From a virus, in IMG/VR virus record IMGVR_UViG_3300036401_000407, positions 1 to 28,370 of that record: a DNA stretch of 28,370 nucleotides. One strand, given 5' to 3'. The translations under genes were made by a program, and so were the position numbers. The notes under the pieces were generated by a model. That model ran no database searches, was not told the DNA's origin, and worked only from the letters and a program-made list of their open reading frames with translations. How positions within the stretch are numbered: position 1 is the first letter of the stretch; every line of letters begins with the position of its first letter. Positions 1 through 28,370 of the stretch are shown here, one piece after another.

Positions 1-1264
1 TGGTCCCGGCCGGGAGGTTGGGGTGGATCTTGATGGGGATTTCGCGGCCCCCACCCAGACAGAAGGGGTTGAAATACGCCCTGATTTCGCCACCGGCCAC
101 GATGCCGAAACCCGCATCCCCGCCGGAGGTGTAGCGGAGCAGGGGTGCCGAAGATCCGTTGAGCACCTTGTTTTTGATGTTCTTGGATTCCTGGGCATTG
201 ACGTACAGCACGGAGGGGCTGACCTGGCGGGTCTGCCACATGGACAGGAACATCTGGTCGATTTCCAGGACGTTGCCGCCGCCGCCGCTGGTCAGTGTCG
301 CACCGGCAGCCAGGGCTTGCCAGTAGGCGCCCGAGGATGCATTGAGGGCCGCCGACATCACGCCGTCAAAGGCCAGGGTGTTGGTGGAGTAATCGGCCGC
401 GGTCAGAGCGGAGGCCAACTGGCCGGTTCCCAGGAGAGGCGCGTTGAAAATCGCCTGGTTGGTGGTGGTGATGGTTTCGAACTTCTCCGCGCCGGCCGCG
501 CCAACGAACCAGGCATAACCAGCCGCGCCACGAACCGGGGTCACGGTGCAGGTAAGCACCTGGCCCAGGGTAATCACCTGGGTTCCGGCTGCGGACTTCT
601 GGCCCATTCCCCCGTTAAGGGTGTAGGTCTGGGAGTCCATGCCGGTGATGGTCTTAGTCTGGGTGAGCCCGGCGGCCTGGGCCTGCTGCTGGATCCCCTC
701 GTACGTCAAGGGGACGCAGATCACAGAGTAGGTGAGGGCCGGGAGGGTCGCGCCGGATCCAGTGGCCGTCAGTGTGGGGGTCGGGCAGGTTCCCAGGTTC
801 AAGGTGGCGTTGCCGAAGAAAAGCGCGTTCTCTTCCTTCAGCATTGTCTGTTGGAGTAGACGGAGCACCATGCGGGCCTTGGCGTCTTCGAAGCCCTGGG
901 CGGCGTTCCGTGCTTCGCGGGTGATGTAGTCTTCCTCACCCAGGGTCACGTAAGACGCTGCCTTGTTGGCCGTGGTGTAGCTCATGGCCGCGGAGCGCTG
1001 GCCTTCCGGAACCCAGGGCATCGCGGAAAAGCCGGATCCGGTGATGGCCGAAACCACCTTCCAGTTCGTTGCCGTGCCCACGCCGCCGCCGACTCGAGGA
1101 ACAGAGTTGCGGAGAGGGGTGGCGACGGGGTACAAGTTTTTGGCCGGTGCCTGTAGGTCATAGGCAATCAGCCCGGTGCCAACAGTGATGGCCTTTTGAA
1201 TCGCATCATCGGCCGGCGAAGAGAGGGCCTTGCGTACTGCGTCCAGAACTTCCAAAACGCTCAT
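1..1264 (-). CDS. Major capsid protein, HK97-type fold (3' end cut by window edge)
   Basis: About 421 residues are visible from the ATG at 1264 and the frame is still open at base 1. A strong AGGAGG lies nine bases before the start. The protein begins MSVLEVLDAVRKAL. It has an N-terminal arm, a conserved stretch with EEDYITREARNAAQGFEDAK near residues 110-130 and a LLQQTMLKEENALFFGN stretch typical of capsid proteins of phages with MuF-type portals. Around residues 165-270 a Thr/Ser/Gly-rich beta stretch resembles an inserted Ig-like or fibronectin-like domain. The C-terminal part (VLYVNAQESKNIKNKV, then RYTSGGDAGFG) looks like the P-domain. It lies directly downstream of the protease/scaffold gene, the usual order for shell genes. 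The fold is inferred from context and sequence character. The C-terminus is not visible. Confidence 0.85.
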   Translation of the reverse strand, partial: MSVLEVLDAVRKALSSPADDAIQKAITVGTGLIAYDLQAPAKNLYPVATPLRNSVPRVGGGVGTATNWKVVSAITGSGFSAMPWVPEGQRSAAMSYTTANKAASYVTLGEEDYITREARNAAQGFEDAKARMVLRLLQQTMLKEENALFFGNATLNLGTCPTPTLTATGSGATLPALTYSVICVPLTYEGIQQQAQAAGLTQTKTITGMDSQTYTLNGGMGQKSAAGTQVITLGQVLTCTVTPVRGAAGYAWFVGAAGAEKFETITTTNQAIFNAPLLGTGQLASALTAADYSTNTLAFDGVMSAALNASSGAYWQALAAGATLTSGGGGNVLEIDQMFLSMWQTRQVSPSVLYVNAQESKNIKNKVLNGSSAPLLRYTSGGDAGFGIVAGGEIRAYFNPFCLGGGREIPIKIHPNLPAGT

Positions 1265-1290
1265 GGAAACGAGCCTCCTGATTTATTGCT

Positions 1291-1316
1291 GGTTAGCCGC
1301 GGGGGTTAGCCGCGGG
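1291..1316. repeat. 13-bp perfect tandem duplication spanning the protease stop codon
   Basis: GGTTAGCCGCGGG occurs twice in direct succession (1291-1303 and 1304-1316). The second copy holds the TAA stop of the protease gene on the minus strand, so the codons around the stop have been duplicated into the spacer before the capsid gene. It looks like a recent slippage duplication. No function is evident. Confidence 0.85.
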
Positions 1317-2607
1317 CGTTGATGACTACGCCGCCCGAGGAATGAACCTTGCGGATGGCTGCCAGCGGGTCGGTGGTATCGGCCCCCTCGTCGCTTGCAC
1401 CTTCGGCCTTCGCGATGGGCGCTCCATCGGTGGCCTTATCTACTAACCGGAGAAACCCCTTGACCTTCATGGCCTTGACCACGTCCGCCAGGGCGGCCTC
1501 GCTCTTGGCTGCCTCTTCCCGCAGGGTGGCCACTTCCGCCACCAGGCCATCGCGCTCCGCGGTGATCTTTGAAACTCTGTCGCCGGTGTAAGCGGCTTCC
1601 CACTCCGTTTTGAGCTTGGAGATGGCATCCTCATCGAGAGTCGGCGCGTCCAGCTTCTCGGAGCTTTCGTCATCGGCACCGAGGGCCTTTAGGGCTTCCA
1701 TGGCCGCGGCGATTTTCTTCTTGGTGTCGGCCGAGAACTTAGCCCCCTTCTTTTCCACGTCGTCCTGGCCAGCCACCGGGCCGTCCACCTGGGCGATAAC
1801 TTCGACGGTGGGTGTGGGATCCGGCGGGGTGATCGACGCCAGCAGTTCGTCCGTCTCTTCCTGGGTCATGGCCTTGAGGATGTTGGCGCCAGCCACGAAC
1901 CAGGCCCGCAGTTTGGCCGGAATCGGGGACTGGTCCCCTTCCCAATCGGCCTCGTACTGCGAACTAGCAGCCAGGTTGCCGACAGACTGGAGAACTTCCG
2001 CGAAAGACGCGATGCTGTAAAGCCCTTTCGCCACCGGGTCCACGCCAGGTTCCGCCGGCGCGTCCTCCACCTTGACCACCGCCGGGGGATCCGCAACGGG
2101 CTCCACCGCGGGGGTTTCAACGTCCTCCGCTTCCAGCGCGGTGTCCCCGTCCAGCTTCATAACCTCGTACCCTTCCAGGTCCGCGTCCGGGTTGGCCCCG
2201 ACGTCCACCAGGGAGATTTCGCGGAGTTTCAGCTTGTTAATGGTCTTCGGATCCGCGGAATCCCGGCCGCCCTTGGGGACCAGGCCCTCCACCGAAAACA
2301 TTTTGAGGACGCCCGCCTGGACTTTCTTGGCGCTCACCGGGTCCACCACGTGGGCCACTATGTGGGTGTTGCCGTCGTCGTCCACGAACAACTCTTTGGT
2401 GGTGCCGGCTGCGATGGGTTGGTGCATCTCCCGCAGGGCCCGCCGCTTTTTCATGTACTCGGGGATGGCATCCTTCATGCACTCGGCGGTGATCCGCTCT
2501 CCATCGGAGTCGCGGGTGGGTGTGGTGGCAATTCCGTACACCAGGAGGGTGCCGTCTGCCTGTTCCTCCACCTTGGAAATACGGCCAAGCACACGCGATT
2601 TCGCCAT
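1306..2607 (-). CDS. XkdF-like prohead protease with C-terminal scaffold region
   Basis: This 433-residue protein starts at an ATG preceded by GGAGGGGATCTGA. Residues 1 to about 155 fit the XkdF-like putative serine protease group of prohead maturation enzymes: GRISKVEEQADGTLLVYGIATTP, then an acidic DSDGERI, a REMHQP segment and the LREISLVDVGANPDADL segment that closes such domains. The remaining ~280 residues are low-complexity, rich in Ala, Glu, Asp and Lys, with a predicted coiled coil around 330-400 (ITAERDGLVAEVATLREEAA), as expected for an internal scaffold delta region. It should cleave itself and the capsid arm during prohead maturation. It lies 41 bases upstream of the capsid gene, so the two are probably co-transcribed. 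The stop codon sits in a 13-bp tandem duplication. Confidence 0.85.
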   Translation of the reverse strand: MAKSRVLGRISKVEEQADGTLLVYGIATTPTRDSDGERITAECMKDAIPEYMKKRRALREMHQPIAAGTTKELFVDDDGNTHIVAHVVDPVSAKKVQAGVLKMFSVEGLVPKGGRDSADPKTINKLKLREISLVDVGANPDADLEGYEVMKLDGDTALEAEDVETPAVEPVADPPAVVKVEDAPAEPGVDPVAKGLYSIASFAEVLQSVGNLAASSQYEADWEGDQSPIPAKLRAWFVAGANILKAMTQEETDELLASITPPDPTPTVEVIAQVDGPVAGQDDVEKKGAKFSADTKKKIAAAMEALKALGADDESSEKLDAPTLDEDAISKLKTEWEAAYTGDRVSKITAERDGLVAEVATLREEAAKSEAALADVVKAMKVKGFLRLVDKATDGAPIAKAEGASDEGADTTDPLAAIRKVHSSGGVVINARG

Positions 2608-2712
2608 TCAGATCCCCTCCAGGTGCACCGTTGTAGTGGGTTATTCAAGGGGAGATTAGCACCGGGAAAAATCTATGTGGCCACCTGTTGGGGTCTAAGT
2701 GAGGGTGAAACG

Positions 2713-2750
2713 CAAAAAAAAGCCCCCACGGCCAACCGGGTCGCGGGGGT
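2713..2750 (-). terminator. Rho-independent terminator after the partition genes
   Basis: Read on the minus strand, a GC-rich stem of about 11 bp with one mismatch (CCCCCGCG.ACC against GGCC.GTGGGGG, 2722-2750) is followed at once by eight Ts (2714-2721). It lies 85 bases beyond the stop of the small partition protein and closes the parA operon. The rest of the 2608-2834 gap holds no convincing gene. A separate promoter for protease and capsid would have to lie between 2712 and 2608, but I see no clear -35/-10 pair there. Confidence 0.85.
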
Positions 2751-2834
2751 GTCACAGTATGGGTTTACGCAGGAGACAGCAGGAACAAGTCCACTCTACA
2801 GATATTTCGGCCGGACGCAAGGGGGAGCGGCGGC

Positions 2835-3071
2835 CTACCGAATGGTCTTTGTGTTAATCAGTAGCTCGAAACACTCCGTTAAGAGTTCATTCAATTTCAG
2901 CCCTCGGTCCAGGGCCGTTTGCTTGAAACGCCGCACGAAGCTCGGGGGCATGCGGAACTGCAGGGGGAGATAACCCGCGGATGGTGTGGATCCTCTCTGG
3001 ATGGCCGCCTCTTTCGATCGCACGGCCGCCGGTTTCAGATCCGCACCCCCCAGCGGGACAGGTTTAGGCAT
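2835..3071 (-). CDS. Small ribbon-helix-helix-like protein, probable ParA partner/centromere-binding adaptor
   Basis: This 78-residue protein has a disordered N-terminal half (MPKPVPLGGADLKPAAVRSKEAA) and a C-terminal half with the pattern of a ribbon-helix-helix domain: PLQFRMPPSFVRRFKQTALD, then RGLKLNELLTECFELL. That means a beta strand, a helix ending in Lys/Arg, and a second helix. Its ATG overlaps the end of parA (ATGCCTAA), so the two are translationally coupled. Small RHH proteins directly downstream of ParA ATPases (ParG, Omega type) bind the centromere and repress the operon, and that is the inferred role. It could instead be only a transcriptional repressor. Confidence 0.65.
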   Translation of the reverse strand: MPKPVPLGGADLKPAAVRSKEAAIQRGSTPSAGYLPLQFRMPPSFVRRFKQTALDRGLKLNELLTECFELLINTKTIR

Positions 3072-3726
3072 TTGGTTGCACCTCCGTTATTGGTTTGGGT
3101 GATTTCATTCTTTGATGAAAACATGATTTCACCTCTAACCACAACCTGGCCACCTCTTCCGCGGCCTTGTGGTTGCCTATCTCCGGCGCTGTGATGCCGC
3201 CGGTCATGGCCGATGCGTAGGCGATCCGGTCAGAGATGATGGTGGACGCCACCCGGCCATAGCGGGACAGCGCGCTGGCGGCCTGGTTCGTAATTAAGGC
3301 CTGGCTTTTGGCCTGGGTGACCACGAACAGGAAATGGCGGTGGCCCTGCTTTACCAGGTTGACCGTTTCCGCCACGCTCCACAGGTCATTAGGGGAGGGG
3401 CGAACGGGGATCACGCACAGGTCCGCCAGATCCACCAGCCCGGCGGTCTGTTCGTTGATCGATGGGGCGGTGTCGATAAAGCACACCTGGGCCCCGGCTG
3501 TCCGCATCTCCCCCAGGGCTTCCCGGATCCGGGAGAATGGGACCTGGGCCAGCTTAGGGGTTGCCGCTTCCCTGCGCTCGTGCCAGCGGGACAGCGTCCC
3601 CTGCTTGTCCGTATCTATCATCCAGGCCGGTCCGTCCCCTGCCAGGGACGCCTGGACCGCCAAGTGGGCAGTGAGCATTGTTTTCCCGGATCCACCCTTC
3701 TGCGACAAAACGACCACAGTATGCAC
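3064..3726 (-). CDS. parA: ParA-family partition ATPase
   Basis: This 220-residue protein has a deviant Walker A box near the N-terminus (VVVLSQKGGSGKTMLTAHLA, KGGSGKT at about 10-16), a Walker A' region (WMIDTDKQGTLSRWHERR) and a Walker B-like strand (VCFIDTAPS). These define the short ParA class that lacks an N-terminal DNA-binding domain. The start is a GTG (codons V-H-T) with AAGGTGG placed for ribosome binding; there is no in-frame ATG nearby. ParA uses ATP-dependent, non-specific nucleoid binding to move plasmid copies apart. Its presence in a phage normally means the prophage is kept as a plasmid. It is divergent from the plus-strand cassette and shares the AT-rich 3727-3885 region with it, the likely site of the centromere and promoter. 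Confidence 0.88.
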   Translation of the reverse strand: MHTVVVLSQKGGSGKTMLTAHLAVQASLAGDGPAWMIDTDKQGTLSRWHERREAATPKLAQVPFSRIREALGEMRTAGAQVCFIDTAPSINEQTAGLVDLADLCVIPVRPSPNDLWSVAETVNLVKQGHRHFLFVVTQAKSQALITNQAASALSRYGRVASTIISDRIAYASAMTGGITAPEIGNHKAAEEVARLWLEVKSCFHQRMKSPKPITEVQPNA

Positions 3727-3885
3727 AGTTAATCCACCTTTCGTGTGCGGGCCCTCACATTCGATGTTTGCTTGATGTGCTTGCCATCACACTACCAAAC
3801 CCCCCATGCTGATTTCAACATTTCTTGATTTCAGTTGTTTACACATTACAGTTATGTGCTGTATATTGTGAGTGGGGGATTTGTT
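3727..3885. promoter_or_regulatory. AT-rich divergent regulatory region, candidate parS centromere
   Basis: This 159-base gap lies between parA and the plus-strand cassette and is clearly more AT-rich than its surroundings from about 3805 on. It contains TGATTTCA twice (3810-3817 and 3826-3833, 16 bp apart), ATGTGCT twice (3775-3781 and 3854-3860) and a small inverted pair TGATG/CATCA (about 3773-3789). Such short repeats are the usual targets of RHH partition proteins, but there is no long iteron array, so assignment as the centromere is inference from position. Confidence 0.5.
3838..3867 (+). promoter_or_regulatory. Probable sigma70-type promoter of the plus-strand cassette
   Basis: TTTACA (3838-3843) and TATATT (3862-3867) are separated by 18 bases, 18 bases ahead of the first ATG of the cassette. 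This is the best -35/-10 pair in the region, and it overlaps the repeats proposed for partition or operator binding, which would let the RHH protein control both directions. Confidence 0.5.
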
Positions 3886-4041
3886 ATGAAAATGACCATC
3901 GGACAACGGGTAAAAAACACCTACGGCCACCAGGGAACAGTGGTGGACGTGTGGGACAACGCCGTAACAGTGCAGCCGGACCGCCACACCGGGACGCCTG
4001 AAACCTGGCACATCACCAAAACGTTCCCGGTTGGCCGGTAA
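3886..4041 (+). CDS. Small beta-rich protein of unknown function (first gene of plus-strand cassette)
   Basis: This 51-residue protein runs from the ATG at 3886, with GGGGGA six bases upstream; a longer in-frame start at 3835 would lie inside the promoter. The sequence MKMTIGQRVKNTYGHQGTV continues into a segment with VVDVWDNAVTVQPD. The alternating hydrophobic residues and GQRV...G..GTVV pattern resemble a small SH3-like or KOW-type barrel, which often binds nucleic acid or protein. I do not recognise a named family. It is the promoter-proximal gene of the cassette and lacks the leader hairpin carried by later genes. Confidence 0.6.
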   Translation: MKMTIGQRVKNTYGHQGTVVDVWDNAVTVQPDRHTGTPETWHITKTFPVGR

Positions 4042-4054
4042 CCCTCCAGCCCGA

Positions 4055-4076
4055 GGACCGGCGGGTTATCCGGTCC
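4055..4076 (+). promoter_or_regulatory. Leader hairpin 1 (upstream of 4092 gene)
   Basis: A 7-bp perfect stem GGACCGG/CCGGTCC encloses the loop CGGGTTAT, followed three bases later by AGGAGAAC and the ATG at 4092. It is one of five similar hairpins in this cassette, all with GG-CGG at the 5' side and AT-CC at the 3' side of the loop. Confidence 0.8.
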
Positions 4077-4091
4077 ACCAGGAGAACGACG

Positions 4092-4304
4092 ATGGGAAAC
4101 AGAATCATTTCGACCAGCCCGGTGGAAGGAACCGCCCAGGGGCTTATAGACGCCTTGCAATCCTTGACCAACTGTGCCGCCACCACCCCGGACCAGATCC
4201 ACGTGGAAGCCTTTGAAAACAGCCTGGAGGAAGTCCAGTTTGCCCGCCTGGTGGAATACGACCTGACGGACGGCAGCCACGTGTACAGCATCATTTTGCG
4301 GTAA
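4092..4304 (+). CDS. Hypothetical protein in plus-strand cassette
   Basis: This 70-residue protein starts at an ATG preceded by AGGAGAACGACG. The sequence (MGNRIISTSPVEGTAQGLID... ending YSIILR) shows a likely alpha/beta arrangement with a helix (GLIDALQSLTNCA) and a C-terminal beta hairpin (ARLVEYDLTDGSHVYSIIL). No family is recognised. It is second in a co-directional run of small genes under the promoter near 3850, separated from its neighbours by gaps of about 50 bases that each carry a hairpin. Confidence 0.65.
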   Translation: MGNRIISTSPVEGTAQGLIDALQSLTNCAATTPDQIHVEAFENSLEEVQFARLVEYDLTDGSHVYSIILR

Positions 4305-4321
4305 CCCACCACCAACCCGGC

Positions 4322-4340
4322 GGGGTGGCGGATCCACCCC
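4322..4340 (+). promoter_or_regulatory. Leader hairpin 2 (upstream of 4353 gene)
   Basis: A 7-bp perfect stem GGGGTGG/CCACCCC with the loop CGGAT abuts AGGAGAACGACA and the GTG start at 4353. The stem sequence differs from hairpin 1 at several paired positions while complementarity is kept, and the loop ends are conserved. Confidence 0.8.
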
Positions 4341-4352
4341 AGGAGAACGACA

Positions 4353-4685
4353 GTGACCACACTGCAAACACACATCGACGCCATCATGGACAAACACCTG
4401 GTTACATCGATTCCGAACCAGGTGGCGGCCTACATCGACGGCACCAACACCGAACCCACGGCCCTGGGAAGCCCGGCCTTTGTGGACGAGTATTTGCGGC
4501 AATCTGCCAAGCCCGCCGCGGTTCCGGCCCCCCAGGGTGGGGTTACCATCCTCGAGGCCATCGAAAACGCCCTCCAGTTCCTCGAGGCCCTGGGTTACAA
4601 GGGTGGGGACATCGTGGATGACCTGGAGCTGGTCCAGGCCCGCCTGGCTTGCCACCATCCCAAAATTGGCAACACGCTGCTGTAG
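4353..4685 (+). CDS. Hypothetical protein in plus-strand cassette
   Basis: This 110-residue protein starts at GTG, supported by AGGAGAACGACA directly upstream. It looks largely helical: an N-terminal helix (LQTHIDAIMDKHLV), a middle segment, a Pro/Ala linker near residue 52 (KPAAVPAPQGG), then two helices (ILEAIENALQFLEALG and GDIVDDLELVQARLACHHP). No family or catalytic motif is recognised. It is the third gene of the cassette. Confidence 0.65.
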   Translation: MTTLQTHIDAIMDKHLVTSIPNQVAAYIDGTNTEPTALGSPAFVDEYLRQSAKPAAVPAPQGGVTILEAIENALQFLEALGYKGGDIVDDLELVQARLACHHPKIGNTLL

Positions 4686-4709
4686 GGTCCACCCGAACCA
4701 CCATGCCGG

Positions 4710-4729
4710 GCCCGGCGGCTAATCCGGGC
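4710..4729 (+). promoter_or_regulatory. Leader hairpin 3 (upstream of 4746 gene)
   Basis: A 6-bp perfect stem GCCCGG/CCGGGC encloses the loop CGGCTAAT. ACCAGGAGAAC follows at once, the same ribosome-binding context as hairpin 1, ahead of the ATG at 4746. Confidence 0.8.
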
Positions 4730-4745
4730 ACCAGGAGAACAGGAA

Positions 4746-5096
4746 ATGCAGATCACTTACAGCTTTACCCCCTCCGAGGTGGCCACCATCCTCCACGGTT
4801 TGCGGTTGATCCAGGAACAGTGCGACGGGGCAGGGGATTGCACGGCCGGTATCTGTGAACACTTCCAAGATGACGAGGACCTGACCATCGCGGAAATCGA
4901 CGCCCTGTGCGAACGGATCAACCCGCGGGACGGGGACGCGCCCACCTGGAAGGAATGGCCCACCCCGGACCGGACAGCCATAGGCGACACCCCCACGTGT
5001 GAGGACTGCGGGGAGGCCTCCTGTATCTGCGAGGAACCCAACGAACGCACCCCGGACGATGAATTCAGCGGGGACCTGGACGGGGAAAAACTATGA
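4746..5096 (+). CDS. Acidic hypothetical protein with C-terminal Cys cluster
   Basis: This 116-residue protein starts at ATG after AGGAGAACAGGAA. The N-terminal part (ITYSFTPSEVATILHGLRLIQEQCDGAGDC) is probably helical. The rest is strongly acidic, and a CEDCGEASCIC cluster near residue 85-95 could bind a metal. The overall charge is very negative, a property also found in DNA-mimic inhibitors, but that alone does not show function. Its stop overlaps the start of the next gene (ATGA at 5093), so the two are translationally coupled. Confidence 0.65.
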   Translation: MQITYSFTPSEVATILHGLRLIQEQCDGAGDCTAGICEHFQDDEDLTIAEIDALCERINPRDGDAPTWKEWPTPDRTAIGDTPTCEDCGEASCICEEPNERTPDDEFSGDLDGEKL

Positions 5097-5740
5097 CCGC
5101 CGAACCTATCCTTGTATCTTGCCCCGGGCCGCACACGGATACATACACGTGCGGCCATTCCTATTCCCTGGCACCTGGCCACCAGTCCCGTCACCTGGAC
5201 CAACCCTGCCCCCGGTGCGGTGGAGCCACGGCAATCGCCGAGGAAGCCCCCAACCCTGGAGACTTTAACACCGCCGCCGAACACTATCCACCCGCATCGG
5301 AACTCCTGGTGCGGGAGTTTGACCCTATCCCGGAATGGGTGGCCCGGGGTTTCCCAACCAAACCCGCCAAGCTGGAGGCAGCCATCGCCAGATACTTCCG
5401 GGACCGGGACCTGGATGCAGCCAGGTACGAAGAACTGCGGATCCGCGGGGCCGAGGCGCTGTCCCAATACGATCGCATGATGCAGGGGGACGACGGAGCC
5501 CTCCGCACGGCCTTATCCCTCAAGTTCAATCACATTAGTTACCAGATGATGCACCTCCAGTTCGCCCGGACCACCTGGCCCACCCTATACCAGTTCATCC
5601 AGGACAGCCCCGCGCCACCACCGCAACCCCCCGAGGCCGAGCCCGAAGAGGACCCGGAGGACTTTGGGTTGGCGACGGATCCGGGGGAGGTCCTCGAGGA
5701 CCTGGGGATTGCCGACGACAGCCAGCTTTCATTGTTCTAA
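5093..5740 (+). CDS. Zinc-ribbon-containing hypothetical protein
   Basis: This 215-residue protein starts at the ATG of an ATGA overlap with the gene before it. Residues about 10-45 hold a probable zinc ribbon: CPGPHTDTYTCGH, then QPCPRCGG. A helical middle follows (FDPIPEWVARGF and KLEAAIARYFRDRDLDAARYEELRIR), then a Pro/Glu/Asp-rich tail ending SQLSLF. The gene has no leader hairpin of its own because it is coupled to its neighbour. Function unknown. The terminal hydrophobic SLF after an acidic tail resembles short motifs that dock on clamp-type or SSB-binding partners, but that is only a resemblance. Confidence 0.65.
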   Translation: MTAEPILVSCPGPHTDTYTCGHSYSLAPGHQSRHLDQPCPRCGGATAIAEEAPNPGDFNTAAEHYPPASELLVREFDPIPEWVARGFPTKPAKLEAAIARYFRDRDLDAARYEELRIRGAEALSQYDRMMQGDDGALRTALSLKFNHISYQMMHLQFARTTWPTLYQFIQDSPAPPPQPPEAEPEEDPEDFGLATDPGEVLEDLGIADDSQLSLF

Positions 5741-5746
5741 ATCCGG

Positions 5747-5767
5747 CCACCGGCGGGGATCCGGTGG
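5747..5767 (+). promoter_or_regulatory. Leader hairpin 4 (upstream of 5780 gene)
   Basis: A 7-bp perfect stem CCACCGG/CCGGTGG with the loop CGGGGAT is followed by GAAAGGGAAGTG and the ATG at 5780. It belongs to the same set as hairpins 1-3 and 5. The region after the stem is nearly identical to that of hairpin 5. Confidence 0.8.
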
Positions 5768-5779
5768 GAAAGGGAAGTG

Positions 5780-6133
5780 ATGGACAGGGAACCAAAAGCA
5801 CCGCCGTTCCCACTTGGCACCCGGTTGCGGTACACCGGCACGTATCAATCCAACACCTACGACATTGACCCCATAACCAGGGCCCACCGGGAGGTGCCTT
5901 TGTGTGCCCCCGGTATGGTGGTGTTGATCGACAAGGTCCACGAAGGCCACCGGGGAACCCTGGTGCACCTGGTGGACCACGATGGCCCCTTGTACTACGA
6001 CGACGACCAGCCCATCCTGGACACCACTGTTGACGGGTGGAGCGTTTACCACGTCCAGGCCTGGCAAGGTGGGATCCAGCAGGGCCGGGTGATCGACCAC
6101 GAGAGCAAGCACGAATGGGAAGTGATCCAATGA
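5780..6133 (+). CDS. Hypothetical protein with SH3-like beta pattern
   Basis: This 117-residue protein starts at the ATG at 5780, because GAAAGGGAAGTG is correctly spaced for it; a GTG one codon earlier is also possible. FPLGTRLRYTGTY opens a run of beta strands with Gly/Asp turns (GMVVLIDKVHEGHRGTLVHL, YHVQAWQGGIQQGRVIDH), consistent with a small beta-barrel domain that describes its own strand as a sensor or binding module. No family is recognised. Its stop overlaps the next start (ATGA at 6130). Confidence 0.6.
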   Translation: MDREPKAPPFPLGTRLRYTGTYQSNTYDIDPITRAHREVPLCAPGMVVLIDKVHEGHRGTLVHLVDHDGPLYYDDDQPILDTTVDGWSVYHVQAWQGGIQQGRVIDHESKHEWEVIQ

Positions 6134-6300
6134 CCCCGGATCTGCGGGAGTTATTGAAGAACCCAACGCCGGTGAAGTGTGAAGGATGCGCGAAGGTAAG
6201 GCGGTGCCTGGAGGCCGGTCCAGGTCCAGCGAGTCCATGTGTGATTTTCGTCAAGGCGCCGGCGGATCCGGCGGGAAAGGGAAGTGATGAGCGCCTTTGA
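6130..6300 (+). CDS. Tiny Cys-rich protein overlapping both neighbours
   Basis: A 56-codon frame starts at the ATG of an ATGA overlap (MTPDLRELLKNPTPVKCEGC) and carries CEGCAKVRRC plus a later PC, a possible zinc knuckle. It ends inside the start of the following gene (6287-6300 overlap). Leader hairpin 5 and the next ribosome binding site therefore lie within its coding sequence, a dual use of the DNA. The coupled start and the Cys spacing argue that it is real, but it is short and unrecognised. Confidence 0.5.
   Translation: MTPDLRELLKNPTPVKCEGCAKVRRCLEAGPGPASPCVIFVKAPADPAGKGSDERL
6257..6273 (+). promoter_or_regulatory. Leader hairpin 5 (upstream of 6287 gene, inside 6130 gene)
   Basis: A 6-bp perfect stem CGCCGG/CCGGCG with the loop CGGAT is followed by GGAAAGGGAAGTG and the ATG at 6287. 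The hairpin is conserved although it lies inside another coding frame, which suggests it is selected for itself. Confidence 0.8.
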
Positions 6301-6517
6301 TCCGAAGGAACTAGACGCCAGGCTCCAGCAGTGCGCCGCCGAACTGCCCGCCGGGTATACCGTGACCATTCACGTCGAAGCCGGGGCCGGATGGGTGGAC
6401 CTTACCGGCCCGGACGGGGACCCTATCGACTACCCTTGCAATCACGAATATGGGTTGATAGAGGCCGTGACCGACGCGCTGGACTACGCGAAAGAAACCG
6501 CCGCTGGGAAGAGGTGA
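6287..6517 (+). CDS. Hypothetical protein in plus-strand cassette
   Basis: This 76-residue protein starts at the ATG at 6287 with GGAAAGGGAAGTG upstream. It reads as a beta-alpha protein: a helix (FDPKELDARLQQCAAELPAG), two strands with a turn (YTVTIHVEAGAGWVDLTGPDG) and a C-terminal helix (LIEAVTDALDYAKETAAG). No family is recognised. It overlaps the end of the tiny Cys-rich gene and is followed five bases later by the next start. Confidence 0.65.
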   Translation: MSAFDPKELDARLQQCAAELPAGYTVTIHVEAGAGWVDLTGPDGDPIDYPCNHEYGLIEAVTDALDYAKETAAGKR

Positions 6518-6522
6518 AGTGA

Positions 6523-6768
6523 ATGATAGGCCTCGTGATGTTCTCGCTGGCGGGTAAGGCCACACTAAAAGAGCTTGCCCAGCCTATGGATGATGAAGTT
6601 ATCCGGCCGGTGCATTGGCGGAACCCTATCGCCGACGATGACCCGCGGCCGGTCGCACATCTACTCCGGCCCGACTGGAGCGAGTACACCACCTTTGAAG
6701 AGCCCAGGCCGCCGGTGCCTAAGAAGCCCGAGCGCCTACGGGAAGTGTGGAGATTGAAGCAGTCCTAA
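6523..6768 (+). CDS. Hypothetical protein, last gene of the hairpin-leader cassette
   Basis: This 81-residue protein starts at an ATG after GAGGTGAAGTGA. The N-terminal MIGLVMFSLAGKATLKELAQ is mildly hydrophobic but too short for a sure signal or membrane anchor. The rest is Pro/Arg/Asp-rich and probably extended. It has no leader hairpin, is packed against the preceding gene, and is followed 14 bases later by a strong terminator, so it closes the operon. Confidence 0.55.
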   Translation: MIGLVMFSLAGKATLKELAQPMDDEVIRPVHWRNPIADDDPRPVAHLLRPDWSEYTTFEEPRPPVPKKPERLREVWRLKQS

Positions 6769-6782
6769 AAACGACCGATTAC

Positions 6783-6818
6783 GGGACCACCGGGGAACCA
6801 CCTGGTGGTCCCTTTTTT
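6783..6818 (+). terminator. Rho-independent terminator closing the plus-strand cassette
   Basis: A perfect 9-bp stem GGGACCACC/GGTGGTCCC (6783-6791 with 6804-6812) with a 12-base loop is followed by six Ts (6813-6818). It sits just after the last cassette gene and separates it from the recombinase. Confidence 0.92.
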
Positions 6819-6892
6819 GCGCGATGAAAGTGTCCCGAAACCTTGCCCGAAATCAAAGCACCAGAAACCCGCGCCGTGTTATCTTTTGGGCC

Positions 6893-7450
6893 ATGAGAAT
6901 CGGCTACGCAAGGGTGTCCACCATCGACCAGTCTTTGGACCTGCAACGGGACGCCCTGGACCGGGCCGGATGCGTCCAGGTGTACGAAGAGAACGGGTCC
7001 GGCAAGACCGCAGACCGCCCGCAGTTGTCCGCAGTGATGAAGGCGCTACGACCAGGGGACTGCCTGGTGGTGTGGCGGTTGGATCGCCTGGGCCGGAACC
7101 TTTCGGACCTGGTCACCCTGGTGGGGGAGATGGACCGCCGCGGGGTCAACTTCGAATCCATCACGGAGAACCTGGAAACTCACTCGGTCACCGGCAAATT
7201 GATATTCCACATTTTCGCCGCGCTGGCAGAGTTTGAACGGTCCTTGATCCGCGAACGGACCATGGCGGGGCTAAAGGCCGCACGAGCCCGCGGACGGATG
7301 GGTGGCCGCCCGGCCAAGCTGTCCCCGCGCCAGGTGGAGACACTTCGGGCGATGTTGGCCGCGGGAAAGGTGCCGGTCCTCGAGGTGGCCAGGGTGTTCG
7401 GGATTGGCAAGTCCACCCTGTATCGCCACATTGCGGAACCGGCCGCCTAG
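6893..7450 (+). CDS. Small serine recombinase (resolvase/invertase family)
   Basis: This 185-residue protein starts at the ATG at 6893 (MRIGYARVSTIDQSLDLQRD), which matches the normal start of this family; an upstream in-frame start at 6824 would add residues with no family match. The catalytic Ser is the S of YARVST, and the Arg cluster is RLDRLGRNLSDLV. The long E helix follows (FHIFAALAEFERSLIRERT), and the C-terminus is a helix-turn-helix (VLEVARVFGIGKSTLYRHI). The length is right for a resolvase or DNA invertase and too short for a large serine integrase. It could resolve plasmid dimers, which suits the nearby ParA, or invert a segment. The stop overlaps that of the convergent minus-strand gene at CTAG. 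Confidence 0.9.
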   Translation: MRIGYARVSTIDQSLDLQRDALDRAGCVQVYEENGSGKTADRPQLSAVMKALRPGDCLVVWRLDRLGRNLSDLVTLVGEMDRRGVNFESITENLETHSVTGKLIFHIFAALAEFERSLIRERTMAGLKAARARGRMGGRPAKLSPRQVETLRAMLAAGKVPVLEVARVFGIGKSTLYRHIAEPAA

Positions 7451-7668
7451 GGTTCGGAAGTGGTGGGATCCTGGGCCAGGATGTCGACCAGGTTGGCGCG
7501 GGCGGTGTCGGTGAGGGTGTTGGCCCCGTCCGTGAGAATCCCATTGACCGCCGAGGTCAACGCGCCAATCCAGGCCCCGGTCTTCTTGCAAACCATGTGG
7601 CCAGTTTGAACGCACCCATGAACCGGGCAAGTGCCATCCGTTTGAATCCGCATCCAGGACCCTCCCAT
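7447..7668 (-). CDS. Small hypothetical protein at the end of the structural operon
   Basis: The 73-residue frame starts at the ATG of a TAATG junction with the gene before it (MGGSWMRIQTDGTCPVHGCV). CPVHGC and a later MVCKK suggest a small metal-binding turn; the C-terminal half (GALTSAVNGILTDGANTLTDTARANLVDILAQD) is helical. An internal ATG five codons in is also possible. It is the last gene of the run and meets the recombinase tail to tail, with no terminator visible between them. Function unknown. Confidence 0.6.
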   Translation of the reverse strand: MGGSWMRIQTDGTCPVHGCVQTGHMVCKKTGAWIGALTSAVNGILTDGANTLTDTARANLVDILAQDPTTSEP

Positions 7669-7952
7669 TACACCAGGGTGACACTTTTCAGTGTGCCGCC
7701 GTCGTTATAGTACAGTTTCACGGATCCCCCGGCGGTGTCCTTCCAAACCTTTGACACCCCCGCGGGGATGTCTAGCACCGTGGGAAGCCCGCTCTTTTGG
7801 AGAGCGCCGACCATCGTTAGGCCACACGCCTCCGCTTGCGGAATCAGGGTTTGCGGGATGGTGTACACCCCATTGACCGGCTTATAGTCCACGCCGGAAA
7901 TGTGAACACAACCACCCGCGGGCCCGAGCATCGATTGCGTTGGAACTGCCAT
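7668..7952 (-). CDS. Hypothetical structural-region protein
   Basis: This 94-residue protein starts at ATG with a GGAGG six bases upstream. It is Gly/Thr/Val-rich with a beta pattern (YTIPQTLIPQAEACGLTMVG, SVKLYYNDGGTLKSVTLV). It lies directly after the tail fibre gene and is coupled by TAATG to the final small gene. Size, beta character and position suit a minor head or tail decoration protein, but no family is recognised. Confidence 0.65.
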   Translation of the reverse strand: MAVPTQSMLGPAGGCVHISGVDYKPVNGVYTIPQTLIPQAEACGLTMVGALQKSGLPTVLDIPAGVSKVWKDTAGGSVKLYYNDGGTLKSVTLV

Positions 7953-8003
7953 ATTGCCTCCTGTGCCTGTTGGGGGCTATTCGCCCGGCCCGTTTTCTAG
8001 TTT

Positions 8004-9215
8004 TTAGTGGACTATACAAACCTGGTCAGGGTCGCCTCCGGTGCGGTAGAAAGCACCCGCGGTGAGCCCGCCACCGATGGCCGCGGCGTTGTTGGCGTAG
8101 ATGGGTAACCCCACAACCTGGAGGGCTGAAGTCGGCGACGCTGTTCCGAATCCGACCTTGCCGGTATTGACAATTAAGCCAACTCCAGCGGGGCAAGGGT
8201 TCGTTCCGTAGTTGATCGCGAGGCCATTGGTGTTTAACTGCCCATAGGTAACGTTATTGATGCGCAGCCAAATGCTGGCGCCAGTAGGAGCGTTCAGGAC
8301 GGTTCCAAGTGAGTACAAAAAGCTGTAATTTGTGACGGACGGTGAGGCGGTATTGGCTCCAAACCAGATGCCGGGATAGCTAGCAACTTGTCCAAGTAGA
8401 GCGGACCCGGCGCCGCTTGCGTTACTAAAAACATTGCCGTTGACTTCGAGCGCCTGTCCTGGGGTGGCCGTCCCGATACCTACGTTCCCACCTGAGAATG
8501 AAGCTGCATAGTTGGCCGTCGCACCCGTAGGAGCGGCGACAATCAACCCGGTAGCCGCCGCGCCCGATGCGGGAAGCGCCGCTACAACCAACCCTTGAGA
8601 GGCCGTGGGTGCAGCGCCGACGCCGAGAGGGATATTGACCTGAGAGGGCAGACGAGCGGCCGCTAGAGTTCCCGAGGCTATGTCAGAGGCCGCTAATACA
8701 ACCGCGCCAACTCTGCCCGCGACACTCAGGACAGCCTCGTAGTTGTCGACCTTATCCCACGTCACTCCGTCAAAGATGGCCCAATCGCCCGCGTGCCAGG
8801 AGGTATTTCCATCGATCACCGTGTTCCCGGCAGTACCCACCTTATAGAACTGCCCAAGGAATCCGTGACCGTTGGTGATGGTAGGCGAGTTGAGCGACGC
8901 ATCCCAGACGCCGGCGAAGTAAAGGGCGCCCGGACCGGGCTCACCCTGGATGCCTTGAGGCCCGTCCGGTCCGGTGGATCCGATGGCACCAGTGAGGCCG
9001 ATTTGCCCGCGAGGCCCGGTCTGTCCCGCCGGTCCCTGCTGGCCGGGTTGCGCCAAGAGTCCCCAACTTGCCGGATCCGATGGGGGCAGTACGCCGGTAG
9101 TGATCGCCAGGGCCACATAAGAGCATCCCAGGTACGTGCAAACGTCGCCGGGTTGATACGTGTTCGTCAGGCGGTAGGCGTCCCGCCAGGTGAATACAAA
9201 CCATGTTGCGTTCAT
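8004..9215 (-). CDS. Tail fibre protein with collagen-like repeats and CBM-like N-terminus
   Basis: This 403-residue protein starts at an ATG overlapping the portal-MuF stop (ATGA) with GGAGGATGAGGG upstream. Residues about 5-50 resemble a carbohydrate-binding module of the chitin-binding 5/12 type (WRDAYRLTNTYQPGDVCTYLG, later PPSDPASWGLLA). A run of Gly-X-Y triplets follows (PGQQGPAGQTGPRGQIGLTG onward, about 52-90). Then comes a long beta-rich region with repeated GNVGIGTATPGQALEVNG and KVGFGTASPTSALQV phrases typical of trimeric fibres and of chaperone-type tail spikes. It should mediate adsorption. The middle is locally lower in GC than the flanking genes, consistent with exchange of receptor-binding domains. 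The C-terminus lacks a visible intramolecular chaperone. Confidence 0.82.
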   Translation of the reverse strand: MNATWFVFTWRDAYRLTNTYQPGDVCTYLGCSYVALAITTGVLPPSDPASWGLLAQPGQQGPAGQTGPRGQIGLTGAIGSTGPDGPQGIQGEPGPGALYFAGVWDASLNSPTITNGHGFLGQFYKVGTAGNTVIDGNTSWHAGDWAIFDGVTWDKVDNYEAVLSVAGRVGAVVLAASDIASGTLAAARLPSQVNIPLGVGAAPTASQGLVVAALPASGAAATGLIVAAPTGATANYAASFSGGNVGIGTATPGQALEVNGNVFSNASGAGSALLGQVASYPGIWFGANTASPSVTNYSFLYSLGTVLNAPTGASIWLRINNVTYGQLNTNGLAINYGTNPCPAGVGLIVNTGKVGFGTASPTSALQVVGLPIYANNAAAIGGGLTAGAFYRTGGDPDQVCIVH

Positions 9216-11440
9216 CCCTCATCCTCCGCCCGAGCGTCTATGTCTGCTTGGCTCATCACCTCGGGAATGACGTCGCACCGACAGCGGGGATGACCGGGAG
9301 GCCCGTCCACCTCGTCGCCGTCAAAATCGAAGGACCCATCCAGCTCCACCACTGTGCCGTCCAACTCCGCGCATATATCGCAGTAGTCGTCCTGGGCCAG
9401 GATCCAGCGCTTTCCCTCCACCACATCGGAGGCCCGCCACCCGGCCAGGTTGCCCTGGACATCGGCGAAGGCGGTTTCGGTTGTGGCTATCAGGTCACAG
9501 CGCGCATCATCGAACCCGGCGAACTCCGCGATTTCCGCGGATAGCTTGTCGTTGCTCCACCCTTCCTCTTCCGCGGTGGCCACCAGGTCCGCCAGGCCCT
9601 CCCTGGTGGTTTCGTCAATCTGCGTCACCAGGTCCGCGGCGTGGTCATCTGCCCACTTGATCGCCTCTTCGTTGGCCTGGTCCAGCATCTTGCCAAGTTC
9701 TTCGTCATCCGCGCTTATCAGGTGGGCCACCTGGTGGAAGCCAGCCGCCGCTCCATCGGCTGCCATTTCCCTAATGCTCTTGTTTAACTTTTTGGTGGTC
9801 TTGTCGCTGGTGGTGATCGAATCGAACGGACCGGACGCGGCCTTGTGGAGGGATCCGGCCAGCTTGAGGGCCGCGGTCTTCTGGCGAGTGAATTCCGCGG
9901 CCATCGTCGCATGTATACCGGCTGTCGCCTTCGTAACAGCCGGCCGAGCTCTATCTATGGGTTGTAATGTAGGCGAAGGCTTTTTTTTTTGAACCCCGGA
10001 GGCCGGGGGTTTGGCTTTACCTGGGGGCGGCGCGGAGGCCGACTCTGACGCCGCTCCAGGCTTTCCACCTGGCGGGTTGCCAGGGGGAACTATTGGGGTG
10101 GGTGGCGCCATCTCTTGTTTTTGCTCGTCGGAGAATGGGTCCATCCCGTAGCCCTGTTGTCTCACTTCGTCCGGGGTCATCCAGGGTTTCCCGGTGCCGG
10201 TCCCCCCTCCCAGGGCAATCTGGAACATCTGGGCTTTCACCAGGGGGTCCGTTATCTCTTCGTCCCGCCAGGCGAACTCGAGATCCGGCGCGCCGTAGCA
10301 TCTCCGGATCACGCCGTCCATAAGGTTTTTGAACCACAGTTTCCGGGGCTCCACCCCTTCCTCCTGGGCGGTCTGCTTGGCGGTCTGCGCGGTGGCCCGG
10401 TTCTGTTCCTTGACCAACGCCTGGGGGGACAGGGAGAAGCACCAGCAAATGATGCGGGCCAGCCACTCATCCACCGCGCCGGTGAGGTCCGGGGCTTTGG
10501 TGCCGACGTAGGTGGTGCCGGACGGTGCCCAGATCCCATGCCGCCGCATCCCGGTTTGGCCGGTCAACACCACGTCCCAATAACTTTGAAAGTCCTTGAC
10601 CTGGTCCGGGGTCATCCCATCGGGCGCGATCAACAGCGCGTCCGGGATGGTGCCCTCCGTGTAGAACTCCGTTTGATGGAGCATCCGCCGCAAAGCCAGG
10701 TTGACGATGTTCACCACCTGTTCCACCGGACCCATGCCATAACTGCGATGGGGCCGCGGGTTGTAGGCGCGAATCATCATCTCGTCAAGGGTGTACTCCC
10801 AGGCAACCACGCCCTTGACCACCTCGGCGTACGCGGGAAGCGGGGGCAGGGGAGTGCGGCCATCCTGACCCACGTAGCGCTTAATCAGGGCCCCATCCAT
10901 CACCTCGGGCAGCTTGAACCCTTTGGTGGTGGGGCGCAGGTACAGGGTCGGCTGGTCCAGGACGTAGTGGTCCTCGAGGATCATTCGTTGCCAGGACAGG
11001 AAATCATTCACCCCATCGGGCTCGGCCAGCCTGTCCACGATGCGCTTGCCGCGGTCCCCGGCGTCCTTGTCGTCCTTGGACTTGATGTCCCACTTCTGGC
11101 CGCCTAACTTGTCCTTGCACGTTTCGATGGCCAGCCGCAACAGGTCCAGGCCGCCCAGGGCCGGATCCGCGATCCGCCGCAACATCGCAAAGTCAACGGC
11201 GTTCTCCCCCTGCTCTCCGCGGGGCCTGGTGCTGGTGTTGACGGCGAAGCCATAATCAAACGCTCGGCCCTTGTCCTGTTCCGGCGCCTGGGGTGGCATC
11301 GGTTCACCTGGTCCGAACCAGCCGCCCGAAAATGATTCCTTGCTTTGGCCGGTGGCCGCGGCCAGCATGTCTAGTTCGATCGGCAACAGCTTGGCCCCAC
11401 TGCTGCGGCCTACGAGGCTGAGGGGTGGTTTACTGGCCAT
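9212..11440 (-). CDS. Portal protein fused to MuF/SPP1 gp7-type head morphogenesis domain
   Basis: This is a 742-residue protein. Residues about 1-440 form the portal: an N-terminal arm, GLDLLRLAIETCKDKLGG, the wing/stem segments, and a conserved helix with SPQALVKEQNRATAQTAKQTA. A Pro/Ala/Gly-rich linker follows (about 440-500). The C-terminal part (about 515-742) is a MuF-like domain ending in a zinc-type cluster: WILAQDDYCDICAELDGTVV, then GPPGHPRCRCDVIPEV. Portals form the dodecameric packaging vertex, while MuF proteins are minor head proteins that are often encoded separately, so the fusion is notable. Inside the linker an A10 run (residues 484-487, Q-K-K-K) is preceded by a hairpin, so slippage could release a portal of about 495 residues without MuF. 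The start overlaps the stop of the 36-residue gene upstream. Confidence 0.88.
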   Translation of the reverse strand: MASKPPLSLVGRSSGAKLLPIELDMLAAATGQSKESFSGGWFGPGEPMPPQAPEQDKGRAFDYGFAVNTSTRPRGEQGENAVDFAMLRRIADPALGGLDLLRLAIETCKDKLGGQKWDIKSKDDKDAGDRGKRIVDRLAEPDGVNDFLSWQRMILEDHYVLDQPTLYLRPTTKGFKLPEVMDGALIKRYVGQDGRTPLPPLPAYAEVVKGVVAWEYTLDEMMIRAYNPRPHRSYGMGPVEQVVNIVNLALRRMLHQTEFYTEGTIPDALLIAPDGMTPDQVKDFQSYWDVVLTGQTGMRRHGIWAPSGTTYVGTKAPDLTGAVDEWLARIICWCFSLSPQALVKEQNRATAQTAKQTAQEEGVEPRKLWFKNLMDGVIRRCYGAPDLEFAWRDEEITDPLVKAQMFQIALGGGTGTGKPWMTPDEVRQQGYGMDPFSDEQKQEMAPPTPIVPPGNPPGGKPGAASESASAPPPGKAKPPASGVQKKKPSPTLQPIDRARPAVTKATAGIHATMAAEFTRQKTAALKLAGSLHKAASGPFDSITTSDKTTKKLNKSIREMAADGAAAGFHQVAHLISADDEELGKMLDQANEEAIKWADDHAADLVTQIDETTREGLADLVATAEEEGWSNDKLSAEIAEFAGFDDARCDLIATTETAFADVQGNLAGWRASDVVEGKRWILAQDDYCDICAELDGTVVELDGSFDFDGDEVDGPPGHPRCRCDVIPEVMSQADIDARAEDEG
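9981..10011 (-). other. A10 slippery run with upstream hairpin in the portal-MuF linker
   Basis: In mRNA sense, the hairpin (10011-9992: AACCCC-C-GG, loop CCT, CC-GGGGTT) is followed after one C by ten As (9990-9981). The zero frame reads through into MuF. Adding one A gives 12 new codons and a stop, and removing one A gives 8 new residues and a stop; both products are portal-only, about 494-496 residues. A homopolymer of this length is conspicuous in GC-rich DNA. Confidence 0.6.
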
Positions 11441-11540
11441 CGATGTCCTCCCAGGCTTTGCGGCCGGTCACAACGAACCGCGCCAGGTGGTAGGTCGCGA
11501 AGAAAAGCATGTACACCATAAGGCCGATGCGCTTAAACAT
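11430..11540 (-). CDS. 36-residue predicted membrane peptide
   Basis: The frame MFKRIGLMVYMLFFATYHLA continues for 16 more residues to a TAA that overlaps the portal start. One hydrophobic helix (about 6-18) flanked by Lys/Arg at the N-terminus and acidic residues at the C-terminus suggests a single membrane span. It overlaps the end of the upstream gene by eight bases (ATGTTTAA), which supports coupled translation. It sits between TerL and portal, where small lysis or spacer proteins sometimes occur. No family can be assigned. Confidence 0.5.
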   Translation of the reverse strand: MFKRIGLMVYMLFFATYHLARFVVTGRKAWEDIDGQ

Positions 11541-11706
11541 TGGTGCCCTCGGGTGGTAGGAAGGTGCGCGCCAGTCGTTCCCAGGCCTGTTGCCGGGTGA
11601 CGGGGAACAGGTATTCTTTCCCCAACTCCGCGGCGTAGCGGTCCAGCCGGCGGGCGATGTCTCGGGGGATGGCCAGTTCCGCCATCTCTGTTTCTGGTTT
11701 GGGCAT
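11533..11706 (-). CDS. 57-residue helical protein of unknown function
   Basis: The frame begins MPKPETEMAELAIPRDIARR and continues with LDRYAAELGKEYLFPVTRQQ. It starts at ATG with CCAGGA upstream and ends overlapping the following 36-residue gene. The IPRDIARRLDRYAAELG phrase resembles the start of a ribbon-helix-helix or helix-loop-helix DNA-binding domain. It lies 38 bases after TerL in the packaging operon. The role is not known. Confidence 0.55.
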   Translation of the reverse strand: MPKPETEMAELAIPRDIARRLDRYAAELGKEYLFPVTRQQAWERLARTFLPPEGTNV

Positions 11707-11744
11707 GATGGATTCCTGGAGAGAGGTTATCCCCGTTCGGGGGT

Positions 11745-13301
11745 TTATGTGCCTACCTGTTCTGCCATTTGGCGGTAAAAATCCACTACGCCCTGGCCGG
11801 AGAATCCGTGATGGAGCCAGTTCATCCCCTGGGTGAAGGCGTCCACATCGTCGTCGTGGGCCATTTTAGGGAACCCGTACAGGTTCTCCAGGAAGTCCGC
11901 AACCCACGGCAGCGAGGGGTCCACGAACACGTTGCCAGCTTCCCAGGTGGGGACCACCGCATGGGCCCGGCTTACCTTGTCCCGGTCCACTGTGATCGCC
12001 ACCAGGGGGATGGCCGTCTCCAGGCGTAACTCCTGCAGCAGTGATTGACCGGATGCCTTGTCCTCCACCAGGAAGGCCTGGGGCCTCCACTTGGCGTTCA
12101 TCGCCTTCACCTGTAGCTTGAGCTCGGGATACCCGGCTTTGTCCTTCCAGCGGTCCAGCAGGTCCCAACCCTCGGCGCGCTCTCCGATGGCCAGCACCAC
12201 ACTGTTGTCGTTCTCTTCCTTCTCTTTGAAGGCGGTATCCGCGGTGAGAATGATGCGCTTGTAAACCTTGAACCGTTGGTGAGTGGCCGGGTCAACCTCT
12301 CCCATCCGTTTGAGGACCGCGGCACAATCGAACGTCCGCACGAAACCATGCTTGAAAATCTGGCCCTCGGCGGGGACCGGCCTTTGCTGGTGCTGCCCGG
12401 CGAATCCCGCGGATCCCAGGCGCTTCCGTTCCGCGGCCACCACATCGGCGGGGAAGCGGGCGGGGAAGAACAGTTCTTTCTCCACCTGGCGGGGATCCGT
12501 CCACCCCAGGCACGTGGGCCGGAAGTCGGGATCCGTTGGCTTCGGGAACTCGTATTCCTCCCGGATAATCAGGACTTCCCAATTTTCCGGTTCCGTCGCG
12601 AGTATGTGGCCGGTCAAGTCCTCTTCGTGCAGCCGCTGCTGGATGATGCAACGAACACCCGTCGACAGGTTGGCCAGCCGGTTGGCCGCCGCACTATCCC
12701 ACCAGGAAATGATGGTGTCCCTGGCCGTCTTGCTGTAGGCCTCCGCGGCGTCGTTGGGGTCATCCACCAGGATCGCGTGGGCCCGGGATCCGGTGATGCG
12801 GGAACCCGCGGACATCGCCCGCCGAAACCCTGTCTTGCTGTTTTTGTAGTGGCCTTTGGCGTTTTGGGCCTTGTCGAAAGCCCAGGACGGAGCGAACACG
12901 CGGCGATACCAGGCAGAGTCCAGGATGTCCCGGCATTTCATCGAGTCGCGGATTGCCACTTCGCCGTTACCTGAGGCGAACAGACCGCGCCACCCTGGTC
13001 CCAGGTCGTTGTCCTCACCTGGTGGTTGAATCCAGATCCAGGCCGGAACGCACACGGACAGGATGGTGGACTTCATACTGCCGGGCGGAACGTTGATTAT
13101 CAGGTTGCGGAGGATCCGGCCGTCCCGGACCAGGCGGCCCTGGACGAGGGCCTGGACGTGGTCGCAAATAACATCCAGGTGCCAGTTCCACACCAGCGGG
13201 GTGGATGGCTCGATGATGGGCCAGGCTTGCTTTACGAACTCGGCGAGGGACCGGCGGGCCCGTTCCGCTTTTACCTGTTCGTATGAGACAAGCTCACCCA
13301 C
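11745..13301 (-). CDS. terL: Terminase large subunit (ATPase/nuclease)
   Basis: This 518-residue motor protein threads DNA into the prohead and cuts it. With the GTG at 13301, which overlaps the preceding stop by eight bases, the Walker A-like box NVPPGSMKST is near residues 70-79, Walker B with adjacent acid ILVDDPND is near 177-184, and the coupling motif region IIQQRLHEEDLTGH follows. The RNase H-like nuclease has its first Asp in ILTADTAFKEKEEN (about 355), a second acid in FLVEDKASGQSL and the terminal acids in KMAHDDDVDAF (about 480-488). An upstream in-frame ATG at 13376 would add 25 residues that lie in the coding region of the neighbouring gene and look unlike terminase, so the coupled GTG is preferred. 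TerS is four genes upstream. Confidence 0.93.
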   Translation of the reverse strand: MGELVSYEQVKAERARRSLAEFVKQAWPIIEPSTPLVWNWHLDVICDHVQALVQGRLVRDGRILRNLIINVPPGSMKSTILSVCVPAWIWIQPPGEDNDLGPGWRGLFASGNGEVAIRDSMKCRDILDSAWYRRVFAPSWAFDKAQNAKGHYKNSKTGFRRAMSAGSRITGSRAHAILVDDPNDAAEAYSKTARDTIISWWDSAAANRLANLSTGVRCIIQQRLHEEDLTGHILATEPENWEVLIIREEYEFPKPTDPDFRPTCLGWTDPRQVEKELFFPARFPADVVAAERKRLGSAGFAGQHQQRPVPAEGQIFKHGFVRTFDCAAVLKRMGEVDPATHQRFKVYKRIILTADTAFKEKEENDNSVVLAIGERAEGWDLLDRWKDKAGYPELKLQVKAMNAKWRPQAFLVEDKASGQSLLQELRLETAIPLVAITVDRDKVSRAHAVVPTWEAGNVFVDPSLPWVADFLENLYGFPKMAHDDDVDAFTQGMNWLHHGFSGQGVVDFYRQMAEQVGT

Positions 13302-13539
13302 GGCAAGCCCGACGCAGCACCCTGGCCCTGGCCATCCGTTCCCGCATATCGGCGCGGCGTTGCCAGTAGCGGTCATCGAACGACTCGCGGCACCGTTCCC
13401 CGCAGATTCGTTTCATCACCTGGCCACCGCGGACTGACTCGAGGGCGATGGTGCCCTCCTGGATCCGGCCGCCACACTCGGAGCAGTGCACCGTCTTTTC
13501 CTGGTAGACCTGGACGAAATCGGATCCAATCAGCGCCAT
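13294..13539 (-). CDS. Small zinc-ribbon protein next to terminase
   Basis: This 81-residue protein starts at the ATG at 13539, chosen for its TAGGAG site. It has CSECGGRIQEGTIAL, then RICGERCRESFDD, a four-Cys ribbon arrangement, and a very basic C-terminal helix (WQRRADMRERMARARVLRRACR). Basic zinc-ribbon proteins of this size are common near phage packaging genes and may bind nucleic acid. It overlaps both the gene before it and TerL. Confidence 0.6.
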   Translation of the reverse strand: MALIGSDFVQVYQEKTVHCSECGGRIQEGTIALESVRGGQVMKRICGERCRESFDDRYWQRRADMRERMARARVLRRACRG

Positions 13540-13685
13540 GCCCGTACTCCTAAGAACCGTTGAAGCCAGGACAGCCGCCGACGATACCGGCGCATCTGGG
13601 CTCCACATCGCGGGCACACCGGCGGCATTGTCGCCCACTTCAGCCGGGCTCGGGCACCACAACTGCAAATTGCGATAAGCGCCAC
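13530..13685 (-). CDS. Small zinc-ribbon protein
   Basis: This 51-residue protein starts at the GTG at 13685, with AGGGGGA five bases upstream. The sequence has CSCGARARLKWATMPPVCPRCG, a CXC...CXXC ribbon, followed by an Arg-rich tail with a Trp/Leu patch (RRYRRRLSWLQRFLG). It overlaps the next gene by ten bases. Nothing further can be said of its role. Confidence 0.55.
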   Translation of the reverse strand: MALIAICSCGARARLKWATMPPVCPRCGAQMRRYRRRLSWLQRFLGVRAWR

Positions 13686-13686
13686 G

Positions 13687-13977
13687 TCAATCCCCCTGCA
13701 GGGCGTCAACCAACTGAACGTCCATGCCGTCGATCGCATCGCGGATAGCTAACAGGTTGGTGGCCTCGCTTAGGGGGCGGGACTGGAGGCAGCGGTCACA
13801 CCGGCCTTCCAGCTTGCCGTTGCGGATCACGGCGCGGACCTGGTGCGGGGTGGGCTCCGGGTGGCTGTTGGGGCTATAGCCAAGGGTGGATCCGCACTTC
13901 TCGCACACATCGCAGGATGAGTGACCCATCGAGGTCCAGCACTTCTTTTCGCCACACTTGCATTGCATGTATTGCAT
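13687..13977 (-). CDS. Protein with two zinc ribbons
   Basis: This 96-residue protein starts at the ATG at 13977 after GGGAGGACAAACG; the longer frame to 14091 has no ribosome site. It holds CKCGEKKCW, then CDVCEKCG, and later RCDRCLQSRPLSEATNLL, so two Cys-rich modules, and ends in an acidic helix (DAIDGMDVQLVDALQGD). A single base separates it from the next gene. No family is recognised. Confidence 0.6.
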   Translation of the reverse strand: MQYMQCKCGEKKCWTSMGHSSCDVCEKCGSTLGYSPNSHPEPTPHQVRAVIRNGKLEGRCDRCLQSRPLSEATNLLAIRDAIDGMDVQLVDALQGD

Positions 13978-13999
13978 CGTTTGTCCTCCCTGGATATGC

Positions 14000-14224
14000 C
14001 TACAGGTAGAGAGAGTGGCGGGGTGACGTGTCGCCAGCCGCCCGGAACGCCGCATCCTGCCAAGCCTCCGGTTCCGTGCGAAACACTTCACTAATGGCGG
14101 CGTCGGCGGCGTAGATAGCCCAAAGGCCGCCAGTTTCTACCGCATGAGCCAGGGGCACTTTTGCTATCGTCGCGCCCTTGTAGAGCAAGCCCCAACTTTC
14201 AAACATGCGCTGTCGATCGTTCAT
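14000..14224 (-). CDS. Hypothetical protein downstream of TerS
   Basis: This 74-residue protein starts at the ATG at 14224 inside the TerS stop (TGATG), with GGAGG just upstream. It is Ala-rich and probably helical (MNDRQRMFESWGLLYKGATI, then an Ala-rich helix with AIYAADAAISEVF). No family or motif is recognised. It is one of four small genes between TerS and TerL. Confidence 0.6.
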   Translation of the reverse strand: MNDRQRMFESWGLLYKGATIAKVPLAHAVETGGLWAIYAADAAISEVFRTEPEAWQDAAFRAAGDTSPRHSLYL

Positions 14225-14718
14225 CACGCCTCCGCGGGCAGCAGGGTGGCGCCGGCCGCCTCATACAGGGCTTCCATCTGCGCCAGTTGGTCGTCCGTCA
14301 GCTTGGACAGGTCGACGGTTGGGGTTAGTGGTTTGCCGTCCGGGGTGGTGGGGGCCAGCTTCGTCGGGGCGTCCAGGCCCAACAGCTTGCACCGGCGTTC
14401 CGAAGCCCGCAACAGGATGTCCGCGCTCTTGGCGGCTGCCCTGTTCGGCCAGTGAGCCATCACGATGCCGTCAATGCGGGAAATCTCCAGGGCCCGGACA
14501 TTGTCGGCCGTTTCCGCGGTCAGTTTAGCCTGGCCGCTCATCCCCTGCTTGATAAGCTGGCAAACCCGCGGGGCCCGGACCTTCATAACCCGGCCGATTT
14601 CGTTGTAGGTGCAACCGGCCCGCCGCAGATCTAGGGCTTGCTGGACCCGTTGGGCGTGAGTGATGCGGACCGGCGAGGTTGGGTGGTTGGGGTGGACTGG
14701 CATAACTTTAGCCTCCAT
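14224..14718 (-). CDS. Probable terminase small subunit (DNA-binding)
   Basis: This 164-residue protein starts at ATG after AAAGGTAAACGCC. Residues about 20-60 are a helix-turn-helix: RVQQALDLRRAGCTYNEIGR, then VMKVRAPRVCQLIKQGM, the wording typical of small terminase N-termini. The middle helices (about 65-115) would oligomerise and the acidic tail (LSKLTDDQLAQMEALYEAAG) would contact TerL. It lies six bases after folE, so packaging and DNA modification genes share an mRNA. Assignment rests on fold type, size and position; a general HTH regulator is the alternative. Confidence 0.7.
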   Translation of the reverse strand: MEAKVMPVHPNHPTSPVRITHAQRVQQALDLRRAGCTYNEIGRVMKVRAPRVCQLIKQGMSGQAKLTAETADNVRALEISRIDGIVMAHWPNRAAAKSADILLRASERRCKLLGLDAPTKLAPTTPDGKPLTPTVDLSKLTDDQLAQMEALYEAAGATLLPAEA

Positions 14719-14724
14719 TGGCGT

Positions 14725-15330
14725 TTACCTTTTGGCGATTCCCAGGAACTCGGCGCGGGTCATCGGATCCGTCCGAAACTTCCCGGTGACAACGGTTGAC
14801 GTCATAAGCGCGGGCGTACGAATCCCCCGCATGGTCATGCACAGGTGTTCGCCCTGGGCTAGCACTGCCACGTCCTCCGAACGGGTGTAATCCTTCACAC
14901 TCTGGGCAATCTCCTGCACCAGGCGTTCCTGGATTTGCAACCGGGAGGCGCAGTGGTGGGCAATCCGGCCGAACTTGGACAGCCCGAGGACCTGGCCGCG
15001 GGGAATGTAGCCAATCGAGACACCACACCAGAACGGCAGCAAGTGGTGTTCGCATAGGCTCCAAACCTTCATGCCGGACACCACCACCATCTGGTCCGTT
15101 TGATCCGAGGCGAAGACGGTTTCCACCTTGCCGGGGTCATGCTCGATGAATTCCCGCCACCATTTGGCGAACCGCAGGGGGGTGTCCTTGATCCTGGGTT
15201 CGTCCGGATCCTCGCCGATGGCCAACAGCAGGTCCCGGCCTATCTCCTGGAGCCTGGCGAAGTCCACCCGGCCCTTGTGGAGCGACGGGGGTGGGGGCGG
15301 CCAGGTCAATCCATGCTCTGCAGCCTTCAC
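14725..15330 (-). CDS. folE: GTP cyclohydrolase I (7-deazaguanine pathway)
   Basis: This 201-residue enzyme is normally made from GTP cyclohydrolase I scaffolds and converts GTP to 7,8-dihydroneopterin triphosphate, the first step of preQ0 synthesis. The zinc ligands are seen in SLCEHHLLPF (Cys and His, about 91-100) and in the EHLCMTMRG segment. The GLSKFGRIAHHCASRLQIQE and MTSTVVTGKF stretches are also diagnostic. The start is the GTG at 15330, in a GTGA overlap with the queE stop; an upstream frame start would lie within queE. The length is close to the usual 180-220 residues. It is the last biosynthetic gene of the dpd set and is followed by terS. Confidence 0.93.
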   Translation of the reverse strand: MKAAEHGLTWPPPPPSLHKGRVDFARLQEIGRDLLLAIGEDPDEPRIKDTPLRFAKWWREFIEHDPGKVETVFASDQTDQMVVVSGMKVWSLCEHHLLPFWCGVSIGYIPRGQVLGLSKFGRIAHHCASRLQIQERLVQEIAQSVKDYTRSEDVAVLAQGEHLCMTMRGIRTPALMTSTVVTGKFRTDPMTRAEFLGIAKR

Positions 15331-15983
15331 CGGATCCCCCCGAAAGCCACTTTGTGGTGTTGCACGGTCAACCGCCAGGCCGGATTCGCACGCACCAGGG
15401 CCATGCACCAGGCCAGTGTGGTCGGGTCCAGTTGGTCGGCTTCGAACATCGGGGACACCAGGTAGTGGTCCGCCTGGATCCGCGGGTGCGGGATCCCCTG
15501 GCCGGTTGCCCGGACATACTTCAGTTCATTGGCCCGTTCCAACTTGATCGCGTGTTCCGCCACCTTCGGGGAACAGGTGATCCAGTCCAGGCCCGCCGGC
15601 GCCTTGTGGGTGCCGTTGGTTTCAACGCAGAGGAACCAGTCCGCGGCCTTGAAGGCGTCCACCAGCTCCGCATCCAGTTGCAACAGGGGTTCGCCACCAC
15701 AGAACAGCACATTGCGGCACGGACCGGCCACCAGGGGGTGAGTCTTGTGGGTTTGGCCTTCCACCTCGTCGGCGGGGATGGGTGCATGGTTAGCCGCGGC
15801 GATGCCGGTGGCCAGGGCGACGAGCTCCGCGGCCGTGGTCTTGGTGTACGATTCGAACTCCGTATCACAGAACCCACAAGCCAGGTTGCATTTCGACAGG
15901 CGGATGAACACGTGAGGGATTCCATAGCGGGTGCCCTCACCTTGGACGGCGTAATAAACCTCGTTAACCAGGTATTCGCGCAA
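15327..15983 (-). CDS. queE: 7-carboxy-7-deazaguanine synthase (radical SAM)
   Basis: This 218-residue radical SAM enzyme turns 6-carboxytetrahydropterin into 7-carboxy-7-deazaguanine. The cluster motif is CNLACGFCD (CX3CX2C, Cys at about 32, 36, 39), preceded by the family signature YAVQGEGTRYG and followed by FCGGEPLLQ and FLCVETNGTH. The start is taken as a TTG at 15983, because AAAGGA is spaced seven bases before it and it gives the usual N-terminus (REYLVNEVYYAVQGEG). An ATG at 16049 lies deep inside queC and gives unrelated residues. It overlaps the queC end by 20 bases. Confidence 0.93.
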   Translation of the reverse strand: MREYLVNEVYYAVQGEGTRYGIPHVFIRLSKCNLACGFCDTEFESYTKTTAAELVALATGIAAANHAPIPADEVEGQTHKTHPLVAGPCRNVLFCGGEPLLQLDAELVDAFKAADWFLCVETNGTHKAPAGLDWITCSPKVAEHAIKLERANELKYVRATGQGIPHPRIQADHYLVSPMFEADQLDPTTLAWCMALVRANPAWRLTVQHHKVAFGGIR

Positions 15984-16656
15984 GGGGTTGTCCTTTCGGG
16001 TTGAGTCCGTTGGCAGCAAAGGCATCCAGACGCTGGATGCAGGAGTCACAGGTGTTGCAGGGTTCGGTGTCGGGCATATAGCAGGACCAGGTCAACCCGT
16101 AGTCCACGCCGAGGTCTAAACCCCACCCCACGATTTCCGCCTTTGTGAAGTTGGCGAAGGGGAACAGGATCCGGGGAAGGTAATCGGGGCTCGTCCCCAT
16201 CCTGGCCGCATGGGTGAAGGCCGTCGCGAACTCGGCGGTGTCGTCCCAATAATTGCCAGAGTCCAGGCCATTGGATCCCAGGTAGATGCGCTCGAGGCCC
16301 CTGGCTTCCCCGAAGGCCACGGCCCAGGCCAGGAATATCCCGTTGCGGAATGGAACATAGGTGGGAGGGGTGCCGGCTGCCGCGATTGTTTCGCGGTCCC
16401 GGCCCTGGGGAATGTGGGTGGGATCCTCCTGGAGCAGCGCACACCCTGGGGCCACCTTGCGGAGGTCCAGGTGGACCACCTCCGATGAACACCCGAACCT
16501 GGTGGCGTTGTCGATCGCAACCTTGATTTCCGCCTGGAGGGTTTGGCCGTAATCGAACACCAGGCACACCGGGTGCTTATCCTGGTGGACCAGGTCCGCA
16601 AGAACGGTGGTGGAGTCGATCCCGCCGGACAGCAGGAGGATGCAATCGGCCTTCAT
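15964..16656 (-). CDS. queC: 7-cyano-7-deazaguanine (preQ0) synthase
   Basis: This 230-residue enzyme converts 7-carboxy-7-deazaguanine to preQ0 with ATP and ammonia. It has the PP-loop LLLSGGIDSTT (about 7-17), a VFDYGQ segment, and the C-terminal zinc site CYMPDTEPCNTCDSC. The start is the ATG of an ATGA overlap with queD; the longer frame to 16680 is unsupported. With FolE, QueD and QueE it completes synthesis of preQ0 from GTP inside one operon. Confidence 0.95.
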   Translation of the reverse strand: MKADCILLLSGGIDSTTVLADLVHQDKHPVCLVFDYGQTLQAEIKVAIDNATRFGCSSEVVHLDLRKVAPGCALLQEDPTHIPQGRDRETIAAAGTPPTYVPFRNGIFLAWAVAFGEARGLERIYLGSNGLDSGNYWDDTAEFATAFTHAARMGTSPDYLPRILFPFANFTKAEIVGWGLDLGVDYGLTWSCYMPDTEPCNTCDSCIQRLDAFAANGLNPKGQPLARIPG

Positions 16657-17069
16657 TCCGCCTCCCAGGTCACGAAACACTTGCCGGTTTCACCCACCCG
16701 GACCCGGACCAGGCGGACCCCATCGGACAGCATGGCCGGGCCCACTATCTTGCCCAGGTATTCGGCCATGTTCTCCGCGGTGGGATTGAAGGCAACCACC
16801 TGGGGACGGAGGCCCAGGGTGGTGATGGCTGCCGCGGCCGGGTCATCGCACCACAGCAGCAGCTTGTGGTCCCAATGGTCCTCGAGCCACTGGCACAGCT
16901 TGTCTTTAATCACCCCGAAGTCCACCACCCGGCCCAGGGGGTCCAGCTTGAACGCGGCACAGGTGAACTCCACCGTGTAGTTGTGGCCGTGAAGGTTGCG
17001 GCATTTGCCCTCATGGCCAAACACTCGATGGCCACAGCAGATTTCATGGGTGCGGGTTGCGGTAATCAT
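16653..17069 (-). CDS. queD: 6-carboxy-5,6,7,8-tetrahydropterin synthase
   Basis: This 138-residue member of the PTPS/QueD family acts on dihydroneopterin triphosphate. It carries the zinc histidines of GHRVFGHEGKCRNLHGHNY (H14, H27, H29) with the catalytic Cys (C23 in the GKCRNLHGH context), and the late DHKLLLWCDD and PTAENMAEYL segments. The start is the ATG of an ATGA overlap with dpdA (17069), giving a standard length. It is the second gene after the transglycosylase. Confidence 0.94.
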   Translation of the reverse strand: MITATRTHEICCGHRVFGHEGKCRNLHGHNYTVEFTCAAFKLDPLGRVVDFGVIKDKLCQWLEDHWDHKLLLWCDDPAAAAITTLGLRPQVVAFNPTAENMAEYLGKIVGPAMLSDGVRLVRVRVGETGKCFVTWEAE

Positions 17070-17926
17070 GGGCGCTCCGGGATGGTGATGTCGCCGTGGA
17101 CCTGGCACAAGTAGGTTTTGCTGGAGGCGTAGGCGACGGCGTTGAATCCGCAGATCAGCCGGCGGGCGTCCTTTCCGCGGATGTCGTGACAAAAGGGCTC
17201 GGGGTCAAAGCCCAGGGCCCGGACCAGGCGGGCGTTCTTCTGCCAGTTCACCCGGTCCCGAAGAGAGAGAGAGATAAACTTCGCGGTCCTGGGGTCGAAC
17301 ACCTTACACTCCCCGAACCGCACACCGGCGGACCAGGACGAGGAATCCACCGAATACCAGGGGACCGTCTTGGCGATTTCCCAATTTGTGGCGCCGAAAC
17401 CGTGGAACACCGTGGGGCCGCCGCGGGCAATCTGGAAGATTTTGGCCAGCCAGGGCAACAGTTTCTTGTGGCATTTCAGCCAGGGAACCATCTTGCCAAC
17501 GGCCACATACGGGTATCGATCGACATACCTTTCCAGGTGGCGGAAGTCCTCGCCGGTGTGGAAGGCGGGCAGCGGGTGGAGCCCGGCGTCCTCCATCTCC
17601 ATCTGATTGCGCCAGGTGCGTTCCGGGGCTTGCATGTCGTCCAGGTTGGAATAGACATCGAAGTGGTGGCCGAAGCGCTTAATGAAGGCGATATATTCCG
17701 CCATCTTTATCGGGCTTCCCAGGGTGAAAGCGGACCAGGCGCCGGAGTCCAGGAAGAACCGCGGGGACCCGCCCTTGAAATACTTGGCCACCAGCGCGTC
17801 GATGTCTTTCTTGCCGAAATAGTGGTAGGAGAGCAGGTAGCGGGTTTCGATTCCGCGCTCTACCAGGGCATCGTGGCCGGACTGGAAGTTGTCCACGTTG
17901 GTTTCAGCCAGGTAGATCCGGGTCAC
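17066..17926 (-). CDS. dpdA: DpdA-like DNA guanine transglycosylase (7-deazaguanine insertion into DNA)
   Basis: This 286-residue protein resembles the tRNA-guanine transglycosylase-like DpdA proteins of phages. DpdA exchanges guanine in DNA for a 7-deazaguanine base, here predicted as preQ0. Expected features are visible: FFLDSGAWSAF with the likely general Asp at about residue 60, a NLDDMQAPERTW segment, a GGPTVFHGFGATN segment around 169-181, and YSVDSSSWSAG with the candidate nucleophile Asp at about 194. The start is GTG at 17926, in a GTGA overlap with the ParB-fold gene. Position directly ahead of queD-queC-queE-folE makes DNA modification far likelier than a tRNA role, since no tRNA-specific C-terminal zinc domain is seen. 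Assignment is from motifs and context, not a search. Confidence 0.88.
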   Translation of the reverse strand: MTRIYLAETNVDNFQSGHDALVERGIETRYLLSYHYFGKKDIDALVAKYFKGGSPRFFLDSGAWSAFTLGSPIKMAEYIAFIKRFGHHFDVYSNLDDMQAPERTWRNQMEMEDAGLHPLPAFHTGEDFRHLERYVDRYPYVAVGKMVPWLKCHKKLLPWLAKIFQIARGGPTVFHGFGATNWEIAKTVPWYSVDSSSWSAGVRFGECKVFDPRTAKFISLSLRDRVNWQKNARLVRALGFDPEPFCHDIRGKDARRLICGFNAVAYASSKTYLCQVHGDITIPERP

Positions 17927-18555
17927 AGGCTCACCCGTTCCAGCAGCGCGGCGAACTTCTCCGGTTCGGATGGGCCCACCATCGACGCCATGAGGGAGGT
18001 GAACCGTTCGTGCGTTTCCGGTTCCACCTTTAGCTTGATTTCCGGCCAGAACATGGTCAGGTCCGGCGCGCCGTTGGATTGCGCCAGCTCGTCGGCGGAA
18101 GGCGGAACCACCGGGGACACGGACCCGTTCAGCAACAGGTCATCCAGCAGCAGCTTTAGGGGGCCGTCTTCCAACTGGATGTCCGCCACCAGGTCCCGCA
18201 GGATCCCGGCGTCCGTCACGGCCAGGCTGGAGATGGGGTCCAGGGTGGCAAGGATTAGTGCCTCTTCCTCTTCGTCTAGGTCCACATAGGTCACCGGCAA
18301 GGTGGGTTCGTTGTTCTTCATCGCCAGCATTACGCGGAGGTGCCCGTCGACCATGTGGCCGGTCCGCTGATTGACTAGGACCTGCTGGACCCACCCCACC
18401 CTGTCCAGGACCGCCTGGAGGTTGTCCTGTTGAAACTGCGGGTGCACGCGCCAGTTCTGGGGGTTGGCTAACAGTTGGTCCGGGGCTTCCATGCCGTGCC
18501 CGCAGATCCGATTACGCCAGTGACCCGGCGCGGGGGCTTTTTGTTTTTTGGCCAT
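17923..18555 (-). CDS. ParB/Srx-fold protein, possible partner of DpdA
   Basis: This 210-residue protein has an N-terminal ParB-like domain: LLANPQNWRVHPQFQQDNLQ, GWVQQVLVNQRTGHMVDGHL (the GHMVDGHLR box at about 86-94), then LDEEEEALILATLDPISSLA. The acidic C-terminus is less conserved. In phages this domain is usually found fused or next to DNA methylases. Here its place is taken by a DpdA transglycosylase, with which it overlaps (GTGA). The bacterial dpd system uses a ParB-related DpdB for insertion, so an equivalent role is a reasonable inference. The start at 18555 follows no clear Shine-Dalgarno site. Lys-rich N-terminus MAKKQKAPAPG. Confidence 0.8.
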   Translation of the reverse strand: MAKKQKAPAPGHWRNRICGHGMEAPDQLLANPQNWRVHPQFQQDNLQAVLDRVGWVQQVLVNQRTGHMVDGHLRVMLAMKNNEPTLPVTYVDLDEEEEALILATLDPISSLAVTDAGILRDLVADIQLEDGPLKLLLDDLLLNGSVSPVVPPSADELAQSNGAPDLTMFWPEIKLKVEPETHERFTSLMASMVGPSEPEKFAALLERVSL

Positions 18556-18591
18556 TTACGGCCAGAATAAGGGGGTTTCTAGTCTATGGGA

Positions 18592-18909
18592 CTACCTGAA
18601 AATGCCTAATTGGGACTGCTCGGGTGGGGGGACGGACAGCGGGGACAGCTTTAAGTCCCGCCGGATCTGGTCCGCTTTCTGGCCGCGGGCCATCCGTTCG
18701 GCCTCTTCCCTGGGCACATTGCCGCAGAATTCGATAATGGCGGCCCGTTCCTCGAGCAAGAACCGCTCATTAGCTGGATCCGGGCGGCGGTCATAGCAGG
18801 GTATGCAGTATTGGCGGCGGCCATCGGCGACACGCCAGGGGGTTTCCTTGCCACACTTGTTACACCAGACGGCCGCCTCAGTGGTGGTCTTCGTAAAGTG
18901 GTGAGCCAT
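18592..18909 (-). CDS. Zinc-ribbon hypothetical protein
   Basis: This 105-residue protein starts at the ATG at 18909 after GGGAAGGCA; the longer frame to 19230 is the out-of-frame shadow of the HNH gene. It has CNKCGKETPWRVADGRRQYC, then IPCYDRRPD, a four-Cys ribbon, and a helical C-terminus with EFCGNVPREEAERMARGQKA. It overlaps the HNH gene by 32 bases and precedes the ParB-fold gene by 36. No named family is recognised. Confidence 0.6.
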   Translation of the reverse strand: MAHHFTKTTTEAAVWCNKCGKETPWRVADGRRQYCIPCYDRRPDPANERFLLEERAAIIEFCGNVPREEAERMARGQKADQIRRDLKLSPLSVPPPEQSQLGIFR

Positions 18910-19321
18910 TGCCTTCCCTGATTTCCTGATTACCTGATTTATTGATTTCCTGATTATCCACCCGGAACCCTTTGGTGTGCATCGCCACCAGGTGGCACCA
19001 CCAACACCCCCACCGCAAATTCTCGATGGCCCACCCACCCATCCGCCGGGACACCAGGTGGACCAGGTGACCGTGGGACCAGGGATCCGGCCCCGTCCAG
19101 GGCAACACCCCAGGGATACACCCACCCCCGGGAAAGTGGAGCTCACAACAGCCACCGGCCATTTCATACCGTTGCAGCCGGAGGGATTCCTTTTCAGATG
19201 GGGTGGGTTCACCCCTGCGAGGCCTGGCACGCTTCCGGGGGAGTGGGCGACGTGGTTTCCTATCCGGCCACCGCCTGGAGGCCCGCAGCGGGGTTTTTCG
19301 GGTTAGCCCGGTCCGTTTCAT
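18878..19321 (-). CDS. HNH endonuclease
   Basis: This 147-residue protein starts at the ATG of an ATGA overlap with the gene before it. The N-terminal third is extremely basic (KPRRPLPRKRARPRR). A CCELHF...GGGC Cys pair, the HGHLVHLVSRRMGGWAIENL core and CWWCHLVAMHTKGF provide the His-Asn-His and zinc-knuckle elements of HNH nucleases. Phage HNH nucleases often assist packaging or act as homing enzymes. Here its position before the dpd genes, not beside TerL, leaves the role open. The tail contains two NQEI repeats. Confidence 0.78.
   Translation of the reverse strand: MKRTGLTRKTPLRASRRWPDRKPRRPLPRKRARPRRGEPTPSEKESLRLQRYEMAGGCCELHFPGGGCIPGVLPWTGPDPWSHGHLVHLVSRRMGGWAIENLRWGCWWCHLVAMHTKGFRVDNQEINKSGNQEIREGNGSPLYEDHH
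18919..18956. repeat. 14-bp direct repeats TGATTTCCTGATTA
   Basis: Two perfect copies (18919-18932 and 18943-18956) are set 24 bp apart, with a partial copy between them (CCTGATTTATTG). The block is AT-rich and encodes the NQEI...NQEI repeat near the C-terminus of the HNH protein. A related ATCAGGAAAT sequence forms the start-site region near 24481. It may be simple slippage or a protein-binding site. Confidence 0.75.
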
Positions 19322-19554
19322 GGGGTGTCGTAGTCCTCCGGGGGCACGGTGAACAGTTCCCCCTGGGCCATCGGAAGCCCGGCACCGGCAGCCACCAGGT
19401 CGGCGATGGCTGCCCGGATGTGTTCCCGGATGTATTCCACGTCCGGGTGTTCGGCGTACCAGGGATCCGTGCGGACGGCACCGGGCCGGTTCATTTCGAA
19501 CATGGCCCGGTTGACCTCCACCTGGGCGTTGACTAGGCTTTGCTCCCAACTCAT
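19318..19554 (-). CDS. Hypothetical protein
   Basis: This 78-residue protein starts at the ATG of an ATGA overlap with the DUF1643 gene (MSWEQSLVNAQVEVNRAMFE). It looks helical (VEYIREHIRAAIADLVAAGA) and ends in a short acidic tail (FTVPPEDYDTP). Not recognised. It couples DUF1643 to HNH. Confidence 0.6.
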   Translation of the reverse strand: MSWEQSLVNAQVEVNRAMFEMNRPGAVRTDPWYAEHPDVEYIREHIRAAIADLVAAGAGLPMAQGELFTVPPEDYDTP

Positions 19555-20030
19555 TCGGCCTCCCCGCGGAGGGCTTCCGGCTGTAAATCTGCCTTTAGGT
19601 AGAGGGGGTGCTTAGGTGATCCGTCCCCGTTCCGCCCTAGACACTTCAGGCCCGGCCACTTGCTGGCCACCGCATCCCCGCGCCCTTTGCCGTGGTTGCC
19701 CCAGGCTGCAATGACCAGGTCGCACCCATGTTCCGCGGCGTATCTAAGCAGGGCCTCGGTCCAGTTCGATCGACCCCCGATGATGTCCACGGCCCGCTTC
19801 TCAGCCTTCCACATATCGGCGGGCTTGGTGGCCCGGAAGGCATACAGGTTCAACATCAAAAGCCCACCCTTGCCCCAGGTCTTGGCGAAGCCGATACACC
19901 GGCGGATGGTGGGGTCATCCTGGGTTTCGTCCGCGGTGGATGGGTTGAGCCCGATGAACGCCACCTTTGGAAGCGTGGCGTCCCATTCGCGGACTAACGT
20001 GTACCGGAAGCGGCGACAAGGTGAAAACAT
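19551..20030 (-). CDS. DUF1643 family protein
   Basis: This 159-residue protein carries the family hallmarks FRYTLVREWD, AFIGLNPSTADETQDDPTIR, then CIGFAKTWGKGGLLMLNLYA and VIAAWGNHGKG. It is a widespread family of unknown function found in phages and mobile elements, with an alpha/beta fold reminiscent of DNA glycosylases. The start is taken as the ATG at 20030; a GTG four codons earlier, overlapping the upstream stop, is equally possible. The long frame to 20171 is unsupported. Confidence 0.82.
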   Translation of the reverse strand: MFSPCRRFRYTLVREWDATLPKVAFIGLNPSTADETQDDPTIRRCIGFAKTWGKGGLLMLNLYAFRATKPADMWKAEKRAVDIIGGRSNWTEALLRYAAEHGCDLVIAAWGNHGKGRGDAVASKWPGLKCLGRNGDGSPKHPLYLKADLQPEALRGEAE

Positions 20031-20038
20031 GGCTCCAC

Positions 20039-20293
20039 TCACGCGGCCTCCCCGAATGTGAAAGTCTCCTGGCCTTCCAGCTCCAGGATGGTTTGCTCCG
20101 CGGATCCGCTCCGCTTGCGGGCGCCATACCGTTGCCGCCGGATTTCGTCCAGCCAAACCTTGTACGGCCACATCCGCCGTTCGCCGAACGGATAGGCCTC
20201 TTTCAGGGCTTTACGGATAACAGGTTCCGGCTGGCCTTTGGTGTCGGCCAGGACCTTGGCGATGATGGGGGTGGACGTTGTGCGCCAACTCAT
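20039..20293 (-). CDS. Small basic hypothetical protein
   Basis: This 84-residue protein starts at the ATG of an ATGA overlap (MSWRTTSTPIIAKVLADTKG). A helix-rich phrase PVIRKALKEAYPFGERRMWP and YKVWLDEIRRQRYGARKR is typical of a conserved phage protein of about this size with a WPYKVWLxE signature, whose role is not established. It ends shortly before the DUF1643 gene. Confidence 0.65.
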   Translation of the reverse strand: MSWRTTSTPIIAKVLADTKGQPEPVIRKALKEAYPFGERRMWPYKVWLDEIRRQRYGARKRSGSAEQTILELEGQETFTFGEAA

Positions 20294-20460
20294 GGTTCAC
20301 GCTCCATCAGCCGGTCCGCTTGATCGTCCCGCCGCTGGTCGTTGATGTCGTCCGCGTGATCTTCCAACCACTGGTGCCTGGCTGCGCGCCGGCGGGCCGG
20401 ACCGTTGATCCGTTCTTCCTGGTCCTCCGGTGATTCGGTCTTCCAATCGTCGTAGCTCAT
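20290..20460 (-). CDS. 56-residue charged hypothetical protein
   Basis: The frame MSYDDWKTESPEDQEERING continues with Arg/Asp-rich sequence (RRRAARHQWLEDHADDIND) to a TGA overlapping the next gene. Both ends are in ATGA overlaps with neighbours, the best evidence that it is translated. It is probably a charged helix. No function can be assigned. Confidence 0.6.
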   Translation of the reverse strand: MSYDDWKTESPEDQEERINGPARRRAARHQWLEDHADDINDQRRDDQADRLMEREP

Positions 20461-20681
20461 TTTTTCTTGGCCCTCTCGTACTGCTCCAGGATGGCGGTTG
20501 CGCTCACAACTCCCCGGTGGGCCGGGTCATAGCACAGCACCCAAAATTCTTTCGCGCCGTACTGTGCCCCCATCATGCATTTGGATCCGGTTGGCTTGTG
20601 GCGAAGTAGGGTTCCAGGTGGTAGGTTTAGCTTGATTTTGGCCACGTCTTCGCGGGCCTTTTGTGCGTCGGTTACCCTCAT
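20457..20681 (-). CDS. Small beta-strand hypothetical protein
   Basis: This 74-residue protein starts at the ATG at 20681, with AGGAGAAAGACAGC upstream and an ATGA overlap with the preceding stop. LPPGTLLRHKPTGSKCMMGA and KEFWVLCYDPAHRGVVSAT suggest a small beta barrel, ending in a Lys-rich helix (ILEQYERAKKK). Not recognised. Confidence 0.6.
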   Translation of the reverse strand: MRVTDAQKAREDVAKIKLNLPPGTLLRHKPTGSKCMMGAQYGAKEFWVLCYDPAHRGVVSATAILEQYERAKKK

Positions 20682-21208
20682 GCTGTCTTTCTCCTGGCCG
20701 GATCCGCGGGGGGTTGGCCCTGGGCCGGTTTTTGTTGGTCTGGTTTGGTCCCCCGGTAGCTTGGAAACCGGCGTAACAGTTCGGCCTCGTCGTTGCCGGT
20801 CATCTCCATCCACTCCGGGGCCCACCGCCAGAACTCGGCGATTTCAGCTTTGCGCTGTTCAGCCTGGCTCACTGCGGCTTTCTTGGACCTGGTGGAGTCC
20901 CGCTGGCGGCGGATTTCGTCGTGGACTTCGTCCGGCCGCGGGAAGTAGGTCAACTCCAGCCGTAACTCTGCCAGGGCTTCAAACACGGCCGAAAGCGAGT
21001 ACCTGACCGCCAGTTGCTCCAGGTCTGTCGTGTACCCTTCCATCGACTCCCGGAGATCCTGGTGCGGGTAGCGTTCGGCCATCTGTGCCATGAGCAGGGA
21101 TAGTTCGGCAAATTCCCCGTCTGGTAAGCATTGCCTCGAGGGCGGCCTTATTTCCGGCGACCCGTTCAGAATTTGCGCTAGGGCGGTTTCCGGGTTGATT
21201 CGTTCCAT
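20678..21208 (-). CDS. Hypothetical protein overlapping the replication initiator
   Basis: This 176-residue protein starts at ATG after GAGGTGACGC. It is helical (TTDLEQLAVRYSLSAVFEAL, then FPRPDEVHDEIRRQRDSTRS) with a charged C-terminus, and resembles the partner proteins that follow phage replication initiators, such as helicase-loading factors, in size and position only. It overlaps the initiator frame by 230 bases, which is unusual in this compact but otherwise short-overlap operon, so a frameshift or a later true start is possible. Confidence 0.6.
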   Translation of the reverse strand: MERINPETALAQILNGSPEIRPPSRQCLPDGEFAELSLLMAQMAERYPHQDLRESMEGYTTDLEQLAVRYSLSAVFEALAELRLELTYFPRPDEVHDEIRRQRDSTRSKKAAVSQAEQRKAEIAEFWRWAPEWMEMTGNDEAELLRRFPSYRGTKPDQQKPAQGQPPADPARRKTA

Positions 21209-22028
21209 GCGTCACCTCTGCGTTGGGGTGTTGTGCTGCTTGTGCTGCCCGTTCGGCGACCTGGGTGGCCTTTCCTGCTTTCAGGGTCCAGTCCAGGTCC
21301 GCTTGCCAGTTGGTGTTGTTATTCCCCTGGAAGCGGGGATCCGCGGCCATGTGTCGACAGGCGATTTCGAACTCCGCGAACCAGCCGGGTTCTTTCAGCC
21401 GGGTGGCGATCACCTTGGCCCGGTCTTTGGTCAACCGGGCTTTGGCCAGCTTGCCGCCGGTTTCCCGGTTCCAGGTGTCGATCACCAGGGCGGCCTTCGG
21501 GTCGGATGGGGTTGGTTCCTGGGGTGGGGGTGGATCCGGCAGGAGGGTGGGGGCCGGTGTGGGTGGCTCTCCGCCAGGAGATACATCTACGTTAGTAGAT
21601 GTATTAATTGATTGTGATTGTGACTGGTTAAGCATTTGCTTGCGTTGGGCGGCGGATGCCTTCCCACCCTTACGTCCATTAAGTGCCAGCTTTTCAACCT
21701 TTTCAGCACGTTTCTGCCGGTCGGCTTCCATCCGCGGACTTACGAAAATTCGACGCATTTCCGACGGATTTTCGTCGGATTTCCGTCGGATTTCCGTAAC
21801 ACGCTCAACAAAGAAGTCGGCCACGAACCCCCGGAGTCGGTCCCAATCCGCCGGGCGGATCCCCAGGAGTTTGGCTTGTTCTTTGGGTTCGGCGGGGATC
21901 CCGCCCTCGATGCAGCAGTGGCACCACAAGTCCAGCAGGTAGGCCCGCCGGGTGGGGGTTAGTGCCCGGAATTTGGCGTCGGTCAATAGTTCCCGGGCGT
22001 TGATAGGGAACCAAAAATCCTTGTTCAT
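20979..22028 (-). CDS. Replication initiator/replisome organiser (DUF1376-like N-terminus)
   Basis: This 349-residue protein starts at the ATG of an ATGA overlap with the VRR-NUC gene. The N-terminus (FWFPINARELLTDAKFRALT, then RRAYLLDLWCHCCIEGGIP) matches the YdaU/DUF1376 style of phage replication proteins with a winged-helix domain. A Lys-rich helix and a low-complexity linker (SQSQSINTSTNVDVSPGG) follow. The next domain (AALVIDTWNRETGGKLAKAR, then NNTNWQADLDWTLK) resembles the DnaD-like C-terminus of organiser proteins. The linker region is encoded by an AT-rich palindrome-bearing stretch, and iterons lie upstream in the gene, as in lambdoid O genes. The last ~75 residues overlap another gene and look untypical. 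Confidence 0.72.
   Translation of the reverse strand: MNKDFWFPINARELLTDAKFRALTPTRRAYLLDLWCHCCIEGGIPAEPKEQAKLLGIRPADWDRLRGFVADFFVERVTEIRRKSDENPSEMRRIFVSPRMEADRQKRAEKVEKLALNGRKGGKASAAQRKQMLNQSQSQSINTSTNVDVSPGGEPPTPAPTLLPDPPPPQEPTPSDPKAALVIDTWNRETGGKLAKARLTKDRAKVIATRLKEPGWFAEFEIACRHMAADPRFQGNNNTNWQADLDWTLKAGKATQVAERAAQAAQHPNAEVTHGTNQPGNRPSANSERVAGNKAALEAMLTRRGICRTIPAHGTDGRTLPAPGSPGVDGRVHDRPGATGGQVLAFGRV
21581..21803. other. Candidate phage replication origin inside the initiator gene
   Basis: Four tandem 11-bp units with the pattern TYCGWCGSATT (21749-21759, 21760-21770, 21771-21781, 21782-21792) and a partial fifth lie in the initiator gene. Each contains a near-palindromic TCCGWCGGA core and the period is about one helical turn. 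About 150 bp away is an AT-rich stretch with a perfect 10-bp inverted repeat ATACATCTAC/GTAGATGTAT (4-base spacer, 21581-21604) followed by GATTGTGATTGTGA. The 11-base period is not a multiple of three, so the repeats are selected at DNA level rather than as protein repeats. Confidence 0.65.
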
Positions 22029-22570
22029 GCGGTCCGCTCCTGCATCAAATGTTCCCCATTACTGTAACAAGGCACATTCTGGGCGTACTGCAAAATATCT
22101 TCCAGGTCACCAATGCTCCAAACAACACCCACCAGGGCCCCGCAGTCCGCCATGGAGTCCATAAAGGCCAACTGCTTGTCCGATGGCTTTCCGGCTTCCC
22201 TGGACTGGCGCATCTGGTTCTGCTTGTTGAGGCGATACCAGGCGGGGGCTTTGACCTCGATGTAAAGGCTTCGTCCCCCTGGAAGGGTGCCGATGATGTC
22301 CACCAGGCCCGCGATGGACGCACCGGCCCCACCCTGGACGATGTAACCGGCGTTAGGAACACCGGCAGCTTTGAGGGCCCGGTAGGCGGACCCCCGGATT
22401 TTGGCCCCACCGGCGTCCACAGCACACGCCTGGATGTGCATGGCCCGGAGTAGATCCAGGCACCCGGATTGCACCTCGGCCTCCGTGATCTGCCGGAGCA
22501 GGTACAGGTCCGGGTAAAGGGTGTGGTCGAACTGCCAATGGTACGAGCGGAGTGGCAGTAGTTGGGTCAC
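22025..22570 (-). CDS. VRR-NUC domain nuclease
   Basis: This 181-residue protein starts at the GTG at 22570, in a GTGA overlap with the zinc-ribbon gene. It has the PD-(D/E)XK-type core of VRR-NUC domains: a QSGCLDLLRAMHIQACAVDA helix/strand, a GAKIRGSAYRALKAAGVPNAG segment, then ASIAGLVDIIGTLPGGRSLY leading into IEVKAP, with the catalytic Asp and Glu-X-Lys triad. Phage enzymes of this type act in junction resolution, repair or replication. The long frame to 22660 is not supported by a ribosome site. Confidence 0.88.
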   Translation of the reverse strand: MTQLLPLRSYHWQFDHTLYPDLYLLRQITEAEVQSGCLDLLRAMHIQACAVDAGGAKIRGSAYRALKAAGVPNAGYIVQGGAGASIAGLVDIIGTLPGGRSLYIEVKAPAWYRLNKQNQMRQSREAGKPSDKQLAFMDSMADCGALVGVVWSIGDLEDILQYAQNVPCYSNGEHLMQERTA

Positions 22571-22755
22571 GCGGCCACCCCCTGGGGTTCCTCGAGGGTG
22601 GGCCGGTTGAGTGCGGTGGCCAGGTTCAAAAGCCCGGCCTGGTTCCCACACTTGCCGCAATACCGGCCACCAGGTGAAACGTGGCTACAGTCCGGGCACA
22701 AGTGCAACCCGGACAGTGGAAGGGCGGTTGTCTTCATAGCTTCGGCCAGGGTCAT
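22567..22755 (-). CDS. Small zinc-ribbon protein
   Basis: This 62-residue protein starts at the ATG at 22755, in an ATGA overlap. CPDCSHVSPGGRYCGKCG is a classic double CXXC zinc ribbon, preceded by an N-terminal helix and followed by a Leu-rich stretch (LLNLATALNRP). It is linked by overlaps to both neighbours. The role is unknown. Confidence 0.7.
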   Translation of the reverse strand: MTLAEAMKTTALPLSGLHLCPDCSHVSPGGRYCGKCGNQAGLLNLATALNRPTLEEPQGVAA

Positions 22756-23081
22756 CGGGGTTCTCCCTGGAATACCTGGGATTCCCACACCTGGACGTTG
22801 CGGCGGTGCCCGGACACCCGGCAGGACTTACGGATCCTCCCGGTTGGCCGGATCAGGCCTCCAGTGGCTGCAGCTCGAAAGGCGGCCCCCATCGTGTTTG
22901 GGTGGTTTAGCCGGGTGATTCCAGCCGATTCCAACCCCTTCCAGGCGTCGTCCGATGTGATTTCCCGCTGGCCAGCAGCGGCCAACCACACGAACACCCG
23001 GGCCTTTTCGAACTCCTGGGTTTTGGATACCTGGTCCACACCGGCGTCCCGGAGGACCGCGGCCAGCTTGGCGTTAAGCAT
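22752..23081 (-). CDS. Hypothetical protein, probable winged-helix fold
   Basis: This 109-residue protein starts at ATG with a GGAGGGGACGTCC upstream. It has helical N-terminal parts (QEFEKARVFVWLAAAGQREI) and a C-terminal phrase MGAAFRAAATGGLIRPTGRI, then RKSCRVSGHRRNVQVWES, which recurs in phage proteins near replication genes and looks like a winged helix with a Trp-ended strand. Its precise function is not known. Confidence 0.65.
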   Translation of the reverse strand: MLNAKLAAVLRDAGVDQVSKTQEFEKARVFVWLAAAGQREITSDDAWKGLESAGITRLNHPNTMGAAFRAAATGGLIRPTGRIRKSCRVSGHRRNVQVWESQVFQGEPR

Positions 23082-23679
23082 GGACGTCCCCTCCGTTACA
23101 CCTGGGGGTCCGTGGGACTACGTGGCGGTAGGTGGTCCGGCGGGTGGAGCACCGGGCCGGGGAGTGGGGGGCGTCGGGCACCTGGGGTGTAAGGTAAAAC
23201 CCACACTTACACCCGGCGATCGAACAGGGCCCGCAATAACCGGCCTGGGTCCAGGTGTGGTCCTCCGGGGCGTGGCCACAACTCACCTTTCCACACCGGC
23301 GGGTGATGCACTCCTGGAGTAGCTGGTGGGTGTGGGGCGCGTACGCCAGGGGATCCTCGCTGCATCCTGTTTCGGCGTCCAACAGGTCCAACAGCTTGTC
23401 CCACTTGGCCACGATGTAGGGCCAGGCGGATCCGGTCAACCCGGACAGGTACTCAAAGGCCCTGGGCCGCATCCAGGGGAACTCTTTCAACACCACGGCA
23501 CAGTGGGCCAGTTCGTGGGTGGTTTGGGGTGCCCGGCCAGGGTAGTGCAACCCCATCGCGGCATAGGTCAGCATAGTCAAAGGTTGGTCGGGCGCGTTGT
23601 GGTGGTCGCGCTGTTTCGCGTTCAAGGCAAGCACCCTCAAAACTGTTTTGAGGTGGAAGGTTTCAAGGTCCGTCCGCAT
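23074..23679 (-). CDS. Cys/His-rich hypothetical phage protein
   Basis: This 201-residue protein starts at ATG after AGGAGAGAGCCACG. The N-terminal helical part (TFHLKTVLRVLALNAKQRDH) is followed by a middle domain (FPWMRPRAFEYLSGLTGSAW) and a C-terminal Cys/His block (CITRRCGKVSCGH, then YCGPCSIAGCKCGFYL) that probably binds one or two metal ions. Not recognised. It couples by overlap to the next gene. Confidence 0.6.
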   Translation of the reverse strand: MRTDLETFHLKTVLRVLALNAKQRDHHNAPDQPLTMLTYAAMGLHYPGRAPQTTHELAHCAVVLKEFPWMRPRAFEYLSGLTGSAWPYIVAKWDKLLDLLDAETGCSEDPLAYAPHTHQLLQECITRRCGKVSCGHAPEDHTWTQAGYCGPCSIAGCKCGFYLTPQVPDAPHSPARCSTRRTTYRHVVPRTPRCNGGDVHA

Positions 23680-23708
23680 CGTGGCTCTCTCCTGGTTTGG
23701 ATCTGGTC

Positions 23709-23729
23709 GGGGGGCTTTCCCGGCCCCCC
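23709..23729 (-). promoter_or_regulatory. Intergenic hairpin with GGGGGGC/GCCCCCC stem
   Basis: A perfect 7-bp stem with a 7-base loop lies 12 bases after the stop of the upstream gene and about 30 bases before the next start. No T run follows, so a terminator is unlikely. The same stem recurs at 24953-24973. Confidence 0.7.
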
Positions 23730-23740
23730 ATCGGGCTGCG

Positions 23741-24481
23741 CTACGCGATGATTAGGGAACCGGGGACCTGGTCGGCGATGTAGGTGGAAATGCTCGTGAT
23801 GGTGTCCAGCTTCCACTTGCCGTCAATCTCGAAAATGGCGATATGAGGGAGGCTGTCTTTTACGGCCTTCATCCGCAGGAGGAACTTTGATTCCACCGGC
23901 GCCACCTCGCGGAAAGTCCGCCAGGGGATCAAGGGAATTTCGTTGGGCAGCTCCACCGCGGTCCGGCTTATGGCCCCCTGCTTCACGGTCACCACCTGGC
24001 TCATGCCATCGTCGGCAACCGCCACGCTGCTCTCCGCGTTAAGGGAGGAACAAAGGGTTTGAACCTTTACGGCCATTTCGTTGAACAGGAACCCGGCCCG
24101 GAACGCGATCAAGAACTCTTCCGGGGTGTAATACTTGCCGAACTGAAACCCGGTGTTCTCGTCGTGTTTGGCGGTCCCGTAGATGTGCCGGTGGCCATGG
24201 TCGTCGGCCTTGATGGATTCCAGCATCACCGCGGTGGGCGAGGCGATAACAAAGGCCACCTGGTCCGTGGGGAGTTCATCCAGGCCCGCCTTGAAAGCTG
24301 CAATCAGGCCGGACACGGTCCGCAAGTCCAGGGTGGGTTTCACGATGGGGGCCAGGGGGCGGATTTCCTCGCCCAGGGTGCCGTCCGCGAGTACGGCATA
24401 GGGTTGGCCGTTGACCTCAGTGGTCACCGGGCGGCGGTCTTGGATCCGCTTCAACAGGTCTTGCATAATCTCTGTAAACAT
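23741..24481 (-). CDS. Conserved phage hypothetical protein
   Basis: This 246-residue protein starts at the ATG at 24481, with AGGAAATCAGGAA just upstream; ATG at 24502 and GTG at 24514 are alternatives without ribosome sites. Its wording (LDLRTVSGLIAAFKAGLDEL, AVADDGMSQVVTVKQGAISR, then ELPNEIPLIPWRTFREVAPV) matches a family often seen with phage recombination genes and without assigned activity. It is followed by a GC-rich hairpin. Confidence 0.7.
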   Translation of the reverse strand: MFTEIMQDLLKRIQDRRPVTTEVNGQPYAVLADGTLGEEIRPLAPIVKPTLDLRTVSGLIAAFKAGLDELPTDQVAFVIASPTAVMLESIKADDHGHRHIYGTAKHDENTGFQFGKYYTPEEFLIAFRAGFLFNEMAVKVQTLCSSLNAESSVAVADDGMSQVVTVKQGAISRTAVELPNEIPLIPWRTFREVAPVESKFLLRMKAVKDSLPHIAIFEIDGKWKLDTITSISTYIADQVPGSLIIA

Positions 24482-24542
24482 TTCCTGATTTCCTGCTTTC
24501 ATGGTTGGGCTCACGCGAGGTGCGTGGCGGGGGTTGGGGTGC

Positions 24543-24926
24543 CTACTTCGCGGCCTTGAACGTGAGGGGTTCCCGGACGGCTACAGGTGCGGGCGGGTTG
24601 AACAGGTTTTGCTGGCGGGGGTCCCGGTCCAGGGCATACAGGTTGCCCTCTTCGTCCCGGCCCATAAAGATCCGGGCGGTGGCCGGGATCAGCGAAGCCA
24701 GGCGGGCCTGGCAGGTAAAGGCGGTGTCAATCTGGGTGCGGTCTTCCTTGGGAATCAAGGAAAGGGTGAGGGTGATCTGGCGCTTCGATGTGGCCGGGGT
24801 GTTGGGGTCGGATATGTTGGCCAGGACTTCCTGTAGCTTTAGGCCGAACGCTTCCACCAGGGCCCCGTCCGCGATCGTTGAAATGTCGATCAGTTGGGGC
24901 TCGTTGGGTAGGTTTTGCTGTTCCAT
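24543..24926 (-). CDS. Conserved phage hypothetical protein
   Basis: This 127-residue protein starts at ATG after GAGGGAAGC. It shows an LIDISTIADGALVEAFGLKL helix, then an ANISDPNTPATSKRQITLTL segment and a C-terminal Pro-rich tail, typical of a small protein encoded beside the gene at 23741 in diverse phages. It may act with it in recombination or DNA handling, but that is inference from co-location only. Confidence 0.65.
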   Translation of the reverse strand: MEQQNLPNEPQLIDISTIADGALVEAFGLKLQEVLANISDPNTPATSKRQITLTLSLIPKEDRTQIDTAFTCQARLASLIPATARIFMGRDEEGNLYALDRDPRQQNLFNPPAPVAVREPLTFKAAK

Positions 24927-24952
24927 GCTTCCCTCGTTTTCAGTGGGTTGGC

Positions 24953-24973
24953 GGGGGGCGTGTCGGGCCCCCC
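24953..24973 (-). promoter_or_regulatory. Intergenic hairpin with GGGGGGC/GCCCCCC stem
   Basis: A perfect 7-bp stem with a 7-base loop lies between the coiled-coil gene stop and the start at 24926. The stem is identical to that of the hairpin at 23709-23729 while the loop differs. There is no U run in the transcript. Confidence 0.7.
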
Positions 24974-24989
24974 TGGGTTGTGGGTTGGC

Positions 24990-26150
24990 TTAGTAGGCGA
25001 TGGTGGTGTGGCGGATCTGGCCTTTAACGATGGCCCGCACAACGGCCCTGGCGATGTCTTCCGTGTTCAATCCGGCAATGGCAGCTTCCACGTCGGCCAG
25101 CACCTCCCGGTTGATCGCCCGGAAGTGGTCTTCGTCGGCTTTCCGCTTGGCTTCCGCTTCCTGGGCTTCCCTGGTTTCCCGTTCCGCCCGGTCCCGTTCG
25201 GCCTGGGCTGCATCCTTGGCCGCTTGCTCTTCGCGGATCCGGGCAGCTTCCAGGTCCCGGGCTTTCTGTTCGGCGTACTGCCGGTCCCGTTCCGCGGAAA
25301 GGCGTTGGGTTTCCTCGAGTCGCTGTTTTGCTTCGTCGGCCTGGCGCCGGGCGTCTTCCTCGCGCCGGCGGGCTTCCGTCTCCCGGTGGGCTGCGGCTTC
25401 CCGCTCCAACCGGCTGCGCTCGTCCGCGTCCCGTTCCGCCTTGGCCCTGGTTTCCTCTTGTGCCCGGCGGATGGAGTCCTGGCGGTCCCGTTCGGCTGAT
25501 TCCTTCCGCAACCGCTCCAGCTCCGCGGCTTCGGCGTTCGCTTTCACCTTGGCCTGGTACATCTCTTCCAGTTGGGGCAGGATCCGGGCCTTCAGTTCGG
25601 CGGCCTGGGTGTGGAATTCCTCCCACGTCTCCGCGGACATCGGCATTTCGGCAAGGGTTTGGATTGCCTTTTCCAGTTGGGGGGCGGTGGCTGCCAGGTG
25701 GTTGACCGGCATATCCGCAATCAGCTTTAACCGGCCCTGGTGGGCTTCGATCCGTTGCTCGTAGTCCGTCAAGGGTTGGCGGGTTTCTTCCGCCAGGATG
25801 TCCAGCCTGTCCCGCATGGCTTTCCGGTTGGCGTCGATCCTTTTGGGCAGGTCCTTTAGCTCGGCCACCAGGCCTTTGCCGATGTCGTCCAGGTAGGTTT
25901 TGGACCTGGTCACCTTGTGGGCCAACGCACGAACCTCGGCGCGCCCCTTGGCGGTGGTGGTTGTAAGGGTGTGGCCCCGGACCATCCCCTCAATGGCGGT
26001 GATGATGGGTTCAAGGCCTTCGTTCGATGCGAAGACCGCCGTTAGGCGGTCCTCCGGGATGGAAGCAAGGTACTTGTCTTCGGCGTCCAGCACGTGGATG
26101 GATGCCTGGTCCGGTTGTATTTCCGGCACTAGCTCTAAGGCTGTCTGCAT
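24990..26150 (-). CDS. Long coiled-coil phage protein of the recombination operon
   Basis: This 386-residue protein starts at ATG after AGGGGAACGCAG. Residues about 30-190 are alpha-helical and partly conserved (LTTTTAKGRAEVRALAHKVT, KTYLDDIGKGLVAELKDLPK). From about 195 to 345 there is a continuous Glu/Arg/Ala/Gln coiled coil (e.g. EETRAKAERDADERSRLERE). The end (VEAAIAGLNTEDIARAVVRA) folds back into a short helical domain. Similar proteins accompany phage single-strand annealing proteins and exonucleases. No enzymatic motif is seen, so it is probably structural or a partner. Confidence 0.7.
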   Translation of the reverse strand: MQTALELVPEIQPDQASIHVLDAEDKYLASIPEDRLTAVFASNEGLEPIITAIEGMVRGHTLTTTTAKGRAEVRALAHKVTRSKTYLDDIGKGLVAELKDLPKRIDANRKAMRDRLDILAEETRQPLTDYEQRIEAHQGRLKLIADMPVNHLAATAPQLEKAIQTLAEMPMSAETWEEFHTQAAELKARILPQLEEMYQAKVKANAEAAELERLRKESAERDRQDSIRRAQEETRAKAERDADERSRLEREAAAHRETEARRREEDARRQADEAKQRLEETQRLSAERDRQYAEQKARDLEAARIREEQAAKDAAQAERDRAERETREAQEAEAKRKADEDHFRAINREVLADVEAAIAGLNTEDIARAVVRAIVKGQIRHTTIAY

Positions 26151-26175
26151 CTGCGTTCCCCTGTGTCAGTTGGGT

Positions 26176-27198
26176 TTAGAAAATGTCGCCAGGTTGACGG
26201 TTAGGACTGTTCGGGCGTGATGTGGCAGGGGGTTGGCCGTTACCGCCGCCAGCTTCCGGCGTGGTGGCCTGGGTGGCTTTGCCTTTGATGGCGTCTTTAA
26301 GGCTGCCCCCGGTGCGGGTGGTTTTGTTTTCCCCTTTGTCCTGGTCCCCGTCGACGGGGGTGGCGGGCTTGCGGGCGTCCATGATTTCCCGCCAGGTGGC
26401 TTCCCCATCCCGGAGGGCTGAATACAGGCCCCGGAGTTCCTTCAGTTCGGCGGGGTTTAAGGTGGGATTGTTGTGGCCCAGGTACTCTTTCAACTGGATG
26501 GGGGTCACACCCTGTTCTTGGAAACCGTCGAACAGTCGGCACTTGGCGGCGTCCGGATCCTCGGCGTCTTTGGTGGCCGCGGTCTTCCGAACCAACCACA
26601 TCGCCTCATCGATGATGTCCCCGGGCACAATCCGCAAACCCAGGGTGCGGACGGCCTTGGAAATCAGGGCGTTCTGCTTGTTTAGGATGTCGTCGTCGGT
26701 GGCGGCCAGGATGTAAAGCTGGTCCCCAAAACTGTTCAGCCGTTTGGAAATGAACTGTTCGCCCTGCTTGATGCTGCGGCGCTCCACCGTCTTTGTAACC
26801 GTCACGTCCTGGGTGTAGGTAACGTTGTTCTCCAGGTCCGTCACGCACACCCGGACGATGCGCTTTTGCTCGTCGTCGTACACGGTGAAAACAGGGGTGT
26901 CGATGTTTCCCATGCACCGGATTGCAGCTTCCGCAAACCGGATAGATGGGCCCTCGATCCCCTTGCCGATGGGCTTCCGGTAGATGGCCACTTCCGCGAA
27001 CGTGGGCCGCTTGCACTCGTGGAGGATCCGGGACCGGACCTGGTCGATGTCCCGGGGGTGGCGCTCGGCCATGATGTAGCGGGCTTCCACCATTGCCTTG
27101 GCCTGGGTTGCCATGGCTGTTGATGCTGTCTCTGCCATCACCAACGCCGGGGGCGGGGTGTAGGTCATAATTTCCGTACTGCCTTGCTTTTCGTCCAT
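26176..27198 (-). CDS. Phage recombination-associated protein, putative single-strand annealing factor
   Basis: This 340-residue protein starts at ATG after AGAGGACAGC. A strongly conserved block covers about residues 35-200: EARYIMAERHPRDIDQVRSR, then ECKRPTFAEVAIYRKPIGKG and IEGPSIRFAEAAIRCMGNID, a sequence family found next to phage exonucleases. Directly beside YqaJ it occupies the place of a RecT/Redbeta/Erf-type annealing protein, and that role is inferred. The last ~80 residues are a disordered Thr/Lys/Pro tail. Confidence 0.65.
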   Translation of the reverse strand: MDEKQGSTEIMTYTPPPALVMAETASTAMATQAKAMVEARYIMAERHPRDIDQVRSRILHECKRPTFAEVAIYRKPIGKGIEGPSIRFAEAAIRCMGNIDTPVFTVYDDEQKRIVRVCVTDLENNVTYTQDVTVTKTVERRSIKQGEQFISKRLNSFGDQLYILAATDDDILNKQNALISKAVRTLGLRIVPGDIIDEAMWLVRKTAATKDAEDPDAAKCRLFDGFQEQGVTPIQLKEYLGHNNPTLNPAELKELRGLYSALRDGEATWREIMDARKPATPVDGDQDKGENKTTRTGGSLKDAIKGKATQATTPEAGGGNGQPPATSRPNSPNRQPGDIF

Positions 27199-27246
27199 GC
27201 TGTCCTCTGCTTCGTGGTGGTTGTGCTGCGTGGGTGTGAGGTAGTC

Positions 27247-27274
27247 GGGCGGCCGGTCTGCAAACCGGCTGCCC
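27247..27274 (-). promoter_or_regulatory. Intergenic hairpin immediately after yqaJ
   Basis: GGGCGGCCGGT pairs with ACCGGCTGCCC (11 bp, one G-U pair in the transcript) around a 6-base loop. It starts one base after the exonuclease stop codon. No T run follows, so it is better read as an mRNA-stabilising or processing element than a terminator. Confidence 0.7.
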
Positions 27275-28324
27275 TTACCTGGGAAGGTTGCAAGTGAATC
27301 GGAAAACCCGCGGCCCTGGTTTGGGGCGGGTGTTGTCTTTCAACAGCTCGGCGTATTCGTCGGGAAGAACCTTGATTTTCAGTTCCTCCGCGATGGCCTT
27401 GTAATCGGTCACCTGGCTGTCTTTGTTGTTCTTCCAGGTGCAAACCCCCAGGATCCCGGCGGCGGATCCGCAGATCAGTTTCAGGTGTTCGATAATCTGC
27501 TCTTCCCGCTGTTCTGCGTCCTCGAGGACCCCCCGGACGTGGACCAGGTCCCGGGCCCAACCCTGGGCGGCGTCGGTGGGTGCCAGTAGGGTTTCCCCGT
27601 TGCGGGCAAACCGCTGTTTCAGGTAGTTGGAATATGCTTCGGATCCGTCTGGATCCGGGGGCACATCGGCCAGGACATGGCGTTTCCACCACTTCTCGGC
27701 CATTTCCTGGATGATGGCGTCCGTCTCCAGGTCCCGGTGGAGGGTGTACCGGCCCAACTTGTTGCCACTGAAACACACGGCCAGGTCCGCGGCTTCGGTG
27801 GTGTATCCGGGCTCATCACAGGCCATCATCTGGACGGCCAGTTGTGCCTGGTAGTAGTCAGGGAACTGGTCGGATCCAAACTCTCCCCAGGTGTTTTTCT
27901 GGCGGAACCCGACGTTTTTGGCGTCCACTGGCCGCCGGTCCCCGGTCAACCACCTGGCGTCCAGGGAGGCCCCCAGCAGGGGGAACCCAGCCACCCGGTG
28001 AAGGGTCCAGTGGTCCGCAAACTGGATCGCCTGGCCGAACCTGTCCGCGTACGCTTCCAGGATTGGCCGTTCAAACCGGGTGCCGAATTCCATGGCCTCG
28101 GTCACTTCGCGGTCCATCGCGGTCCCACGCTTGGAAAGGTATACATCGATAGGACTAACAAAGGGGTGGACCCCCAGGACAGCCCCGATTTCGGAGCCCG
28201 TTAGACACGTGCGGCGGTCTTCCAGCCAGGCGGCTTTGCGCTCGGCTTCGGTCTGTTTTGGTGTGAGGGGAAACGGCGGGAGGGTGATCGGCGATGCGGT
28301 TGGCATTGTTAGGGTTGCTGCCAT
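27275..28324 (-). CDS. YqaJ-type viral recombinase/exonuclease (lambda exonuclease fold)
   Basis: This 349-residue protein starts at ATG after AGGAAAGG. RRTCLTGSEIGAVLGVHPFV, FGTRFERPILEAYADRFG, LGASLDARW, then VDAKNV and DYYQAQLAVQMM provide the elements of the YqaJ family: the SEIGA start, the FG...E...A...FG helix, the catalytic Asp and Asp-X-Lys, and the Tyr-X-X-Q-L-X-X-Q motif. It degrades one strand at duplex ends for annealing. C-terminal ~100 residues are helical (EDAEQREEQIIEHLKLICGS). First gene seen in the operon. Confidence 0.9.
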   Translation of the reverse strand: MAATLTMPTASPITLPPFPLTPKQTEAERKAAWLEDRRTCLTGSEIGAVLGVHPFVSPIDVYLSKRGTAMDREVTEAMEFGTRFERPILEAYADRFGQAIQFADHWTLHRVAGFPLLGASLDARWLTGDRRPVDAKNVGFRQKNTWGEFGSDQFPDYYQAQLAVQMMACDEPGYTTEAADLAVCFSGNKLGRYTLHRDLETDAIIQEMAEKWWKRHVLADVPPDPDGSEAYSNYLKQRFARNGETLLAPTDAAQGWARDLVHVRGVLEDAEQREEQIIEHLKLICGSAAGILGVCTWKNNKDSQVTDYKAIAEELKIKVLPDEYAELLKDNTRPKPGPRVFRFTCNLPR

Positions 28325-28370
28325 AGGTTGGCCTTTCCTGTCGGGTTGGATTTAACTACCCCATAACAGT

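Follow-up and report, generated by a model that had tools for sequence, protein, structure and literature searches.

The synthesis of two proteins from one gene by way of a run of As has been described for dnaX of Thermus thermophilus, in which an A9 run gives tau and gamma and slipped mRNAs lead to the shorter functional product (PMC5009743). The phage portal-MuF gene analysed here resembles Thermus dnaX in having the long product in frame, a run of similar length and nearby stops in both other frames. It is unlike dnaX in that the latter is a replication gene of a thermophile for which slippage was measured, whereas slippage in the portal-MuF gene is inferred, and in that the long and short states of the portal-MuF gene swap between relatives. 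The parallel is close, and different bacteria use either slippage or the ribosomal route to obtain the same pair of dnaX products. The same two architectures as in the portal-MuF lineages with an A-run are found in tssM1 of Citrobacter rodentium and tssM3 of Yersinia pseudotuberculosis, where one genome is out of frame and one in frame. The out-of-frame homologue makes the fusion by one additional A at about 20-25%, the in-frame homologue shows truncation through slippage at 15-25%, and no ribosomal signals are nearby (PMC4256274). These genes differ from the present case in encoding a non-viral membrane protein of type VI secretion and in being two cases, compared to 36 portal-MuF lineages. 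In the Roseiflexus IS630 element a stem-loop in the nascent RNA lies directly 5' of the slip site (PMC5009743), as it does in our locus. The IS630 site, however, consists of T5C5, slips with the loss of a base and requires its hairpin, whereas the element common to the portal-MuF lineages is the A-run alone and the hairpin is clade-specific.

In phages, products with a common N terminus made at a set ratio are known from lambda G/GT, SPP1 17.5/17.5* and 17.1/17.1*, and the capsid and tail of Listeria PSA (PMC6316719; PMC5009743). These are ribosomal frameshifts in tail or capsid genes and not polymerase slips in a portal gene. The MuF-like protein gp7 of SPP1 binds the gp6 portal, is targeted in few copies to the procapsid interior and helps infection to begin (PMC6316719). 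There the two proteins come from separate genes and meet by binding, whereas in the portal-MuF gene they are fused and the dosage is, by inference, set by recoding. Portal and MuF in one gene are also known from Microbacterium and Arthrobacter phages (PMC7302621; Arthrobacter phage Sonali), and the part of that source that was available reports no recoding for these fusions. The Arthrobacter phages Sonali and Mufasa8 (L005:1902-4889 and L006:2134-5136) have portal-MuF proteins of about 1000 aa with an insert between the domains, which is annotated as a MutT/NUDIX hydrolase in the RefSeq copy of Mufasa8. No report of slippage at a portal gene was found in the open-access literature, subscription journals not being covered.

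The portal-MuF gene, its A-run and the upstream hairpin

The window, that is the whole stretch of DNA that was analysed (28,370 bases), is an IMG/VR contig with a GC content of 60-63%. Its relevant features are the following.

11745..13376, minus strand: terminase large subunit, the upstream neighbour (PHROG 38, E 3e-88)
9212..11440, minus strand: portal-MuF fusion gene, 742 aa (open reading frame; PHROG 2662 portal protein; PF04233)
10151..11440, minus strand: portal part, residues 1-430 (PF04860, PHROG 2662)
9941..10150, minus strand: flexible Pro/Ala/Lys-rich linker, residues 431-500, diverged in alignments
9994..10008, minus strand: predicted RNA hairpin 5' of the run, CCCCGG-CCU-CCGGGG, with a 3-nt loop and a 3-nt spacer UUC (-11.2 kcal/mol)
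9981..9990, minus strand: putative slippery run A10, CAA AAA AAA AAG, coding for Q484 K485 K486 K487 in frame
9955..9957, minus strand: stop of the 494- or 495-aa product, met when one A is lost (or two are gained)
9951..9953, minus strand: stop of the 496-aa product, met when one A is gained (or the ribosome shifts by -1)
9266..9592, minus strand: MuF domain, residues 617-725 (PF04233 Phage_Mu_F, E 1.6e-9, above the curated cut-off)

The 742-aa open reading frame matched the PHROG 2662 portal protein over residues 99-735 (E 2e-86), and with a portal domain followed by a MuF domain in a single protein it qualifies as a fusion of the PHROG 2662 type. The PF04860 Phage_portal match (residues 218-428, E 1e-8) was below Pfam's own cut-off; the portal part was 66-72% identical to that of relatives. 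An AlphaFold model of the fusion had a mean pLDDT of only 46 and was usable for the disordered linker alone, in which residues 444-499 had no predicted secondary structure and the lowest pLDDT of this low-confidence model. A tail-fibre-like gene (8004-9215, minus strand) overlaps the end of the portal-MuF gene and is adjoined by a DNA invertase gene (PHROG 125; 6824-7450, plus strand). No inverted repeats of at least 18 bases were found near the invertase at 3000-9300, and an invertible segment was not shown.

The preliminary description of this DNA had reported an A10 run coding for Q-K-K-K in the portal-MuF linker, and this was confirmed, at exactly 9981-9990 on the minus strand. It is the sole run of at least nine in the contig of 28.4 kb, with an A8 at 2714 as the next longest. 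Gain of one A gives a protein of 496 aa with a new tail of nine residues (AFAYITTHR) instead of 742 aa, and loss of one A gives 494 aa with a tail of eight (SLRLHYNP). The anticipated length of about 495 residues was thereby confirmed, whereas the new codons, previously counted as 12 or 8, number nine and eight. The two stops lie close together (TAGATAG). In relatives without a nearby MuF match (L054, L057-L067) the portal gene ends 40-66 residues past the aligned portal, so that the short products predicted here match ordinary portals in length.

The segment with the hairpin was in the top 1.7% for stability within its own gene. The hairpin alone beat shuffled sequences modestly (z -1.7, 13/200) and was absent from the minimum-energy fold of some larger pieces. 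It had been described as ending one base before the run; a hairpin does exist there, but the minimum-energy stem stops 3 nt before the run, and it is the register AACCCC/GGGGUU, implied by that description, that would end 1 nt before it. A structure 5' of a run has the geometry of slippage-stimulating hairpins or of terminator hairpins. At the run no minus-strand terminator was found, only weak plus-strand matches. Strong hairpins of changed sequence occur at the same place in L044/L038, L048 and L008, and a weaker one in L032. The 5' hairpin is absent in L051 and L184, among others, and with a mean percentile of 0.42 over the 36 lineages with an A-run it was rejected as a family-wide element. 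The proposal that it stimulates slippage can thus be retained for most of the clade of the window, where the hairpin recurs, but not for the wider set of A-run lineages. As it is confined to this clade, the hairpin is at most a local enhancer, and its stimulating role is an inference.

Conservation of the run and the frame of MuF in relatives

Conservation was judged on portal-only searches that were blind to the linker, in order to avoid selecting by the run. A pattern search with GGTTCAAAAAAAAAAG in IMG/VR gave 17 further portal-MuF contigs and, being biased towards the run, was not used for this purpose. The wider searches in genomes and IMG/VR gave 267 loci with a portal C terminus, or 145 at 90% portal identity; among 398 genomes of the family of the Trinickia host, searched for further isolates, only the same prophage was found. 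This prophage (L077), from the cultured host Trinickia mobilis, has an in-frame A10. In the close relatives from IMG/VR (66-72% portal identity), every readable linker has A10 in the same frame, except for A9 in L044-L047. Lysine codons interrupted by other bases, which would have spoken against a slippery run, were not encountered, as all close relatives have an uninterrupted A9 or A10. This conservation exceeds chance: among 33 other Lys/Gln columns that are conserved in six close relatives, there is none with a third-base A throughout, yet CAA AAA AAA is kept in all of them (in L051 the run codons are offset by two alignment columns). When counted in representatives with at least 55% GC, A-runs of at least nine numbered 28 in 31.7 kb of linker, compared to two such runs of A or T in the remaining 685 kb, which is an enrichment of about 300-fold.

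These data bear on the simplest reading, namely that the run is merely four Gln and Lys codons in a basic linker and that a single fused protein is made. Fusions without the run do carry comparable Lys-rich motifs immediately ahead of the IDR motif, and some are in frame without any run. Nevertheless, we regard this reading as very improbable, as the third-base A is kept only at the run, the linker is strongly enriched in runs, and 19 lineages have a conserved MuF that is out of frame (see below); for the family as a whole it is already refuted. In L051 (6001-8280), which has an intact A10, the portal reading frame is interrupted upstream of the run by one in-frame stop (AFA*RDEEITDP) at a position occupied by W in relatives. 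This could be an assembly error, decay or a stop reassignment.

After removal of near-copies, 36 lineages had A8-A10 between portal and MuF, with A8 once and A9 or A10 in 35. MuF was in frame in 17 of them. In the remaining 19 it was out of frame, and each of these needs one extra A, which equals a -1 shift, and none the other shift. Without an A-run, out-of-frame MuF was split 4 to 5 between the two frames, which differs from 19:0 (Fisher p 0.001). The lineages are related, and the counts of 36 and 19:0 do not represent fully independent events. In L044-L047, the genomic portal ends in VQKKSVRVH* and one additional A restores the frame of an intact MuF. The four sequences are identical over 1.66 kb and were counted as one virus from four assemblies, and an assembly error as the source of the A9 was rejected. 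L246 and L252, IMG records with identifiers resembling those of isolate genomes (source unchecked), are likewise out of frame.

Sequence comparison further indicates that the out-of-frame MuF is under purifying selection. Between L189 and L198, both A10 and out of frame, MuF had a dS of 0.70 and a dN/dS of 0.02. The dN/dS was 0.15 for L246 and L271, 0.22 for L044 (out of frame) and L038 (in frame), and 0.40-0.44 for the more distant pairs L141/L155 and L155/L212. Because the out-of-frame MuF evolves under constraint it is inferred to be translated, most economically through the run; in seven of the 19 lineages the stretch from the run to the MuF domain lacks ATG, GTG and TTG. At the portal-MuF junction of L142, MuF lies in the -1 frame with an overlap of 90 nt and without an A-run. 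L193 has an A9 at the end of the portal, about 120 nt after the portal match, where one more A opens a frame of 260 codons, with MuF about 1 kb further; the inserted domain may join the portal by the same route.

In a tree of the portal sequences from 78 representatives, made by a quick method, the well-supported branches required at least seven changes for the out-of-frame run state and at least six for the in-frame run state. Sisters on this tree include L048 (A10, in frame) and L044 (A9, out of frame), as well as L189 (A10, out of frame) and L261 (A9, in frame). Sisters that differ as A9 and A10 would also fit a phase-variation tract, in which replication slippage toggles the fusion between genomes. 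Random changes by one base should, however, yield both out-of-frame classes, of which only one was seen (19:0), and MuF is strongly selected in the long-lived out-of-frame pair L189/L198, so that phase variation appears scarcely tenable. A fusion without the run was present in 41 of the 78 representatives, and many related phages have such a plain fusion, a separate MuF gene or no detected MuF. The earlier suggestion that a portal of 12 subunits would need exactly this arrangement was therefore too strong, and two products are not universally required, since many related fusions lack the run.

Should the short product matter in lineages with MuF in frame, stops are expected shortly past the run. 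In these lineages the frame with one A fewer met a stop at a median of 4 codons, compared to 16 in the fusions without a run (p 4e-4), and the frame with one A more at 8 compared to 20 (p 0.05). Distances were taken from the homologous point; the sample is small, and a few misplaced motif matches remain in the run-less control. An earlier test against positions within the same gene (p 4e-4 for the frame with one A fewer) was repeated in this way because effects of the protein motif were possible. Stops are most clearly enriched in the frame that is entered when one A is lost or two are gained; slips of this kind are not the commonest, and the pattern is unexplained.

Polymerase slippage and ribosomal frameshifting as possible routes

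That a single gene yields both a portal and a portal-MuF protein by means of the run, as had been proposed, is strongly supported by the comparison, especially by the out-of-frame relatives that keep MuF, although the event itself is inferred. We have very little doubt that two products are made by one route or the other, and we consider it likely that the run is a programmed site of transcriptional slippage. On a template of ten Ts, the polymerase would realign the hybrid of 9-10 bp, giving mRNAs with A10 together with mRNAs that have extra or, less often, missing As. The A10 mRNA would give the 742-aa fusion, whereas the A11 mRNA, and also A9 or A12, would meet stops within 8-10 codons and give a complete portal of normal length (494-496 aa). 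In relatives with A9 (L044), or with A9 or A10 in the other register, the roles would be reversed, the genome encoding the short portal and a slip by one additional A giving the fusion.

The window has an uninterrupted run of at least nine that is conserved beyond the need of the protein, alternative frames that end soon and, in common with IS630, a stem-loop immediately before the slip site (10008-9994, with 3 nt in between). The run length of 9-10 is where, in most bacterial genomes, selection against slippage begins to show (PMC1088944); it is close to the length of the RNA-DNA hybrid, and slippage at such runs is efficient in vivo (PMC5009743). When the polymerase slips at runs of A or T, it mostly adds a single base (PMC5574713), and from this the 19:0 bias in frame is predicted. 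This bias is equally predicted by -1 ribosomal frameshifting.

Frameshifting by -1, or sliding of the ribosome, on A_AAA_AAG or A_AAA_AAA within the run could make both products as well. The heptamer of the E. coli dnaX frameshift, A_AAA_AAG (PMC5009743), occurs in phase within the run of the window (CAA AAA AAA AAG), and all runs of at least nine contain it or A_AAA_AAA in phase, which counts against an explanation by slippage only. Every out-of-frame lineage needs exactly a -1 shift, and sliding of ribosomes on stretches of A is reported (PMC4363877). In addition, the portal-MuF junction of L159 (about 6155-6335) has A6 only, with A_AAA_AAG, a GGAG 8 nt upstream, a stop four codons on and a possible 3' stem. 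It has the appearance of a classical -1 ribosomal frameshift site that serves the same purpose, and indicates that the phage family can use the ribosomal route. In the lineages with the longer runs, however, the corresponding signals are lacking. A Shine-Dalgarno-like motif within about 17 nt upstream was found in none of the 36 and occurred only at -18 to -23 in five; at the usual distance of a stimulator (about 8-14 nt) there was no motif in the window or in any run lineage, but only in L159 with its A6. Downstream structure was not above the background of the gene (mean percentile 0.47; window 0.945), and in the window the 40 nt starting 5 nt after the run had -2.7 kcal/mol, weaker than 94% of the segments of the gene (pseudoknots were not modelled). 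The structure in the clade of the window lies on the 5' side of the run, a run length of 9-10 exceeds the seven bases that suffice for a -1 shift, and the strongest stop enrichment of the in-frame lineages is in the frame that a -1 shift cannot reach. We therefore consider the ribosomal route possible but unlikely for these runs, and prefer transcriptional slippage, while in the absence of RNA or protein data a shift at transcription and its efficiency remain inferences. The synonymous sequence CAGAAGAAGAAG in place of the run would remove the slippage and the ribosomal routes alike.

Implications for the portal ring

Portal rings are treated as assemblies of twelve identical subunits. From a fused gene one MuF per portal subunit is expected, and slippage would relieve this, although the stoichiometric reading is inferred. 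Both products would probably co-assemble, with an internal MuF on only some subunits of the ring; such a mixed ring is likewise inferred. The fusions without the run (41 of 78) either tolerate a full set of MuF or use another device.

The 36 lineages, the conserved run and the swapped frame states make a strong comparative case that goes beyond the preliminary description, the run, its placement, its conservation, the frames and the selection on out-of-frame MuF all being apparent from the comparison. With some reserve, we favour the view that tailed phages and prophages share a recoding switch that is old and widespread, in which slippage at the run sets the number of MuF-bearing portal subunits and the ring is deliberately mixed. 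Changes of a single base would exchange its long and short states, and in at least one lineage the task would have passed to ribosomal frameshifting. If this is true, standard gene calling, by giving a short portal plus an orphan fragment, overlooks MuF in about half of the lineages with a run. It would then also be understandable that a fusion of two proteins kept at very different copy numbers elsewhere is tolerated, and many phages would build chemically mixed portal rings, with the mixture set by the stutter of a polymerase.

Follow-up and report, generated by a model that had tools for sequence, protein, structure and literature searches.

A stretch of DNA from an uncultured phage, IMGVR_UViG_3300036401_000407, very probably carries a 7-deazaguanine cassette of the Rosebush type, in which preQ0 would be made, put into DNA by DpdA and accompanied by a ParB-like protein serving as DpdA accessory. 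The window referred to below is the whole 28,370-base virus contig. As a preQ0-DpdA cluster, the cassette is an already-known kind of system, found here in another phage. On the minus strand, from 18555 to 14725, six genes with open frames read in the order ParB-like, DpdA, QueD, QueC, QueE and FolE, and the features used in the argument are the following.

17923 to 18555, minus strand: ParB/sulfiredoxin-fold protein, 210 aa, with a core at about residues 10-127 (DGHLR motif) and a C-terminal tail at about 150-208
17066 to 17926, minus strand: DpdA, DNA 7-deazaguanine transglycosylase, 286 aa, beginning at a GTG that overlaps the stop of ParB
16653 to 17069, minus strand: QueD, 6-carboxytetrahydropterin synthase, 138 aa
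15964 to 16656, minus strand: QueC, 7-cyano-7-deazaguanine synthase, 230 aa, lacking an amidotransferase domain
15327 to 16049, minus strand: QueE, 7-carboxy-7-deazaguanine synthase (radical SAM), start at GTG 16049 or ATG 16025
14725 to 15330, minus strand: FolE, GTP cyclohydrolase I, 201 aa from a GTG overlapping the QueE stop
14224 to 14718, minus strand: phrog_645 DNA-binding protein occupying the place of terS and bordering the apparent modification slot
11745 to 13376, minus strand: terminase large subunit, from which the lineage of the phage was traced
3064 to 3726: ParA-like ATPase, about 14 kb from the ParB-like gene

The original prediction described the cassette genes as joined by stop-start overlaps. 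Reading the DNA bears this out at four of the five junctions, each with a four-base overlap (GTGA at ParB/DpdA and QueE/FolE, ATGA at DpdA/QueD and QueD/QueC), but not at QueC/QueE, where the overlap is longer, 62 or 86 nt depending on the unsure QueE start. The contig, which stops close to the prohead protease, is incomplete: it has 28.4 kb where relatives of its lineage have about 40 kb, leaving some 12 kb missing.

The synthesis enzymes were identified with Pfam, PHROGs and NCBIfam profiles. FolE matches PF01227 (4.6e-52) and has CEHH and HLC motifs; QueD matches PTPS (1.5e-27) and the PHROG QueD-like family (9.9e-45) and has the CxxxHGH motif. QueE matches the PHROG QueE-like family (1.3e-26) and TIGR04508 (3.8e-37, under that family's curated cut-off) and has CxxxCxxC, and QueC matches PF06508 (6.2e-46) with SGGIDS and a four-Cys site. 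All four families are thus clear and their motifs intact, in agreement with the prediction of a full route from GTP to preQ0.

The protein encoded at 17066-17926 has no Pfam match. Its assignment as DpdA-like, also predicted, is supported by a match to phrog_887, 'queuine tRNA-ribosyltransferase' (4.7e-46), and by 39% identity to CAjan DpdA over about 200 aa (E 4e-37); its best relatives among the phage records searched are from Mycobacterium phages Bipper and Nadezda, at about 40% identity. It contains the motifs DSGAW (60-64) and SVDSSSW (192-198), and D60, D194 and H175 do not vary across 56 sequences. A profile match to the solved bacterial DNA-guanine transglycosylase 7ui4 is weak (E 0.17), with both Asp motifs aligned and H175, in HGFG, opposite a His of the bacterial enzyme. 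A conserved histidine, at published position 196, is present in DpdA and missing in DpdA2. The predicted model is an eight-stranded TIM-type barrel (pLDDT 95) for which Foldseek returned generic TIM barrels alone, without a TGT in the top 50. The protein was therefore not seen to fall outside the DpdA/TGT fold, the outcome named beforehand as telling against the prediction: it is DpdA by sequence, modelled as a TIM barrel and equipped with the two catalytic Asp residues. Used as single sequences, DpdA and the ParB-like protein gave no matches in viral contigs; with an alignment derived from phages, 558 DpdA relatives came up.

By sequence comparison, the layout is closest to the Rosebush-type actinophage cassette (mycobacteriophage subcluster B2). 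In this comparison Rosebush is represented by Hedgerow, filed as Rosebushvirus rosebush, with the order ParB-DpdA-QueC-QueD-QueE-FolE-terminase. Hedgerow, CRB2, Finch, Sour, Sonali and Quesadilla have the window's cassette in an order differing only at QueC/QueD. Shared features are ParB-DpdA-QueC/QueD-QueE-FolE adjoining the terminase, overlapping genes and a ParB with the same tail as the window's, along with the lack of an amidotransferase as far as the window proteins scanned show. However, QueD and QueC are swapped, the Rosebush-type DpdA is only about 30% identical to the window's, and the window terminase and portal come from another lineage. Bipper and Nadezda have ParB, DpdA, QueD, QueE, FolE, an RNaseE-like protein of the phrog_645 type and terminase in that order, but unlike the window they lack QueC (stated for Bipper in PMC6884629). 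CAjan and other Queuovirinae have the same five enzyme families and a DpdA 39% identical to the window's, whereas their order is QueE-QueC-QueD-FolE-DpdA, beside a processivity factor and polymerase, and a ParB partner was neither annotated nor found in such loci. The bacterial Dpd system (DpdA, ParB-like DpdB and DpdC) likewise combines a transglycosylase with a ParB-superfamily partner; in contrast, the window ParB has no DpdB family match, and no DpdC-like domain was found among the window proteins scanned.

The identity of the base is predicted from phages with the same genes. The 'group 2' phages of Hutinet 2019 carry FolE-QueD-QueE-QueC-DpdA (DpdA or DpdA2) with no amidotransferase (ArcS, QueF-L or Gat-QueC) (PMC6884629), and the window has complete FolE, QueD, QueE and QueC together with a DpdA. 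Two measured members contain dPreQ0, at about 28% of G in Rosebush and about 32% in CAjan (PMC6884629). Since these phages share the window's gene set, dPreQ0 is the best prediction for the window phage, in keeping with the suggestion of preQ0 as the simplest base. In the proposed mechanism, FolE, QueD, QueE and QueC would convert GTP to preQ0, and DpdA would swap guanines in phage DNA for preQ0 to give dPreQ0; the exchange would probably affect only part of the G residues (about one third in measured relatives). Synthesis and insertion of preQ0 by such a cassette are well supported by precedent. The modified base would protect the DNA in virions against restriction enzymes of the host, and the prediction that related phages use such bases against restriction agrees with studies of CAjan, which loses the modification when dpdA is absent and whose DNA is then fully cut by the enzymes tested (PMC6884629). 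In MED16, DpdA is accompanied by trace modification with no noticeable restriction effect (PMC8306585). Both the product and the protection expected here are taken from the literature on phages with this gene set.

A preQ0 derivative (ADG, preQ1 or G+), arising through an enzyme encoded off the contig or through promiscuous use of intermediates by DpdA, is an unlikely final base. A later tailoring enzyme is possible since the contig is incomplete, and dADG and dG+ do occur in further phages with DpdA, nt-1 and MED16 among them; Rosebush itself, with the same gene set, has trace dADG, at 0.003% of G (PMC6884629). As predicted, no QueF-like, amidotransferase or ArcS-like gene was seen in the window, and the window proteins scanned contain no amidotransferase, QueF or DpdC-like domain, although, with relatives at about 40 kb and the contig at 28.4 kb, the rest of the phage genome may still encode one. 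Arguing against a derivative, the tailoring domain of 9g is fused to QueC whereas the 230-aa window QueC has no added domain, and a QueF search across 15 records that carry related cassettes yielded nothing above the cut-off and three weak matches, one of them inside FolE.

The phage's own lineage offers a second view of the cassette. Relatives L127-L148, picked by terminase (61-79% identity), share portal and protease with the window, and the longer of them several upstream genes as well; Que or DpdA genes were seen in none. Upstream of terS they carry other genes instead.

L127 and L128: ParB core and a TET-associated glycosyltransferase (PF20691, 1.7e-44 in L128)
L131, L132 and L148: ParB core, a ParB-methyltransferase fusion as second ParB, and a protein of 153-155 aa
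L142: ParB core fused to an N6/N4 DNA methyltransferase
L146: ParB alone
L138 (and, by sequence, L139 and L141): C5-cytosine methyltransferase, no ParB
L140: PAPS-reductase-like protein, no ParB
L129 and L135: unknown proteins, no ParB

The position upstream of terS thus looks like a slot for DNA-modification genes. The occupants of this slot bear on a further explanation, in which the genes supply the host with queuosine or folate, DpdA works on tRNA and the phage DNA is unmodified. FolE is common to folate synthesis and QueDEC serves tRNA queuosine, but this explanation is very improbable: the transglycosylase falls in the phage DpdA group, the DpdA of 9g did not complement tgt (PMC6884629), and sister phages place other DNA-modification enzymes at the same site. 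As to the host, the best terminase matches are in Roseobacter and Paracoccus phages (38-39%) and the best portal matches in Brevundimonas phages (35-38%); no close relative with a named host was found from these matches, which give a hint of an alphaproteobacterial host and are too little to assign one.

The 17923-18555 protein is ParB-like by PHROGs, matches solved Spo0J/Noc/ParB proteins by profile (1e-11) and retrieves ParB structures in Foldseek; the ParB N-terminal fold and DGHLR motif place it in the ParB/Srx superfamily, and the predicted ParB-fold partner beside DpdA is thereby confirmed. Bacterial DpdB (NF041060) was considered as its family and rejected, with no family profile match and only 17% probability in profile comparison. 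The authors of the CRB2 study suggested CRB2 ORF1 as a dpdB homologue (PMC6392294), and the precise function of a ParBc domain beside CmoX was called unknown in a 2025 CmoX study (PMC12783734). Loci with a window-type DpdA numbered 91 (the window, named phages and IMG/VR contigs), of which six are cut at an edge and 85 are evaluable; the ParB sequences diverge too much for their alignment to serve in scanning contigs. A ParB-like gene directly adjoins DpdA, usually overlapping it, in 65 of the 85, a fraction that describes this DpdA branch and not all DpdAs because resemblance to the window's DpdA was the basis for choosing the loci. Loci without ParB are mostly Queuovirinae-like, with another gene order and, where annotated, a sliding clamp after DpdA. 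No ParB-DpdA fusion ORF occurs in the 91 loci.

The C-terminal tail of the ParB-like protein follows DpdA more closely than the core does. When the window and L013 were left out of the tail and core profiles, these picked up the tail in 88 ORFs, every one of them no more than 1.2 kb from a DpdA. Core-bearing ORFs number 121, of which 101 are near DpdA (86 with the tail) and 20 are away from it (none with the tail). Most of the 15 tail-less cores near DpdA accompany DpdAs that are more distantly related, which ties the tail to a single DpdA branch. Because most loci had been chosen by DpdA, an independent search was made with the consensus tail: among 50,697 phage records it found 55, all actinophages, and none among plasmids. 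In all eight neighbourhoods read from these records (Hedgerow, Sour, Sonali, Quesadilla, CRB2, Bipper, Nadezda and Finch), dpdA is immediately downstream or one small ORF away.

These distributions make it improbable that the ParB-like protein has an ordinary role in partition or transcription and lies beside DpdA by chance. ParB-like genes are common in phages and the window also encodes a ParA-like ATPase, but that gene is distant, the tail is found only with DpdA, DpdA pairing recurs across loci, usually with overlapping genes, and homologues in sister phages adjoin other DNA-modifying enzymes. The ParB-like protein is instead most likely a DpdA accessory, whose core would bind nucleotide and/or DNA and whose tail may contact DpdA, setting loading or sequence choice.

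The core and tail have different histories. Compared with ParBs of its own lineage, the window protein scores z 47-67 over shuffles in the core and about 1 in the tail; compared with DpdA-linked ParBs of the unrelated phages L048, L065, L067 and L070, the core scores below 1 and the tail 15-21. Tail state changes 10 times on the core tree, at least seven of them on well-supported branches. For example, L142 has a tail-less, methyltransferase-fused core whose sister (98/83) is the core of L013, where both tail and DpdA are present.

From this comparative anatomy we infer that the protein may be an adaptor of the ParB type that docks its modifying enzyme through the tail. The main rival is that tail and DpdA match only because the ParB-DpdA cassette is inherited as a whole, the tail having no part in docking, a reading with a substantial chance of being right, if below one half. 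L013 resembles the window throughout its cassette (ParB 57%, DpdA 52%, QueD 60%, FolE 71%), and a phylogenetically independent test of association is underpowered, its informative pairs (3-4 one way, 0 the other; p ~0.25) being too few for significance. Co-inheritance is opposed by the discordance of core and tail with its well-supported changes, by the sister relationship of the L013 and L142 cores, and by the tail (z 14-21) that otherwise unrelated cores (z about 0) have in common. Tentatively, and at somewhat short of an even chance, the site upstream of terS may be an exchangeable slot, where one modifying enzyme (7-deazaguanine, glycosylation, methylation) gives way to another, a ParB adaptor often stays in place and its tail is swapped to fit, the tail here being a DpdA-specific docking module.

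The cassette adds an uncultured lineage to the phages predicted to hide their DNA with 7-deazaguanine. The less ordinary part of the find is the seemingly partner-specific tail together with the candidate swap slot. Both bear on the role of ParB-like proteins beside phage DNA-modification enzymes, for which, in the case of DpdA, a literature search gave only the dpdB-homologue suggestion (PMC6392294). At about 60 residues, the candidate docking tail offers a small and concrete target.

In the window, the preQ0 cassette lies upstream of terS; across the sister phages, whose terminases are related to that of the window, this position is occupied by differing DNA-modification genes:

L128:1777-3319, glycosyltransferase
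L131:6408-8888, ParB-methyltransferase
L148:6444-8936, ParB-methyltransferase
L142:6568-7851, N6/N4 methyltransferase
L138:7324-8965, C5 methyltransferase
L140:1512-2282, PAPS-reductase-like protein

A protein of 153-155 aa is encoded 3' of the ParB-methyltransferase (L131:8421-8888; L148:8475-8936) and is a candidate for an additional base-tailoring step; searches returned no Pfam match for the L131 copy and no PHROG match for either copy.

Four other genes of the window deserve mention:

3064-3726, ParA/MinD-like ATPase (CbiA, 1.1e-8)
6824-7450, plus strand, serine resolvase (PF00239, 2.3e-45)
9212-11440, 742-aa protein combining portal-like and Mu gpF-like domains
19551-20171, DUF1643 protein (PF07799, 2.5e-36), upstream of the preQ0 cassette

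The ATPase gene lies ~14 kb from the ParB-like gene, and its product possibly has a partition function of its own. The resolvase is encoded in a group of plus-strand ORFs (~4000-7450) where the AT skew is reversed; minus-strand structural genes lie on both sides, and the group is a possible inserted segment. The DUF1643 protein has no match among the terminase relatives.

Many related cassettes contain two tandem DpdA ORFs (L021, L026, L042, L047, L060, L061, L065, L067, L068, L072, L076, and L079), and some of these also contain two ParBs. Streptomyces-type cassettes carry an additional ParB farther upstream (L038:776-1630; L047:4264-5127; L048:4507-5352; L097:2568-3401), which ends in another conserved domain and lacks the C-terminal tail typical of ParBs beside DpdA. 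In the cassettes with tandem DpdA ORFs, the paired copies may form heterodimers or may divide substrate or site between them.
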